A DNA stretch of 64,000 nt from positions 85,963-149,962 of the forward strand of contig MFXH01000018.1 of assembly GCA_001788795.1 (NCBI GenBank). Reading direction: 5' to 3'. The position numbers were made by a program, and so were the translations under genes. A model generated the notes under the pieces. That model saw nothing but the letters and a program-made list of their open reading frames with translations, ran no database searches and was not told the DNA's origin. This stretch comes from Candidatus Peregrinibacteria bacterium RIFOXYA2_FULL_41_18. GTDB lineage: Bacteria; Patescibacteriota; Gracilibacteria; UBA1369; UBA12470. Position 1 is the stretch's first letter. Each line of letters opens with the position of its first letter. Shown here one piece after another: positions 1 through 64,000 of the stretch.

Positions 1-65
1 TTTCGTGTATCTCGACAGAATTTTGTTTTTTGATGCAACGGATGAAATAAGTGCAGTAAAGATCA

Positions 66-2219
66 CTAATTCCGCACTCTCTGGGATGGCGCATCAAATG
101 TTCGAGATGAATTGGCAAATGCTTGAGAAGAAGTAACGCAATAATCAATCGTATCCGGATCGAGTTTGTTATGAGTAACGAAATGTTCGAAATCGGAATC
201 GTCGTACCTTTCCGTCGTATTGCGAAGATAGTAGCAAGATGCTTCCAACCCCGTTTGAATGGAGCAATCCGCTGTAAAAGTCTCATTATTAGGATTGTCT
301 AGTTCGTAGTAAGCCCATCCCGTTTTGAACGAAAATTCTCCGTTAAAAGCCGTAAAAGGACTCATCCCTCTATCTATACAAAAATTCGGTTGCGTCATGT
401 TTGATATTTCCGCAATATCTCTCCTCAGCAAATCCAATATTCTCTCACGAGTTTCGGCGTTCACTATATCCGCATCATATCTTCTCATGTCACTTACGAA
501 CATCGGAGCAAGTTTGCATGCCCGATTTCTTGAGAGTCTATCCCCGACTTTTTCATAAGTTCCTATAACACGACCGGCATCATCTTTATAGCTTGTTGGT
601 TTATAAACGGGTTCCGTTGCAAGCAATAATCCGTCGCCTGCAACATAGAAATCCGTCTCGACGTAATCCGTTTCGTATTCAAGCGCTTGGTTATAAGTAC
701 CTAGTTTTACCATTTCTCCTTTCGGGTTCAATTCCGTATCTTGTTCTTCCGATATTCTACAGTCTGGATCTTTCGCCGTAGCGGATATAAGCCCGTAATA
801 CTGAGAAAATCCTTGATAAGGATGCCTGACTTCTCCGCCATTCAGACTTGCGAAGAGATTACCTTCCGCAAGATATGCATCTATAACTCTGGTCAGTACC
901 GAATAATCCGCGTAAATATCGCATACGTTCCAGTTTCCGTTCTTCTTGCCTAATTCCTGAATGATTTGTATCGCAATTAGCCTACTTGTTTCTCGATCTA
1001 ACCCGTACCTGTGCGTCAGCTCTTTTTCAATTTTATCAAAAACATATTCGCCCAATATCACATTGGCATTTTTAACCGACCATAAATCAACTTGCCTGCA
1101 AGTATAATCAAGTTCTTGCTCGTAAGTGGCAATTATTTTTTCTCGTTCTTCCGCCCTTGACTGCTCTTCCGCTCGTTCATGCAAATAGTCGGCTGTATTT
1201 TCAATTCCTTCCGCACCGACTGCAACCGCACCAAGTCCGAGCGTGGCGAAAATCGCCGTTCTTATTCTTGCGCGCATTTGAACAGATTTTCTCTCGTGAA
1301 AATTCTTATCCCGATTTATATACATCGCGCCAAACTGTCTGCCTCTCAAGAAATCCAGAAGAGGCTTGAGCGTTGCCGATTGTGAATAAAAATCTCCTCC
1401 CTCCTTTAAAAGACGATTTATCACGTTATCATACTTGCTCTGCCTATCTATCCCTCCTTGGTAGACTCTTCCTCGCAGCATGTCCGTAATTCTTATCGCT
1501 ATTTCAAAAAGTCCATACATATCTATTGAGTCCAGTTCATTTTGAGCGGATGTCCTTTTTGTTTTCAATTCGTCCGCCGGCAGGCTTTTCAAGTCCGTCA
1601 AAAGCAGAGGGCATTCCATCGCTCCGACATAAAGGATTTTGGCGATTTGCAATGCCGTAATATTCGAATCGATGTTTGCCGGAAGCTCGCAATTCGACAG
1701 AACTTCCGTTGGAATTATTCTTCCCGTAGATTCGTCTTTCTCACATTGTCTTAATGCCACATCAAGTTCGGGATGCTCTCCAATCATATCGACAACTTCC
1801 ACCTCCCTTTCCCCCGCAAGACTCTCTATAAGAGCTTTTTCGCGGTCAAACGACATAGTCGCCGCAACACTATCCGTTCCGTTGCAATATTCGCTTAGCC
1901 TGCAGCCTATCGCAACACGCGCGCACTCACCTTCGGCAAGATTTTCAAATAAAAAATCCAAGCCTCCCGATATGGTCTCTTCCGTATAAGTTGGATGTTT
2001 ACCTCTTTTTTCACCGCCCAAAATTCTCCAAACCCTCGATCGGACACTTAAAGGACTTATTTTGCCGAAATACATGGCGTGGTTTCTCCCGTTTAAAGAG
2101 CCCGGTTTTATTGGACGGATTCCGTTAATCTGCCTTTGACCGACCCAAGAGGTTGAAGACTCTTTTTTTATTGGTTTGCACACCCTTTCACAATATTTTT
2201 TCATACCGTTAATACCCAT
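66..2219 (-). CDS. hypothetical protein with one predicted TM segment
   Basis: 717-aa ORF with consensus-like sigma70 promoter upstream; hydrophobic stretch TAIFATLGLGAVAVGAEGI; no family recognised. Confidence 0.75.
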   Translation of the reverse strand: MGINGMKKYCERVCKPIKKESSTSWVGQRQINGIRPIKPGSLNGRNHAMYFGKISPLSVRSRVWRILGGEKRGKHPTYTEETISGGLDFLFENLAEGECARVAIGCRLSEYCNGTDSVAATMSFDREKALIESLAGEREVEVVDMIGEHPELDVALRQCEKDESTGRIIPTEVLSNCELPANIDSNITALQIAKILYVGAMECPLLLTDLKSLPADELKTKRTSAQNELDSIDMYGLFEIAIRITDMLRGRVYQGGIDRQSKYDNVINRLLKEGGDFYSQSATLKPLLDFLRGRQFGAMYINRDKNFHERKSVQMRARIRTAIFATLGLGAVAVGAEGIENTADYLHERAEEQSRAEEREKIIATYEQELDYTCRQVDLWSVKNANVILGEYVFDKIEKELTHRYGLDRETSRLIAIQIIQELGKKNGNWNVCDIYADYSVLTRVIDAYLAEGNLFASLNGGEVRHPYQGFSQYYGLISATAKDPDCRISEEQDTELNPKGEMVKLGTYNQALEYETDYVETDFYVAGDGLLLATEPVYKPTSYKDDAGRVIGTYEKVGDRLSRNRACKLAPMFVSDMRRYDADIVNAETRERILDLLRRDIAEISNMTQPNFCIDRGMSPFTAFNGEFSFKTGWAYYELDNPNNETFTADCSIQTGLEASCYYLRNTTERYDDSDFEHFVTHNKLDPDTIDYCVTSSQAFANSSRTFDAPSQRVRN

Positions 2220-2239
2220 CCTAACGATTAAAGGAGAGT

Positions 2240-2268
2240 ATTGTAAAATAGACAGGGTGGTTTGTCAA
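2240..2268 (-). promoter_or_regulatory. sigma70-type promoter for the 717-aa ORF
   Basis: Minus strand TTGACA (2268-2263), 17-nt spacer, TACAAT (2245-2240), about 20 nt upstream of the ATG at 2219. Confidence 0.75.
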
Positions 2269-2294
2269 GCTGCTGTGTCTCTATTGCTTTTGTC

Positions 2295-4523
2295 TTATAT
2301 AAGCGGCTCCGCAAATTTCTCATCTCCTCCCGCTGCCGGACCACCATTCGCGTCGCCGATATCTCCACCTTCTTCCCATCTTTTCAAGATTTCGTTCACC
2401 TCAGCGACAGGACGAGCATATTTACTGCGGGAAATTGCACGAATCTCTTCTGTAAGATCCTCGACAGGTTTCGGTACATCAACCGTTCTTCCGGAGAACG
2501 CATCTCTTATCTGCCCATTGACCGACATTTTTGTATAAAATTCTCTTACACCCAAGTTAATAATATCTCGAACTGTGAATTTCGGCGTGTACTCTTTTTC
2601 CAAGATAACAGCATCTTCTGCGCCGACGCGGAAACTTATAATCGAACCTACGTTGCCAAATACTGTTGTTTTCACGAGGTCGTTAAGCTGCCCCATGTAC
2701 TGATGCGCCATCGTAACATTGAGCCTGTATTTGCGGGCTTCTGATAGTATCTCTGCAAATGTATCTGTTGCGAAATACTGAAACTCGTCGCAATACAGAT
2801 AAAAATCTTTTCTCTCATCTTCCGGAATATCCGCTCGCGACATGGCGGCTTGCTGAATTTTTGTCACCATCATGGCACCGATAAGTCCGCAGTTTTCTTC
2901 GCCAAGTTTTCCTTTTGAAATCTTCATGAGCAAAATTTTCTGTTGATCCATTAATTCACGAATATTTATCTTATTTTCCGGCTGACCGACTATATTTCTT
3001 ATAAGAGATGTTGAGACGAATTGACCTACCTTGTTTAGAAGTGGCATGATAGCTTCGTTATCGAATTTCTCACTCCAAGATGCGAATTCGTTTACCCAGA
3101 AGTTTTTGATTACCGAATCCTGAATGTTTGCGACAATTTTTTGACGGTAATTTTTATCTGAAAGCATCTTCAAAATCGAGAAAATCGTCGTCCTCGGAGA
3201 ATCGAGGAGAGCGAGTGTCGTATACCTGAGCACGTGCTCCAGACGAGGCGTCCAGTTGGCACCGAAAAGCTTATGGAAAATTTCCACGAAACCGATTGTG
3301 ACGCGAAGACGCAACTCGGGCGGTACCTGCTCGAGCGGATTGAAAGCTATCGGATACTCCGCATCTGCAGGATCAAAAAGCACAACATCACCTTTGCGTT
3401 CTTCCGGTACATATTTCAACACTGCATCGACGAGATCTCCGTGAGGATCGAGCACACCAACGCCTTTGCCCGCCAAAATATCGGATATAATCAAAAGCTC
3501 CAGCATTTTACTTTTACCAGTACCCGACTTGCCGACAACATATAAATGTCTGCGCCTATCGACTCTTTTTATACCGAACTTGATGTTTTGGTTGTGGTAA
3601 TTCGTGAATCCGAATGTGGACATTTCGCCCGGACCGAGTTTGCCTGCCTTCGGAAGATCTTGTGGTGGTTCGGCTTTTCGAGAAGTTACGTGAACTATAT
3701 GTGGAACTTCATCCGGATTGGGGAAATGATAAATCGTCGCAAGTTCTTCATCGCTCATGGTCATCGAGGCGCTGTATTTCAATGCACGACCTTGTTTTTC
3801 GAATGTATCTCTTGAGACTTTCCCGAATTTGAATTGATTTAATTCGATCGTATTGAATTGAGTGTAAGCCTTCACGAGTGATACTAATTTATCATTAGCT
3901 TTTTTCTGTGTTTTTGCCAAATAAGCAATTCTCATCCCGACTTTATATGCGTGTTTCTCGGATTTGCGCTTGAATGCTTCCGTCTCTTCTGCGCGAAGAT
4001 TTTTTATACCTTTCAGTTTAAATCTATCGCCTATGCGAAACATCCTCACAACTGCGTTTTTTTTCATTTTCCATCTTCTACCGAAGTTCAGCGAGAATCC
4101 TTCTTCAATAGGTTCCGCCAAAACCTGAATCCAGACCTCTTCCTCCGCATCAGCTTTCGCCAGAATCGAGAAAATGCCCGACAGCGAATCCCCTTCGAAT
4201 TTACCAAAAGTCTTGATCGGATAAATGTCCGACCTCTTCATGTAAACTTCCGCAGCCGCAAAACCGCCTTCTTTATGCTTAATGTATTCTTTTCCTTCCG
4301 AAATTTCAGCTGCCGGATAAAGTGCGTAAATCTGACCTTCTATAGCCGCCGCCGTATCCGATGGTGTGCGAATGAAAAAATAAATATGCTGGTCTATCGA
4401 AGCGATTTCAAGCCCTATAATCGTATGATGCAAAACTTCATGCATATTCACCAAAAGGTCTTCAAATACTTGGGCTTTGTTTTCTCCAACAGGAATACAG
4501 ATTTGTAAAAGTGAGGTTTCCAT
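2295..4523 (-). CDS. TraG/VirB4-like (type IV secretion coupling-type) ATPase
   Basis: Walker A VVGKSGTGKSKMLELL, Walker B-like FYLYCDEFQYFATDTFAEILSEARKYRLNVTMAHQY; DPHGDLVD motif. Confidence 0.8.
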   Translation of the reverse strand: METSLLQICIPVGENKAQVFEDLLVNMHEVLHHTIIGLEIASIDQHIYFFIRTPSDTAAAIEGQIYALYPAAEISEGKEYIKHKEGGFAAAEVYMKRSDIYPIKTFGKFEGDSLSGIFSILAKADAEEEVWIQVLAEPIEEGFSLNFGRRWKMKKNAVVRMFRIGDRFKLKGIKNLRAEETEAFKRKSEKHAYKVGMRIAYLAKTQKKANDKLVSLVKAYTQFNTIELNQFKFGKVSRDTFEKQGRALKYSASMTMSDEELATIYHFPNPDEVPHIVHVTSRKAEPPQDLPKAGKLGPGEMSTFGFTNYHNQNIKFGIKRVDRRRHLYVVGKSGTGKSKMLELLIISDILAGKGVGVLDPHGDLVDAVLKYVPEERKGDVVLFDPADAEYPIAFNPLEQVPPELRLRVTIGFVEIFHKLFGANWTPRLEHVLRYTTLALLDSPRTTIFSILKMLSDKNYRQKIVANIQDSVIKNFWVNEFASWSEKFDNEAIMPLLNKVGQFVSTSLIRNIVGQPENKINIRELMDQQKILLMKISKGKLGEENCGLIGAMMVTKIQQAAMSRADIPEDERKDFYLYCDEFQYFATDTFAEILSEARKYRLNVTMAHQYMGQLNDLVKTTVFGNVGSIISFRVGAEDAVILEKEYTPKFTVRDIINLGVREFYTKMSVNGQIRDAFSGRTVDVPKPVEDLTEEIRAISRSKYARPVAEVNEILKRWEEGGDIGDANGGPAAGGDEKFAEPLI

Positions 4524-4532
4524 GGCTGTTTA

Positions 4533-4561
4533 ATAGTACACAGCGCCTGTTTATGAGTCCA
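4533..4561 (-). promoter_or_regulatory. putative sigma70 promoter for the ATPase gene
   Basis: Minus strand TGGACT, 17-nt spacer, TACTAT upstream of ATG 4523. Confidence 0.5.
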
Positions 4562-4590
4562 CTTCAATTTGATTACGGCTTCAGGCCTGC

Positions 4591-4618
4591 TTGACTTGCA
4601 CCTTAATTATGTTAACAT
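4591..4618 (+). promoter_or_regulatory. putative promoter for the 332-aa ORF
   Basis: TTGACT, 16-nt spacer, TAACAT, about 20 nt upstream of ATG 4639. Confidence 0.4.
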
Positions 4619-4638
4619 AGCGTCTTTTAAATTGCAAA

Positions 4639-5637
4639 ATGGAATCTCTGAATCAAAGCCCGTCGGAAGATATTATCCGCTATTTGCTGGCTAGGACTGA
4701 AGTTGATCGCGTATTTCGATCTGGAGCCGGTTCGTTAGCACGAGCCATACCTGCAAACAGACATTTAACTGTTCAAGCTGTTGATGCAATTATTGGTTTT
4801 GCCGGAAAATTGGCAGCTAAGAAGATTCCCAGACGTAAATCATTAGTGGACGCTGGGGATATTGATATGGCTGAGTTGATAAAATTTTTCAGTATTGATT
4901 TTGCATATGCATTGGTTGGGATGACTTTTGATCCTAGGTTTGTGATGGCCGGCAATACGCATAATGTAAAAGTTATGTCCAGGTTAATACGAGAGTATAA
5001 TCCTTCTCTGGATGAGGATGCAGTTATCGCCATGACCAGATGCGCCTGTGAAATACATCGGCTTGCGCACAATAATGATGATGCGGATGAACATAGTCTT
5101 CTTTGCTTAGATACGGCTCGAGACATGAAGAGGATGAGCTTGGGATTAACCGATGATCGTGGAGACGATGATCCGGATTGGTTTCCGGCATTTGATGATT
5201 TGGTAATGAAACCTCGAATGGTTGAAATTCTCAGAGGAGAACGCCCTGGAATAGAGACGTATTCCGATTTTTGGTCTTCCATAGACGGATATCGTTCCGA
5301 TATGCCACCGGAGGATTTTGAGTTCTGGTCATCTATTGATGGCGAACCTCTCGATATAAGACCCAAACCTGTTGAGAGATTTTTGCGCATCAGATCTCTC
5401 GTAAGCAGATTTTCACAAGAAGACAGGCATCGAATTTATGGAGATTCTAGAACTCATACGGATAGCGATATTATCAAGGACTGTTTCAAGCTTTTTTACG
5501 ACATAATTTGGACTTATGAAGATCGTGAATTCTTGGAGATAAATACCGCCGACTGTTTATTAAGCCTAATACAATCTACAGGCCTCCGAGAATTGTCTTC
5601 GTTTTCTGCAAGATTGAGAAGCGTTGTTTTGGCATAG
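4639..5637 (+). CDS. hypothetical protein
   Basis: 332-aa ORF; contains a short internal repeat DFWSSIDG...EFWSSIDG. Confidence 0.7.
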   Translation: MESLNQSPSEDIIRYLLARTEVDRVFRSGAGSLARAIPANRHLTVQAVDAIIGFAGKLAAKKIPRRKSLVDAGDIDMAELIKFFSIDFAYALVGMTFDPRFVMAGNTHNVKVMSRLIREYNPSLDEDAVIAMTRCACEIHRLAHNNDDADEHSLLCLDTARDMKRMSLGLTDDRGDDDPDWFPAFDDLVMKPRMVEILRGERPGIETYSDFWSSIDGYRSDMPPEDFEFWSSIDGEPLDIRPKPVERFLRIRSLVSRFSQEDRHRIYGDSRTHTDSDIIKDCFKLFYDIIWTYEDREFLEINTADCLLSLIQSTGLRELSSFSARLRSVVLA

Positions 5638-5684
5638 CAAATCGTAGAGTATAATGAAAACTGATTTTATAAAAATTAAATTTT

Positions 5685-6155
5685 ATGAATAAAAAATTCA
5701 TGTCTCAAGCCCTTGAGGTTGCGCGCAATCACTGTATGAAATACGAAGGCGGTCCTTTCGGCGCGGTCGTTGTTAAAAACGGCAAGGTGATTTCCGAAGG
5801 ATGGAATACCGTCACAACTGATAACGATCCGACTTGTCATGCGGAAGTTAATGCTATCAGGAAGGCTTGCAATGCGCTTAAGACTTTTGATCTTTCAGGA
5901 TGCGAGATTTATTCAACAACCGAACCTTGTCCTATGTGCTTGGCGACTATTTATTGGGCAAAATTATCCGGTTTGTATTTCGGCAATGATAGGAAAGATG
6001 CGGCAGGTATTGGATTTGATGATCAATTCATTTATGACGAAATCGCGCGCGCATCAGAGGATAGGAGCTTGAAGACTTATGGAGGCGTTATGGCCGCCGA
6101 CGTTACGAAGTTGTTTAGGGAGTGGAAGAAACTTCCCGGAATAAAGATGTACTAG
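5685..6155 (+). CDS. nucleoside deaminase (CDA/guanine deaminase-like)
   Basis: Zn-binding motifs HAEVNAIRKA and TTEPCPMCLATIYWA. Confidence 0.92.
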   Translation: MNKKFMSQALEVARNHCMKYEGGPFGAVVVKNGKVISEGWNTVTTDNDPTCHAEVNAIRKACNALKTFDLSGCEIYSTTEPCPMCLATIYWAKLSGLYFGNDRKDAAGIGFDDQFIYDEIARASEDRSLKTYGGVMAADVTKLFREWKKLPGIKMY

Positions 6156-6198
6156 GGGAAGTATAAGAAGTTGGGGAAGTATGGGAAGTGACATAGTT
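6156..6198 (+). repeat. degenerate 9-nt-period array (GAAGT family)
   Basis: gggaagtataagaagttggggaagtatgggaagtgacatagtta starts directly after the stop codon; about 4 nonamer units ending in GAAGTGACATAGT. Confidence 0.75.
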
Positions 6199-6264
6199 AA
6201 TGTTTTGAGTTGCCAGTTTTTATTCCGGATGATAATTTGATCCCCAAAATTTAACTTAAAACAT

Positions 6265-6663
6265 ATGGGACTAGATGAATTCGAAGATGCATTGGCTGTC
6301 GATCCGATTCAAGAAGAACCGAAACTTCTAACCGAACAGCAAATGTCCATCATATTGACGGATCTTTTTATCGGTTTTCTCGGCAAAGACAGGCCGACTC
6401 CAAGCCATGAAGATATAACAAGATGTTTAACGGGAATACATCTTGAAGGAGAACTTTTAGTAAGGACTGCTGATCAGTTAGGCGTTATTTTTCAGGCAAG
6501 AGACGGCATTGTTTCTTCCGGTCAAGTTGCGCAAAAAGAGGCTGAAATAATGAAGGCTATTCGCGCAATACTTTCTGGTTCTTATACTGTTTCCGAACCA
6601 ACTCAGGTACTGAGCATGATGGGTTTGTGGGCTCCAGTTAGCGAATCTATGCACATGCAATAG
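6265..6663 (+). CDS. hypothetical protein
   Basis: 132-aa intergenic ORF; convergent 17-nt overlap with next ORF. Confidence 0.55.
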   Translation: MGLDEFEDALAVDPIQEEPKLLTEQQMSIILTDLFIGFLGKDRPTPSHEDITRCLTGIHLEGELLVRTADQLGVIFQARDGIVSSGQVAQKEAEIMKAIRAILSGSYTVSEPTQVLSMMGLWAPVSESMHMQ

Positions 6664-7477
6664 CCGCACTTGCTTTTTTTGATGTATCTGCGAGGAGAGC
6701 GTTCAAGTCACCAAGAAGATTTTCACCTTTTATATCTTCTCTTTGCATAACAAAACCCTTCTCACCGGCAACAGGATATGTTGCGTAATTTTTGCCGGTT
6801 AATTGTCCGAATTTGGCGACAATTGCTTCATCAAGCTTCGAATCGACCGGTTTGAATTGAAATTTCTTGTATTGAGTTGGATTTTCCGGAGTGCCTATCG
6901 TCAAAATTACCGATCCGTCCGGTTGGCTTTTTGCTTCATATACAACTATACCGCCGTAGAATCCTTTTGGTTGACTCTCCGCATAAAAATCCGACTCAAC
7001 CGGGCCTCCGTCAATTTTAACAGGGACCGGAATCGGTTGATTGTAGCCCATATCGACCAAGACTTTTCCACCTTCAACCTCCAAAATCGTTACATAATGG
7101 TATTCGTTTGGTGACAATCCTTCTTCCGTTTCTTTCCCTTGATAACAAGCCATTGTTTGATAATCTTGCGCATCTCCTCTTTCAACATAAAAAGCTCCAA
7201 TTGCCGGAGCTATATCGCGGCAAGTTCCTCTTAATTGAGAATACCGCTGCCTATCGTCACCTTCGTCCGATAGTTGCTGAGAACCTTTTCTCGCCAACGA
7301 ATCCAAGGAAGGCGCATTAACTTGCACCCCTTTTTCTCCTTTATCTTCAAAAGAATAACCAGCCTGTTTTAAGCCTCCTCTCGAATAAAAGACGCGACCA
7401 TTTCTTATAAGTTGCCCGACGGAGTTTTCCAATAACTTCATAGGGATATCGGCGTATTCATCATGTTCGTTTACCAT
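6647..7477 (-). CDS. hypothetical protein, possible papain-like/NAT-type fold
   Basis: 276-aa ORF; spaced Cys (LRGTCRDIAPAIGAF), His (EYHYVTILEVEGG) and Asp (KVLVDMGYNQPIPVPV). Confidence 0.65.
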   Translation of the reverse strand: MVNEHDEYADIPMKLLENSVGQLIRNGRVFYSRGGLKQAGYSFEDKGEKGVQVNAPSLDSLARKGSQQLSDEGDDRQRYSQLRGTCRDIAPAIGAFYVERGDAQDYQTMACYQGKETEEGLSPNEYHYVTILEVEGGKVLVDMGYNQPIPVPVKIDGGPVESDFYAESQPKGFYGGIVVYEAKSQPDGSVILTIGTPENPTQYKKFQFKPVDSKLDEAIVAKFGQLTGKNYATYPVAGEKGFVMQREDIKGENLLGDLNALLADTSKKASAAIACA

Positions 7478-7504
7478 ATTTTTGTGATTAATAATTGAGT
7501 CACT

Positions 7505-7532
7505 ATGCTATGCCTTTTTCACCTTTTGTCAA
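7505..7532 (-). promoter_or_regulatory. putative promoter for the 276-aa ORF
   Basis: Minus strand TTGACA, 16-nt spacer, TAGCAT upstream of ATG 7477. Confidence 0.5.
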
Positions 7533-7595
7533 CCCTGCATTGCGATTTGTACGGATTTAGGGTAAATTTTTTTCACTTATAAATAGCATTTTTTT

Positions 7596-9401
7596 ATGAA
7601 AGCTTCCGAACTTCGCCGAAAATATATAGATTTCTTCGTGAAAAAATACGGCCATGCAGAGATTGCCGGTGCATCTCTTATACCTGAAAATGACCCGACT
7701 GTTTTGTTTACAACCGCGGGAATGCACCCTCTCGTACCTTATTTGCTCGGCGAATCTCATCCGCTCGGCAAGCGTCTTGTCGACTGCCAGAAATGCGTTC
7801 GAACAGATGATATCGACGAAGTTGGAGACGCTACTCACTGCACTTTTTTTGAGATGATGGGAAATTGGAGCTTGGGCGATTATTTCAAGGAAGATGCGAT
7901 TAAGATGAGTTATGAATTTCTTACCGATAAAAAAATCGGGCTTGGAATAGATCCGGATTTGCTCAATGTAAGCTGTTTTGAAGGTGATAAGGATGCACCT
8001 TGCGACGAGGAAGCGGCGGCTGTTTGGGAGAAGTTGGGATTTGTGCGCGCTGACAAAGAAGGACCCGGACCTAAGAGAATTTGGTTTTATGGAAAAAAAG
8101 AAAACTGGTGGGGACCTGCGGGACAGACCGGACCTTGTGGGCCGGATACTGAGATGTTCTATGATACCGGTTCCGAACCTTGTGATGAATGTTCACGCCT
8201 TGGCGTTGCGTGCAAATGCGGAAAATATGTTGAGATTTGGAATGATGTTTTCATGCAATACGAGAAGAATGCAGAAGGTAGAATTGCAGAATTACAGATG
8301 AAATGCGTTGATACTGGATTGGGAGTTGAGCGCGTGACTGCTCTCTTACAAGGGGTTGATTCACATTATGAAACTGAGTTGTTCAAGCCGGTGATGGATA
8401 TGCTGGACAATTTGGCTTCCGATTCGGACATTGTTGCGCGCAGAATTATCGCAGATCATATGCGCGCGGCTGTTTTCATGATCGGCGATCGAAAAGGTAT
8501 TACTCCTTCGAATACCGACCAAGGATATGTTTTGCGCAGACTTATTAGAAGAGCTGTTCGTTATATGAAAAAAATCGGAATCAACCAAAGCATCGTGAAG
8601 GAAATTGCAGAGATTTTTATTGAAATTTACGGAGATTATTACAGCGAACTTAATGACCATCATGATCATATTATTTCCACCCTCAAGAAAGAGGAGGATC
8701 AGTTTTCCAAGACGCTTTCACACGGCGAAAAAGAGTTTGAAAAAATCTTGCCGAATCTTATGAAAGGCGGATCAAAAGTGATCAGCGGCAGAATGGCTTT
8801 TAAGTTATATGACACTTACGGATTCCCTCTTGAAATGACCAAGGATCTCGCTCGCGAGAATGGATTAACCGTTGATGAAAAAGGTTTCTGCGAGGCTTTT
8901 GAGAAACATCAGCAGTTGTCGCGTTGCGGAGCAGAGGCCAAATTCAAAGGAGGATTGCAAGACAACAGCGAAGCGACAGCTCGATTACACACCGCGACTC
9001 ACATGCTTCTTGCTGCTTTGAGAATTGTATTGGGAGATCATGTTTATCAAAAAGGCAGCAATATAACTTCCGAGAGATTGAGATTCGATTTCTCTCATGG
9101 CGAAAAAATGACCGACGAGCAAAAGCTTGAAGTTGAGAGGCTCGTTAATGCTCAAATACAGGCGAATGTTAAAATCGATTGCGAAGAGATGGCTCTTGCA
9201 GACGCGAAGACGCATGGCGCAATGGGAATATTTGGCGAGAAATATGGAGAACGCGTTAAGGTCTATACCATCGGCGATTTTTCTAAGGAGATTTGTGGCG
9301 GACCTCATGCGAAATCAACCGGTGAATTGGGCAAATTCAAGATCCTCAAAGAGGAGTCGTCGAGTGCTGGAGTTAGGAGAATTAAGGCGGTGGTGGGGTA
9401 A
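7596..9401 (+). CDS. alaS: alanyl-tRNA synthetase, lacking the C-terminal C-Ala region
   Basis: Class II aaRS core TTAGMHPLVPYLLG and THCTFFEMMGNWSLGDYFK; editing motifs HTATHML and CGGPHAKSTGELG; ends right after the editing domain. Confidence 0.93.
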   Translation: MKASELRRKYIDFFVKKYGHAEIAGASLIPENDPTVLFTTAGMHPLVPYLLGESHPLGKRLVDCQKCVRTDDIDEVGDATHCTFFEMMGNWSLGDYFKEDAIKMSYEFLTDKKIGLGIDPDLLNVSCFEGDKDAPCDEEAAAVWEKLGFVRADKEGPGPKRIWFYGKKENWWGPAGQTGPCGPDTEMFYDTGSEPCDECSRLGVACKCGKYVEIWNDVFMQYEKNAEGRIAELQMKCVDTGLGVERVTALLQGVDSHYETELFKPVMDMLDNLASDSDIVARRIIADHMRAAVFMIGDRKGITPSNTDQGYVLRRLIRRAVRYMKKIGINQSIVKEIAEIFIEIYGDYYSELNDHHDHIISTLKKEEDQFSKTLSHGEKEFEKILPNLMKGGSKVISGRMAFKLYDTYGFPLEMTKDLARENGLTVDEKGFCEAFEKHQQLSRCGAEAKFKGGLQDNSEATARLHTATHMLLAALRIVLGDHVYQKGSNITSERLRFDFSHGEKMTDEQKLEVERLVNAQIQANVKIDCEEMALADAKTHGAMGIFGEKYGERVKVYTIGDFSKEICGGPHAKSTGELGKFKILKEESSSAGVRRIKAVVG

Positions 9402-9441
9402 GTGGTAAGGAGCAAGACACAAGACACAGACAGCAGAGAAG
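9402..9441 (+). repeat. degenerate 7-nt-period array (AAGACAC family)
   Basis: Units AAGACAC AAGACAC AGACAGC; 36 nt (9404-9439) identical to 25945-25980. Confidence 0.85.
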
Positions 9442-9459
9442 AAGGGGAGATTTCTTATT

Positions 9460-9483
9460 TGCTGACTGCTAACTGTTGTCTAT
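9460..9483 (+). repeat. degenerate 7-nt-period array (TGCTGAC/TGCTAAC/TGTTGTC)
   Basis: tgctgactgctaactgttgtc; contains the stop codon of the convergent lipoprotein ORF (ends 9469). Confidence 0.55.
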
Positions 9484-10608
9484 CTCGTAAATACTCACCT
9501 CGCACTGCCAGTCTTTGTTTTCTTCGTGTGTTTGCGGATCTCTTGTCGAAAGATCGTAAGACACATAGAGCTTGTCGTTTTGCATAATGACCGACGGACG
9601 TCCCGGTAATGTATTTGAGTTGTCATCGAATACCGCAACCTCGATGTTTTCAATAAGATTCCATTCATTGTCGAAAACCCCCATTATAACTCCGTTTTTC
9701 GATCCTGTAACAACTCCTCCCTCTCCATGGGCTCGGCTTAAATACGTTACATAAAATCTCTCTGTCGCTTCGTCGTATAAAGCTCCCTGCGCCCAATTCC
9801 CGTTTTCTTCGATTGTTTTAACTCCCAGATAATTCCAATCCTCATCATATTGCATAACTATTATATCTCCGAAAAAAGCTGTCGATGTTATGTAATTGTA
9901 AACCCCATCAACATACACCAAATATGAACCGTTTATATGCGGAGTGTCATCCAAGACAAAATAATCCACCTCTTCTAAATCAAGCGTAAAAATTCTGTTG
10001 TGAGTCGCGTAACCTTTTGTCGCATCTGTTTTTTGCTGATTCGTTTCGCCTTCTTCGTTATAAAGCGAACTCGCTATCAAATATCCGTTCACGTAAGCGA
10101 GCATCTGGTCGTTGAGAGCTTCGTGCTCTTCGTCCGTATATATTTCCACTTTTTCGACAACTTCCCATGTACTTGGGTCTATTTTTTCAATCGCCCAGTT
10201 GCTATTCGGCGAACCGGCAAGGAAATAATAATAACCTTCCGCAAATACTGATGCCGCATCACCGCCTCCTTCGTGGACTATGCCATTTTCTTCGGTATAC
10301 GAAAAATCTTCATCATATATTTTATATGAATATCCGTTTCCGCCTTCGGCTCCGCCTATCCTCTCGCCTGCTTGTTCTTTCTGGATATCCGGTTGCGACC
10401 CTCCGAACGTAACAAAGAATTCCGAACTCGATTCTAAATAATTCACTCGGCAAAAAGCTCCATACTGATATGTATCATCAGGCGTAACTGAGATCGTTTT
10501 CTCAAAAGAAACAATCGTCTCTGTCGTTTTCGGCTCTACTGCACAGCCAAAAGACTGCGTCATGATTCCCAATAAAGGAATTACGAGAAACATTTTTGAG
10601 ATTTTCAT
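9469..10608 (-). CDS. putative lipoprotein, possible beta-propeller
   Basis: Signal peptide with lipobox-like FGC (MKISKMFLVIPLLGIMTQSFGCAVEP); repetitive beta-rich sequence. Confidence 0.75.
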   Translation of the reverse strand: MKISKMFLVIPLLGIMTQSFGCAVEPKTTETIVSFEKTISVTPDDTYQYGAFCRVNYLESSSEFFVTFGGSQPDIQKEQAGERIGGAEGGNGYSYKIYDEDFSYTEENGIVHEGGGDAASVFAEGYYYFLAGSPNSNWAIEKIDPSTWEVVEKVEIYTDEEHEALNDQMLAYVNGYLIASSLYNEEGETNQQKTDATKGYATHNRIFTLDLEEVDYFVLDDTPHINGSYLVYVDGVYNYITSTAFFGDIIVMQYDEDWNYLGVKTIEENGNWAQGALYDEATERFYVTYLSRAHGEGGVVTGSKNGVIMGVFDNEWNLIENIEVAVFDDNSNTLPGRPSVIMQNDKLYVSYDLSTRDPQTHEENKDWQCEVSIYEIDNS

Positions 10609-10611
10609 TTT

Positions 10612-11961
10612 TTATTTTGTTATTTCGCCTTCGAGTTCCCACTCTCGAACCTTTTTTATCTTAACATTCAATACTTCCCCTATCCAATTTTTATTTTTCT
10701 TGAATTTCTTTATATGGACCTCTTTGTATTCCCTGCTTCTGCCAATAAGCTCTTTTTCGTTCTGTTTCTCTATCAATACTTCCACTTCGAGTCCCGCAAA
10801 CCTCTTATTTGCTTTAAGAGCGTATTTTTTTAATATTAAATTCAGCTTATGCCATCTCTTCGCCTTCACTGCAGCAGGAACATTATCTTTCATTTTCTCG
10901 GCTGCGAATGTGCCCTTGCGAGGCGAATATCTTGACAGATAAGCCATGTCGAAACCGACCTCCTTGTACATCTTGCAAGTATCCTCAAACTCTTCTTCCG
11001 TTTCGCCGCAAAAACCAACAATTAAATCTGTTGTAATCGCACAATCCGGAATCGCGGCGCGGATATGATTTATTATTGAAATGTATTTTTCACGCGTATA
11101 AGGTCTGTTCATCCTTCGCAAACAAGAATTCGATCCCGACTGCACCGGCAGATGGATATACGGACATGTCGTCTTAAGCTCCGCAATGGCTTCAATGAGG
11201 TCATCGGAAAAATCTTTTGGATGAGGCGATGTGAAACGCAAACGGTTAAGACCTTTTGCATGCAATTTATCGATCTCCCGTAATAATTTACTGAAAGGGG
11301 TTGAAATTCCATCTGTGTATTTCTTGAATTTTCCACTCTTCTTATCCGATAAACTTAATCCGTACGAATCTACCGTCTGCCCTATCAGAGTTATCTCTTT
11401 TACCCCGTTCTCAACAAGTTTTTTACATTCGTCGATAACTGAATCGAAAGTTCTGCTTTTTTCACGTCCCCGTGAATAAGGAACTATGCAATAAGTACAG
11501 AATTTATCACAGCCTGTCATTATCGGCACAAATGCTTGGGAAGGTGTTGTTAATTTCGGATTTATTTCAAAATAATTTTCCAAGCTTCCCTTCGCATTAA
11601 AATCCTTCAACTTCCATTCCGGTCTTAATTCGGTAATACGATCATACAAGCCACCCATTTCTTCTGTTTTGCAAGCGATATCGACTTTGAATCTTCTGCC
11701 TTTTTGGACCATGCAGCCGATAAGAACCGTGATCAGCTTTGGATTCTTCTTCCTAATCGCTCTCGTATTCGCGATCTGTCCGTAAACTTTGTCTTCGGCT
11801 TTTTGCTTAACAGAACACGAATTAAAAACAATCAAGTCTGCAGATTGCATCGTCTTGACCGGTGAGAATCCCCACGCATCAAGAAGAGTCGTTAGCCTTT
11901 CGCTGTCAGAATAGTTCATTTGGCACCCGAAAGTTTGAATTAGATATCGCAACTTACGCAT
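10612..11961 (-). CDS. miaB: tRNA-2-methylthio-N6-dimethylallyladenosine synthase (radical SAM methylthiotransferase)
   Basis: QTFGCQMNYSDSERL N-terminus, CDKFCTYCIVPYSRGRE radical-SAM motif, TTDLIVGFCGETEEEFEDT, C-terminal TRAM-like region. Confidence 0.95.
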   Translation of the reverse strand: MRKLRYLIQTFGCQMNYSDSERLTTLLDAWGFSPVKTMQSADLIVFNSCSVKQKAEDKVYGQIANTRAIRKKNPKLITVLIGCMVQKGRRFKVDIACKTEEMGGLYDRITELRPEWKLKDFNAKGSLENYFEINPKLTTPSQAFVPIMTGCDKFCTYCIVPYSRGREKSRTFDSVIDECKKLVENGVKEITLIGQTVDSYGLSLSDKKSGKFKKYTDGISTPFSKLLREIDKLHAKGLNRLRFTSPHPKDFSDDLIEAIAELKTTCPYIHLPVQSGSNSCLRRMNRPYTREKYISIINHIRAAIPDCAITTDLIVGFCGETEEEFEDTCKMYKEVGFDMAYLSRYSPRKGTFAAEKMKDNVPAAVKAKRWHKLNLILKKYALKANKRFAGLEVEVLIEKQNEKELIGRSREYKEVHIKKFKKNKNWIGEVLNVKIKKVREWELEGEITK

Positions 11962-12451
11962 TTTTCAGTCTGAAAATTTTTGACGCAATACTATAAGGAA
12001 ATTTACTTATCTTTTCATCATATTCGCGCGAATATTTCTCCCACTTATCATAAGCCGCTCTGATATCAACCGCTGTGTCATGGCGCAAATCTTTTTCAGC
12101 CTCAAGAAAAGACGTATTTTTGTTTATTTGCTCATGATTTCTGGCGATAGCCAAAAGCGCCTCTATGGCATTCCCGAATTTTATCTCCAAATCCAACCTT
12201 TTATCTTTCGGGATGTCGTTTTTTAACAACTCCGTTCTCATATCTCTCAGCATGTCCCACCTCTTGTCTTGAATTCGCGCACTCTGAAGCAGACAAGGCA
12301 CTGTATCCCTCCTAATAATCAGCTGCTTATCAAGTTCATTCCATGCAGCGTCCGCCTTATGCTTATACTGATTCAGTACGTTTAACATGGTTAGCATAAA
12401 TAATACGCCAATCACAAAAACCGTAATCCCCAATGCTATTAAGTCGTTCAT
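11954..12451 (-). CDS. LemA family protein
   Basis: N-terminal TM then YKHKADAAWNELDKQLIIRRDTVPCLLQSA; LemA-like helical protein. Confidence 0.75.
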   Translation of the reverse strand: MNDLIALGITVFVIGVLFMLTMLNVLNQYKHKADAAWNELDKQLIIRRDTVPCLLQSARIQDKRWDMLRDMRTELLKNDIPKDKRLDLEIKFGNAIEALLAIARNHEQINKNTSFLEAEKDLRHDTAVDIRAAYDKWEKYSREYDEKISKFPYSIASKIFRLKNA

Positions 12452-12987
12452 TGTGTTTGTTGTGTTAGTGCCTTATCGCGCAAATCCAATATGTCCCTTG
12501 CATATTTAAAAGGCTGAGGGACGCATTGTATGTTGAAAGCAACTTTTTCCGCCGCAGTCTGTATCTGTAAGTCGCCATAATGCAATAGATTACCGATGAC
12601 ACCCTTTTCAATACCTTTCACATCTTGTATTTGCATAAGGTTTGTTTCGGAAACCGTTCGTTCCATAAAAGTAACTTGTTCGAGATTTATGAGCCTGAAG
12701 TTCGTCACTACAAGAATATCAAGCTCTTCGTTCAGCCATTTTATATAGAGTGTGAGTCCCGCATAAAGAAGATAAAAAATCACTATAACGCTGCCCAAAC
12801 CTCCCCATTTATCAATAGAATTTGGCCAGTAAATGATTATCAATGCTGCGAAAATCATCGCAGGAATTATGTATGCCAATAATACTATTATGGCAACCTT
12901 GAGATCCATAATCCAATGCTTCCTTATCATTATCTCTACTTTCTCTCCATCCTTACTGGTTAACAACTTGTCCGTCTGCGTATTCAT
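12448..12987 (-). CDS. bacterial PH-domain membrane protein
   Basis: Two TM helices then VVTNFRLINLEQVTFMERTVSETNLMQIQDVKGIEKGVIGNLLHYGDLQIQT. Confidence 0.75.
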   Translation of the reverse strand: MNTQTDKLLTSKDGEKVEIMIRKHWIMDLKVAIIVLLAYIIPAMIFAALIIIYWPNSIDKWGGLGSVIVIFYLLYAGLTLYIKWLNEELDILVVTNFRLINLEQVTFMERTVSETNLMQIQDVKGIEKGVIGNLLHYGDLQIQTAAEKVAFNIQCVPQPFKYARDILDLRDKALTQQTQ

Positions 12988-13540
12988 AATTCGATGTTTT
13001 TAGTTTGCGTTGTTGACGCTGATAGATATAGTCGCGTTTTGAATTATTTACTTTTCTGAAAAATCTTTCCGGATCTGGCATGTTCTCTAAAATCATCGGT
13101 TCTATCATTGTCGGCGTTACGATAACAAGTTTACCATAATCAAACAAATTGGAAATTATTCCGTGTTGAATTTTCTTAATATCTTGTATTTCATGCAGAT
13201 CAACTATGTTTTGGTCATCCTTCAGATACAAGCTTTTTTCAACTTTCAGAACTCTGAAATTAGTTATTATAACTATATCCAAGAAGTAATTGAGAGTGCG
13301 GGTAAAAAAACTGTGCAGCCATAGCGCGGTAACTCCCGTCATCGCAACAAACACCCACCGAGCCCATTCCGGCCTGTTCTCCACTCCTATCAAAAACGAA
13401 ACAAGGGCTGCCAAGATCGCTACAGCAAGAACAAACTCTATCATAAGCGGAGCTAGTGTTATCCAGTGTTTACAGCTGTAATACACAACCTCTTCGTCTC
13501 TTTGTTGCCCTTTGAAATGTTTATTTGAATTATCTTCCAT
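12953..13540 (-). CDS. bacterial PH-domain membrane protein (paralog of neighbour)
   Basis: VIITNFRVLKVEKSLYLKDDQNIVDLHEIQDIKKIQHGIISNLFDYGKLVIVTP, same layout as the adjacent ORF. Confidence 0.75.
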   Translation of the reverse strand: MEDNSNKHFKGQQRDEEVVYYSCKHWITLAPLMIEFVLAVAILAALVSFLIGVENRPEWARWVFVAMTGVTALWLHSFFTRTLNYFLDIVIITNFRVLKVEKSLYLKDDQNIVDLHEIQDIKKIQHGIISNLFDYGKLVIVTPTMIEPMILENMPDPERFFRKVNNSKRDYIYQRQQRKLKTSNYEYADGQVVNQ

Positions 13541-13547
13541 AAATCCA

Positions 13548-13766
13548 TTAAACGAAAAATGTATAAAAAAGGCCCGTTGTTAACGCAGCGAGCCCGACTG
13601 TCGACAATGCATATATGCCAAGCAGATATCTAATTCTCACGAAGCCGAAGAGGCGTTTATAATAAGTGTGTGGCAATTTATATTTTCGCAAATATCTCAC
13701 CATCAGCCATGTGGTCATGACCGCAAACAGTATTGAAACTGTATTTATCGCCATTATCCATGTCAT
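13548..13766 (-). CDS. small membrane protein
   Basis: 72-aa ORF with two hydrophobic segments in operon context. Confidence 0.5.
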   Translation of the reverse strand: MTWIMAINTVSILFAVMTTWLMVRYLRKYKLPHTYYKRLFGFVRIRYLLGIYALSTVGLAALTTGLFYTFFV

Positions 13767-13778
13767 CTTAGGCAGTTG

Positions 13779-14861
13779 TTAGAGGCTCTTTAGATATAAC
13801 TGGTATGTTTTTTTAGAGGATTTCTCCCATGTGTATTTGGACCTCAAGAATGCAGTTTCTTTTCTCATTTTCTCCAACTTGGTCTTGTCGTTCAGAAGTT
13901 CCAATATTTTTCTTGAAGCTTCCTGCGCATTGTTTTTCTGGACCAGAAGTCCGTGCTGACCGTACAGTTCTCGATGCACCGGTATGTCTGAGATTATTAT
14001 CGGCGTGCCCGCATAAGCCGCTTCAAGCACCGGCAGATTGAATCCTTCGTTCTCCGATAAGTTAATGAACGCTTCCGCCTCTTTATAAAGTGTGTTTAGC
14101 TCTTCTTCGTTTACCGCCCCAGTTTTGAGTATGTTTAGTGTACCTCTTGCTATGTCTTTTGGCAAGCGTCCGGCAAGCACCAATTTCATCTCCGGAATAT
14201 CCTTCTGTATATGTGAAAAAACTTCCAATAAGTATTGTGTATTTTTTCGCGGATCGTAGCCTCCCACATAAAGTAAATACGGCTGCTTCAAACCTGTTTT
14301 GGCGCTTACGGGCCGAAGAAATTCTTCCGAAGCGCCTTCGTGTATCGTTTCGATTTTCGCGCTTGGGAAAAACCTCTTGAACTCAGCGGTTGTGGCCTCC
14401 GAAACCCCAATGAATTTAACATCAGGATTCGCCACGGATTTCGACAAGGATTTCCTTACCAACCAAAAATATATTTTAGATCTTATTTTTTTCGAATATC
14501 GCGAGTCCGTGAACTGGATCATGTCATGAATTGTTATAACAGACTTTGTCCCCAGTCCGCGTAGCGGATATGCCGGATATGTGAAGTGAATGATATCGAA
14601 TTTATTTTTTTTAAAGAATTTCGGGACCTGAAATTGTTCCCAAAATCCTTTGCGCAATCCACCAATCAGCATCCATTTTTTTTCAGGTATAATTTTTATC
14701 TTAACATTCGGTGGAAATGACTCTTCCGTTTTGCCGTTCGTCACCAATGTAAACTCGTCTCCCGGACTCATCTCCGCCATGCGTCTAAAAAGATTTATCG
14801 TATATTGACCGATACCAGTATAAGGTTGGCTCAACAATCTTGCGTTTACACCTATTTTCAT
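13779..14861 (-). CDS. glycosyltransferase family 4-like
   Basis: MKIGVNARLLSQPYTGIGQYTINLFRRM; YVGGYDPRKNTQYLLEVF; ENEGFNLPVLEAAYAGTPIIISD. Confidence 0.9.
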   Translation of the reverse strand: MKIGVNARLLSQPYTGIGQYTINLFRRMAEMSPGDEFTLVTNGKTEESFPPNVKIKIIPEKKWMLIGGLRKGFWEQFQVPKFFKKNKFDIIHFTYPAYPLRGLGTKSVITIHDMIQFTDSRYSKKIRSKIYFWLVRKSLSKSVANPDVKFIGVSEATTAEFKRFFPSAKIETIHEGASEEFLRPVSAKTGLKQPYLLYVGGYDPRKNTQYLLEVFSHIQKDIPEMKLVLAGRLPKDIARGTLNILKTGAVNEEELNTLYKEAEAFINLSENEGFNLPVLEAAYAGTPIIISDIPVHRELYGQHGLLVQKNNAQEASRKILELLNDKTKLEKMRKETAFLRSKYTWEKSSKKTYQLYLKSL

Positions 14862-14880
14862 GGGGAAGTTGGAGAAGTAA
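14861..14880 (+). repeat. short 9-nt-period GAAGT-family fragment
   Basis: tggggaagttggagaagtaa between murG and the GT gene. Confidence 0.4.
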
Positions 14881-14882
14881 AA

Positions 14883-15971
14883 TCAGTTTTTCAGAAGTAT
14901 TTCCGCTATGTCTGAAACAGGACGTAAATATGCTTCGCGGCAAGTCGCTCTCTTCCCAATACGAGAAAGATCCTTAATCGCTTCGATCAAGGTATTCGAA
15001 TTGAGCTTCTCGTCTTCTATGATCTTATAACGCCTCTTGTCTTTTTGTTTGAAATCCTTCGCGTTTTCAATCTGATCTCCGCGCGTGTACTTGGCCGAAA
15101 GAGGGATGATTATAGCAGGCATCCCGAATGGTTCTATCTCTGCCAAACTGTTCGCTCCTCCGCGCGAAATAACAATGTCGGCAATCGCGTAAAAATGTTT
15201 GAGCTCCTTGCCAACATATTCATACTCGACATAATTCTTCTTCAGTTTTTCGATAAGGAAATTTGATAATGACTTGGCACTTTTTTGATGACCGCAGATG
15301 TGGATTATCTGGTATTGCGGAATAAGTTTTGATAGAGATGCCCAAAGTACGTTGTTAATTCTCATTGCTCCTAAACTCCCGCCCATTGCGAGAACAACCG
15401 GCTTCTCATGCGAAAATCCAGTCAGTGCATATCCTTCATGCTTGCTACCTTTCAGGATTTCCGGGCGAATCGGCGTTCCTACGTGAATGATTTTTTTCTG
15501 CAAACGCCTAGGGAATCCTTTGATTGTATCTTCATAAGATGTCAGTATTTTATATGCGAATTTGCTTGCGACACGCGTAGCCAACCCCAGATTGGAATCC
15601 GATTCGTGGATTATTATTTTTTTGCGCAAGAGCGCTCCCGCCAATACAACCGGTACGGTAACGAATCCGCCTTTTGAGAAAATCACATCTGGCTTGAAAG
15701 ACTCTATTATCCGTAGTGACTGAATGAACCCCAGAGGCACTCTAAAAAAAAGATCTATTATGTTTTGTATTGCGAAATACCTCCTCACTTTTCCCGTTGA
15801 AATTGACTTGAAATCAATTCCAGCTTCCGAAATTAGCTTGCGTTCAAATTCGGATTTGGAGCCGACGTAAAGCAGTTTTGCGTCGTGTTTTCTTTTTTTA
15901 ATTTCAGCGGCTATAGCGATATTTGGCATAATGTGCCCCGCCGTACCGCCTCCTGTTAGAAGTATACGCAT
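14883..15971 (-). CDS. murG: UDP-N-acetylglucosamine--N-acetylmuramyl-(pentapeptide) pyrophosphoryl-undecaprenol GlcNAc transferase
   Basis: MRILLTGGGTAGHIMPNIAIA, GGFVTVPVVLAG, HESDSNLGLATR, ISRGGANSLAEIEPFGMPAIIIP. Confidence 0.94.
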   Translation of the reverse strand: MRILLTGGGTAGHIMPNIAIAAEIKKRKHDAKLLYVGSKSEFERKLISEAGIDFKSISTGKVRRYFAIQNIIDLFFRVPLGFIQSLRIIESFKPDVIFSKGGFVTVPVVLAGALLRKKIIIHESDSNLGLATRVASKFAYKILTSYEDTIKGFPRRLQKKIIHVGTPIRPEILKGSKHEGYALTGFSHEKPVVLAMGGSLGAMRINNVLWASLSKLIPQYQIIHICGHQKSAKSLSNFLIEKLKKNYVEYEYVGKELKHFYAIADIVISRGGANSLAEIEPFGMPAIIIPLSAKYTRGDQIENAKDFKQKDKRRYKIIEDEKLNSNTLIEAIKDLSRIGKRATCREAYLRPVSDIAEILLKN

Positions 15972-17127
15972 GGTTTTCCGTAAATTTGGATATATTTAAA
16001 AGGATTCCCATCCCCGCCATCGCGGTGAAAAGTGATGAGCCTCCGTAGCTTATAAACGGCAATGTAATACCTGTTATCGGGAATAGCGATGTATTAACCA
16101 TGATGTTAATAAAAGCTTGAGTTGTAATCCAAATTGTTATTCCCGATGCAAGCATCATGGAAAACTTATCCGGCGCGTGCATCGCGATTTTCATACCTCT
16201 GTAGCCAATAAATGCGTAAAGCATGACCACCATCATAATTCTGAAAAATCCAAGCTCTTCTGCCGACGCTGCGAAAATGAAATCGTCCGATGCTTGCGGA
16301 AGCCAATAAGATTTTTGAATACCTTGCGTCAGACCCTTCCCCCATAATCCACCGCTTCCTATCGCAATTCGAGATTGTTCAGCTTGCCAACAGTAACTCT
16401 CTTCACATGCCTCGCTCGGTATCAGAAAAGCTGCGAATCTATCGTGCAAATGCGAGACAGCCGCAATAGCTATTATCGAGAAAAACGCCGCGATGCCTAT
16501 ACCCGCAAGAATATGTTTCGTAGGCGCGCCTCCCAGGAAATACATTATTGCCGCTATAGACGCGAGAACAAGAGACGACCCCAGATCCGGCTGAAGCATT
16601 ACAGGTAGAACTATCAGTCCGGCTATTACCGCAAACGATAAAAATCCTTTTTTCCAGTCATTAAGTTCATCACGTTTCTCCATCTTTTTTGCAAGCCATG
16701 TGGACATGTATATCACCAAGCCCAATTTTGCGATTTCTGCAGGCTGAATAGAATTCAAGAATGGAAATCCGACGTTAATCCAACTTCTTGCAAATGTATT
16801 GTTTTCAGATCCGAAAATGAAAACCGCTATAAGCAAACCTATCGATGTTAAAAATATTGCCGGAGCGATTTTTTGCCAAAATTTATAATTGATTTTCAAG
16901 CATGCCAAAAAGGCGACTATGCCTATAATAACCCTTATGAGATGCTTCTTCAGAACTAAATAGCAGTCGACAGCGTCGTCGCTGCAATCCGGATATGCTA
17001 TGTCCGGAGCTGACAACTGAATAGACTTGGGAACACCGATGCTCGTAATCATTATGATCCCGACAACAATTAATCCAAATACTGCTAATAAAAGAAGTTG
17101 GTCGAATTGGCGATACCCTTTCCCCAT
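15904..17127 (-). CDS. ftsW: FtsW/RodA-type SEDS glycosyltransferase (FtsW-like)
   Basis: LTQGIQKSYWLPQASDDFIFAASAEELGF and LFPITGITLPFISYGGSSL; adjacent to murG. Confidence 0.9.
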   Translation of the reverse strand: MGKGYRQFDQLLLLAVFGLIVVGIIMITSIGVPKSIQLSAPDIAYPDCSDDAVDCYLVLKKHLIRVIIGIVAFLACLKINYKFWQKIAPAIFLTSIGLLIAVFIFGSENNTFARSWINVGFPFLNSIQPAEIAKLGLVIYMSTWLAKKMEKRDELNDWKKGFLSFAVIAGLIVLPVMLQPDLGSSLVLASIAAIMYFLGGAPTKHILAGIGIAAFFSIIAIAAVSHLHDRFAAFLIPSEACEESYCWQAEQSRIAIGSGGLWGKGLTQGIQKSYWLPQASDDFIFAASAEELGFFRIMMVVMLYAFIGYRGMKIAMHAPDKFSMMLASGITIWITTQAFINIMVNTSLFPITGITLPFISYGGSSLFTAMAGMGILLNISKFTENHAYTSNRRRYGGAHYAKYRYSR

Positions 17128-17195
17128 TTTTGGTTCTTTGAAAAAAAATCAGGCACCTGCAAAAGTACAATCTAAATGCGAAATATGCAACAGTT

Positions 17196-17867
17196 CTAAT
17201 GTGCGCCTTGAGCAGGAGTAGGAGGAGTAGTTGGTGCTGCGGCTTTTGGAGCCGGCGCTGCAGGAGTGGGCTTTTCTTCAGCTTTAGGTGCGGTAGCTTC
17301 TTTCAATGATACAAGCGCTGAGTAAATTAATCCGGTAATCCCCGCGTCAGATCTTAACTTGAAGCCTGTAATAGGTTTCAAGAAATTACCTATACCTTTT
17401 ATCAAATCTCTTAAATTCCCCCATAATACGTCTTTTGGGAACGCCCATAATGCCTTGCCTATTTTACCCAAAGCTCCATGACCTTCTCTGAAAGCCGTAT
17501 AAGGAGATATTGTGTTTTTCCATAATTTACCCGGAGTTTCCACAACTCCATCAAAACCTTCCTTCGCTGTCTTTTTTTCATATCCAACTCCAAGTAAAGC
17601 ACCTGTTGTGCCTGCAATTCCTTCAATCGTATGCAATAAACTTTTACCTATTGATGATCTCAGAGTTTCTACAGCCGCTCTCCCCACGTGACCTTCTCTA
17701 AGGGCTCTCGCCGGTTCTGGAATATCTTGCAATACAACCTTACTAAAAGCATCTCTAATGCTTCCTATAGCATCTGAAACCGTCGTGCCGATAACAGAGG
17801 ACTCTTTAGATTCTTTTGTTTTACTTGCAGGTTTTGGAGCTTCATTTGCTGCTGCGTGTCCGGACAT
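17196..17867 (-). CDS. hypothetical protein, paralog of the next ORF
   Basis: KLWKNTISPYTAFREGHGALGKIGKALWAFPKDVLWGNLRDLIKG...GITGLIYSALVSLKEA; Pro/Ala-rich tail. Confidence 0.65.
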   Translation of the reverse strand: MSGHAAANEAPKPASKTKESKESSVIGTTVSDAIGSIRDAFSKVVLQDIPEPARALREGHVGRAAVETLRSSIGKSLLHTIEGIAGTTGALLGVGYEKKTAKEGFDGVVETPGKLWKNTISPYTAFREGHGALGKIGKALWAFPKDVLWGNLRDLIKGIGNFLKPITGFKLRSDAGITGLIYSALVSLKEATAPKAEEKPTPAAPAPKAAAPTTPPTPAQGAH

Positions 17868-17873
17868 GGTTTT

Positions 17874-17917
17874 GGGGAAGTTGGGGAAGTAGAAGAAGTA
17901 GGAGAAGTGACATAGTA
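17874..17917 (+). repeat. degenerate 9-nt-period array (GAAGT family)
   Basis: ggggaagttggggaagtagaagaagtaggagaagtgacatagta. Confidence 0.8.
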
Positions 17918-17947
17918 AGAAGAGGCGGTCGAATTATAACATATTTA

Positions 17948-18580
17948 CTACGCGTGCGCAGCTGTCTTGGGCTTCTTATCACCGACATCCGTGCCTCCCA
18001 TGAATTTCGGCAATGAGTCCGCCCTTTGAGACGCCATAGATTCTTGTGCCTGTTCGGCTAAACATTTGTACAACATCGCTGGGTCGTTTGTCGGCAAGCC
18101 GAGAGGAGATGTTACTACATCTTTCAATCCGTAATATGCGCTTTTTACCAATCCCGAAACGCCCATGTCGTTAAATCGCAATTTGCCTTCCATAGAGTCA
18201 ACTCCAAGTACGGTTTTTGCAACTCCGACAGTTCCAACCGCAGCATTTTTCACATTTCCCCATATCATTGATACAGGTATTTCTTTTAATGAATTCCCAA
18301 GCTTCTTGAAAAACCCTTCATCATCTTTCAGTACAACAAGTGGTGCCAAAGTGTTTCTAACTAATCCCCTTACCATACCTGTTATTTGCTTGAATGTTGT
18401 GCTTACCGTCTCCATCGCCGTATCAAGCGGATTAATAGTCCACTCTTCCGCACCTCTCATGACGCTTTCCGTCGTACGTCCAACCATCGACAGAGCACCT
18501 CCTGCAAACTTGCCGAAATCTTGGACATTTGATTCTCCTGACGGTTCATCGCGATGAGTTTTGTGTTCCGATCCGCTCAT
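17948..18580 (-). CDS. hypothetical protein, paralog of the previous ORF
   Basis: GLVRNTLAPLVVLKDDEGFFKKLGNSLKEIPVSMIWGNVKNAAVG...GVSGLVKSAYYGLKDVVTSP aligns with the 223-aa neighbour. Confidence 0.65.
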   Translation of the reverse strand: MSGSEHKTHRDEPSGESNVQDFGKFAGGALSMVGRTTESVMRGAEEWTINPLDTAMETVSTTFKQITGMVRGLVRNTLAPLVVLKDDEGFFKKLGNSLKEIPVSMIWGNVKNAAVGTVGVAKTVLGVDSMEGKLRFNDMGVSGLVKSAYYGLKDVVTSPLGLPTNDPAMLYKCLAEQAQESMASQRADSLPKFMGGTDVGDKKPKTAAHA

Positions 18581-18668
18581 TTATTTTTTGTTTAATCTTT
18601 AAATTATAACACTTTTGCGCCGTTTTTTCAAGGGGCGAATTTGTCGATTTTACGTTAGAGTTTTTGAT

Positions 18669-19115
18669 ATGAAAAATCTAAATCTTCTTTTTGGCACAAT
18701 TCTTGTTGTCGGACTGATTGCTGCGGACAGAGTTCTAAAAGTTTTTGCCACAGACATGGACTACAGTTTTTTCAATGGTTTTATCGAGCTTGTTTACAGG
18801 CAAAATACCGGAATAGCTTTCAGCATCCCCATACCTGTTTGGGCGTCTATTTTGATAACCGCCTCGCTGATCGGTTTCGGGTTGGTTTTTGTTTTTAGAA
18901 ATTTTGATTTTGGCAATAAACTCGCGATTTTCGCCATAGCGCTTGTTCTGGCCGGAGCGCTTGGCAATATGTATGATCGCATTTTTCTAGGTTATGTAGT
19001 TGATTATATTTCGATCTGGAAATGGCCTGTATTCAATTTCGCCGATATGTGTATTTTTTGCGGTGCGTTAATTATTGGGGTAAAATTCGATAAGATTACT
19101 TCAGGTAAAAAATAA
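18669..19115 (+). CDS. lspA: lipoprotein signal peptidase (signal peptidase II)
   Basis: ADRVLK, NTGIAFS, AGALGNMYDRIFLGYVVDYI and WPVFNFADMCI; ATG at 18669 preferred over ORF-track start 18615. Confidence 0.92.
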   Translation: MKNLNLLFGTILVVGLIAADRVLKVFATDMDYSFFNGFIELVYRQNTGIAFSIPIPVWASILITASLIGFGLVFVFRNFDFGNKLAIFAIALVLAGALGNMYDRIFLGYVVDYISIWKWPVFNFADMCIFCGALIIGVKFDKITSGKK

Positions 19116-19125
19116 AATAAATATT

Positions 19126-19914
19126 ATGGGTGATACAAAAACAGATTTCGGACCAAGAAAAGTTTCTTTGCTTGTACTCGGATTTCGCGCACTCGCCGGA
19201 ATTGCAGGCGGCATTGTTGGGACAATGGTTTTGCTATTTTCCGTATTCTTGGGTGCAAGTTTTTTCTCGACCGAACAAGGTGTCGAGACATCTCTCAACC
19301 CTCTCGTCATTTTTGTTTTTATGGCTGTGACATTTTTGAGCTCATGCTTGGCGAATTGCGTTAGTACGTTTCTGATCGGATTAACGGACCGCTCTAAATA
19401 TAAGAACCTTTTTTCTTCGATGTATCAGATTTTTGCGGTAAATCTTGCGATCATGATTTTGATGGCTCCGATTTACATAATCGTATCAGGCTTGGACATG
19501 GCAACAATGGCTTATGTCGCCGCAATACAGATATTGCTCAGTGTTATTGCCAGCGCAATGATTTTGGAAATTTTGTCAGATGCGAAATATGCTCTGCTTG
19601 GAGTTTATAATGTCGTCTTGGGTTTGATTTTTGCAAGTGCTCTTAATTTCGCTCTATATCAATTGGTCGGTCAGAATCCAACAATCTTATTGTTCGCCGC
19701 ATTGCCGGTTATATGGATGATGCTAGGTCTATTTAACGGACTTGTCGGAATGGGCTATAGGTTTGTTTATGACTCTTATGGAATAGATTTTTTGAGCAAA
19801 TATGTGAAATACGGTCGCGATGAAGAGGAACCTGAAGCGGAAGAGGAGATTACCGAAAAGGAGATCCTTGGGATGAAGAAGGATTATTCGGGTGGGGAGT
19901 TCCTGAAGAAGTAG
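19126..19914 (+). CDS. multi-TM membrane protein (Yip1-like?)
   Basis: 262 aa, at least five hydrophobic helices, acidic C-terminus. Confidence 0.65.
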   Translation: MGDTKTDFGPRKVSLLVLGFRALAGIAGGIVGTMVLLFSVFLGASFFSTEQGVETSLNPLVIFVFMAVTFLSSCLANCVSTFLIGLTDRSKYKNLFSSMYQIFAVNLAIMILMAPIYIIVSGLDMATMAYVAAIQILLSVIASAMILEILSDAKYALLGVYNVVLGLIFASALNFALYQLVGQNPTILLFAALPVIWMMLGLFNGLVGMGYRFVYDSYGIDFLSKYVKYGRDEEEPEAEEEITEKEILGMKKDYSGGEFLKK

Positions 19915-19941
19915 GGGGAAGTATGGGAAGTGACGTAGTGA
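19914..19941 (+). repeat. degenerate 9-nt-period array (GAAGT family)
   Basis: gggggaagtatgggaagtgacgtagtga directly after the stop codon. Confidence 0.65.
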
Positions 19942-19948
19942 AGACGGC

Positions 19949-20722
19949 TTACAAGCTTTCTCTCATCACCTCTTTCGGTGCTTTCACGCCTAGCCATTTT
20001 TCGAGTGTCGCGTATCCCTGATACAGTAGCACCTCCAACCCTGTAATTATATATGGAACTCCGGCCGCACGCGCGTCTTTTACGAATCTTGTTTTGTGGC
20101 CGTAAATAATGTCTAGCACTATTTTTACATCCTTAAACACTCTCGGATTTATCGGGGATTCTTCCGGATTATCAAATCCCACGGAAGTACAGTTTATCAC
20201 TATTTCCGGCATGAATTCAGCGGTTTCCGTGGCCTTGAATCCGTACTGATCCGCAAGATGTTTCGCGCTTTCAAAAGTCCTGTTCAATATAAACACTTTT
20301 GCTCCTTCTTTTTTCAGCCCATAACAAGCGGCTTTTGCGGCCCCTCCGGCTCCGAGCAATAATACCTTTTTGCCTTTTAACGGTGTAATTTTCTTAAGTG
20401 GCTCTATTATTCCTTTCCAGTCATAATTCGTTCCGTGATATTTGCCGTTTTTCTTGTATATGCAGTTTACGGCTCCTATTTTTTTTGCAACAGGATCTAT
20501 CCCCGCTAAATACTGCATAACTTCCGTTTTATAAGGCATAGACACGTTCAATCCATCAACATGTTTTTCGTGAAGATTTTTCATGAAGTCTTCCAAATCA
20601 TTAGGTTTTACGTCAAATGCCTCATAAACAGCTGAGACTTTTAGCGTTTTGAACGCCGCTTTATGCATCTTGGGCGAGAGCGAATGCCCTGCTGGATGTG
20701 CTAAAATGCCGAATTTTTTCAC
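19949..20722 (-). CDS. aroE: shikimate dehydrogenase
   Basis: GHSLSPKMHKAAF, GLNVSMPYKTEVM, LLGAGGAAKAACYGLKKEGA; GTG start. Confidence 0.92.
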   Translation of the reverse strand: MKKFGILAHPAGHSLSPKMHKAAFKTLKVSAVYEAFDVKPNDLEDFMKNLHEKHVDGLNVSMPYKTEVMQYLAGIDPVAKKIGAVNCIYKKNGKYHGTNYDWKGIIEPLKKITPLKGKKVLLLGAGGAAKAACYGLKKEGAKVFILNRTFESAKHLADQYGFKATETAEFMPEIVINCTSVGFDNPEESPINPRVFKDVKIVLDIIYGHKTRFVKDARAAGVPYIITGLEVLLYQGYATLEKWLGVKAPKEVMRESL

Positions 20723-20733
20723 TCTATCGTGTG

Positions 20734-20765
20734 TTATATGGAGTTTCGCTGGTGCGAAACAAACT
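20734..20765. repeat. short dispersed hairpin element, copy 1
   Basis: ttatatggaGTTTCGCtggtGCGAAACaaactt; 7-bp perfect stem, 4-nt loop. Confidence 0.5.
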
Positions 20766-20781
20766 TGATAATATTGCGCTG

Positions 20782-21591
20782 TTATTTCTTATTATTTAAA
20801 GTCTTATCCAATCCTTCAAGAGCCCTCAACACCTCTACCGGAACCATCCAGATAGTTGTATTCGATTCATCTGAAGAAATATCGTTAATGGATTGCAATG
20901 TTCTCAAATGCAGAGCTCCCGGAGCTGCGGCAAGCATATTTGCAGCCTTGGTAAGATTTTCAGCTGCCTGAACCTCGCCTTCGGCTTTAATCACCACCGC
21001 TCTTCTCTCCCTTTCCGCCTCGGCTTCTTTCGCTATAGTCCTCTTCATGTTTTCCGGAATCACTATATCCTTCAATTCAACATCTTCAACAAGAATTCCC
21101 CACTGTGCAGCCGTATCAACTATCATCTTCTTGATATTGTCAGAAACCTCTTCTTTATTCTGCAATAAATAGTCGAGCGAAAATCCTCCAACTATGTTCC
21201 TCATTGTGGTCTGAGCCAATTGGCTTATCGCATAATAGAAGTTTTCAACAGCTATAAAAGACTTAGCCGCGTCAATTATCTTATAATAAATAACTGCATT
21301 GATGTGGATCGATATGTTGTCCTTGGTGATAGCCTCTTGATCCGCAACATCAACCGCCTTCGTTCTAATATCAACTTTTTGCATAGATTGAAAAATCGGG
21401 ATTATGATTCTCCATCCTGGATTAACCGTACCCGTATATTTACCAAGAGTGAACTTAACACCTCTCTGGTATTCGTTTATCTGTCTGATGGATATCAGAA
21501 GAATTATTCCGACTATGAATACTATCGGGAAGAATAGCGCTATCATTCCACCTATTACGATCTCCATGTTTTTTAGATTAAAATATAACAA
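20782..21591 (-). CDS. SPFH/Band 7 (slipin-type) protein
   Basis: NEYQRGVKFTLGKYTGTVNPGWRIIIPIFQSMQKVDIRTKAVDV; AEAERERRAVVIKAEGE; start may be 21567. Confidence 0.93.
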   Translation of the reverse strand: MLYFNLKNMEIVIGGMIALFFPIVFIVGIILLISIRQINEYQRGVKFTLGKYTGTVNPGWRIIIPIFQSMQKVDIRTKAVDVADQEAITKDNISIHINAVIYYKIIDAAKSFIAVENFYYAISQLAQTTMRNIVGGFSLDYLLQNKEEVSDNIKKMIVDTAAQWGILVEDVELKDIVIPENMKRTIAKEAEAERERRAVVIKAEGEVQAAENLTKAANMLAAAPGALHLRTLQSINDISSDESNTTIWMVPVEVLRALEGLDKTLNNKK

Positions 21592-21625
21592 TTTCTTTAT
21601 ATCTTATTTATAAGGTTTGCGCCAG

Positions 21626-21654
21626 TTGCAAGTTGGCCCTAGAAATGGTATAAT
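21626..21654 (+). promoter_or_regulatory. sigma70-type promoter for mscS-like gene
   Basis: TTGCAA, 17-nt spacer, TATAAT, 26 nt upstream of ATG 21680. Confidence 0.7.
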
Positions 21655-21679
21655 TTAAGGATTTAAAAACAAAAAACAT

Positions 21680-23041
21680 ATGAATTTGCTACATTTTCTC
21701 GTCCCTGTCGCCAATGCCGTTTCTCTAACAGACAAAAGCTCTGAAACAGCTTCGCAAAGTGAAGAGGCTGTGACATCTTTCTTGGCTTATGTATGGGATC
21801 GCCTTGATAACTGGATCGCGGCGATAGTCCTTGTTATTTTCTCGGTTTATTTTGCAAAAGTTATAAGAAAGCTTGTTGTAAACAAAATCACTGAAAAGAT
21901 GGGAGATGAACATGAAGATGTACTTATATTGGTCGGCAGAGCGACTTTTGCAGGCGTTTTGGCTATCGGAGTGACTGCCGGTCTTAAGGTTGGAGGTATC
22001 GACTTAACTGCACTGATTGCCGCAGTCGGATTCGGAATCGGTTTTGCCTTGCAAGATATCATTATGAACTTCATCGCAGGTGTTCTTATATTGGCCTCAA
22101 GACAATTTACTATTGGTGATTTTATTGAGGTAGATGGAACGCTTGGTAAAGTTAAGGAAATCCAATCGAGAGCAACAATTCTACAAGCCGTAGATGGAAC
22201 AAAAATTATCGTTCCAAATGCAGATCTTTTTACAAACAAGGTAACAAGTTTTACTACAAATCCTTATAGGAGAATCGAAATCGTTTACGGTATCGATTAC
22301 AGGGCGGATATCAGTAAGGCTATGAACATTATGCTCGCTGTTGTAAAAAGCGACGTGAAGGTTTTGAAGAAACCTGTACCGAGCGTTGTTCTGGATGAAT
22401 TTGGCGATAGTTCGATAAATTTTAAGGTCAGATTCTGGGTCGAATCGAAGTCGAAATGGGTACAATTGAAATCCGATATGCATAAGGCATTGAAAGATGC
22501 GCTTGAAAAGGCAGGTATAGATATGCCGTTTAACACGATGAATTTGGTTTTTGATAAAGATGTTCATAAGAACGTAATCTCAACCCATCCTATGTCTTCC
22601 GAAGAAATGAAACAGTTCGAAATGGAAAGAATTCAAGAGGAAGAGGAACAGGCTAAATCAGATGCGGGTGATCCAAATGTACAAGTTAAACAGGCGAACG
22701 GAGCCGAACAAACGGAACACCTTGACCTTGAAACTCTTGAGGAGGAACACAAGGCCGCCGAGCAAGCGAAGGCGGTGGCAGAGGGTAAGACACAAGACAC
22801 AGACAGCAGAGGGAATGCAAATGCGGCTACTACTCCAGCGGTTGCTGGACCGGTAACACCTGTAGTACCTGTGACACCTGCTACTCCCGTAGTGCCGGTT
22901 GCTGCACAGTCTATTCCTGTAACTCCGATAGTTGATGCAACGGCAGCAACTGTTGTGCCAACTCCTGTAACGGTACAAGAACCTCCAATCCCGATAAACA
23001 AGGGTGATATGGCTGGGGCGGAATTCCTGAATAGACAGTAG
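21680..23041 (+). CDS. mechanosensitive ion channel, MscS family, with long low-complexity tail
   Basis: IAAVGFGIGFALQDIIMNFIAGVLILASRQFTIGDFIEVDGTLGKVKEI; Pro/Val/Thr-rich C-terminus. Confidence 0.93.
   Translation: MNLLHFLVPVANAVSLTDKSSETASQSEEAVTSFLAYVWDRLDNWIAAIVLVIFSVYFAKVIRKLVVNKITEKMGDEHEDVLILVGRATFAGVLAIGVTAGLKVGGIDLTALIAAVGFGIGFALQDIIMNFIAGVLILASRQFTIGDFIEVDGTLGKVKEIQSRATILQAVDGTKIIVPNADLFTNKVTSFTTNPYRRIEIVYGIDYRADISKAMNIMLAVVKSDVKVLKKPVPSVVLDEFGDSSINFKVRFWVESKSKWVQLKSDMHKALKDALEKAGIDMPFNTMNLVFDKDVHKNVISTHPMSSEEMKQFEMERIQEEEEQAKSDAGDPNVQVKQANGAEQTEHLDLETLEEEHKAAEQAKAVAEGKTQDTDSRGNANAATTPAVAGPVTPVVPVTPATPVVPVAAQSIPVTPIVDATAATVVPTPVTVQEPPIPINKGDMAGAEFLNRQ
22784..22812 (+). repeat. in-CDS AAGACAC-family heptamer array
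   Basis: ggtaagacacaagacacagacagcagagg inside the mscS-like CDS; differs from the 9404/25945 copies by loss of exactly one 7-nt unit (GGAGCAA). Confidence 0.8.
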
Positions 23042-23075
23042 AAGAAGTTGGGGAAGTAGGAGAAGTGACATAGTA
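23041..23075 (+). repeat. degenerate 9-nt-period array (GAAGT family)
   Basis: gaagaagttggggaagtaggagaagtgacatagta right at the mscS-like stop. Confidence 0.75.
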
Positions 23076-23081
23076 TATAAT
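23076..23081 (+). promoter_or_regulatory. -10 element (TATAAT) adjacent to start codon
   Basis: TATAAT six nt before ATG 23088. Confidence 0.5.
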
Positions 23082-23087
23082 TTAATC

Positions 23088-23912
23088 ATGCTAAAGACTT
23101 TAACGAAAAAAGAGGTCGCAAAAATGCTTCCGAAGAGGAAGTTGGATTCGCATAAAGGCGAGAACGGCCGAGTCTTAATTGTTAGCGGATTTTCGGAATA
23201 TTCCGGCGCTGCGGTATTGGCAGGCATGGGAGCTCTATATAGTGGTGCGGATTTGGTAAAAATTTTCGTGCCAAATTGCAATTTAGGAGTTACAAGAAGT
23301 TATTGTCCGGAATTTATCGTTAGAGGTTATGAAGGAGATTTGTTCAAGCCTGAACTTTTACCCCATATTGCAGACTGGATAAGCTGGGCGAATTGCATAG
23401 TTGTCGGACCCGGATCTCTGAAAGAAATCAGGTTCGTAAATGCTGTTAAAGAATTACTCAAAAGTGATAACAAATTGGTCTTGGACGCCAGTGCGATTAT
23501 GGCACTTGAGCATGGCAAGCAATATCCAAATGTTTTAATCACACCCCATGCAAAAGAGTTCAAGGATTTTGCCGGAGTTTTTCCTGATGCGCATTTCGTG
23601 CAAAAAGTCGCGAAGGATTTTTCAGTAAATGTCCTGCTTAAATCCCGAGTAGATCTTATTGCTTCTCACGAAGGAGAAATCCGCACCAATAAAACCGGTA
23701 ATCCCGGTATGACTGTCGGCGGAAGCGGAGATGTTCTGGCAGGATTGTGCGGAGGATTGATTGCGCAAGGATTGAATCCGTTTAATGCAGCTTGCGCAGG
23801 AGCTTATACGATTGGCGCGGCCGGAGATTCGCTCGAGAAGAAAAAAGGATATTCTTATACAGCTAAAAACTTAGCGGAGAAGATACCGGAAGTTGTTGTT
23901 GGACTTATGTAG
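23088..23912 (+). CDS. nnrD: ADP/ATP-dependent NAD(P)H-hydrate dehydratase (carbohydrate-kinase-like)
   Basis: GENGRVLIVSGFSEYSGAAVLAGMGALYSGADLV and GNPGMTVGGSGDVLAGLCGGLIAQG. Confidence 0.9.
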   Translation: MLKTLTKKEVAKMLPKRKLDSHKGENGRVLIVSGFSEYSGAAVLAGMGALYSGADLVKIFVPNCNLGVTRSYCPEFIVRGYEGDLFKPELLPHIADWISWANCIVVGPGSLKEIRFVNAVKELLKSDNKLVLDASAIMALEHGKQYPNVLITPHAKEFKDFAGVFPDAHFVQKVAKDFSVNVLLKSRVDLIASHEGEIRTNKTGNPGMTVGGSGDVLAGLCGGLIAQGLNPFNAACAGAYTIGAAGDSLEKKKGYSYTAKNLAEKIPEVVVGLM

Positions 23913-23914
23913 TA

Positions 23915-24925
23915 TTATTCCATCATCACAGTTGCCCAGTTTGTTTCATAGATTTTTTCAAGTGTAGCTGCATCAAGCGCTAGACCTTTTAACTGAATCT
24001 CTTCTCCTGTTGTTTCATCTACAACGTAGAACGTCGTGTAAGTATCTTTTTCCAACATATCCCTATATGTTTGATATGTATCCGTAATCCATTCGCTGTC
24101 TTTTTCAGCATCATCGTCTTCAACAACCGCGACAGTTCCAAACAAGAATCTGTCAGGATATTGCGCGAATAATTGCTTGAATACATCTATGTTATCAGAA
24201 ATTCTGATCAGGCCAGACTCGAGGTAATCTTTATATCCGAAGCTGATATCCACATATAGATTCGGGAATTGAGCAAATAACTCTGCCAATTGTGTCGGAT
24301 TTTTGGATGACAAGCAGAAGTGAGGACAAATGACTTTCATATCCGGATAAAGAGTCATCACGTTTTTAAACTGATCAATGTAATATCCCGTATTTACATG
24401 AAAAATCACCGGCATCCCTTTTTCTTGAATATAATTATAAAGCCCCAACATTCGATCATCATCCAGAGGATACTCATAAAAGAAAGAGTGTCCGTTATAA
24501 AGCTTGAATCCATCTGCGCCTTCCGCAACGCAATTCATCGCCGTAGTCACCTTGCTCGAATCATTTGGATCTATCGTGCAAAAAGCATAGAAACGATCCG
24601 GATATTTTTTGGCTACCGATAAAACCGTATCATTATTGTCTTCATATTCTGTAAAACCTTTCTCGCCAATATAATCGAAAATCTCTTCCGGAGCTGCCGC
24701 CAAAACCATTTTGGCAATATTGACCGTATTCATAACCGATATCAATTCTTTTATGCCATCTTGAGATTCTATATTCTCGTGAACATCGACTATCATGTAA
24801 TCGCCCTGATCCAATCCTGAAAGGCTGTCGCTGCTCCTTGTTGCGACGAACGCTACAAAGATTGCCGCAATTGCGACCAAGCATATTCCGCAAATCGGAC
24901 GGCGGAATTTTTTTATATTTTTCAT
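23915..24925 (-). CDS. membrane-anchored amidohydrolase-family (PF04909-like) protein
   Basis: N-terminal TM; TIM-barrel-type motifs VDVHEN, FHVNTGY, ICPHFCLS, DRFLFGT. Confidence 0.7.
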   Translation of the reverse strand: MKNIKKFRRPICGICLVAIAAIFVAFVATRSSDSLSGLDQGDYMIVDVHENIESQDGIKELISVMNTVNIAKMVLAAAPEEIFDYIGEKGFTEYEDNNDTVLSVAKKYPDRFYAFCTIDPNDSSKVTTAMNCVAEGADGFKLYNGHSFFYEYPLDDDRMLGLYNYIQEKGMPVIFHVNTGYYIDQFKNVMTLYPDMKVICPHFCLSSKNPTQLAELFAQFPNLYVDISFGYKDYLESGLIRISDNIDVFKQLFAQYPDRFLFGTVAVVEDDDAEKDSEWITDTYQTYRDMLEKDTYTTFYVVDETTGEEIQLKGLALDAATLEKIYETNWATVMME

Positions 24926-24960
24926 TTTTGTTTGTTGCTTAAGCCAATAAGACTGTTTTG

Positions 24961-24995
24961 ATTATATGGAGTTTGTTTCTCATTGTAAACAACTT
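24961..24995. repeat. short dispersed hairpin element, copy 2 (diverged)
   Basis: attatatggagtTTGTTTctcattgtAAACAActt; shares TATATGGAGTTT...AAC.ACTT with copies 1 and 3. Confidence 0.35.
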
Positions 24996-25014
24996 TGGTG
25001 TATAATTGCGCGGT

Positions 25015-26019
25015 ATGACAAAACAGCCGAAAAAAATAGATTTTGCTGTCGGCGGACAAGCCGTTATGGAAGGCGTTATGATGAGATCGCCGCGTTTTTA
25101 CGCAGTTGCTGTTAGAAAAGATGATGGTCGTATACGAGTTCATGAAAAAGAATTCACAAGTTTAACCAAAAGATTTTCGCTTTTCGGGCTACCGATTTTG
25201 AGAGGGTTAATACATCTCTTTGAATCCATGTATATCGGATTAAACGCGCTTCAAATTTCCAATTCCGAATTCATTGCCGGAGATAAGGATCATACGATTA
25301 ACAAGAAGGCTCTTTGGCGTGAGATCCTTGAAGCCGTTTTCGCCTTTTTATATTTAATTCTTGTTTTCGGATTTGCGATTTTCTTGTTTAAATTTTTGCC
25401 ACTTTGGATTACGAATTTTGCAAGTTCAAAATGGATTTTTCTAGACGACCATTTCTGGGCTTTCAACATGCTGGACGGATTGGTAAAAATGAGTTTCTTC
25501 CTTGTTTATCTATTATTGATTTCTTTAATTCCGGATATTAAACGCGTGTTTGAATATCACGGAGCCGAACACAAATCCATTTGGACTTATGAACTCGAAC
25601 AGACTCTGATACCCGCCAATGCAAAAAAACAAACGAGATTCCATCCGCGATGCGGAACAAGTTTTATCTTGCTTGTCATATTAATCAGTATTGCAATTTA
25701 CACAGCCATTCCACGACCTGACGGCGGATTCCTCATTATGTTCGCGCAAAGAGTTGCATTCCTGCCATTAATCGCAGGAATTTCCTACGAAGCCCTCAAA
25801 TTAAGCGCGAAACATATGGATTCCGCGTTTGTTCGCGCGATCACAGCTCCCGGTTTGTGGTTGCAAAAAATAACCACCCGCGAACCGGATGAAAAACAAC
25901 TCGAAGTTGCAATCTGCGCGCTTGAGAAATGCTTGGAGCTGGAGGGTAAGGAGCAAGACACAAGACACAGACAGCAGAGAGATTGCAAGTGGCGCAGACC
26001 TACGACGACCTATGCCTAA
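25015..26019 (+). CDS. DUF1385 family membrane protein
   Basis: DFAVGGQAVMEGVMMRSPRFYAVAVR; YHGAEHKSIWTYE; FHPRCGTSF; ATG 25015 preferred to TTG 25006. Confidence 0.92.
   Translation: MTKQPKKIDFAVGGQAVMEGVMMRSPRFYAVAVRKDDGRIRVHEKEFTSLTKRFSLFGLPILRGLIHLFESMYIGLNALQISNSEFIAGDKDHTINKKALWREILEAVFAFLYLILVFGFAIFLFKFLPLWITNFASSKWIFLDDHFWAFNMLDGLVKMSFFLVYLLLISLIPDIKRVFEYHGAEHKSIWTYELEQTLIPANAKKQTRFHPRCGTSFILLVILISIAIYTAIPRPDGGFLIMFAQRVAFLPLIAGISYEALKLSAKHMDSAFVRAITAPGLWLQKITTREPDEKQLEVAICALEKCLELEGKEQDTRHRQQRDCKWRRPTTTYA
25945..25980 (+). repeat. in-CDS AAGACAC-family heptamer array
   Basis: 36 nt identical to 9404-9439; encodes KEQDTRHRQQR in the DUF1385 C-terminus. Confidence 0.85.
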
Positions 26020-26279
26020 AGCAGCGGCCAGATAATGCTGAAGAAAACGATCATCAAGAAGAAGCTAAATATGCTCCATAAGATCGATAACAATACTGGA
26101 CGCTTTTTATTGATAAAAACGAGTCCTGAAGCGCCGAATACGATCATTGGCACCCAGATAAATGACATGTTTATCATTATCGTCTCCGTCAAATTTTCAG
26201 CGGCAATTCCGTAAATAACTATCGCGAACAAAACTGCAAATGATATCGCTGCGATATAAATTGTTTTTAGTTTTTTCAT
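26016..26279 (-). CDS. small membrane protein
   Basis: 87 aa, three hydrophobic segments, overlaps start of GT2 gene in an operon-like manner. Confidence 0.55.
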   Translation of the reverse strand: MKKLKTIYIAAISFAVLFAIVIYGIAAENLTETIMINMSFIWVPMIVFGASGLVFINKKRPVLLSILWSIFSFFLMIVFFSIIWPLL

Positions 26280-27205
26280 ATTTTAAAAGATTTAAAAAAT
26301 ACGCCTTCGCGGATTGCGTTAAGTACGCTTGCAATTTCATATGATGTAATAGCGATAGGGTGTCTTATAAAATCCTTAATCGCAAGGTTCTTCTTAAGCA
26401 TTAACTGATGGTTTCTGAAAGAATAAATTTTTTGAAAATCCGAAAGGCTTTGCCTGCCTTTCAATAGACCAAGAATTCCTTTTCTCGCAACTGCGCCCGT
26501 TCCCCTGCCGTGATAAGCAATCGCGTTTGGCACATAGATCGCATGCCAACTTTTTTTATTAAATCTCCATGCAAGATCGACATCTTCTTTATACATAAAA
26601 AACTTGGAATCGAATGTTTCACCTTCCTGCATTACATCTATAAGCGCCGTTCTTTTATAAATTGGGCATGCGCCTGAAACGCCCCAAACCATTTTCGATT
26701 TATCGTATTGGTGAGAATCTTCCTCCCCCTGTCCTCTATCCGTAACGCGAGTGGACTTGTGAAAAACAAGCCCTGTCGTATCTATTGTTTTCGTCTTTTC
26801 GTTTTTTTGAAAATCATATCTCAAGAGTTTTCCTGTAGCGGAACTCGCTTTTTTGTCCGATTCAAGAGTTTTCACAGTTTTTTCATAATAATCAGGCATC
26901 AAAATAACATCCGGATTTAGGATACTGACGTAAGGCGCCCCTGAGATATCTATCCCCTGATTTGCCGCACCGGCGTATCCGAAATTGAAATGATTCTGAA
27001 AAACTCGCACGAAAGGATAATTCTTAATTACAAATGAGCTCGAGTCGTCATGCGATAGATTGTCTATGAAAATAACATCCATCAGACCTTTCTTGAATAG
27101 TGTCTGATGCGCAACCGAATCCAGACAGGTGCGCAAAAACTTAAAGCTGTTGTAGCCGATTATTACGACTGCGAGAATTGTTTTTTTGTTTCGGAAAGAT
27201 TGCAT
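26276..27205 (-). CDS. glycosyltransferase family 2
   Basis: AVVIIGYNSFKFLRTCLDSV, DVIFIDNLSHDDSS, NQGIDISGAPYVSILNPDVIL, MYKEDVDLAWRF. Confidence 0.92.
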   Translation of the reverse strand: MQSFRNKKTILAVVIIGYNSFKFLRTCLDSVAHQTLFKKGLMDVIFIDNLSHDDSSSFVIKNYPFVRVFQNHFNFGYAGAANQGIDISGAPYVSILNPDVILMPDYYEKTVKTLESDKKASSATGKLLRYDFQKNEKTKTIDTTGLVFHKSTRVTDRGQGEEDSHQYDKSKMVWGVSGACPIYKRTALIDVMQEGETFDSKFFMYKEDVDLAWRFNKKSWHAIYVPNAIAYHGRGTGAVARKGILGLLKGRQSLSDFQKIYSFRNHQLMLKKNLAIKDFIRHPIAITSYEIASVLNAIREGVFFKSFKI

Positions 27206-27250
27206 GTTGATAATAGGATAGCAAAAAGCTCAGCGAAAATGTAGAATACT

Positions 27251-27292
27251 TTTCGCATTTCGGTATTCGGCATTCCGTATTCGATATTTTTC
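27251..27292 (+). repeat. degenerate 7-nt-period array (ATTCGGN family)
   Basis: TTTCGCA TTTCGGT ATTCGGC ATTCCGT ATTCGAT ATTTTTC just before ATG 27297. Confidence 0.75.
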
Positions 27293-27296
27293 CTCT

Positions 27297-29444
27297 ATGC
27301 TCAAACCTTGGAAAATCTGCATGATTATAGACAGCTGGGATCCTATTCTCGGCGGTGCTCAAGTGCACACGAAAGAGCTTGTCGCAAGACTGATCAATAA
27401 TTATGGCTGCGAGGTTCATTTGATTACAAGAAATATCAGGGTTGACGATTCGAAGAAGAAATATCCGCACATAGAGTCGTTAATGGATGGGAAATTCAAG
27501 ATTTACAGGCTCGGACCCAAGGCTAAATTTCATAATCTTTTTGCAAGAATTTGGTGGTGCATTTATGCAGGTTTTTACACTCGAAAATTGCATATAAAAA
27601 ACGGGTTTGACCTTATACATGCGCATGCTTTTTTGAGCGCCTATCCCGCTAGATTCGGCAGGTTTTTGTGTGGTTTGCCTATCGTTTATACGATTCACGG
27701 TACGAGTCTTTTTTATAAAAAAGGCGGACTTCAGGCTCAGATCGAGAGAGATTTGCTTACGAAAATATCTTACGATCATGTGATAACCGTTGCCGAGAAT
27801 TTTTTGCAACTAAAAGGTGTTAATAAAAAAATATCCGTAATACCGAATGGTATAGACGTTTCCGCATATGACAAGGTTAAATCAGACCGAGAACCGGATG
27901 ACGTTTTCAGGGTTCTTTATGTAGGACGTTTTGATCCGATAAAAGGGCTGAAGACTCTAATAAAAGGAGTGTCTCTTTTGCGAAATGACGTTGGCACGAA
28001 ACAGATGGAGGTCAGACTTGTCGGCTACGGATATGAAATTGATAAGCTGAAAAAACTTATAGCAAAGTTGCATTTGGGAAGAGTGTTTAAGTTTGTTGGA
28101 AGACTTGAAGGTGAGGCTTTGATAAAAGAGTATAAGAATGCAGATTTATTTGTTTTGCCTTCTTATTCCGAAGGGCAGTCTTTGACATTGATGGAGGCTT
28201 GCGCGTGCAAATTGCCTATTTTGGCAACGCAAGTTGGCGATAATGCGAAATTGGTTAAGGAAAATATAAACGGATTCTTGATGCAACCCGGAAATGCTGA
28301 TGAGATTAAACAGTATCTTGAGATTTTCATGAACAATCCTCATCTTAAGAATATGGGTGAACAGAGCCGTGCGATACTGGATGGAGCCGGGATGACTTGG
28401 GATGTCAGCGCGGAGAAAACTTATAATGTTTACCAGCGCGTTATGATTGCGCTAAAAGGAGTTCCCGTATGGAGTAAAATCAAAGACTTCTTGCGCGAGC
28501 CAAGACTTCCTCATATGTTTTTTTCACAGTCTTGGAGGTATTTTAATTTTTCAAAAATCTATACCAAAAAAATTAATCTTTCCGATCCGGTTTTGTGTTC
28601 TCTGACCGTTGATGTCGAGAGGAATTACGGATCTGCCGCCGATGACAGCGATACCGACCATACCGAAGAAACTTGTGAAAAATTCTTCACGGATTTCAAT
28701 GGCTTCTGCGAACAACAAGAACTTAAATCAACTTTATTCGTGCAGGGAAGTTTGGTTCCGAAATTCGCAACTCAACTCAAAGAATATGATGAAAAAGGGC
28801 ATGAGATCGGCGTGCATGGCATGTATCACGAACTTTGGGCTAAGGCGAAATGGTTTTTGCAAGACAGGCCTCTCACAAAAGCCGAGAAAATGCTTTTTAT
28901 GGAACAGGCTATGGCGAATTTCGAAAAGGCGGGATTGCATAAACCTGTTAGTTTCCGCGCTCCCAATATGGTTATAAACGAAAAATCTTGCGATGTCCTT
29001 GCACATTACGGGTTTAAATACGACTCTTCTTTCGCGTCTTTCCGCGGAAGGGATTTCGGTATTAAATTCCCTATTCCGTATAAAGTAGGTGATGTACATG
29101 GAGTACCTGTCAGTTTTGATCCGTTACCGCATTTCGTACGCCGCGCACTTATTGTTCCGATTTCAAATTATTGGGTGATGAACTTGTACTATCTTCTCAG
29201 CCTTAGCGATTCGGATCTGGAGGAGGCGATTAAGAGAATCTTATGGAGTCAGAAAAAAGCTAAGGTTAAACCCCATTTGGTCTTCTTGGCTCATTCTTGG
29301 GAGTTTGAAAGCTGCGACCAATATCCTTATTGCAATGGCGAGAATTACAGCAAATTGGCGAAAAAATTCTATATGTTAAGACAGAAGTTCAATCTGAAAT
29401 TTCTGACATTTGAGAATCTTTGCAAAGAGGTGTGGGAGAAGTAG
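27297..29444 (+). CDS. GT4 glycosyltransferase fused to NodB-type polysaccharide deacetylase
   Basis: N-term GT4 (GGAQVHTKELVARL, YVGRFDPIKGLKTLIKG, YSEGQSLTLMEACACKLPILAT); C-term SLTVDVERNYG, HGMYH, FRAPNM. Confidence 0.9.
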   Translation: MLKPWKICMIIDSWDPILGGAQVHTKELVARLINNYGCEVHLITRNIRVDDSKKKYPHIESLMDGKFKIYRLGPKAKFHNLFARIWWCIYAGFYTRKLHIKNGFDLIHAHAFLSAYPARFGRFLCGLPIVYTIHGTSLFYKKGGLQAQIERDLLTKISYDHVITVAENFLQLKGVNKKISVIPNGIDVSAYDKVKSDREPDDVFRVLYVGRFDPIKGLKTLIKGVSLLRNDVGTKQMEVRLVGYGYEIDKLKKLIAKLHLGRVFKFVGRLEGEALIKEYKNADLFVLPSYSEGQSLTLMEACACKLPILATQVGDNAKLVKENINGFLMQPGNADEIKQYLEIFMNNPHLKNMGEQSRAILDGAGMTWDVSAEKTYNVYQRVMIALKGVPVWSKIKDFLREPRLPHMFFSQSWRYFNFSKIYTKKINLSDPVLCSLTVDVERNYGSAADDSDTDHTEETCEKFFTDFNGFCEQQELKSTLFVQGSLVPKFATQLKEYDEKGHEIGVHGMYHELWAKAKWFLQDRPLTKAEKMLFMEQAMANFEKAGLHKPVSFRAPNMVINEKSCDVLAHYGFKYDSSFASFRGRDFGIKFPIPYKVGDVHGVPVSFDPLPHFVRRALIVPISNYWVMNLYYLLSLSDSDLEEAIKRILWSQKKAKVKPHLVFLAHSWEFESCDQYPYCNGENYSKLAKKFYMLRQKFNLKFLTFENLCKEVWEK

Positions 29445-29492
29445 TGAAGAAGTTGGAGAAGTAGAAGAAGTATGAGAAGTGACATAGTGAAT
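29433..29492 (+). repeat. degenerate 9-nt-period array (GAAGT family)
   Basis: tgggagaagtagtgaagaagttggagaagtagaagaagtatgagaagtgacatagtgaat; spans stop of the GT-NodB gene and start of the next ORF. Confidence 0.8.
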
Positions 29493-30437
29493 AATGAGAA
29501 GATACAACCTAAGATTTATGACCAGTTACAATCTATAATGCATTACGATTTCAACTACATTCGGTCCGGACTCGACTTCATTCTGAAGCAAAGTTCTTTG
29601 GCGCATGTTCGTCCGAAGAAGATTCTTGTTCCAGCATTCATCTGCCCGATTGTTCCGGAAGTTATTCGACGAAACGGATTTGAAGTTGAGTTCGTCGATG
29701 CTGATTTGGATAGTTTTAATATGAAAATTCCAGCATCTGATTTGGATGGAATTGGAGCCGTATTTGTTTGCCATACTTTCGGAGCTAAATGCGAAGTTCC
29801 GAGCGGCGTTAAGACTATTGAAGATTGTGCTCATTTTCTGTCGAAAGAGCGTGAAGGAGATTTCGCGCTCTACAGTATGTATAAACAGATTCGGAATGTA
29901 CGCGGTGGATATGTCGAATGTGACGAAGATTTGAGCAAGACTTACGATCATCTTTTAACAGACAGTGTTCGAGTGCGCGACTTGCCTTTATTGTTTATGA
30001 ATTCACGTTTTTTCGATCTTCCGAGATCGCTGAAAGGCTTACCGTCATGCAGTCCGGCCGAATCTGAAAAGTGGGATGTGCTTAAGGCTTCTCACCTGAC
30101 CAAGAAACTTTTTGAGAAAAAAAAGCTTCCAGATTCCGATATCTATAAAGATATGAAAAATGCTTTCAATAATCTTGGACTTGGCAAATTTTTCGCGATG
30201 CAAAAAATGCCCGAAGGTTCCGTTCCTTATAATTTTTCGATTCGTGTTATTGATGATTCCATTTCGAGAGATGAGCTTTTATTACGACTGAGGCGCAGAC
30301 GAGTTTTTGCCGATAGGATGTGGTATAACGCAGATACGGGTTCGTGCAAAAATGCGGAAATTCTGGCTGAGACAATTATCAATCTGCCTATTAATTTAAA
30401 TTCATTAGTCGAACTTAAAAATGCAATTCCACGATAA
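29472..30437 (+). CDS. DegT/DnrJ-like PLP-dependent protein (divergent)
   Basis: RPKKILVPAFICPIVPEVIRRNGFEVEFVDADLDSFNM; IEDCAHF; YSMYKQIRNVRGGYVEC (candidate PLP Lys). Confidence 0.7.
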   Translation: MRSDIVNNEKIQPKIYDQLQSIMHYDFNYIRSGLDFILKQSSLAHVRPKKILVPAFICPIVPEVIRRNGFEVEFVDADLDSFNMKIPASDLDGIGAVFVCHTFGAKCEVPSGVKTIEDCAHFLSKEREGDFALYSMYKQIRNVRGGYVECDEDLSKTYDHLLTDSVRVRDLPLLFMNSRFFDLPRSLKGLPSCSPAESEKWDVLKASHLTKKLFEKKKLPDSDIYKDMKNAFNNLGLGKFFAMQKMPEGSVPYNFSIRVIDDSISRDELLLRLRRRRVFADRMWYNADTGSCKNAEILAETIINLPINLNSLVELKNAIPR

Positions 30438-31989
30438 GACAATTTTTCATACAGTTGAATGGGGGAAGTTTTTAGAAAAAATTCTCCATGGGAAAATTGA
30501 GACTATCGAGTCGGAGAAAGGCTTGCTGCCTATTTTCAGAGGCAGCTCAATCCCGTTGGCCGACTATTGTGGACCTGTCGGAGATGTGGCGATACCGGAT
30601 GGGGTGGAGGTTTTTTCTTTAAAAAAACTGCCTGGGTTCAAAGAGTCGCCATTTTGCACGTTCAAGCTCGTGATAGGTGGAAAAAGCTATGAAGAGATTT
30701 TGAAACATGTCATTCATCAGAAAACGCGCAACATGATAAACAAAGCTGTGCGTGAGGGCGTACATGTTTACAAGGTTGAGCTTAATAAAAAACATTTATC
30801 TGCTTATTACCGCCTGTATGTTTCGACAATGTTACGACTCAATCGCGTGCCTCTGCCCATGAAGGCTTTTTCGGTTTTACCGAATATTTTCGGTGAGAAA
30901 GTCGAGCTTTATTTGGCTGAATATAATGGCAAGTTTATAGGAGGAATTATTTCTTTTGTCTATAATGGAGTTTCGCATTCGCGAAACGACTTATCTGATG
31001 GCGCAAGGAATGCTTCGCGTCCTAGCGCTGACGGCAGAATGCATATTTGGAGCAATGCGTCTGCTAGTAAATTGAGCGGGCTCGGGGTGAATAACGCCCT
31101 TTATGCGTATGCGATAGAGCGCGCGAGCGAACTCAAACTTAATGAAGTGGATTTCGGTAGTAGTGCAATCGGGTCGTCGCATCATTTCTTCAAAAAAAGA
31201 TTTGGAGGGATCGAGACGCCGATCTATTGCAATCATGAAATCGATGCTGATGTCAGAGCCGGAATGCTTGTAAAACTGGTGACTTTTATTATGAAATTTT
31301 TGCCAATTTCGCTTGTGAGTTTTCTCTCTAGAATCGCTCATAAAACATCTTTTAGAAGTGTTTTTAAAATTGCGTGCGGGATATTTTTACCTTTGTTTTT
31401 ATTATTTCTAATCTCTCCTTTACTCATCTTTAATTCTGGTAAAAAACAGATTTATACCGACATTAATCTTGTACCGAATTATGAAGTCGCAATTGTGTTT
31501 GGGGCCGGTATAAAAGATGATGGCACTCCTTCAGACGCTCTGAAAGACAGGCTCGTAACTGCTGCTCAATTGTATGATTCCGGCAAAGTCGAAAAAATCT
31601 TGGTATCGGGAGATAACAGCCTTGAGCATTATGATGAACCGACCGCAATGTACACATATTTGGTTGATAGCGAGGGCATACCTGCAGAAGATGTCTTCGT
31701 GGATTTTGCAGGAAGACGAACTTATGATACTTGCGTACGTGCGCATGAAATTTGGGGCGTTGATGAAGCAATTCTTATATCGCAAGGATTTCATTTGCCG
31801 AGGGCTATTTTTACCTGTAATGCGCTTGGGGTTGATAGTTCTGGATATTCAGCCACCAATCAGAGTTATGTCCTTTCAAGATATTATAAATTTCGAGAAG
31901 TTTTGGCTATTTACAACGCCGTTATAGATGTGTATTTGTGGGGACCGGATTATATTGGAGGAGAAATTGAATTGGACTTGGATAATTAA
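30421..31989 (+). CDS. FemAB/GNAT-like acyltransferase domain fused through a TM segment to a SanA/YdcF-like (DUF218) domain
   Basis: N-term HQKTRNMINKAVREGV...YLAEYNGKFIGGIISF...LNEVDFGSSAIGSSHHFFKKRFGG; C-term VAIVFGAGIKDDGTPSDALKDRLVTAAQLYDSGKVEKILVSGDN...SQGFHLPRAIF. Confidence 0.85.
   Translation: MQFHDKTIFHTVEWGKFLEKILHGKIETIESEKGLLPIFRGSSIPLADYCGPVGDVAIPDGVEVFSLKKLPGFKESPFCTFKLVIGGKSYEEILKHVIHQKTRNMINKAVREGVHVYKVELNKKHLSAYYRLYVSTMLRLNRVPLPMKAFSVLPNIFGEKVELYLAEYNGKFIGGIISFVYNGVSHSRNDLSDGARNASRPSADGRMHIWSNASASKLSGLGVNNALYAYAIERASELKLNEVDFGSSAIGSSHHFFKKRFGGIETPIYCNHEIDADVRAGMLVKLVTFIMKFLPISLVSFLSRIAHKTSFRSVFKIACGIFLPLFLLFLISPLLIFNSGKKQIYTDINLVPNYEVAIVFGAGIKDDGTPSDALKDRLVTAAQLYDSGKVEKILVSGDNSLEHYDEPTAMYTYLVDSEGIPAEDVFVDFAGRRTYDTCVRAHEIWGVDEAILISQGFHLPRAIFTCNALGVDSSGYSATNQSYVLSRYYKFREVLAIYNAVIDVYLWGPDYIGGEIELDLDN
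30961..30992. repeat. short dispersed hairpin element, copy 3 (inside CDS)
   Basis: tataatggaGTTTCGCattcGCGAAACgactt; same stem as copy 1. Confidence 0.5.
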
Positions 31990-31994
31990 TTTTT

Positions 31995-33149
31995 ATGAAA
32001 CGAATCTTAATAATTTGCGGCGACCTGAATCCAAACGACCTCGGCGGGGCGGAGGTGCATATTGTTGAAGTTATCAAAAGACTTGCTCATCTTGGATATA
32101 AGATTGATGTTTTTGTCGGGATCGATGATTCGATCAAATCTGTTCTAGATCATGAGAATATATCGATTCATACTGTTAAATACAGGCAAGTGAAAAATCT
32201 TTATAGCGTGTTTTATGCACGTGCGGCTTTGAAGCAGATTCGTGCGTTTTTGCGTGAAAATAAGGTGGATATTGTGCACTCGAAACAAACTTACCCTCAA
32301 GGTTATATCGCGGCTAAATTGAAGCGCGAGTTTGGATTATCTTTTTATCAAACCATTCAAAATCCTCTCGCTTACAAAGAGGAGTTGGTCGTTAAGGGTG
32401 GCATTATGAAAATGATGAGTTTTTTATGGCTAAAGTTTGCCGAGAGATGGGTCAAATTTGCGATGCGGAATACCGACTTGTGCGGATGTGTAAGCAGTTA
32501 TTCGGAGGAGAAGGCGATTATGCTCGGGGCCAAGAAAACTATGATTATTCCAAATGGCGTTGATACGAAGATTTTTCATCCTTCTACGGATAGGGTTGGT
32601 GGATATAAAATCGTTACAACTTCGACCCTAATTCCGCGCAATGGAATAGATGTGCTTGTGAGAGCTTTCGGGCATGTCGCACGCGGTATACCTGAGGCAA
32701 CGCTCGAAATTGCCGGTGAAGGACCGATGGAGGATGAGCTCAGTCACCTCGCAAAAGAGCTTGGCGTTGAGGATCGCGTGAAGTTCTTGGGGACTTTACC
32801 TCATAAGATGGTGCCGGATTTATTGCGCAGTGCAGACTTGTTTGTCAGACCTTCGCGAGCTGAGGGTTTCGGCGTTTCTTTTGTCGAAGCGATGGCTTGC
32901 GGCGTACCTGTTATTACATGCCCGAGCGGAGGGATTGTGGATTTTGTTGTTGATGGAGAGACCGGAATTTTGGTTAAGCCGGATGATCCGAAAGGGCTTG
33001 CTGAGGCGATTGAGGCTGTATTCAGCGATGTCGGGAAATTGGAAGATATGAAGAATAATGCACTGAAGATGGTGCGCGAAAGATATTCGTGGGATAAAAT
33101 TACGAATAAGGTTCGCGAAGCGTATGAGGTCATAGGTCATAGGTCATAG
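31995..33149 (+). CDS. glycosyltransferase family 4
   Basis: LGGAEVHIVEVIKRLAHLGYKIDVF, IPNGVDTKIF, PSRAEGFGVSFVEAMACGVPVITCPSGG. Confidence 0.92.
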   Translation: MKRILIICGDLNPNDLGGAEVHIVEVIKRLAHLGYKIDVFVGIDDSIKSVLDHENISIHTVKYRQVKNLYSVFYARAALKQIRAFLRENKVDIVHSKQTYPQGYIAAKLKREFGLSFYQTIQNPLAYKEELVVKGGIMKMMSFLWLKFAERWVKFAMRNTDLCGCVSSYSEEKAIMLGAKKTMIIPNGVDTKIFHPSTDRVGGYKIVTTSTLIPRNGIDVLVRAFGHVARGIPEATLEIAGEGPMEDELSHLAKELGVEDRVKFLGTLPHKMVPDLLRSADLFVRPSRAEGFGVSFVEAMACGVPVITCPSGGIVDFVVDGETGILVKPDDPKGLAEAIEAVFSDVGKLEDMKNNALKMVRERYSWDKITNKVREAYEVIGHRS

Positions 33150-33162
33150 GTCATAGGTCGTA
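33128..33162 (+). repeat. tandem heptamer array (GGTCATA)4 + GGTCGTA
   Basis: Four perfect and one degenerate 7-nt units; supplies C-terminal residues and stop codon (33147-33149) of the upstream gene. Confidence 0.9.
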
Positions 33163-33245
33163 TGAAATACTTTATAGGCTTTTTACTGGCGTAAAACGGC
33201 TTATAATATGTATAATTTAATGGCAAAATTAATTCTTACTATTTT

Positions 33246-34262
33246 ATGAAGATTCTGATTACAGGCGGCGCCGGCTTTATCGGATGTAACGCCTCGGCCT
33301 ATTTCCTCGGACAAGGACATGAAGTCACGATTTTCGATAATTTTTCTCGAAAAGGAACCGAATCGAATTTCGAATGGTTAAAAAGCAAATATCCGAATGT
33401 GAATGTTGTACGCGCGGATATTAGAGATGCGGACGCGATTAAAAAGACTGTTGCCGAAGGCTCATTCGACACCGTACTGCATTTCGCAGGGCAAGTTGCT
33501 GTTACAACTTCCGTAACTGATCCGAGAGAGGATTTCGAGATCAACGCTTTGGGAACTTTTAACATGCTTGAGGCTTGCAGATTGGCACCTCAAAAACCGA
33601 TAGTTATTTATTCTTCAACAAATAAGGTTTACGGAGGAATGGAGGATATTGCAACCATCGAGCGAAATGGCAGATATGAGTATCGTGATTTACCTGCCGG
33701 CGTTCCGGAAAACAGAATCCTCGACTTCCACTCTCCTTATGGATGCAGCAAGGGCTGTGCCGATCAGTATGTAAGAGATTATTCCCGTATTTACGGACTT
33801 AAAACCGTTGTTTTCAGACAGTCTTGCATCTATGGTTATCGTCAATTCGGCGTCGAGGATCAAGGATGGGTTGCTTGGTTTATTATCGCAATTGTTTTGG
33901 GCAAACAGCTTACAATCTATGGAGATGGCAAACAGGTTCGAGACATATTATTCATTGAAGATTTGGTTGCCGGATATGATGCGGCTATCCGCAATATCGA
34001 GAAGTGCGCAGGGCAGGTTTATAACGTCGGAGGAGGCGCAGGTAATCAGATGTCGCTGCTTGAATTGATTGCGTTTTTGGAGAAATTTACAGGCAAAAAA
34101 ATTGAGTATAAATTCGCAGATTGGAGACCCGGCGATCAGCCTGTATTCGTTTGCGATATTGCAAAAGCGAAGAAGGATTTCGGATGGGAGCCGAAGGTCG
34201 CTGTTGAGCAAGGTGTAAAGAAGTTATTTGATTGGGTGAGCGAGAATAAGAATTTATTTTAG
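33246..34262 (+). CDS. NAD-dependent epimerase, CDP-paratose 2-epimerase-like
   Basis: MKILITGGAGFIGCNASAYFLGQGHEVTIFDNFSRKG; SPYGCSKGCADQYVRDYSRIYGLKTVVFRQSCIYG; GVEDQGWVAWFIIA. Confidence 0.85.
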   Translation: MKILITGGAGFIGCNASAYFLGQGHEVTIFDNFSRKGTESNFEWLKSKYPNVNVVRADIRDADAIKKTVAEGSFDTVLHFAGQVAVTTSVTDPREDFEINALGTFNMLEACRLAPQKPIVIYSSTNKVYGGMEDIATIERNGRYEYRDLPAGVPENRILDFHSPYGCSKGCADQYVRDYSRIYGLKTVVFRQSCIYGYRQFGVEDQGWVAWFIIAIVLGKQLTIYGDGKQVRDILFIEDLVAGYDAAIRNIEKCAGQVYNVGGGAGNQMSLLELIAFLEKFTGKKIEYKFADWRPGDQPVFVCDIAKAKKDFGWEPKVAVEQGVKKLFDWVSENKNLF

Positions 34263-34264
34263 AA

Positions 34265-34299
34265 GTTTGTAACTAGTAACTGGTAACTTGTAGTTTTGA
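34265..34299 (+). repeat. degenerate 7-nt-period array (ACTNGTA family)
   Basis: GTTTGTA ACTAGTA ACTGGTA ACTTGTA GTTTTGA between two CDS. Confidence 0.8.
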
Positions 34300-35435
34300 T
34301 GAGAATCTTAATAGTCACACCTATCTTCCCACCTGTAATCGGAGGCCCTGCAACTTATACTTGGGAGCTTGCGCATAAGCTTGTTAATGACGAGGTGAGT
34401 ATTATTGCTTTTGGAGATATCCTCAAACCAATCGATTGCGCTAAATTGTATCAGATAAAAGTTCGTGCCGGTTTGCTGAAAAAAATACCCTTTATCGGCT
34501 CTTTTTTGCGTCAATTTGAACTGTTTTTTGCCGTAATGAAATATGGCCGTAAGGCTGATTTGATTTATCTGCAAGGACCTCTTGTCGTCGGATTTTTTGG
34601 TGGCTTGGCAGCGAAATTCATAAGCAAACCGACAGTTATGAAGTTTGTCGGCGACATTGCTTGGGAAACCGCTCACCGCAGAGGTAAGACAGAGAAAAAT
34701 CTTGATGAATTCTTGGCCTGTGGTGATGGAGGGATCTCTCGCAGATTACAACGTTCGGCGTTTAGACGAGCTGATGCAGTCGTCGTACCGTCTAATTATC
34801 TAAAAGAGGTTCTTGTCCGTCATTATTTGATTCCAGAGAAGAAGATTTTTGTTGTTTATAATGCAATTGATATACCTTTTATACATAAGAAAGGACATGA
34901 TGGTACAAAGACTATAGTGACAGTAGGCAGATTGGTGCCGCATAAAAATATTGCAGGAATAATCGAAGCGCTGGGGATAGTTGGCAGATTGCAGATGGCA
35001 GATTACAGATTGAAAATTGTTGGGGAAGGACCGGAGGGGACGCGTCTCCGCCAGCTCGCGCATGATCTAGGTATTACCGAAAAAGTGCGGTTTTTGGGCG
35101 CTCTATCTCATGAAGATACGTTGAAAGAAATTGCCCATGCGGATCTTTTTATATTAAATTCCAATTACGAAGGCTTGCCTCATGTCATAGTAGAGGCGAT
35201 GTATCTGCGCACGCCCGTCATCGCGACAAACATCTCCGGCACAAATGAAATCGCGACCGTCAGAACGGCAATCCTTACCAAGCCTAATAATCCGTCCGAT
35301 CTTGCAAGAAATATCAATGCTGCCGAATCCATAGACAATACCGAAGAAGCTTATAGATTCGTCTCGGAAAATTTCAACCAGGAAAAGAGTCTGAGAAAGC
35401 TTCGAGATCTTTTTTTGAATCTCTGTCAAAAATAA
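34299..35435 (+). CDS. glycosyltransferase family 4
   Basis: MRILIVTPIFPPVIGGPATYTWELAHKL; VGRLVPHKNIAGIIEAL; NSNYEGLPHVIVEAMYLRTPVIATNISG. Confidence 0.92.
   Translation: MRILIVTPIFPPVIGGPATYTWELAHKLVNDEVSIIAFGDILKPIDCAKLYQIKVRAGLLKKIPFIGSFLRQFELFFAVMKYGRKADLIYLQGPLVVGFFGGLAAKFISKPTVMKFVGDIAWETAHRRGKTEKNLDEFLACGDGGISRRLQRSAFRRADAVVVPSNYLKEVLVRHYLIPEKKIFVVYNAIDIPFIHKKGHDGTKTIVTVGRLVPHKNIAGIIEALGIVGRLQMADYRLKIVGEGPEGTRLRQLAHDLGITEKVRFLGALSHEDTLKEIAHADLFILNSNYEGLPHVIVEAMYLRTPVIATNISGTNEIATVRTAILTKPNNPSDLARNINAAESIDNTEEAYRFVSENFNQEKSLRKLRDLFLNLCQK
34984..35011 (+). repeat. in-CDS heptamer array (GCAGATT)
   Basis: GCAGATT GCAGATG GCAGATT ACAGATT within the GT4 gene. Confidence 0.75.
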
Positions 35436-35820
35436 AGAATTTGCTTCCGATGAAGTTCCAAAATAGAACGACTCCTATCGCACAAGCTTTTGCGATTAAA
35501 TCGTGCATTCCGAAACGATCCACAAGCGTATATAAAATCGCTTCGGAAAGTCCCAACCCGATTGTATAAACACTCGCGTATTTCGCAAATTGCATTCCAA
35601 CTTTTTTATGATTGCTTTTGAATGTAAATCTTCTGTTAAGAATATAGCTGTTCGCAAGCGCTATTATGAAAGATATTGCATTCGCCAAAAGATAATATTG
35701 CATGAAAAAATCCATCGTCCTGGTTAATGCAGTATAAGTACCGACATCAACAATTGTGCTTATGCCTCCGACTATGCAAAATTTTATAAATTGCCTGAAA
35801 TTTGGCGGTAACTTAATCAT
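35374..35820 (-). CDS. GtrA family membrane protein
   Basis: QFIKFCIVGGISTIVDVGTYTALTR...ANAISFIIALANSYILNRRFTFKS; probable start MIKLPPNF at 35820 (ORF track 35886). Confidence 0.88.
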   Translation of the reverse strand: MIKLPPNFRQFIKFCIVGGISTIVDVGTYTALTRTMDFFMQYYLLANAISFIIALANSYILNRRFTFKSNHKKVGMQFAKYASVYTIGLGLSEAILYTLVDRFGMHDLIAKACAIGVVLFWNFIGSKFFIFDRDSKKDLEAFSDSFPG

Positions 35821-37291
35821 TTTTATAAATTGAAACGACTCCTTGTTCAAAAACCGAATCGATGCCTTCCAGCATCTTGATTTCATCTTGCGATAACACT
35901 GTACCGTCTTGAATCATTAAATAGTCATGATCAAATAATTCTTCTGTAATTGACGTGCTTACGTTTTCCTTGTTGCCATCTCCATAAGCCAATATCCATT
36001 CATAAGATCTGAATGATGATGCTCCGCTTATATTATTCACCAACCAAAAATCCGCTCCTAAATCATTCAAGTATTGAGCAGATGCCAACTCGTCTTGCGT
36101 TATCGCTGGCTCGATTTCCGCTACCAGCAATCCTAAGAGAGCCGCTTGCCACAGCACTCCAACCGTCAATATCGCAAAACATATTTTTTTCAATTTAGGT
36201 ACTGATTTCATCATTTCGAATGCTAAGTACGCCGTCAAAATCGTCAGTATGATGAAATGGAACGCCTGATATCGATAAACAAATAAGCTCAGCCATATCT
36301 CATCAGGCACCAAGAAATTCGTCAGATTGACGATTATAAAAGATGGGATTGCAAGTCCGAGAATTTTCCAGTTTTGTTTGTAAAAAGCATAAATAAATCC
36401 CGCGAATCCGAGTATTATCAACACCGGTCCGTCAGTTATAATTCCGTAATGCCAAAACTGAGGAACTTTGTCATAAAACTTCAAATAATCTATCCATTCG
36501 GAAACCCAATACGTTCTCGTACCTGCCAGCACAAAAGGTATAAAAGTTGCCATGAATGCGACTACCGATATCAAAATCGTGTAAATTATCGTCGAAATCG
36601 TCTTTTCTCCAAGCACGCCTAAATCGAATTTTATCTCCGGAAGTTTTATGCGTGCATTTTTCAAAACTTTTATTCCAATCCATAGGCCGATCATCAAGCA
36701 TATCGTGAATAGAAATTGAACCGTATGGCTGCCGGCAACAAGGATCAAGGAGCAAGACACAAGGATCAGAGAAGATTTTTTGTTTTTCTCAAGATATTCA
36801 AGGTAGTAATAAATGGCGGGAATACTGAAAGCCATGGCGCAGACATTCGCCCAATTCCCTCCGAATAACAGGAAGTACAGCCTAAAATTAATTGCGTTAA
36901 ACAGTGTCGTTATAAGTGCGATATTTCTTGATCCTGTAAGTTTCTTAACAAGAAGATATAAATAAAAATTCGCCAAAACCAATAGAATGCCCAGCGCTCC
37001 TCCATTTATAACAATCCTTTCTCCAAAAATCTTAATAAATCCAGCCATGTAAACTATAGGTGCCGGCAAAAATTCGTTTATATGCGTTGCTTCATCCCCT
37101 TTTGCAGGGATGAAATCCTGCAGCTCCGCGAAAAAATCACCCGTATCAGCAAGCTGTTTCGATGTTTCAAAATATGTAAGACCGTCCGTTTGAGTTACAG
37201 GTAGTGGCGTCAAAAAAGTCGGATATAAAACAACTGCCAGATTTATGGCAAGGATTAAAATAAGCAAAATGTTTTGTCTGATTTTTCCCAT
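35813..37291 (-). CDS. multi-TM protein, GT-C/O-antigen-polymerase-like (unassigned)
   Basis: 492 aa, many TM helices, large C-terminal soluble part; in glycan locus. Confidence 0.65.
   Translation of the reverse strand: MGKIRQNILLILILAINLAVVLYPTFLTPLPVTQTDGLTYFETSKQLADTGDFFAELQDFIPAKGDEATHINEFLPAPIVYMAGFIKIFGERIVINGGALGILLVLANFYLYLLVKKLTGSRNIALITTLFNAINFRLYFLLFGGNWANVCAMAFSIPAIYYYLEYLEKNKKSSLILVSCSLILVAGSHTVQFLFTICLMIGLWIGIKVLKNARIKLPEIKFDLGVLGEKTISTIIYTILISVVAFMATFIPFVLAGTRTYWVSEWIDYLKFYDKVPQFWHYGIITDGPVLIILGFAGFIYAFYKQNWKILGLAIPSFIIVNLTNFLVPDEIWLSLFVYRYQAFHFIILTILTAYLAFEMMKSVPKLKKICFAILTVGVLWQAALLGLLVAEIEPAITQDELASAQYLNDLGADFWLVNNISGASSFRSYEWILAYGDGNKENVSTSITEELFDHDYLMIQDGTVLSQDEIKMLEGIDSVFEQGVVSIYKND
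36741..36775 (+). repeat. in-CDS heptamer array (AGGATCA/AGACACA)
   Basis: AGGATCA AGGAGCA AGACACA AGGATCA GAGAAGA; antisense codes SSLILVSCSLILVAG. Confidence 0.75.
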
Positions 37292-37303
37292 AGTACGGTT
37301 ATT

Positions 37304-37993
37304 TTATCTCATCTTCTTGAAAATTGCGACAATCGGATTTCGGGAAAGCCCAACATACTTGATTCCCAAAAGCTCGAGGTCGTATTTCTCGAAGTATGAT
37401 TTTATGCCTATCCGTCCGAAATGATAGTATTTCGAACTTGCATCATTCGCATATTTTTTGTTGCGCGTCAACCTTGAGATGGACTTCGGAATATTTCGCA
37501 AGAAAACTCCCGGCGAAAAATGATTAATGAAATCACAGATCAAAATGCCGTCTTTTTTGAGAGAACGGGCTACTGCCGGAACCGCATCTTTGTAAGTTGC
37601 GGCTGAGGCAAAACCAGTTGAAATCATGATGTCTTGAGAGTTTGCGCCAAGCAGTTTATCGATTTCATACACGTTTAACTGTTTGAAGTCTACATCCTCT
37701 TTTTTATTGAAATCCGCAAATGTTTTTTTGGCTTTCTCGATACATTCCGGCACCAAATCCGTTAAGCAGTATGAAAACTCTTTGTTTTCTTCGGTTAAAA
37801 ATTCGCAGATTTTTAATCCGAGATATCCGTTTCCGCATCCGACCTCTGTGATCCTGTAATTTCCCCTATTTAACTTTTTCAACCATTTTATCATTAATTT
37901 CGCTTCTTTTTCTTGTATTTTTCTCATCTTAACCGAATCCCAGTATTGATTTTCTTTCGAGGTTTCCTCCCATTTTTTCAGTTCAGAGTGCAT
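37304..37993 (-). CDS. SAM-dependent methyltransferase
   Basis: YRITEVGCGNGYLGLKICEFL; GILICDFINHFSPG. Confidence 0.8.
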   Translation of the reverse strand: MHSELKKWEETSKENQYWDSVKMRKIQEKEAKLMIKWLKKLNRGNYRITEVGCGNGYLGLKICEFLTEENKEFSYCLTDLVPECIEKAKKTFADFNKKEDVDFKQLNVYEIDKLLGANSQDIMISTGFASAATYKDAVPAVARSLKKDGILICDFINHFSPGVFLRNIPKSISRLTRNKKYANDASSKYYHFGRIGIKSYFEKYDLELLGIKYVGLSRNPIVAIFKKMR

Positions 37994-38094
37994 TTTGTAA
38001 GTTTAAGACTGCTCGAGAATAATCTTTTTGTATTAAAATTCAATACTCAATTTACGTCAAATGCTGGAAAAACTCACCTAATCGTGGTAAAAGT

Positions 38095-38129
38095 TATCCA
38101 CTATTCACTACAAATTATTCACTATACAT
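38095..38129 (+). repeat. degenerate 7-nt-period array (TATTCAC family)
   Basis: TATCCAC TATTCAC TACAAAT TATTCAC TATACAT; last unit contains part of the ATG at 38128. Confidence 0.7.
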
Positions 38130-39078
38130 GAAGGCAATAGTTACAGGAGGATCCGGGTTCATAGGAAGCCATTTATGCGAAAGGCTTCTAGATAAAGGTT
38201 ATAAGGTTATCTGTATAGATAATTTTATTACCGGCGATCATGCGAATGTTGAGCATTTCCTGAAGAATCCCAATTTCAGGTTGATTGAGCATGATATTAC
38301 GAACCCTATTCTAGGAGAAGAATTGGATCTCGAAGGGGTTTCGGAGGTTTTCAACCTCGCATGTCCCGCATCCCCTATCGATTACCAGAAAATCCCTCTT
38401 GAAACATTATGGGTCAGCGCCGCCGGAACGAAAAATATGCTCGACCTTGCGGTGAAATTAAAAGCCAAGTTTCTACATACTTCAACTTCAGAGGTCTATG
38501 GCGACCCTCTTGAACATCCTCAGAGAGAGTCTTACTGGGGAAATGTGAATTGCTTGGGTGTTCGCAGTTGTTATGATGAAGGGAAGCGTTTTGCCGAAAG
38601 TCTCGTTGTGAATTACGGACATAAATACGGCATCAAAACTAAGATTATAAGAATTTTCAATACCTATGGTCCGCGCATGCGCGCGCACGACGGAAGAGTC
38701 ATACCGAATTTCATAACTCAATCTCTTGCCGGAAAACCTATAACAATTTATGGCGACGGATATCAAACGAGATCTTTCTGCTATGTTGACGATATGGTTG
38801 ATGGAATTATTGCGATGATGGCGAAAGAAGGTTTCAAAGGACCGGTCAACTTGGGAAATCCCGAGGAGTATTCGATTAAGATGTTGGCAGAAAAAATCGT
38901 AGAACTCACGGATTCAAAAAGTAAAATAATTTATAAAGATTTGCCTCAGGACGACCCAAAGGTGCGCAGACCGGATATCACTCTCGCAAAAAAAGAGCTC
39001 GGATTTGAACCAAAAATCGGATTTGAACAAGGACTTAAAAAAACCATTGAATGGTTCAAGAAAAAAGGCACATATTAA
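38128..39078 (+). CDS. UDP-glucuronate decarboxylase-like SDR
   Basis: [76 protein letters not shown]. Confidence 0.9.
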   Translation: MKAIVTGGSGFIGSHLCERLLDKGYKVICIDNFITGDHANVEHFLKNPNFRLIEHDITNPILGEELDLEGVSEVFNLACPASPIDYQKIPLETLWVSAAGTKNMLDLAVKLKAKFLHTSTSEVYGDPLEHPQRESYWGNVNCLGVRSCYDEGKRFAESLVVNYGHKYGIKTKIIRIFNTYGPRMRAHDGRVIPNFITQSLAGKPITIYGDGYQTRSFCYVDDMVDGIIAMMAKEGFKGPVNLGNPEEYSIKMLAEKIVELTDSKSKIIYKDLPQDDPKVRRPDITLAKKELGFEPKIGFEQGLKKTIEWFKKKGTY

Positions 39079-40199
39079 TGTTAACCGGAGATTCCGGTAT
39101 CGCTTACAACAAGCAGAATGTCTTTTTTGAAATGTTGCGCGGATTTTCCGAACATTTTGAACGCGTATCTGTTATATGTCCAAGCAATGAAAAAGGTGGC
39201 GTAATTCAAATACATAAGAATGTTTATTTATATCCGTCATCTTACAAGAAATTTTTACATTTGGATTTTTTCAGGCATAAAAATTTCATACTAAAAACGG
39301 TTCGCGAAATACACAAGAAAAATCATATCGATCTGATTACCGCTCATGCAATACCGCCTTGTTTTGCAAATGTAAAAGCTGCGATGGCATTATCAAAAGA
39401 GCTTAATGTGCATTATGTGGTAGAGCTCATGCATATACCCGGCTATCCGAAAGCTGAAAATTGGATGGAACGAATCGAGCGTGCTTCTTTAAACAAATTT
39501 TTCAAGAAAAATCGAAATAATATTCCGCATTTGCGATTGATAAACAAGTCTGACACTTATAATTATGTTACCGACAGGCTTGGATTTCCAAAAGATAAAA
39601 TCCTGCATATACCGGCTTTTTATTTGGATTTCGAGGTTTTTAAAACCGATGATTCCGTTGTGCGAAATTCCAAGCAGTTTGTTTTCTGTGGACGACTTGA
39701 AAAAAATAAAGGATTGGATTTGCTTCTCGACGCTGCAGATAAGGTTGCTGCCGAAGTACCGGAGTTCGAATTGAAAATCGTCGGTGACGGTAGCATGCGT
39801 GATTTTGTACAAAAAAGAACCAATAAAAACATTGAACTCCTCGGATGGCTTCCTACTCAAAAAGATGTTGCGCAGATTTATCAGACGAGCGCCGGCATAG
39901 TTATGACTTCTTATAATGAAGGCGGACCGCGCGTAACGCTTGAAGCGATGGCTTGCGGAGCTCTTAGTATTACAACGCGTGTCGGTGTTATGAATGAGGT
40001 TGTTCTGGATAGGAAGAATGCATTGTTTATCGATTGGGATGCCAGTGATATTGCAGAAAAGATTTTATGGGCGATAAAAAATCCCGATGACTCGGCAGAA
40101 ATTGCGGAAGAAGGGCGAAAGAGCGTTCAAAAATTCGAGTATCGTGAAGCGCTTAAGTTTTACGCGGATACATATTTAAACTTGATTGATGCAAAATAA
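39078..40199 (+). CDS. glycosyltransferase family 4
   Basis: FCGRLEKNKGLDLLLDAADKV; SYNEGGPRVTLEAMACGALSITTRVG; start ATG 39078 overlaps upstream TAA (TAATG). Confidence 0.88.
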   Translation: MLTGDSGIAYNKQNVFFEMLRGFSEHFERVSVICPSNEKGGVIQIHKNVYLYPSSYKKFLHLDFFRHKNFILKTVREIHKKNHIDLITAHAIPPCFANVKAAMALSKELNVHYVVELMHIPGYPKAENWMERIERASLNKFFKKNRNNIPHLRLINKSDTYNYVTDRLGFPKDKILHIPAFYLDFEVFKTDDSVVRNSKQFVFCGRLEKNKGLDLLLDAADKVAAEVPEFELKIVGDGSMRDFVQKRTNKNIELLGWLPTQKDVAQIYQTSAGIVMTSYNEGGPRVTLEAMACGALSITTRVGVMNEVVLDRKNALFIDWDASDIAEKILWAIKNPDDSAEIAEEGRKSVQKFEYREALKFYADTYLNLIDAK

Positions 40200-41262
40200 G
40201 CCTAAAAAACTGGTATTTGTGCTGCCGGAGTATGACGAGAATACTTCGACGCATTTTGCACATACTATCGATTTTATAGACGAGATTGCTAAGGATATCG
40301 ATGTCTTTTTGTTCATTGAATATGCGAAAGGGCGCCCGTCTCTGAAAAATGTCGATAAGATATACTGTCAAAAATTTCCTTACCCCGCTGTTAATTTAAT
40401 CGAAAGATTTATTGTCTTATTATGGTTAAGGCTTAAAGGATATAGGAATTTTTATGTGCATTATTCTTATTGGTCGGGGATGATTGCCGGATTGATTGGA
40501 AAGTTTTATTACTGGCATTGCGAGGCTTATCAATCTTACGGATCCGACAGGAAATGGTGGGATTTAAAATGGAAATTTTTTGATGATTTGCCATTAAAAA
40601 TTTGTCTGAAATTATGCGATTTTTTGGTCACCGGCACTCTTAGTATGGCGAAATTTTATGCTGATTGTTTTCATGTAAAAGAATCCAAAATAAAAATCGT
40701 CCCAAACAGTATTAATCTCGAAAGGATTCATGCCAATGGGATTAGGAAAATCGCAAAACAGATTGTTTTTGTACATTGGCTCGCTCCGAGAAAAGGTGCC
40801 GATTTGCTTCCTGAAATAGTCGACGGATGTCTTGCAGCCGATTCCGATTTGAAATTTCTAATTATAGGAGACGGACCTCTTTTTAAGAATTTGCAAAACC
40901 GTTTTCGGGATAATATTTCAGTGAAAATGACCGGTGCGCTTCCAAATAATGATGTTATCAAACATATAGCGGAGAGCGACCTTCTCATAATGCCTTCACG
41001 ACAAGAAGGGTTCCCTCGTGTTATTCTTGAAAGCATGGCTCTCGGGACCGCATTTGTTGCAACCGATGTCGGTGGCATGAAGGACATTATTCCCGCCGAA
41101 TATAAGGTTGTTGAACCGAGTCATATCGAATTGTTTTCTCAACGGATTGTCGAACTCGTTTCTGATTCCAATTCCAGAGATGAAGTGGTAAAATCTGGAT
41201 TGGAAAAGGTTAAGGATTTTTCAACTCAAAATGTCGCGAAAATTTTCAAAAAGATTATTTGA
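40186..41262 (+). CDS. glycosyltransferase family 4
   Basis: VHWLAPRKGADLLPEIV; MPSRQEGFPRVILESMALGTAFVATDVGGMKDI. Confidence 0.88.
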   Translation: MMQNKPKKLVFVLPEYDENTSTHFAHTIDFIDEIAKDIDVFLFIEYAKGRPSLKNVDKIYCQKFPYPAVNLIERFIVLLWLRLKGYRNFYVHYSYWSGMIAGLIGKFYYWHCEAYQSYGSDRKWWDLKWKFFDDLPLKICLKLCDFLVTGTLSMAKFYADCFHVKESKIKIVPNSINLERIHANGIRKIAKQIVFVHWLAPRKGADLLPEIVDGCLAADSDLKFLIIGDGPLFKNLQNRFRDNISVKMTGALPNNDVIKHIAESDLLIMPSRQEGFPRVILESMALGTAFVATDVGGMKDIIPAEYKVVEPSHIELFSQRIVELVSDSNSRDEVVKSGLEKVKDFSTQNVAKIFKKII

Positions 41263-41782
41263 TTTTGTTTTCAAGAACAAGCTTCCCGCATTCAGAAATA
41301 TTATTTTGCGTTCTATTATTTATTACAGTTTTTGCGATTTTTCGAAGAAGCTCGTTTTACGGTTGGCCGGTAGTAAGGTAAAAGGACCTGTCGATTTCAA
41401 AAGAGGCAATCTGTTTATCGTGCCCGGTAATTTGGAAATCGGAAGTGATGTATGCATCGGAAAAAATAATTTCTTCCAATCTAGAGACAAAATTAAGATA
41501 GGCGATCATGTAAATATTTCCGGATACAGTTTTTTTATAACAGGTTCTCATGACATAAACGGAACTGATTTTAAATCCGTCTATGCTCCAATCACTATCG
41601 GGAATTATGCATGGATTTGCACAAATTCCATGATTCTTCCCGGCGTGACCATAGGAGATGGAGCTGTTGTTGCCGCAGGATCTGTTGTTACAAAAGATGT
41701 GGCGCCTTATACTGTTGTGGCTGGCAATCCGGCTGTTAAGATCAAAGACAGACCAAAAAATTTAAACTATAAACTATGTTAA
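41231..41782 (+). CDS. left-handed beta-helix acyltransferase (WcaF-like)
   Basis: Hexapeptide repeats; NYAWICTNSMILPGVTIGDGAVVAAGSVVTKDVAPYTVVAGNPAVKI. Confidence 0.9.
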   Translation: MSRKFSKRLFDFVFKNKLPAFRNIILRSIIYYSFCDFSKKLVLRLAGSKVKGPVDFKRGNLFIVPGNLEIGSDVCIGKNNFFQSRDKIKIGDHVNISGYSFFITGSHDINGTDFKSVYAPITIGNYAWICTNSMILPGVTIGDGAVVAAGSVVTKDVAPYTVVAGNPAVKIKDRPKNLNYKLC

Positions 41783-41786
41783 TGCT

Positions 41787-42314
41787 ATGATTAATAAGAA
41801 GTATTTGAAAAAAACAGAAACACAAAACTATAAGAATAAAAACAATATAGAAGGCGTAAAAGTCATATCTTTGAAACGCTTCCTTGATTGCGGAGGAAGC
41901 TTCTCTGAAATAATGAGGGTTTCAAAAGGAATCCCGGTCGAATTTAAAGGTTTTGACTTGAAACAAATTAATTATTCCGAGATTTTGCCCGGTGCCATAA
42001 AGGCAGGACATTATCATTTTAATCAGGATGATATCTGGTTTGTACCTCCTTCAAGCAGAGCCCTTGTGGGACTTAAAGATTTGCGCGAAGGATCGAAGAC
42101 TTATGATGTTGTGCAAAGATTAATAATGGGTGACGGGCAGGCGAGTTTATTATTTATACCTCGTGGCGTACTGCATGGCGTTGCGAATTTATGGCAAAAA
42201 CCATCTTCGCTTATTTATTTTGTGAATCAGAACTTCGACGCAGATAAACCTGATGAACACAGGCTGTCGCAAGAAGAGTTCGGCGAAGGCTTCTGGGAGA
42301 TTGCCAAGGGATAA
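41787..42314 (+). CDS. RmlC-like cupin (dTDP-4-dehydrorhamnose 3,5-epimerase-related)
   Basis: QINYSEILPGAIKAGHYHFNQDDIWFVPPSSRALVGLKDLREGSKTYD; LFIPRGVLHGVAN. Confidence 0.8.
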   Translation: MINKKYLKKTETQNYKNKNNIEGVKVISLKRFLDCGGSFSEIMRVSKGIPVEFKGFDLKQINYSEILPGAIKAGHYHFNQDDIWFVPPSSRALVGLKDLREGSKTYDVVQRLIMGDGQASLLFIPRGVLHGVANLWQKPSSLIYFVNQNFDADKPDEHRLSQEEFGEGFWEIAKG

Positions 42315-42326
42315 TGATACTGTCAT

Positions 42327-42368
42327 AACATAGGTCTTACGTCTTATGACTTATGACTTACGTCTTTA
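42327..42368 (+). repeat. degenerate 7-nt-period array (GTCTTAC/GACTTAT family)
   Basis: AACATAG GTCTTAC GTCTTAT GACTTAT GACTTAC GTCTTTA; encodes the C-terminus (KDVSHKS stop) of the minus-strand GT2. Confidence 0.8.
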
Positions 42369-43090
42369 ATATAGTCCCATCTCAATCTGATTACGCTTGT
42401 GAAAGCGCTTGTTATTTCGTGTTTTGATAGATTGGAGATGCCACGTTTACGATTGACGAATGTGATTGGAATTTCGCCGATTTTCAGGCCTTTCTTATGC
42501 AGCTGGTAAGACATTTCAGACAGGACTATGTATCCTGCGGCTTCTATTTTATCGAAATCAATCGCCTCAAGAGCTTCTCTCGTATAGCAACGATATCCGT
42601 TCGTGTAGTCATGAATGGGTATTCCTAGTATCGCGCGAGCATATATATTCGCGAAACGGCTGAAAATAGTGCGTTTTAAGCCCCAGTTGAGGATTTTACT
42701 GCCTTTGAGATATCTTGAACCGATTACCATATCGTATCCCTCCAGAATCTTCGTTAAGAGCCTTGGGATGTCGATAGGATCATGAGAGAAGTCGGCATCC
42801 ATTTCGAAAATGTATTCAGATCCTTCCTTGAGCGCTTGTTTGAAGCCTTCGATACACGCACCTCCTCGGCCGTTTTTCTTTGTTCGATGTATTACTTTAA
42901 GTTTAGGATATTTTTTCTTAATAGCATCTGCGATCTCTCCTGTTTTGTCAGGTGAATTATCGTCCACTACAATTATTGTTATATCCTTCGATATGCCAAA
43001 AATCGTTTGGATGAGTTTCCTTATGTTATCTTTTTCGTTGTAAGTCGGAATGATTATTGCCGTCTTGGAATAAATATTATTGCTTAGCAT
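42344..43090 (-). CDS. GT2, dolichyl/polyprenyl-phosphate mannosyltransferase-like
   Basis: TAIIIPTYNEKDNIRKLIQTIF; IVVDDNSPDKTGEIAD; FEMDADFSHDPIDIPRLL; GSRYLKGSKI. Confidence 0.92.
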   Translation of the reverse strand: MLSNNIYSKTAIIIPTYNEKDNIRKLIQTIFGISKDITIIVVDDNSPDKTGEIADAIKKKYPKLKVIHRTKKNGRGGACIEGFKQALKEGSEYIFEMDADFSHDPIDIPRLLTKILEGYDMVIGSRYLKGSKILNWGLKRTIFSRFANIYARAILGIPIHDYTNGYRCYTREALEAIDFDKIEAAGYIVLSEMSYQLHKKGLKIGEIPITFVNRKRGISNLSKHEITSAFTSVIRLRWDYIKDVSHKS

Positions 43091-43976
43091 TTTTGTAGTA
43101 GTTTATTGTGTTTTTAATCCCCTCTTCCAGAGAAATTTCGGGCTTCCATTTGAGTGTTTCTTTTATACGCACTACATTCGGCACCAATTCGAGAGGAGCG
43201 TTTATTTTCTTCCTAAGATCACTAACTTCAACCCCAAATATATTCGCAACAGTTTTTGCAATTTCCATAACTTTTGTCGGCTTGCCTGTCCCGAGATTGA
43301 GCGTGCCTGTGAAATCCGACTTAAGTCCTTTCATTATTGCGTTCACAACATCTGTTACATATATGAAGTCTCGTGCAAAATCGCCATTATATATTTCGAT
43401 TTTACCGGCAATCGCCTGTGAGATTATTTGCGGGATCAATGTAGGCACTTTTCCAATCCTCTGATACGGACCGTACGCATTTGCCAATCTGAATATCAAA
43501 ATCGGCATTTTTTTTGCGAATTTTTCGCACTCTTTCTCAGCTAAAAGTTTTGAATACGAATAAGCATTACTTTTTTTGTCCACAAGCGCATCCAAATCTT
43601 CCGTCATCTCGGTATCAACCTCTTGATATACAGTCATGCTCGACATGAAAATGAATTTCTTGAGATTCTTATCCTTAAAATATTCAAGAAGTTTCTTCGT
43701 ACCTTCTACGTTTAATCTTATTGTTTCTTGCTCGTTCCCTTCCGCAAGCTTAATCGTACTGACTGCCGCAAGATGCACTACATAGTCAAATCTATACTCA
43801 TCTAAAACCGACAGATCGTCATTGATCAGATCGAGCTTTATGGTTTTTACAGAGACGATGGGGTCATGAGCGCTTAGGTTCACAATTTCGAAACCAAGTT
43901 TTTGCAACTCTATTATAAGATTCGTACCTATAAATCCTGATCCACCCGTAATTAAGATTTTACTTTCTTGCATCAA
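43077..43976 (-). CDS. NAD-dependent epimerase/dehydratase (SDR)
   Basis: KILITGGSGFIGTNLI; SYSKLLAEKECEKFAKKMPILIFRLANAYGPYQ. Confidence 0.9.
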   Translation of the reverse strand: MMQESKILITGGSGFIGTNLIIELQKLGFEIVNLSAHDPIVSVKTIKLDLINDDLSVLDEYRFDYVVHLAAVSTIKLAEGNEQETIRLNVEGTKKLLEYFKDKNLKKFIFMSSMTVYQEVDTEMTEDLDALVDKKSNAYSYSKLLAEKECEKFAKKMPILIFRLANAYGPYQRIGKVPTLIPQIISQAIAGKIEIYNGDFARDFIYVTDVVNAIMKGLKSDFTGTLNLGTGKPTKVMEIAKTVANIFGVEVSDLRKKINAPLELVPNVVRIKETLKWKPEISLEEGIKNTINYYKNAKQ

Positions 43977-45174
43977 AAAAATCTTTAAATACTTCGATCA
44001 TGTAGTCCATATCCTCTTGTTTCAAGCCTTGGTGACAACCTATATAAAATCCGTTGTGGTTCACCCATGCTGCAATAGGATATTGCGGTTCAAGATCGCC
44101 AAACAGTTTAATATAATAAGGCTGGTTCAAAAGCGGGACCATATATCTTGTCTCAACGTTGTGTTCTTCCAAGTGCATTATCAAATCATCTCGTTTTATA
44201 GGACTCGTTTTCTTGATCACCAATGGAAGCATCATAAAAGCATGCTCTGAATGTTCCGGCCATGAAGGTAATTGGATATGATCTTCGTATGCACGAAGGC
44301 CTTTTATCAGATATGCCGCGTTCTTCTGTCGTGCACTCAAAATGTTTTCCCACTGTTCTATTTGCGCCATTCCAAGCGCTCCTTCCAGCTCTGTCACTCT
44401 ATAACTATAACCCATTCGAACGAATGAGAATCTTCTATCGATAAGTTTGAAAAAACTCTCCTTGCTGTCTCTAACCGCACCTTTGTCATCATCGATATTC
44501 ATATAGACCGAGTCGCGTCCATGATTCACCATGCTCTTCATAGCTACCGCGTAGTCCGGATTGCTAGTGACGCTCAATCCGCCTACCCCTGTTACAAGCA
44601 AGTGAGCCACATAAGTGGAGAAACACGATATGTCTGTTTGAGAGCCTACCATTTTGCCTTTATGACGAACGAACATTGTTTCACAAGAATCTTCAACTGT
44701 TTTCAAGTTATGTTTGCGTGCGATCTCAATGACCTTATCTATCTCGCATGAAAGTCCGAAAAGATTTACAGGCATAATGGCGCGTGTACGAGGTGTAATC
44801 TTCTCTTCTATTTTTGACGTGTCTATGTTGTAAGTTATCGGATCTATTTCAACAAAAACCGGCTTCAAACCGTTCTGAAGCACGACATTTGAAGTGGCAA
44901 TAAAAGTTAATGCGGGAACAAGCACTTCATCTCCATCCTGCCATCCATGCAAATCCTTAAGCGTATGAATCGCAACTTGCAACGAGCTGGTTCCGCTATT
45001 GCTCATTATTGCGTATTTAGACTCGTGCAATTCCGCAAATTTCTTCTCGAAACCATGAACGTATTTACCGTAAGACAATCTGTTATTATCCAAAGCGTCC
45101 ATTACGTATTTCTTAGCCACTTCGTTTATACAAGTATCTCCAACACCAATTTGTTGAGCGCGTTTTTTGATCAT
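43960..45174 (-). CDS. DegT/DnrJ family PLP enzyme with His in place of the Schiff-base Lys (putative sugar 3-dehydratase)
   Basis: SNSGTSSLQVAIHTLK; VEDSCETM; CFSTYVAHLLVTGVGGLSV aligns with YSFYATKNLTSGEGGAIS of the DegT at 54062-55189, H opposite K. Confidence 0.85.
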   Translation of the reverse strand: MIKKRAQQIGVGDTCINEVAKKYVMDALDNNRLSYGKYVHGFEKKFAELHESKYAIMSNSGTSSLQVAIHTLKDLHGWQDGDEVLVPALTFIATSNVVLQNGLKPVFVEIDPITYNIDTSKIEEKITPRTRAIMPVNLFGLSCEIDKVIEIARKHNLKTVEDSCETMFVRHKGKMVGSQTDISCFSTYVAHLLVTGVGGLSVTSNPDYAVAMKSMVNHGRDSVYMNIDDDKGAVRDSKESFFKLIDRRFSFVRMGYSYRVTELEGALGMAQIEQWENILSARQKNAAYLIKGLRAYEDHIQLPSWPEHSEHAFMMLPLVIKKTSPIKRDDLIMHLEEHNVETRYMVPLLNQPYYIKLFGDLEPQYPIAAWVNHNGFYIGCHQGLKQEDMDYMIEVFKDFFDARK

Positions 45175-45175
45175 T

Positions 45176-46144
45176 TTAAATCTGTTTTTTCAACATATCT
45201 ATATCTGACGCAACCATCATTTCGACAAGTTGTTTGAAACTCACGCTAGGCTCCCATTTAAGTTCTTTTTTCGCTTTTGAACAGTCGCCTATAAGGTAGT
45301 CCACTTCGGCCGGACGCATATATCTTTCGTCTTGTTCGATAAAATCCTTCCAATTCTTGATTCCTATCGCTCTGAATGATTCTTCAACGAACTCCTGCAC
45401 GCTGTGCGTTTCACCCGTTGCAATAACATAATCATTTGGCTCCGGTTGCTGAAGCATCATCCACATTGCGCGAACATAATCTCCGGCGAATCCCCAGTCG
45501 CGTTTCGCTTCAATATTCCCAAGTTTTATTTTATCTGCCAGTTTAAGATGTATGCGAGCAACTCCATGCGAGATCTTTCTCGTTACAAATTCAAGTCCTC
45601 GTCTTGGCGACTCGTGATTAAATAAAATTCCTCCGCAAGCGAACATATCATAACTTTCCCTGTAATTAACCGTTGTATAGTGTGCATAAGCCTTCGCCAC
45701 CCCATAAGGACTTCTTGGATGGAATGGTGTTGTCTCCGTTTGCGGAGTTTCTCGTACTTTGCCAAACATTTCGCTTGAAGATGCTTGGTAAAATTTCGTT
45801 TTTGGATTCACGATTCTTATGGCTTCTAGCAAACGAGTTGCCCCAAGTCCCGTTACCTCTCCTGTCAATATGGGCTCTTTCCAAGACACGCCTACGAATG
45901 ATTGAGAGGCAAGGTTGTAAACTTCTGTTGGTTTCGCCTCCTGCAATACTCGAATAAGCGAACTTGTATCAAGCAAATCGCCGTCAACAAGCGTTATCTT
46001 GTCCAATAAATGGTTTATTCTCTCGTAATTCGGACTGCTGCATCTGCGCACAAGGCCATATACCTTATACCCCTTATCGAGCAGAAACTCTGCGAGATAC
46101 GAGCCGTCCTGACCTGTAATACCTGTTATTAGAGCTGTTGGCAT
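45176..46144 (-). CDS. gmd: GDP-mannose 4,6-dehydratase
   Basis: [85 protein letters not shown]. Confidence 0.95.
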
Positions 46145-46193
46145 GAATTCTTGTTTATAAGCGGGGTGATTTTACCCTTCTTCATGATAAAAT

Positions 46194-47441
46194 TCAATCT
46201 CCCGACTTGCTTGCAGTGTTACCATAATACAAATACATCACGAGATTGAATAATCTTGCGATAATGCTAGATATGGCAACCCCTAGAAGTCCAAACCAAA
46301 TAAATGATATTACTATCGCAATACCTCTGAATATCGACATTGCTACATTCGTCTTGAATATTTCCGCTTTTCTTTTTTTAACAACCAAAATTCTCGAATA
46401 AATCACTTCAAAAACATAAACAAACAAGCTGCCTGTTATTATTTGAGAATATAAAATGCTTTCGGCGTAATTTTCAGTGAATAATATCTTTATCGCTAAA
46501 GGTGTTAAAAGAATTACTATTGTTATTAGAATTATATTCACAGCTATAAGAAACCATGCTTTTTCTTTTATCTTCAGCTGTATGGAATGCTGATTGTTTT
46601 CTCCAAGCTTGGGAATGATCACATCTGTTACTGTTGTAATTAATACGGCCAGCTGATCAGGTATCACCAATGCAAATGCGTATATGGCCAGATATGCCGG
46701 TCCCATAAAAATACCAATTATTATGCTGTCAATTTTATCCAATAAACTTTTTACTATTACCGTTTTTGTAATAAAAAATCCATATTGTGAAAAGTCCTTG
46801 CTTACGAGCTCGTTAGTTTTTTCCCGCTCGGCCATTTTGAGACCGATATAGTTTGTAATGCCTATAGATGCCGCATTGAAAATCACTAAAAATATTAGCG
46901 ATTCATTAAAGAATATAATTGCGGCTAATATTGAAATCTTGTTTAAAATGTTCGCCGCAAATAAAAGTATTGTTGATAATTTATATTTTTTCTTGCTGTC
47001 CAAAAAAATCGACCATATATCGGCGCCACTGAATAACGGGAAGCAAACCGCAGCCGCAACTACCGCAAGCGCCAATATATAATCTTGTGATATGTAATAT
47101 TTAACCGCAATCACTCCGAGTACCAAACTGCCAAGAAAAGACCATTTGATTTTCTTGTTTGTTGCCACATTCAGAGACCCGTCTTGACCCTGTGATGCAT
47201 CTGACCAAATCGCTTTATTGAATCCCGGCAAACTAAAAAAAACCATAGTTGCCATGAAGCTACATACCAGCTGATAATTGCCATATACTTCTTTCGAAAC
47301 ATACCTAGAAAAAACCATATTCATTATCAATGCAATCGCTATTAAAAAAGCGTATCTGGAAAAAAGCAAAAACGAATTACCAATAAAATACTGTGCGTCT
47401 ATATTTAATTTTTTGCCGATAAAAGATGTGATGTTTCTCAT
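46194..47441 (-). CDS. polysaccharide flippase (Wzx/MATE-like)
   Basis: 415 aa, about 12 TM helices, MNMVFSRYVSKEVYGNYQLVCSFMATMVFFSLPGFNKAIW. Confidence 0.8.
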   Translation of the reverse strand: MRNITSFIGKKLNIDAQYFIGNSFLLFSRYAFLIAIALIMNMVFSRYVSKEVYGNYQLVCSFMATMVFFSLPGFNKAIWSDASQGQDGSLNVATNKKIKWSFLGSLVLGVIAVKYYISQDYILALAVVAAAVCFPLFSGADIWSIFLDSKKKYKLSTILLFAANILNKISILAAIIFFNESLIFLVIFNAASIGITNYIGLKMAEREKTNELVSKDFSQYGFFITKTVIVKSLLDKIDSIIIGIFMGPAYLAIYAFALVIPDQLAVLITTVTDVIIPKLGENNQHSIQLKIKEKAWFLIAVNIILITIVILLTPLAIKILFTENYAESILYSQIITGSLFVYVFEVIYSRILVVKKRKAEIFKTNVAMSIFRGIAIVISFIWFGLLGVAISSIIARLFNLVMYLYYGNTASKSGD

Positions 47442-48355
47442 CCCTTTATTTTTGAAAGTTCTTTTTGAAAATCATACTCCTCCGACCATGCAAGCATAGA
47501 CTGAGCCTTTTTAACGGATGCGCACGAATGCATGATATCCCCATCTCTCGCTTTAACATATCGGACTTTAGAGTTTGAATTGCCAATTTTTTTAATATGT
47601 TTTGCTAAGTCCTTAATCGATATTGCCTTTCCTCCGCCTATATTAAACACCCAGCTTCCCTGCAAGGTGCTTTTGATCGCCGCAATATTCGCCTCTACAA
47701 CCTTGCCAACTGGTATAAAATCTCTGCTTTGTTCTCCGTTTCCATAAATCGTTAATGGTTCAGACTTTTTCGACAGATCCATGAATTTTGATATCACACC
47801 AGAATAAGGAGAGCTCGGATCCTGTCTGCTGCCAAATATATTAAAATATCTGAATATAAAAGTATTTATACCGTATAATTTCGAAAAAACCTGACAATAA
47901 TATTCCCCCATAGCCTTGCTGATACCATAAGGCGAGAGCGGCCTGACCGGTGAAGTTTCATCTATTGGCATTTTCACAAGATCTCCATAAACCGCACTCG
48001 AACTGGCCAAAATGACTTTCTTAATGCCGTTATTTTTCGCCGCCATTAGAATATTCAAAGTGCCTTTTGCGTTTATATCAAGTGTTTCCATCGGATTTTT
48101 TATCGACACCGGAACAAAAATTTGAGCCGCATGATGCAATACGAAATCTACATCTTTACAGGCTTTATCAGCCTGTTTTGCATCTCGTATATCTCCTTTT
48201 ATTATTTTTATTCTGTTTTTTATATTTTTTAAGTTTCCCACCTTGCCCGTGCTGAAATTGTCAAACACTATTACGTTGTAATTCAGCTTAACAAGTCGAT
48301 CTGCCAAATGAGATCCTACAAACCCAGCTCCGCCTGTAATTAATATTTTTTGCAT
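47438..48355 (-). CDS. UDP-glucose 4-epimerase-like SDR
   Basis: ILITGGAGFVGSHLADRLVKLNYNVIVFDNFSTGK; SPYGISKAMGEYYCQVFSKLYGI. Confidence 0.9.
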   Translation of the reverse strand: MQKILITGGAGFVGSHLADRLVKLNYNVIVFDNFSTGKVGNLKNIKNRIKIIKGDIRDAKQADKACKDVDFVLHHAAQIFVPVSIKNPMETLDINAKGTLNILMAAKNNGIKKVILASSSAVYGDLVKMPIDETSPVRPLSPYGISKAMGEYYCQVFSKLYGINTFIFRYFNIFGSRQDPSSPYSGVISKFMDLSKKSEPLTIYGNGEQSRDFIPVGKVVEANIAAIKSTLQGSWVFNIGGGKAISIKDLAKHIKKIGNSNSKVRYVKARDGDIMHSCASVKKAQSMLAWSEEYDFQKELSKIKG

Positions 48356-48358
48356 GCT

Positions 48359-49051
48359 TTATTTTTTCTTGAATACAAAAAAATAACTTGCCGCATAGCT
48401 TTCTCCCGTATGTCGATTGTTAGTTATTAGATTTAAAAACTTATCCAACAATAAAACCGTCGTTAATAAAATCGGTCGTAATATACGAGGTGCATGCATG
48501 ATTATGTAATAAAGCCCTGTCGAAAACGGACCAACTCCCAATGGCTGTATTAATATTTCTTCAAACCCCGTATCAGAGAAGAATTTCCTTATAGCGGCTG
48601 ATGTATATCTGAAATAATCATTCGGATCCGGATGGTATGGTATTAAGAAAGGCGTCGAACCTATGAAAATTCCATTTGGCACCAGAATCCTATGCGATTC
48701 GGAAGCGACATTTTTATAGTCATAAATATGCTCAAGCGTATTAAAACAAAGTACCATGTCGTAAACTTCGTTCTTTATCTCGAATTTTTTTTCCAAATCT
48801 ATTTTTTCCACATTTTCCGAGGCCGGACGCAGGTCTGTATATGTAATATGACAATTGCGATCCTTCTTTGCAAAATCGTTATAGCTCACCTTGTCGGTTT
48901 TACTTCCCAGATCTATAACCTTGCCTTTTAAAGGGTTCTTTTCCGTATAGTTCTTTATCGCCAAATCCATAAGCGTTCTTGGCAATGACTTGTCTTTAAA
49001 TGCTGATTTTGCCAAAGTCAGTATCATGTTTTGTTTTTTGATAAATACCAT
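48359..49051 (-). CDS. SAM-dependent methyltransferase
   Basis: GKVIDLGSKTDKVSY; YDMVLCFNTLEHIYDYKNVASESHRILVPNGIFIGSTPF. Confidence 0.82.
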   Translation of the reverse strand: MVFIKKQNMILTLAKSAFKDKSLPRTLMDLAIKNYTEKNPLKGKVIDLGSKTDKVSYNDFAKKDRNCHITYTDLRPASENVEKIDLEKKFEIKNEVYDMVLCFNTLEHIYDYKNVASESHRILVPNGIFIGSTPFLIPYHPDPNDYFRYTSAAIRKFFSDTGFEEILIQPLGVGPFSTGLYYIIMHAPRILRPILLTTVLLLDKFLNLITNNRHTGESYAASYFFVFKKK

Positions 49052-49977
49052 TTTATAAAAATTTCCATGCCTTGTTCCATTTTGACTTTCGGTTTAAATC
49101 CTAGCAGTTTTTTCGCTTTATTTATATCTGCATACGTAATACTCACATCGCCTTTTTGCTCCGGCATTTTTTCGATTTTCGCCCTTTTACCGAGCGCATG
49201 TTCGATTATTGAAATAAATTCGTTTAAAGTTATCGGATTGTTATTCCCCAAATTTATTATTTCATATCCCATCGGTTTTTTTACTGATGAAACGATCCCC
49301 TCAACTATATCTTCCACATATGTGTAATCACGTTTCGTCGTGCCGTCTCCGAATTTCTTAATCGGCTTGCCTTTCGAGATCGTATCGGTAAATAAATAAG
49401 GGGCCATATCCGGTCTCCCCGACGGTCCGTAAACCGTAAAAAACCTAAGACATGTCACGTTCATTCCGAACTGTTTATGATAAAAATAACATAAATTTTC
49501 TCCTGCAAGTTTTGTCGCCGCGTAAGGACTGATCGGCATAAGCGGCCACTCGGATTCTTCAAAAGGGATGTTTTCGCATCCGCCGTAAACGGATGAGCTG
49601 GAGGCAAAAACGAAATTTTTAACTTTTATATTTTGTGCCGCGGCCAAAATATTCAGCGTTCCACCCACATTCACGTCGTAATAGAGCACAGGATCTTCAA
49701 TTGACGGTCTCACTCCCGCTCTCGCCGCCAAGTGCACGACATGCGTCGGCTTATATTTTTTGAAAATTTTACTTATTTTCTCCATATCCCTTATGTCGCA
49801 TTTTTCGAGTTTGAAATTTTTGTTTTTCAAAAATTCCGCAACGTTTTTTTTCTTAATTTTTGGGTCGTAAAAATTATTAAAATCATCAATCCCCACTACG
49901 TAGTGTCCTTCCCCAACAAGCCTACGCACGGTATGCGATCCTATAAAACCGGCTGATCCTGTGACTATTACTTTCAT
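49024..49977 (-). CDS. UDP-glucuronate 4-epimerase-like SDR
   Basis: VIVTGSAGFIGSHTVRRLVGEGHYVVGIDDFNNFYDPKIK; LAARAGVRPSIEDP; SPYAATKLAGENLCYFYHKQFG. Confidence 0.9.
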   Translation of the reverse strand: MKVIVTGSAGFIGSHTVRRLVGEGHYVVGIDDFNNFYDPKIKKKNVAEFLKNKNFKLEKCDIRDMEKISKIFKKYKPTHVVHLAARAGVRPSIEDPVLYYDVNVGGTLNILAAAQNIKVKNFVFASSSSVYGGCENIPFEESEWPLMPISPYAATKLAGENLCYFYHKQFGMNVTCLRFFTVYGPSGRPDMAPYLFTDTISKGKPIKKFGDGTTKRDYTYVEDIVEGIVSSVKKPMGYEIINLGNNNPITLNEFISIIEHALGKRAKIEKMPEQKGDVSITYADINKAKKLLGFKPKVKMEQGMEIFIKWYLSKNKT

Positions 49978-51284
49978 CTGCCAATAGATTTATATTTAAA
50001 TCCCATCTCCGCCATGTCTTTTTTATTGTAGATATTGCGACCATCGCATATTAAATCTCCTTTCATTATTTTTTTAACTTTCTTCAAGTCCACCGCCCGA
50101 AACTCATCCCATTCCGTTAAAACTAGTAACGCATCCGCTGCCGTTGCAGCATCATATGATGTTTTTTCAAAAATGACGCCGGATTTTTTGAAAATGTTTT
50201 TTGCGTTTTCCATCGCTACCGGATCGAACGCTGAAACTCTTGCACCTTCTTCAAGTAATTTATTTATAATCGTAATTGAAGGAGCTTCTCTCATGTCATC
50301 TGTTTTCGGCTTAAACGCAAGCCCCCAAATCGCTATTTTTTTGTTTTTCAGATTTGGGATTTCGCTTTTTAATTTATCCACCAGTTTCGTTTTTTGAGCC
50401 TCGTTTACATCTTCGACTGCGCCAAGTATCGAGAACTCGCATCCGATATCTTTACCTTTTTGAATAAAGGCCTTTACGTCTTTCGGGAAACAACTGCCAC
50501 CATATCCTATACCGGCATGCAAAAATCTGGAACCGATTCTGTCGTCCAGTCCTATACCTTTTGCCACTTCCGTTATATCAGCACCGGCAAGTTCGCAAAA
50601 ACTGGCAACTTCATTAATAAAAGAAATTTTCATCGCAAGGAACGAATTTGATGCGTATTTGATAATTTCCGCGCTGTGAATATCTGTAAACAACAAAGGT
50701 CTGCCGGCTCTTACAAGGGGTGAATATATTTTCTCGATTATTTCGCGAGCATGAGAGTTCTTATTTCGAAGTCCGGCAACTATTCTATCCGGATTCATGA
50801 AGTCTTTTACGGCCGTACCTTCTCGCAAGAATTCCGGATTGTCTACGACATCAAATTCGTATTTACCACCGGATTTTTCTTGGATTATTTTCCTAACTTT
50901 TTCGCTAGTGCCGACAGGTACCGTTGATTTGTTTATGAAAACTTTATATCCGTTAATGTATTCCCCGAACGATTCGGCCACCTTCATGACTGCTGTCAAA
51001 TCCGCTCTGTGATCTTTGTCCGGCGGAGTACCTACCGCGCTGAAAACAACTTCGCTTTTTTGTATAGCCGACTTTGTATCAGAAGTGAACTCGAGTCTTT
51101 TTTCTTTGTAATTTCTTTTAACTAATTCCTCAAGACCGGGCTCGTATATCGGTATAATGCCTTTCTTCAGGGACTCTATTTTATCCTTATTGATATCCAC
51201 GCACACAACACTATTGCCCAATTCGGCCAAACATGTTCCCGTCACCAACCCGACATATCCTGTGCCTATTACTGTTATATTCAT
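49974..51284 (-). CDS. ugd: UDP-glucose 6-dehydrogenase
   Basis: MNITVIGTGYVGLVTGTCLAELGNSVVCVD; GIGYGGSCFPKDVKA; WGLAFKPKTDDMREAPS. Confidence 0.95.
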   Translation of the reverse strand: MNITVIGTGYVGLVTGTCLAELGNSVVCVDINKDKIESLKKGIIPIYEPGLEELVKRNYKEKRLEFTSDTKSAIQKSEVVFSAVGTPPDKDHRADLTAVMKVAESFGEYINGYKVFINKSTVPVGTSEKVRKIIQEKSGGKYEFDVVDNPEFLREGTAVKDFMNPDRIVAGLRNKNSHAREIIEKIYSPLVRAGRPLLFTDIHSAEIIKYASNSFLAMKISFINEVASFCELAGADITEVAKGIGLDDRIGSRFLHAGIGYGGSCFPKDVKAFIQKGKDIGCEFSILGAVEDVNEAQKTKLVDKLKSEIPNLKNKKIAIWGLAFKPKTDDMREAPSITIINKLLEEGARVSAFDPVAMENAKNIFKKSGVIFEKTSYDAATAADALLVLTEWDEFRAVDLKKVKKIMKGDLICDGRNIYNKKDMAEMGFKYKSIGR

Positions 51285-51322
51285 AGATTTTGATTAGTTC
51301 AGACCCGAAAAATATAAGGTTT

Positions 51323-53263
51323 TTATTCCGTTTTGTAAATGATGTAATCACCATTGTCAAAAACCGCCTCAAGACCGGAATCGCTGAAAATATTGATGTT
51401 TTTTATTTCGGATACTGGAATGATTAAATAATCCACAAACGAATAACCATCTAAGACTTCCGAAATCCGCATTTCGTCATCCGCATTTAACAATAGTTGT
51501 TCCGCCTCCAGAATTTTCGTGATCGTATGATCTTCTCGATCTTTCGGACTCAGTTCTTCGTAATTCATATATGGCGAAAAACCCCAGCCTTCGAGCAGGT
51601 TTTGACGAGAGCATATAACCATACAGTCAAATGTGTTTTTGCGATTTTCGCCCGAGGCCATGCTCCATACAACACTGTCTTCGTCTGTATTTTCTTGTAT
51701 GAATTTATAAGCTTCATACTTCTCCGGTTCTATGTGTGTTTCCTTTGTTTTATCGCTAGTTATCGAGGCAAATCCTTTGTTTATCCCATACAATGCTCCG
51801 AAGCATATTTCTATGATTATTACTGCAACAAGCATGTTTTTTATCGTTTTGGATTTGATTTCCAAAACAAAATCTATAATCAGTATCCCAATTACCGCCG
51901 AAAAAGGAACGAACCAATAAAGGTTGACCCATCTCAATGGCGACAATATGAAAAGCGCCGTACCTAGTAAGAACCCTATCTTGATCAATCTGGTGATTTT
52001 GTCTTTTCTTTTGTCCAGTAGCCCTATGCATTTTATTCCTATCGTCCCTGTAATATATCCGCCAAGAAGTATCAGTGTCATCATCCATCCAACGGAATTT
52101 CCAAGCCACGTAATATCCTTAAACGAATACAATCCCAGTCCTCCATTCACCGACTCCTTTCCATAATAAATCATCCAGTATGCTATCAAAAATGTGAAGC
52201 CCGAAGGTATTGCTATTTTTAATAAGAATTTTTTATCAAAAAACAAAATGCCATATACAAATAACGCTCCGATATAAATCAAAGCTGTAGAGCCTTTTGC
52301 ACCTGTTAATCCAATAACTCCAATCAAATATAATACATATGACAGTTTATTTTCGGTTTTATTAAGAAGATATAGAAGTACAATGAAAAATAACATGCTT
52401 AAAGCCATTGTCGGAGATTCAATAATCCAATCTGTAAATGAACGCGACCCGATAGCAAATAAATAAGATAATCCTCCATACTTGATAACACTGCCTATAC
52501 CGAGTAGAACGCTTGCGCCTCCTCCGAGCGTTGCTAGAAACGATGATGCCAACGCCTTTGTATGATTTTCTGTAATTGCATATCCGAGTTTGGCAACCGC
52601 AAGAAATATCGCGCTTGTAATGAAATACGGGAAAAATCTGAAATATAAGAAACCTGTTTCGACACCTGTCAGCTTGGAGATTTCGGCAATCCAAATATGG
52701 AAAAAATAATGATATTTAAAAGTAGAATCTCGGAAATCGTAAACACTCCAATCTCCTATCGGGAAGTCGATCTTGAACATCTCTATCTTCCCCAAGTGGA
52801 AGAAAATATCATCCAAGCCGTCCAAGCTGTTACTCAATGCAGATAAATCTCCTATTGAATAGTTAAAAACAAGATTCGGAGACATTATAACGAGGACTGC
52901 CAGCAATCCGTTTATTATCGCAATATTTTCAACGGTCGTATCGTCTTCCCCGTTCTTGAATCGATCGTATAAGAAATAAATGTTTGCAATAAAAATCGGG
53001 ACCAATAGAATTGATATCTCTCCGAAATATTGAGCCGGTATGAAAAGTACAAGATTTATAATAATGCCGGCCATAAACACCACCGGTCCACCGGTCCGTT
53101 TCGCTATAATTTTACCTGGTACATATACAAATATCACCATGTATATTATCGACTTTACCCAGAGCCAAGCTGTTAAAGGAGCATTGTAAATGTCATATGC
53201 AAAAAATCCCCCGAGTATTGTCAACAAAATCGCAGTTATGTATTTGCTTGAGAGGAATTTCAT
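51323..53263 (-). CDS. large multi-TM protein, GT-C/GT39-like (unassigned)
   Basis: 646 aa, many TM helices with large extracytoplasmic C-terminal portion. Confidence 0.65.
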   Translation of the reverse strand: MKFLSSKYITAILLTILGGFFAYDIYNAPLTAWLWVKSIIYMVIFVYVPGKIIAKRTGGPVVFMAGIIINLVLFIPAQYFGEISILLVPIFIANIYFLYDRFKNGEDDTTVENIAIINGLLAVLVIMSPNLVFNYSIGDLSALSNSLDGLDDIFFHLGKIEMFKIDFPIGDWSVYDFRDSTFKYHYFFHIWIAEISKLTGVETGFLYFRFFPYFITSAIFLAVAKLGYAITENHTKALASSFLATLGGGASVLLGIGSVIKYGGLSYLFAIGSRSFTDWIIESPTMALSMLFFIVLLYLLNKTENKLSYVLYLIGVIGLTGAKGSTALIYIGALFVYGILFFDKKFLLKIAIPSGFTFLIAYWMIYYGKESVNGGLGLYSFKDITWLGNSVGWMMTLILLGGYITGTIGIKCIGLLDKRKDKITRLIKIGFLLGTALFILSPLRWVNLYWFVPFSAVIGILIIDFVLEIKSKTIKNMLVAVIIIEICFGALYGINKGFASITSDKTKETHIEPEKYEAYKFIQENTDEDSVVWSMASGENRKNTFDCMVICSRQNLLEGWGFSPYMNYEELSPKDREDHTITKILEAEQLLLNADDEMRISEVLDGYSFVDYLIIPVSEIKNINIFSDSGLEAVFDNGDYIIYKTE

Positions 53264-54069
53264 TTTTTACGAGCGATAATATAGAAGTTCGCCGCTATCA
53301 CTTTTGAAAATGGGATTTTAATCAAAATCAGATCCATAAATTTAAACGGCCATAATATAAGCATGAAAATTATCGTCCAAATTTCATATAACTGCTTAAT
53401 TCCGAAACTTAAAAGTATCGATAAGAAGTCTATTGTTATGCATAAAAATGCGCTTGTCGGACCGGATTGAATTCCGACTTCTATAACTTCCAGCCCATGT
53501 CGCTCGAACATTTTGCGCAATCCTTCGTGAGTCCATCTCGTAAAATCATACGGACTCGCGTGAAATCCGAAAACAAACGGAGTTGTAAAAAAACATTCTC
53601 CACCTTTCTTAAGGACTCTAGCTGTTTCCGCAATAGCTACTTCAGGGTTGTCGACATGCTCCAGTACCGCGACGCTCAATGCGGCATCAGCAGATGCGCT
53701 TTTAACCGACATGCTTTTCAAATCCGTAACTATATCCACATTCTTATAATTAAAAAGATCCACATTTATTATATGTTCTCCAATTCTTTTATTCCCTGAT
53801 CCCAGATTCAATACTACCCCCTCCTTATGATTGCCAATAAATCTTTTTAAATACCCTTCGTTCGGACAAATCGGACTTAGTATTTTTATAATAAAATAGT
53901 AAAGTTTTTCATTTTTTTTTACAAATTCTTTAAGGGAAGTAATCACAGATTTCTCTGTAGCTTCTTTGTGACTATTTTTAATCACTATTCGGTGATCTAT
54001 AACCTTTCCATCTACTAACGATGATTTATCTCTATCCATAATCTCGTTCAGATTTTTTTCTTTATCCAT
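53260..54069 (-). CDS. SAM-dependent methyltransferase
   Basis: GVVLNLGSGNKRIGEHIINVDLFNYKNVDIVTDL; DAALSVAVLEHVDNPEVAIAETARVLKKGGECFFTTPF. Confidence 0.88.
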   Translation of the reverse strand: MDKEKNLNEIMDRDKSSLVDGKVIDHRIVIKNSHKEATEKSVITSLKEFVKKNEKLYYFIIKILSPICPNEGYLKRFIGNHKEGVVLNLGSGNKRIGEHIINVDLFNYKNVDIVTDLKSMSVKSASADAALSVAVLEHVDNPEVAIAETARVLKKGGECFFTTPFVFGFHASPYDFTRWTHEGLRKMFERHGLEVIEVGIQSGPTSAFLCITIDFLSILLSFGIKQLYEIWTIIFMLILWPFKFMDLILIKIPFSKVIAANFYIIARKK

Positions 54070-55189
54070 TTGTTATTGTGTTAACCGTATCAATAACATA
54101 TTTCACTTCTTTGTCGGATAGTTTTATGTAGAAAGGTAGTGTTATAGTCGAGTCTCCTATTTTTTCGGATATCGGAAATGATCCTTTTTTGTATCCATAT
54201 TTTTCACGATAATATTTCATCAAGTGTATAGGCCTGAAATTAACTGCTACTCCAATCCCCGCGTCTTGAAGAAGGTGCATATACTCATCTCTTTTATCCC
54301 GATCAACCCAAATCGTATAAAGATGCCGCGCGTGTTTGCCACCAGATATAACGGCAGGGGTTTTTATATTTTTATTTTTCAGAAATCCCTTATCGTATTT
54401 GCGAGCCAATTTCTCGCGCATATCCAAATACCCTTCTATTCTGTCCAGTTGTTTCACCATAAGAGCCGCTTGGATATTGCTCATATTGCATTTATTGCCC
54501 AGAAATTCCATGTCATAATGTTCATATTTTTTCGAATATCTTGTCGCAGCGTTTTTACTCATGCCGTGCTGGCGCGCACGAAGCATCCATTCATATATTT
54601 TTTTGTCATTGCATGATATAGCCCCTCCCTCTCCGGATGTAAGATTCTTTGTCGCATAAAAACTGTAGCAAGCGATATCACCGAGCTGTCCGACTTTTAT
54701 TCCATCTCTTTCCCCTTCCAAGCAATGCGCCGCATCTTCTATCACTTTTAATTTGTATTTGTCTGCAATTTTTCTTATACGCTTCATGTCACACATTTGG
54801 CCGTACAAATGTACTACTATTATCGCTTTTGTTTTTTTCGTTATTGCTTGCTCTATCAAGCTTGCATCAATGTTCCCCGTATTCGACTCAACGTCCACAA
54901 AAACCGGCTTGGCGCCTGCGTATTCTATTGCGTTAGCCGTAGCGATAAATGACATCGGCGTTGTTATCACTTCGTCTTCATGCCCGATTCCGAAGTATTT
55001 CACCGCAAGTTCGAGCGCATTCGTACAAGATGTCAGACCGACCGCGTATTTACTCCCTACGTATTTAGCGAGTTTTTTTTCAAATTCAGCAACGCAATCT
55101 CCTGTGGTAAGGAAAAGCGAGTTTAAAACTTTTATAACTTCATCCTTGTCTTCCTTTGCTAAATTGTGCCTGTAGAATTCGATTTTCAT
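54062..55189 (-). CDS. DegT/DnrJ/EryC1/StrS aminotransferase
   Basis: TSCTNALELAVKYFGIGHEDEVITTPMSFIATANAIEYAGAKPVFVD; VIEDAAHC; YSFYATKNLTSGEGG with Lys; start MKIEFYRHNL at 55189 preferred. Confidence 0.92.
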   Translation of the reverse strand: MKIEFYRHNLAKEDKDEVIKVLNSLFLTTGDCVAEFEKKLAKYVGSKYAVGLTSCTNALELAVKYFGIGHEDEVITTPMSFIATANAIEYAGAKPVFVDVESNTGNIDASLIEQAITKKTKAIIVVHLYGQMCDMKRIRKIADKYKLKVIEDAAHCLEGERDGIKVGQLGDIACYSFYATKNLTSGEGGAISCNDKKIYEWMLRARQHGMSKNAATRYSKKYEHYDMEFLGNKCNMSNIQAALMVKQLDRIEGYLDMREKLARKYDKGFLKNKNIKTPAVISGGKHARHLYTIWVDRDKRDEYMHLLQDAGIGVAVNFRPIHLMKYYREKYGYKKGSFPISEKIGDSTITLPFYIKLSDKEVKYVIDTVNTITNG

Positions 55190-55200
55190 ATGAAGAATCT

Positions 55201-56235
55201 TTAATACATTTCTACCTTCCCATCTTCGGTTCTTATGGGAACTTGCTTCATCCATTCCAACTCGCTCCACCAATCTTTATTATTCTTGTACCAATCGATT
55301 GTTTTTATAATACCTTCTTCAAGATTCGTTTTTGCTTTCCAATTCAGCAGCTTTTCCGCTTTTTCCGTAGATGAGATGTGACGCTCGACTTGTCCCGGCC
55401 TATCGAATATATATTTAATCATATTTTCCGGTTTGCCCAGCTGCTTCAATATTATTTTCGCTATATCCATAACGCTTACGGCCCTTTCTGTTCCTATGTT
55501 TATAACTTGTTGCCGTATACTCGAAAAATCCGGGAGATTAAGCGCTTGATCGATTGCTTCGCAATGATCTTGCACATATAACCAATCGCGCTCTGCCAAC
55601 CCTTGCCCGTGTACTGTCAAAGGCTCATCTTTCAATGCGCTTGTTATAAATCTTGGCATCATCTTTTCCAAGTGCTGATTCGGTCCGTAATTGTTAAACG
55701 GTCTTATGATCATAACCGGCAGGTCGTAAGTACACCAGTACGAATAGACGAGCCTGTCTGCTCCGGCTTTCGCCCCAGCGTAAGGCGATCTTGGATTCAA
55801 TATATGTTCCTCATCCATCAATTCTTTTTCCGCAGTCCCATAAACTTCCGATGTTGAAATGTGTATGAATCTTTCTACCGTGTTCTTATGTTTGGTAAGC
55901 GCATTCATCATCGTTTGAGTACCGATCACATCAGTTTCGAAGAATTTGCTGTCGTCGTAAATCGACCTCGCGACATGGCTTTCGGCGGCAAAATGCACTA
56001 TTAAATCAGCTCTTTTCGTAAGCGAATCCACAAGATCTGCGTTTGTCACCGACCCATGCCAAAACTCATATCTTTTTGAGTTTTTTATTTGTTCGGGAAT
56101 GTTGTTTTGATTGCCGGCATAAGTGAGGGCATCAAGTACGAGAAAATGATAATCAGGATATCTATCGAACATGTATTTCAGAAAATTACTCCCTATAAAT
56201 CCCGCCGCGCCAGTTAATAAAACTTTTTTTTTCAT
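55201..56235 (-). CDS. dTDP-glucose 4,6-dehydratase-like SDR
   Basis: VLLTGAAGFIGSNFLKYMFDRYPDYHFLVLDALTYAGNQNNI; FAAESHVARSI; SPYAGAKAGADRLVYSYWCTYDLPVMIIRPFNNYGPNQH. Confidence 0.9.
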   Translation of the reverse strand: MKKKVLLTGAAGFIGSNFLKYMFDRYPDYHFLVLDALTYAGNQNNIPEQIKNSKRYEFWHGSVTNADLVDSLTKRADLIVHFAAESHVARSIYDDSKFFETDVIGTQTMMNALTKHKNTVERFIHISTSEVYGTAEKELMDEEHILNPRSPYAGAKAGADRLVYSYWCTYDLPVMIIRPFNNYGPNQHLEKMMPRFITSALKDEPLTVHGQGLAERDWLYVQDHCEAIDQALNLPDFSSIRQQVINIGTERAVSVMDIAKIILKQLGKPENMIKYIFDRPGQVERHISSTEKAEKLLNWKAKTNLEEGIIKTIDWYKNNKDWWSELEWMKQVPIRTEDGKVEMY

Positions 56236-56240
56236 AGTGT

Positions 56241-56936
56241 TTAAGCCTTTAAAATGCTAAGTGATTTTTTGCCACAATTAAACAGCAAGTCGATTATACT
56301 CAAATATGGCAAAAATTTCCCGTGCAATTGATTATATTCCGGATGTTTATATCCGTGATACTTAAGTTCTATGTTTTCTTTTTTGAACATTTCCTCATTC
56401 ATATATGATTTCGCGCTGTCACCGGTAAGATAGGTTGTTGCATTAAATTTTTTGCATATATTCACCAAATGTTCCGTTGAATCGTTGTAATTTGTTATCC
56501 CCAATCCCGAACTTTTTACAAACTGTACGTGTTTTATGCCGAGATATTCCGATAATTCTCTTGTTAATTCGCAATTTAAATCTGAAAGGTATTCATATTT
56601 TTCCAATAAATGGCGCTCTAATATCGGAAAAACTTCTGGGAAAAATTCCGCCGAGCGATAATTTTCTTTTATCAAACCCAAATGCGACTTCTCCCAGCAT
56701 TTGTTATCGTAATGTATTTTTATATCCTTGATAAGCGCATCATAATTGCCCTTTGCCTCTACCGGCACTGTCAGATATTTTTCTTCTCCTTTTGTCGTTT
56801 TTATTCTGTTTCGATTGCGCCAATCTCTTCTCGTATACTGCACGTCATCAAAAAAAACAAACACATCCGACTTATTTATCTGATCAAAATATCCGATCCA
56901 TGGGATGTAAGAAGGTTGTAATATTGTTACTCTCAT
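56241..56936 (-). CDS. WbqC-like family protein
   Basis: MRVTILQPSYIPWIGYFDQINKSDVFVFFDDVQYTRRDWRNRNRIKT. Confidence 0.92.
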   Translation of the reverse strand: MRVTILQPSYIPWIGYFDQINKSDVFVFFDDVQYTRRDWRNRNRIKTTKGEEKYLTVPVEAKGNYDALIKDIKIHYDNKCWEKSHLGLIKENYRSAEFFPEVFPILERHLLEKYEYLSDLNCELTRELSEYLGIKHVQFVKSSGLGITNYNDSTEHLVNICKKFNATTYLTGDSAKSYMNEEMFKKENIELKYHGYKHPEYNQLHGKFLPYLSIIDLLFNCGKKSLSILKA

Positions 56937-57553
56937 TTTTTTCTGATTAATACTGTATATTCGTACAAAGGGTAGCTGTGAATTATGTCCACGTATTTGT
57001 ATTTTTTTATCATTATTTTCAGCATTTTTCCCGGATTCATATAAAACAAATGTTTTGCTTTGAAATCTACATGACTTGTCATTAAATTGAATCCGATTCC
57101 TTTGTTTACGTTCTTGTACAGCTTATCTATTTCGCTTAATACATATGCGTACCAATTCTCGTCGCTAAAGCTGTGCTTAACCGTAAAAGTCCCACTTGCC
57201 ACACAGTAATCCGATTTCGCGTTTATATCTAATATTTTTGTCGAAAACGAGCAGTTTTTTTCTTTGGGAAATTTATTTTTGGCAAAATCCACCATCTCTT
57301 TCGACAAATCCACTCCATTATATTTTATTTTTCTGTATTTATTTTTAAGATAAATGAAATAGTCGCCTTTCCCACATCCATAATCCAATATTGAAAATTT
57401 TTCATCCATAAAAAACATATGATCGAAGCTTTTAAAACGAATTAACTGCGACTTTTTATCTTTCCAATCCACCCCCTTTGGCGTATCACCATATTCGAGG
57501 ATTTTATTGCTGTAATATTTTGCTATTATTTTTTTATCTATATTCGTTGTCAT
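56933..57553 (-). CDS. SAM-dependent methyltransferase
   Basis: FSILDYGCGKGDYFIYLKNKYRKIKYNGVDLSKEMVDFAK. Confidence 0.85.
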   Translation of the reverse strand: MTTNIDKKIIAKYYSNKILEYGDTPKGVDWKDKKSQLIRFKSFDHMFFMDEKFSILDYGCGKGDYFIYLKNKYRKIKYNGVDLSKEMVDFAKNKFPKEKNCSFSTKILDINAKSDYCVASGTFTVKHSFSDENWYAYVLSEIDKLYKNVNKGIGFNLMTSHVDFKAKHLFYMNPGKMLKIMIKKYKYVDIIHSYPLYEYTVLIRKK

Positions 57554-58473
57554 ATTTTTTCAAGCAAGGCTAATCCACAACCGGTTTTCCCATAATCATT
57601 ACCATTATATAGCATGTATTTTTGATTCCTATGCTCAAATACGCATGGATAACAAATCATTTCCGAATCCCACCCTGTCGAAGAAACATCTATCCCCACT
57701 TGATTATCTTTCCTTATCCATTGCAATCCATTTTTTGATTCCGCATATCCGGCCCTATATGTATTTTTACCTCCGCGATAGCAATACCACATTTTGTATA
57801 AGCCATCTTCTTTATAAACCACTGGGCGAGCAATTGCGTATTCTTGTTTCTTATAAAAAATACAATCTATATTTTTTGGTGTCCATTTTAAACCGTCACG
57901 TGATTCGGCATATTTGATATGATAATAATGTTTTGAAGGCCAATCTTTTTTATTGAGTTGCCATCCTATACATGAGACATACCACATTCTCCAAATGTTG
58001 TTTTCTTTTATCACGAAAGGAGAAGCTGTCATAAAAGGATCATTTTCGCTTCTGTCCAGTATGGGAATTTGCGAGTATTTTTTGTAAGTTTTGCCATTAT
58101 CTTCACTAACAGCCAGACCTATATAAAAAGCGAACGGTGTCTTAACTTTTTGAGTCCACCCCGTATAGTACATATATTTCTTATCGCCATTGTTTACAAT
58201 ACAAGAAGGCATTGCGCCACAATCATCAAAACAACCCGGCTTGCCTATGTCTATCGTAGGTGTTTTGCTCCAGGAGATAATCTCATGAGGGTTTTTGATG
58301 TCCAGCAAAACGTATCCTCCGCGAGAGTAATTGTTTTTATCACGACCGGCGAAATGAATTTTAAAGATATCTCCTTCCACATGTTCCTGGAAAGGATTTT
58401 GGATATTGGTTTTTATCCATTTGTATTTTCCGGGTTCTATAATCCGTCCTAATTTAATCCAGTTGAATTTCAA
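57550..58473 (-). CDS. five-bladed beta-propeller glycosidase-like protein (GH43/GH130-like)
   Basis: Repeated blades KKYMYYTGW, WRMWYVSC, LYKMWYCYRGG, KYMLYNGNDYG. Confidence 0.75.
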   Translation of the reverse strand: MKFNWIKLGRIIEPGKYKWIKTNIQNPFQEHVEGDIFKIHFAGRDKNNYSRGGYVLLDIKNPHEIISWSKTPTIDIGKPGCFDDCGAMPSCIVNNGDKKYMYYTGWTQKVKTPFAFYIGLAVSEDNGKTYKKYSQIPILDRSENDPFMTASPFVIKENNIWRMWYVSCIGWQLNKKDWPSKHYYHIKYAESRDGLKWTPKNIDCIFYKKQEYAIARPVVYKEDGLYKMWYCYRGGKNTYRAGYAESKNGLQWIRKDNQVGIDVSSTGWDSEMICYPCVFEHRNQKYMLYNGNDYGKTGCGLALLEKI

Positions 58474-58483
58474 ATAAAATCAG

Positions 58484-59155
58484 TTAAATATTCATAAAAG
58501 CACTAAACTTCTCGCTATCCATAGGGTATGGCTTAGTAGGTTGAGCTATATATACGGATTTATCTTTGGTATTGTTTAAAATTAAAGCCCCTGCACCGAT
58601 AAGGCATTCTTTTCCGATTTGAATATGATCGCGAAGTGTTGCATTAACACCTATGAAACTTGATTCTCCAATCTTCACTCCTCCACTAACCACCACATGT
58701 GACGAAATCCATGCATGATCTCCTATTTCCACGTCATGTCCAAAATGATTTCCGCTCCAGATAACCACATCATTGCCAATCTTTATATTCGACTGGAACA
58801 CTTGATTCTCCAATATAAAACAATTGTCTCCCATCTTTGTATCTCCGTATTGAATCGATTTAGAACTTACGAAACTTATCAATTTATATCCTTTTCCCTT
58901 TGCCTCTTTGTATTTTTTCTGACGAATAGCATTTAATTTCGCATAACCCACGGCTACGAACATGTCGTATTCGCTTGGTGGATATTTTTTTTCAACATCT
59001 TCAAATGGTACAACCGGCAAACCAAGAAATTTATCTTCTTTTATATATTCTTTATCGCTTGTGAAAGCTACTATCTGGTGATCGCTATCGTGTGTCAGAT
59101 AAAAATGGACCATTTCTCCCATCTTGCCTGTCCCGAATATGATTATTTTTTTCAT
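58484..59155 (-). CDS. NeuD/PglD-like sugar acyltransferase
   Basis: Rossmann-like N-term IIIFGTGKMGEMVHFYL then hexapeptide repeats, GKECLIGAGALILNNTKDKSVYIAQPTKPYP. Confidence 0.88.
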   Translation of the reverse strand: MKKIIIFGTGKMGEMVHFYLTHDSDHQIVAFTSDKEYIKEDKFLGLPVVPFEDVEKKYPPSEYDMFVAVGYAKLNAIRQKKYKEAKGKGYKLISFVSSKSIQYGDTKMGDNCFILENQVFQSNIKIGNDVVIWSGNHFGHDVEIGDHAWISSHVVVSGGVKIGESSFIGVNATLRDHIQIGKECLIGAGALILNNTKDKSVYIAQPTKPYPMDSEKFSAFMNI

Positions 59156-59288
59156 AAGTTTTTTCGGGTTAGTTTAGATAAATTTTACGGAATCTGCCAG
59201 TTTTTTTGCAATTACAGATACAATTGCATTTAAGCACCAATTTCGATTTGTTGTATAAACGTTTTTCTGCGCTGATAAATCATATTTG

Positions 59289-59630
59289 TTAATTAATTAT
59301 CAATGCTTGCGCCATTGCGATTTCTCTTGAATGAGACAGGCTTATTTTACACTTAAACTTGTGTTTTCGCCCTATGAGATTCACTTCCGGCTTTCCATTG
59401 GTTCCGTTTATGATTTCTATTTTATTGAAAGGCACGCTCTCGCCATAGCACATCAAGGCTTTTAAAACCGCTTCTTTCGCCGCAAACCTAACCGCAAAGT
59501 GCTGTGCGTGCGAACGTCTGGATATGCAATATTCCACCTCTTTTTTTGTAAATATTTTCGCAAGCAATCGCTTGTTTTTTTCTATTCCTTTGAATCTGCA
59601 AATATCAACGCAATCTATTCCGATTTCCAT
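59289..59630 (-). CDS. acpS: holo-[acyl-carrier-protein] synthase (phosphopantetheinyl transferase)
   Basis: MEIGIDCVDICRF and VRFAAKEAVLKAL. Confidence 0.93.
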   Translation of the reverse strand: MEIGIDCVDICRFKGIEKNKRLLAKIFTKKEVEYCISRRSHAQHFAVRFAAKEAVLKALMCYGESVPFNKIEIINGTNGKPEVNLIGRKHKFKCKISLSHSREIAMAQALIIN

Positions 59631-59632
59631 TT

Positions 59633-60358
59633 TTACATTGTTAAGCCACCATCAAGCTGGAGAATTTTACCGTGAAAGAAGTCGTTTTTTATTATAAAAA
59701 TTATTCCATCCGCAATTTCCTCCGGCTTTGCCATGCGTCTAAGCGGTGTGCGTTTCTCCCAATCGCTCTTTATCTTCTCGTTCATGGAATATTGCGCGAT
59801 TTTTGTAAGCGTAAATCCCGGCGCAATTCCTGCGACCCGTATCCCAAGCAGGTTCAATTCATTTGCCCATGTTTTGGTTAGAGCATCTATCCCGGCTTTT
59901 GCGGCAGCGTATGCTGACTGGCCCGGATTCCCATTTGCAACGATCGAGCTGACATTCACTACGACTCCTTTTGTTCTTTTTTGAAACATTTTTTCCACGA
60001 CCTCTCTCGTCATATAAAAAACTGACGTCAGGTTGGTCGCAAGTATTTTGTTCCATATCTCAATGTCATGTTTTTTCAACTGTCCGAAAATACTCAATAG
60101 CGGCGCGTCTTTCACTATTCCAGCATTGTTTACCAATGCATCTATACTTCCGTTGTCGCCAAAGAACTTTTCAACTTGCGCTTCTACATTTTGCAGATCG
60201 CTTACGTCGCATTTGTAGAATTTCGCCCCTTGAAAATCCGGTTCGTTTATATCAAAAACTCCGACATTCGCACCCTCTTCGATCAATTTTGTCGCAAGTG
60301 CTTTTCCTATCCCACTTGCGCCTCCTGTTACGATTATATTTTTACCTTTTATGTCCAT
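59633..60358 (-). CDS. 3-oxoacyl-ACP reductase-like SDR
   Basis: NIIVTGGASGIGKALA; NVSSIVANGNPGQSAYAAAKAGIDALTKTWANEL; LQLDGGL. Confidence 0.9.
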   Translation of the reverse strand: MDIKGKNIIVTGGASGIGKALATKLIEEGANVGVFDINEPDFQGAKFYKCDVSDLQNVEAQVEKFFGDNGSIDALVNNAGIVKDAPLLSIFGQLKKHDIEIWNKILATNLTSVFYMTREVVEKMFQKRTKGVVVNVSSIVANGNPGQSAYAAAKAGIDALTKTWANELNLLGIRVAGIAPGFTLTKIAQYSMNEKIKSDWEKRTPLRRMAKPEEIADGIIFIIKNDFFHGKILQLDGGLTM

Positions 60359-60361
60359 TGT

Positions 60362-60595
60362 TTAATTTTTTACATTCTGGGATTCTAGAATTTTTTTTAT
60401 ATCACCGAAGCTTGTCATTTTCATTAGATTATCCGTATCTATACTTATACCAAATCTCTCTTCTATCATTGCTATCAGCTGAAGATGGCTTAGCGAATCC
60501 CATGCCTCCATATTGTTCATTCCTGAATCATCGTTTATTTCTTCTCTTTTTACGCCGAATATTTCGGCCATGATTTCTTTCAGTTTTTCTTCCAT
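60362..60595 (-). CDS. acyl carrier protein
   Basis: AWDSLSHLQLIAMIEERFGISI, phosphopantetheine Ser in DSL. Confidence 0.9.
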   Translation of the reverse strand: MEEKLKEIMAEIFGVKREEINDDSGMNNMEAWDSLSHLQLIAMIEERFGISIDTDNLMKMTSFGDIKKILESQNVKN

Positions 60596-62149
60596 TTATG
60601 TGTAATTTTTGATATAAAATTCTTTGAGTATGCGGTAAAGTACTTTTTTGGTCGGTCCTTTTGGTATTTCATCCGTAATTATTATCTTTTTTGCTTGTTT
60701 GTATTGGGCTATTTTCCCCTTGCAAAAAACCTTAAGCTCTTCTTCGGTTGCTGTAAGATTATCATGCAGCTTAACAAATGCGCAAATATCTTCTCCAAGC
60801 AGTTTATCTGGAATGCCTATAACTGCACTTTCTGCAACAGCCGGATGTCTAAACAAAACATTTTCCAGTTCGGCCGGATAAATATTTTCACCTCCTTTTA
60901 TAATTAAGAAATCTTTTCTCGTCTTGAAATAGAAATAATTGTTTGCATCCCTGTATCCATAATCTCCGGAATGAAACCATCCGTTGCGAAAAGCTTTTTT
61001 ATTTTTCTCTTCCAATCCAAGATATTCTTTTGCCACATTCAATCCTCTGATACATATCTCTCCTTCTTGATTCGGACCGAGTTCGTTATCCAAGTCATCA
61101 ACTATAGTCATTTCATTAACAGGCAGCGGTCTGCCTACAGATCCTTGTCTCCTGTTATCTGCCGGATAATCATTGAAACATGCAAATGATGTCGTTTCTG
61201 TTAGTCCGAATCCTTCGAAAATCGGGACCTTGAATCTTTTTTCGAAATCCTTTTGTACGCTAGGTATAAGTATTTGCCCTCCGCAAAATATTCCTTGCAT
61301 AGTACTATCCGTTCTTTCTATCTTCAAGCTTAGCAGAATCGATAGAATTGATGGCATTACGCTTGTCCAATTTATTTCATATTTTTCCGCGAGCCCCCAA
61401 AAAGACATCAAGCTCGCTTTTCCTTTCACTATCACTGTCGATCCTCCAGTGTATAACGGATTCAGTAGCGTCATTACCTGTCCGTTGTTATGAAATAACG
61501 GAAGTATGCATAACGTCCTTGTGTTCTCAGTAAATTTAAACCACCCCGACACCGCACAAGCATCCGCCAGCAAGTTAAGATGCGTAAGGACAACTCCTTT
61601 AGGGTTGCCCGTTGTCCCAGAAGTGTAAATTATCACAGCTTCATCGTACAATTCTATGTTCGGAAGATTCACGGATTCTTTTTGAGGTTTCTTCAAGTCT
61701 TCCGTGTTTACGAACGCGACTTCGTTAAATCGCATATCGGATATCTTATGCTCGTATAGAGGATCATAAAAAACATATTTCGATCCGCTGTTTTTTATTA
61801 TGAATTCCATCTCCGGCGGAGATAAGTCCTGATTAATCGGAACTATTACGATTCCACTCATCAATCCGGCAAAATAAAAGCATACGAATTCCGACGAATT
61901 TGGAATAATTAAACTTATTCTATCCCCTTTTTTAAGATCTTTGGATTTGAGATAATTAACAGTTTCGAATATGCGCGATTGTAATTGCTTGTAAGTATAA
62001 ATTTCTTCATCTTTTCCAGGACAGAATAAAAATTCTTTGTTCGGCGAAGATTGTGCATGCGAATTAAAAAGATCTCCTACGTTTTTATACCGAATCGGCA
62101 TGTCGGTTTTTATACGTTGATGCGCCGGTATTTTCGCCGGATCAATCAT
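60596..62149 (-). CDS. AMP-dependent acyl-CoA/acyl-ACP ligase
   Basis: IIYTSGTTGNPKGVVLTH; GFGLTETTSF; GWFHSGDYGYRDANNYFYFKTRKDFLIIKGGENIYPAELE; PKGPTKKVLYR. Confidence 0.94.
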   Translation of the reverse strand: MIDPAKIPAHQRIKTDMPIRYKNVGDLFNSHAQSSPNKEFLFCPGKDEEIYTYKQLQSRIFETVNYLKSKDLKKGDRISLIIPNSSEFVCFYFAGLMSGIVIVPINQDLSPPEMEFIIKNSGSKYVFYDPLYEHKISDMRFNEVAFVNTEDLKKPQKESVNLPNIELYDEAVIIYTSGTTGNPKGVVLTHLNLLADACAVSGWFKFTENTRTLCILPLFHNNGQVMTLLNPLYTGGSTVIVKGKASLMSFWGLAEKYEINWTSVMPSILSILLSLKIERTDSTMQGIFCGGQILIPSVQKDFEKRFKVPIFEGFGLTETTSFACFNDYPADNRRQGSVGRPLPVNEMTIVDDLDNELGPNQEGEICIRGLNVAKEYLGLEEKNKKAFRNGWFHSGDYGYRDANNYFYFKTRKDFLIIKGGENIYPAELENVLFRHPAVAESAVIGIPDKLLGEDICAFVKLHDNLTATEEELKVFCKGKIAQYKQAKKIIITDEIPKGPTKKVLYRILKEFYIKNYT

Positions 62150-62385
62150 TTATTTATATAGTAAGATATTATTTCCGTCATGCCCTTAACAGATGTCATC
62201 TTAAGAGATTTTTGAAATTCAATTTCTATGCCGAAAGTTTTTTCTACCGCAACCAACAGTTGAAGGTGCTTGAGAGAATCCCACTCCGGAACGACCTCCA
62301 TCGACAAATCCTCGTTGAAGTTTTTTATCTCAAGAACTTCCTGAAATACTTCTTCGATTCTTTTAAGTATATATTCTTCATTCAT
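62146..62385 (-). CDS. acyl carrier protein
   Basis: EWDSLKHLQLLVAVEKTFGIEIEF with DSL Ser. Confidence 0.9.
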   Translation of the reverse strand: MNEEYILKRIEEVFQEVLEIKNFNEDLSMEVVPEWDSLKHLQLLVAVEKTFGIEIEFQKSLKMTSVKGMTEIISYYINK

Positions 62386-63304
62386 TCTCGGAAAAATGTT
62401 TAATTATTTTTTCCGCAGCAGCCATTGCCATATCTCTTCGGCATTCTTTCGTTGCCGTACCGATATGTGGAGTAATTATGCAGTTCTCCATCTTGCATAA
62501 CAGATGGTCTGCTGAAATCGGTTCGGGATCTGTAACATCCAATACCGCTCCTCTTATTTCTCCGTTTTTTAGAGCATTCAAAAGATCTTCCGTTTTTATT
62601 ATTTGTCCTCTTGAAAAATTTATTAAAATCGGACGTTTCGACATTTTCCTAATCGATTCCGCGTTTATCATCCCTCTTGTTTGCTCGGTAAGCGGAACAT
62701 GCAACGATATATAGTCCGATTCGCTAAGTAATTCTTCCAGTGTAACCGCCTTGCAGCAATCTGATACAACCGGTGATCTGTTGAAATATATCACATTCAT
62801 ACCGAATCCGAGAGCGCGCTTCGCCACAGCCATTCCTATTCTTCCAAATCCTATAATTCCAAATGTTTTACCCGTAAGCTCTTCACCAAGCAGTATTTCA
62901 GGATCCCATGCTTTCCATTTTCCTTCTCTGACAAATTCGCGTGCCGGCCAAAGTTTTCTGGCAAGTGCCAAGAATGATGCCATAGTAAGGTCGGCCGTAC
63001 TGTTCGTGACCGAATCTGGGATATTGTAAACATAAATGCCTTTTGTTTTTGCATGTTCCATATCTATGTTATCCAATCCTGATGCGTAGCTTGAGATCAC
63101 CTTAAGTTTCGGCAGCGAATCAATAACTTCTTTTGTGAATTTATCCAAAACGGTTGATAACACGGCGTCGCAATCTTTTAAGCTTCTTATCAGCTCGTCT
63201 TGCGTTAATGTTTCGTTTTTATCGTTCAGGCTAACCTCAAAATGCTCTTTCAATATCGTCCTGGCGATTTCCGGCATTCTTCTTGTGATGAAAACTTTTT
63301 TCAT
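62378..63304 (-). CDS. D-isomer-specific 2-hydroxyacid dehydrogenase
   Basis: GKTFGIIGFGRIGMAVAKRALGFGMNVIYF; LINFSRGQIIKTEDLLNAL; NCIITPHIGTATKE. Confidence 0.93.
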   Translation of the reverse strand: MKKVFITRRMPEIARTILKEHFEVSLNDKNETLTQDELIRSLKDCDAVLSTVLDKFTKEVIDSLPKLKVISSYASGLDNIDMEHAKTKGIYVYNIPDSVTNSTADLTMASFLALARKLWPAREFVREGKWKAWDPEILLGEELTGKTFGIIGFGRIGMAVAKRALGFGMNVIYFNRSPVVSDCCKAVTLEELLSESDYISLHVPLTEQTRGMINAESIRKMSKRPILINFSRGQIIKTEDLLNALKNGEIRGAVLDVTDPEPISADHLLCKMENCIITPHIGTATKECRRDMAMAAAEKIIKHFSENE

Positions 63305-63996
63305 TTTTTTATTACTTTGCTTATTTTTTCTATTCCTTTCTCTATCAAGTCGCTATTTTTCACAAGCGGACCATAGCAAAGCCTTACCCCTTCTATCAGT
63401 GTTCTCCCGAACCCCCATCCTGGAACCAAAAGCACTCCCTGTTGCTTAATCGTTTCTTCCACGAATTTCGCTCCGTCCATATCTGTTTTCAATACTGTAT
63501 ATAATCCTCCTTGCGGTTGCAGACGAGGGATTCCCAGATATTTATCTATTGCTTTTATTGTAATGTCAGCAGCCTGTTTGTAAGCATTTTTTGCAGATTC
63601 TATATAGGGTTTCATTTCGTTTTTTGCAATCGCATCATTTATATATTTCGCCAGAGCCATTTCGTGCAGCATATCTGGGCATAAAATCGACGAACCTTGT
63701 ATGCTTTCCATTGCTTCGACCACAAATTCCGGTGCGAAAATCCATCCCAACCTTCTTCCCAATCCCCTGCACCATTTCGAATTCGAATGTATGGAAATAA
63801 AATTATCGTTATGGCTCCATGAAAAATATTTCGGATACTCCTCGAAAACAAGATGCTTATATGCGAAATCAATAATCAAAAAACTACCTATCTCTTCCGC
63901 CGCTTTCAATCCGGCTTCTATAAATTTATCCGACAATATTTGAGATGTCGGATTATCCGGAGACGTTAGCAATATCACTTTCGGTTTATGCTCCAA
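63301..63996 (-). CDS. class I/II PLP-dependent aminotransferase, probably truncated by the window edge
   Basis: LLTSPDNPTSQ; FLIIDFAYKHLVF; SNSKWCRGLGRRLGWIFAP; real start probably lies beyond 64000. Confidence 0.88.
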   Translation of the reverse strand: MEHKPKVILLTSPDNPTSQILSDKFIEAGLKAAEEIGSFLIIDFAYKHLVFEEYPKYFSWSHNDNFISIHSNSKWCRGLGRRLGWIFAPEFVVEAMESIQGSSILCPDMLHEMALAKYINDAIAKNEMKPYIESAKNAYKQAADITIKAIDKYLGIPRLQPQGGLYTVLKTDMDGAKFVEETIKQQGVLLVPGWGFGRTLIEGVRLCYGPLVKNSDLIEKGIEKISKVIKK

Positions 63997-64000
63997 TATA

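Follow-up and report, generated by a model that had tools for sequence, protein, structure and literature searches.

The gene cluster described here, which lies at the end of a contig of Candidatus Peregrinibacteria bacterium RIFOXYA2_FULL_41_18, probably produces, for a surface glycan, a 4-amino-4,6-dideoxy sugar that is N-acylated with a small acid borne by a dedicated acyl carrier protein (ACP), a reading that we hold with moderate confidence. It draws on the synteny of 12 genes with a genome of another family, on the absence of ketoacyl synthase (KAS) from a genome that has its AcpS and detected ACPs solely in this locus and that carries CoaE, on the order of ACP and ligase in Eleftheria terrae, on a histidine that the NeuD-like enzyme shares with PglD, on the occurrence of the sugar genes in glycan loci elsewhere, on the distribution of the ligase and WbqC among related genomes, and on published glycan islands of comparable content.

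Layout and gene content of the locus

The window, that is, the whole stretch of 64,000 nucleotides that was analysed, ends exactly where the contig does, at position 64000, and the outermost gene, an aminotransferase, is thereby truncated. Family searches of the translated open reading frames (ORFs) recovered all eleven genes that the original prediction had placed in a single minus-strand run (56241-63999), with their families as described and their catalytic motifs conserved, and the tight spacing also held: neighbouring genes are separated by -8 to +10 nt, the sole exception being the 133 nt that separate acpS from the NeuD-like gene. The conserved unit is broader than this run and reaches down to 54062, so that it also takes in the 4,6-dehydratase gene and the DegT aminotransferase gene, the start of the latter being placed at the ATG of MKIEFYRHN. 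A promoter scan gave fewer matches than were obtained in shuffled sequence and is uninformative. The genes, all on the minus strand, are:

63301..63999, minus: PLP class I/II aminotransferase (PF00155), N-terminal part missing at the contig end
62378..63304, minus: D-2-hydroxyacid dehydrogenase (2-Hacid_dh), closest to glyoxylate/hydroxypyruvate reductases
62146..62385, minus: ACP1, 79 aa, serine site PEWDSLKH; weak NCBIfam ACP matches
60596..62149, minus: AMP-forming acyl ligase (adenylation enzyme), 517 aa; PF00501 and PF13193 (AMP-binding, AMP-binding_C)
60362..60595, minus: ACP2, 77 aa, serine site EAWDSLSH; PF00550 (PP-binding)
59633..60358, minus: FabG-like SDR; family match and motifs
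59289..59630, minus: AcpS, holo-ACP synthase; ACPS family match and motifs
58484..59155, minus: NeuD/PglD/VioB-type sugar N-acyltransferase; TIGR03570 (NeuD_NnaD) above the curated cut-off, PglD_N and Hexapep
57550..58473, minus: beta-propeller protein related to GH130/GH43-type enzymes; weak similarity
56933..57553, minus: class I SAM methyltransferase; family match
56241..56936, minus: WbqC family protein (PF08889)
55201..56235, minus: RmlB-like nucleotide-sugar 4,6-dehydratase; family match, syntenic in GW2011_GWA2_33_10
54062..55189, minus: DegT nucleotide-sugar 4-aminotransferase (PseC/WecE-like); family match, syntenic in GW2011_GWA2_33_10

The locus divides in two: an acyl half, made up of the aminotransferase, ACP1, the ligase, ACP2, the FabG-like SDR and AcpS, and a sugar half, made up of WbqC, the methyltransferase, the NeuD/PglD-type acyltransferase, the propeller, the dehydratase and the DegT enzyme. 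In the acyl half, both ACPs retain the DSL serine, each within W-D-S-L, and AcpS retains its signature motifs (GxD, F-A-AKEA-xxK and SxSH), as had been predicted; the SDR retains TGG-x3-GIG, the Ser and YxxxK. ACP1 itself has no Pfam match, and its orthologue in Candidatus Peregrinibacteria GW2011_GWA2_33_10 passes PF00550. In the sugar half, a histidine of the NeuD-like enzyme aligns with that of PglD and of perosamine N-acetyltransferase, and the 4,6-dehydratase, the DegT 4-aminotransferase and this NeuD/VioB-type N-acyltransferase together form a viosamine-type set. RmlB enzymes carry the motif TDEVYG; the dehydratase has TSEVYG and scores 337 on the RmlB model against a cut-off of 365, so the sugar nucleotide, dTDP-glucose or another, is uncertain. 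The label "glycosidase-like" given earlier to the propeller stands in part, there being a similarity to beta-1,2-mannobiose phosphorylase and GH43-type enzymes, albeit a weak one. For WbqC, the structure prediction was poor (mean pLDDT 45.5), a sequence search of solved structures returned no WbqC relative, and the literature on its function yielded nothing useful.

Conservation and genomic setting

GW2011_GWA2_33_10, which belongs to another family of the same taxonomic order, has twelve of the genes in identical order, with an overall protein identity of 63%; such conservation across families argues that the block is not a product of chance. Its aminotransferase orthologue is full length (415 aa, 62% identical), its ligase is 68% identical, and AcpS and the NeuD-like gene again adjoin, there 12 nt apart. 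The block includes the 4,6-dehydratase and DegT genes and is without the 2-hydroxyacid dehydrogenase, which is missing from the whole 34-kb contig and is thus not a conserved member. Alanyl-tRNA synthetase is 66% identical between the two genomes, close to the 63% of the cassette, and a recent transfer between them is therefore not indicated; the sharing may reflect either inheritance or an older transfer. Among 89 genomes of the order, the ligase was found in two and WbqC in five, and both ligase-bearing genomes carry WbqC in the same run. The contig of GW2011_GWA2_33_10 extends past the point at which the present one ends, and a scan of the genes around its block showed neither a fatty acid synthesis (FAS) gene nor a condensing enzyme; there, too, the ACP genes are linked with glycan genes. 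A genome-wide scan with the acyl ligase alone as query gave no match, an alignment of the two ligases as query matched only the GW2011_GWA2_33_10 relative and distant ligases, and a search of a phage collection returned generic ligases only; plasmid-borne relatives of the aminotransferase, at merely 23-27% identity, are uninformative.

In the host genome (1.24 Mb, 99% complete), profile searches with working controls found neither a ketoacyl synthase (PF00109) nor KAS III (PF08545), and we take the host to lack fatty acid synthesis. Its single AcpS lies in this locus, as do all the carrier proteins detected by PF00550, and CoaE, which is present, provides the final step in CoA synthesis. Among CPR genomes bearing AcpS, KAS I/II (PF00109) is missing in 12 of 12, KAS III (PF08545) is missing in this genome and five others, and in most of those examined AcpS lies near ligase or ACP genes.

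Proposed function and competing explanations

The 4,6-dehydratase and the DegT enzyme would supply an NDP-4-amino-4,6-dideoxyhexose, while AcpS, with CoA, would convert ACP1 and ACP2 to their holo forms. The ligase may then adenylate a ready-made small free acid, prepared by the aminotransferase and, in this genome, perhaps by the 2-hydroxyacid dehydrogenase, and load it onto ACP1; the FabG-like SDR could reduce or oxidise the bound group, perhaps on ACP2, before the NeuD/PglD-type enzyme would pass it to the 4-amino group of the sugar, to be finished by the methyltransferase, the propeller and WbqC. The acid may be a hydroxyacyl or aminoacyl group, as proposed earlier, but the hydroxyacyl assignment rested mainly on the 2-hydroxyacid dehydrogenase, which is missing in GW2011_GWA2_33_10. 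Characterised PglD/VioB-type enzymes are acetyltransferases that use acetyl-CoA, and an ACP as donor for a NeuD-like enzyme would be an extrapolation from LpxA/LpxD-type hexapeptide enzymes; the equal resemblance of the ligase to CoA and to ACP ligases also counts against the acyl-sugar reading.

The two halves might instead be independent, the acyl half building some other ACP-bound product (small amides and lipid head-group modifications are examples) and simply lying beside a WbqC/NeuD module in a glycan island. We consider this unlikely, though some findings favour it: the widest gap, of 133 nt, falls exactly between the halves, plasmid glycan loci have the sugar module without ACP genes, so that its NeuD need not use an ACP, and the best non-CPR relative found for the ligase, an ACP-AMP-ligase fusion of Eleftheria terrae (44% identical), sits in a cluster of natural-product rather than glycan type, with thioester-reductase, FkbH and FAAL genes. 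Against independence stand the AcpS-NeuD junction kept in two families and the want of a condensing enzyme among the genes scanned around the GW2011_GWA2_33_10 block, although, the acyl half being present in two genomes only, the halves are linked by a single conserved arrangement. The Eleftheria fusion has its ACP domain ahead of the ligase, matching the order of ACP1 and ligase here, but is a single protein with WTSL in place of WDSL.

Scavenging of host-derived fatty acids for membrane lipids, with the ligase acting as an acyl-ACP synthetase (AasS/Aas-like), we regard as improbable. AasS is among the ligase's relatives of solved structure, and fusions of AMP-ligase, ACP and PlsC adjoin AcpS in other CPR genomes lacking KAS (PlsC coupling in G260, G258 and G220); the acyltransferase of the present run, however, is of the NeuD/PglD type and not the PlsC type, its neighbours in both genomes are sugar enzymes, and scavenging would require neither two ACPs nor an SDR. 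That ACP, AcpS and a FabG-like SDR are by family parts of FAS could suggest a degenerate type II synthase, but this explanation is largely refuted, and to our mind very improbable, given the KAS searches above and remaining members that are all sugar or activation genes.

Related loci and implications

The acyl-sugar reading gains from published islands. In Aeromonas, the group II flagellin glycosylation islands carry ACP, 3-oxoacyl-ACP reductase, AMP-dependent synthetase, LuxE and LuxC, and those of Enterobacteriaceae likewise have ACP, a FabG-like gene and AMP-synthetase (PMC7874193, PMC4875605). The present locus has in common with them an ACP, a FabG-like SDR and an AMP-dependent synthetase together within a glycan locus; it differs in its two ACPs, its own AcpS, its aminotransferase, its WbqC/methyltransferase/NeuD/propeller module and its FAS-less host, and neither LuxE nor LuxC was found among the families of the run. 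A locus in another CPR genome (L019 in G285), with ACP-FabG-ligase-LuxE-LuxC and AcpS, fits the Aeromonas-type set better. Vibrio cholerae O1 has tetronate genes whose product is 2,4-dihydroxybutanoate on perosamine; outside these genes, its rfb cluster differs from the Patescibacterial locus. The tetronate genes, as presented in the accessible parts of two reports, comprise the RfbK carrier and the RfbL/WbeL ligase, which are presumed to activate the small hydroxy acid that acylates perosamine (PMC12208996, PMC3441752). The likeness lies in a dedicated ligase and carrier, which here adjoin amino-sugar genes, and, on the reading proposed here, in the attachment of a small acid to an amino group on a 4-amino-4,6-dideoxy sugar; those parts mention no AcpS, and the aminotransferase, SDR and second ACP are features of the Patescibacterial locus.

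A glycan module that recurs in Alphaproteobacteria and Bacteroidota, WbqC-[GT2]-methyltransferase-NeuD-propeller, carried on plasmids of Rhizobium, Peteryoungia, Azospirillum and Bernardetia, is similar to the sugar half; the two share four families (NeuD is 42-51% identical, the propeller 34-48%), four of the five loci have RmlB-like and/or DegT genes close by, and no relative of the ACP, ligase or AcpS was found within the 24-kb stretches examined. The cassette, once called self-contained, is so only in part, because its sugar half resembles a separate module. The combination was likewise thought unusual: the ACP, FabG-like and AMP-synthetase set and the pairing of ligase and carrier have published counterparts, while the presence of AcpS within the cassette, a second ACP and a FAS-less host remain unusual, and the literature yielded no such set with its own AcpS in a host that cannot make fatty acids.

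The presence of ACP and AcpS is commonly read as a sign of fatty acid synthesis. Since the AcpS-bearing CPR genomes examined lack KAS and mostly have AcpS near ligase or ACP genes, such genes can mislead metabolic reconstructions; they also point to the use of CoA and free acids at the CPR cell surface. We tentatively propose, the case being finely balanced, that FAS-free Patescibacteria acquired or kept holo-ACP chemistry solely for the decoration of surface sugars, the gene for the phosphopantetheinyl transferase being included in the same operon. If this is true, ACP would no longer be coupled to lipid synthesis, and the existence of an acyl-ACP-dependent transferase of the NeuD/PglD family would be implied, for which the locus would offer a compact system in which to study acyl transfer from ACP to sugar.

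Extent and composition of the cassette

The run that the original prediction had read as a self-contained acyl-activation cassette within a glycan locus comprises eleven genes at 56241–63999, all on the minus strand, and window position 64000 is the end of the contig (the window being G000:C18:85963-149962, where G000 is the source genome). Intergenic gaps range from −8 to +10 nt, with the sole exception of 133 nt between acpS and the gene for the NeuD-like acyltransferase, and the gene families are confirmed by Pfam and NCBIfam profile matches, so that the predicted reading frames, spacing and family assignments are all borne out. The genes are thus as originally given, but the boundary is not: the conserved unit is wider and reaches down to 54062, since the corresponding block of a relative from another family of the same order, Ca. 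Peregrinibacteria GW2011_GWA2_33_10 (G384), also includes a 4,6-dehydratase and a DegT gene. This unit can be divided into an acyl half (aminotransferase, the carrier proteins ACP1 and ACP2, AMP-ligase, FabG-like SDR and AcpS) and a sugar half (NeuD-like acyltransferase, propeller protein, methyltransferase, WbqC, 4,6-dehydratase and DegT). Elsewhere in the window, large glycan-island ORFs at 35813–37291 and 51323–53263 have no Pfam match, and two large minus-strand ORFs lie at the opposite end from the cassette (66–4523), one of them matching T4SS-DNA_transf/HerA-type proteins.

AcpS retains the motifs GxD, AKEA and SxSH, the SDR retains TGGxxxGIG and YxxxK, the usual adenylation motifs are present in the ligase, and W-D-S-L occurs in both carrier proteins. 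ACP1 and ACP2 represent distinct lineages, both of which are kept in the source genome and in G384; ACP1 itself is without a Pfam match and gives weak matches to NCBIfam ACP models, and its G384 orthologue passes PF00550. The histidine of the FGHD motif in the NeuD-like protein aligns with a histidine of PglD and of perosamine N-acetyltransferase, which serves as the catalytic base in these enzymes.

Conservation of the cassette and host fatty acid synthesis

A close relative of the ligase was found in 2 of the 89 genomes of the order, the second being G384 (contig LBOO01000011.1), in which the block runs aminotransferase-ACP1-ligase-ACP2-SDR-AcpS-NeuD-propeller-methyltransferase-WbqC-dehydratase-DegT, the same gene order as in the source genome, with an FG-GAP ORF between ACP2 and the SDR. 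This relationship places the source genome among the Peregrinibacteria within CPR. This interrupting ORF encodes an 883-aa FG-GAP repeat protein on the opposite strand (L031:11961-14612, on the G384 stretch). The 2-hydroxyacid dehydrogenase is missing from the G384 block and has no copy elsewhere on its 34-kb contig. Upstream of the block lie a glyoxalase-family gene, a GT2 gene and an EamA-like gene, none of which is a fatty acid synthesis gene. Identity between the two cassettes is 49–76% per gene and 63% overall, and, with AlaRS itself 66% identical between the two genomes, these sequence comparisons do not indicate a recent exchange of the cassette.

In the original prediction the arrangement looked unusual, above all if the host lacks fatty acid synthesis, and the genome-wide profile search agrees with such a lack: the ketoacyl synthase profiles PF00109 and PF08545 (KAS III) found no match in the source genome (1.24 Mb, 99% complete), and the positive controls worked. 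AcpS is present there as a single copy, the only PF00550 match across the genome is ACP2 of the cassette, with the neighbouring ACP1 falling below the model threshold, and CoaE was found both there and in G384. Across the phylum, AcpS occurs in 11 of 380 genomes, and ketoacyl synthase is absent from all 11 as well as from G384, where absences carry less weight as that genome is 86% complete. Published Peregrinibacteria (Peribacteria) genomes are likewise without fatty acid synthesis, except for fabG (PMC4736985).

Relationship of the two halves and a proposed pathway

Plasmid searches using NeuD, WbqC and the propeller protein of the cassette as queries returned WbqC-[GT2]-methyltransferase-NeuD-propeller runs on plasmids of Rhizobium sp. 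Q54, Peteryoungia, Azospirillum, Rhizobium N731 and Bernardetia, and most of the five have DegT or RfbB genes close by. These runs (L100, L101, L102, L103 and L104) make up an unnamed recurrent glycan module of Alphaproteobacteria and one Bacteroidota, of which we found no published account. The sugar half of the cassette resembles this module. A tblastn comparison of the whole cassette with the 24-kb plasmid stretches gave no relative of the ACPs, the ligase, the SDR or AcpS, and on that basis we read the acyl half as an addition to the glycan module, seen in the two Peregrinibacteria. The best ligase relative found outside CPR, a 612-aa Eleftheria protein with 44% identity, has an ACP domain fused ahead of the ligase, which supports ACP1 as the probable partner of the ligase.

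In the pathway that we infer from the protein families, the dehydratase and DegT would produce an NDP-4-amino-4,6-dideoxyhexose, and the ligase would charge holo-ACP with a preformed small acid, which the SDR would adjust and the NeuD-like enzyme would transfer to the amino group of the sugar. A 2-oxo or 2-hydroxy acid would be consistent with the aminotransferase and, in the source genome, the dehydrogenase, although the latter is not conserved. The earlier interpretation, in which an ACP-bound hydroxyacyl or aminoacyl group is passed to a sugar, is supported in part, its hydroxy-acid clue being weakened by the absence of that gene from the G384 block.

Carrier-protein chemistry in known systems and in other CPR

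Group II flagellin islands of Aeromonas contain an ACP, a 3-oxoacyl-ACP reductase, an AMP-synthetase, LuxE and LuxC (PMC7874193), and similar gene sets occur in islands of Enterobacteriaceae (PMC4875605). For Vibrio cholerae O1, the activation of 2,4-dihydroxybutanoate, perhaps onto the carrier RfbK, is attributed to RfbL (PMC12208996), and V. cholerae wbeL is required for normal O antigen (PMC3441752).

Within CPR, an ACP-FabG-ligase-LuxE-LuxC-AcpS-hexapeptide run in one genome (G285, L019:4591-10640) is close to the Aeromonas flagellin-island set, with AcpS as an extra. A second genome (G266, L025:9878-14960) carries an AcpS-FkbH-ACP-MaoC-SDR-SDR-MBOAT run with sugar-nucleotide genes near and a GDP-mannose-dehydratase-like gene adjoining, which looks like glyceryl-ACP chemistry supplying an O-acyltransferase. 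At four loci (L021, L023, L024 and L027, in G260, G258, G252 and G220), all in genomes free of ketoacyl synthase, AcpS adjoins a large AMP-ligase protein, which proved to be an AMP-ligase-ACP-PlsC fusion in all three of those scanned, an arrangement suggesting that scavenged fatty acids are recycled via ACP. Taken together, the G285, G266 and ligase-ACP-PlsC loci therefore indicate that carrier-protein chemistry without fatty acid synthesis is recurrent in CPR and takes several forms.
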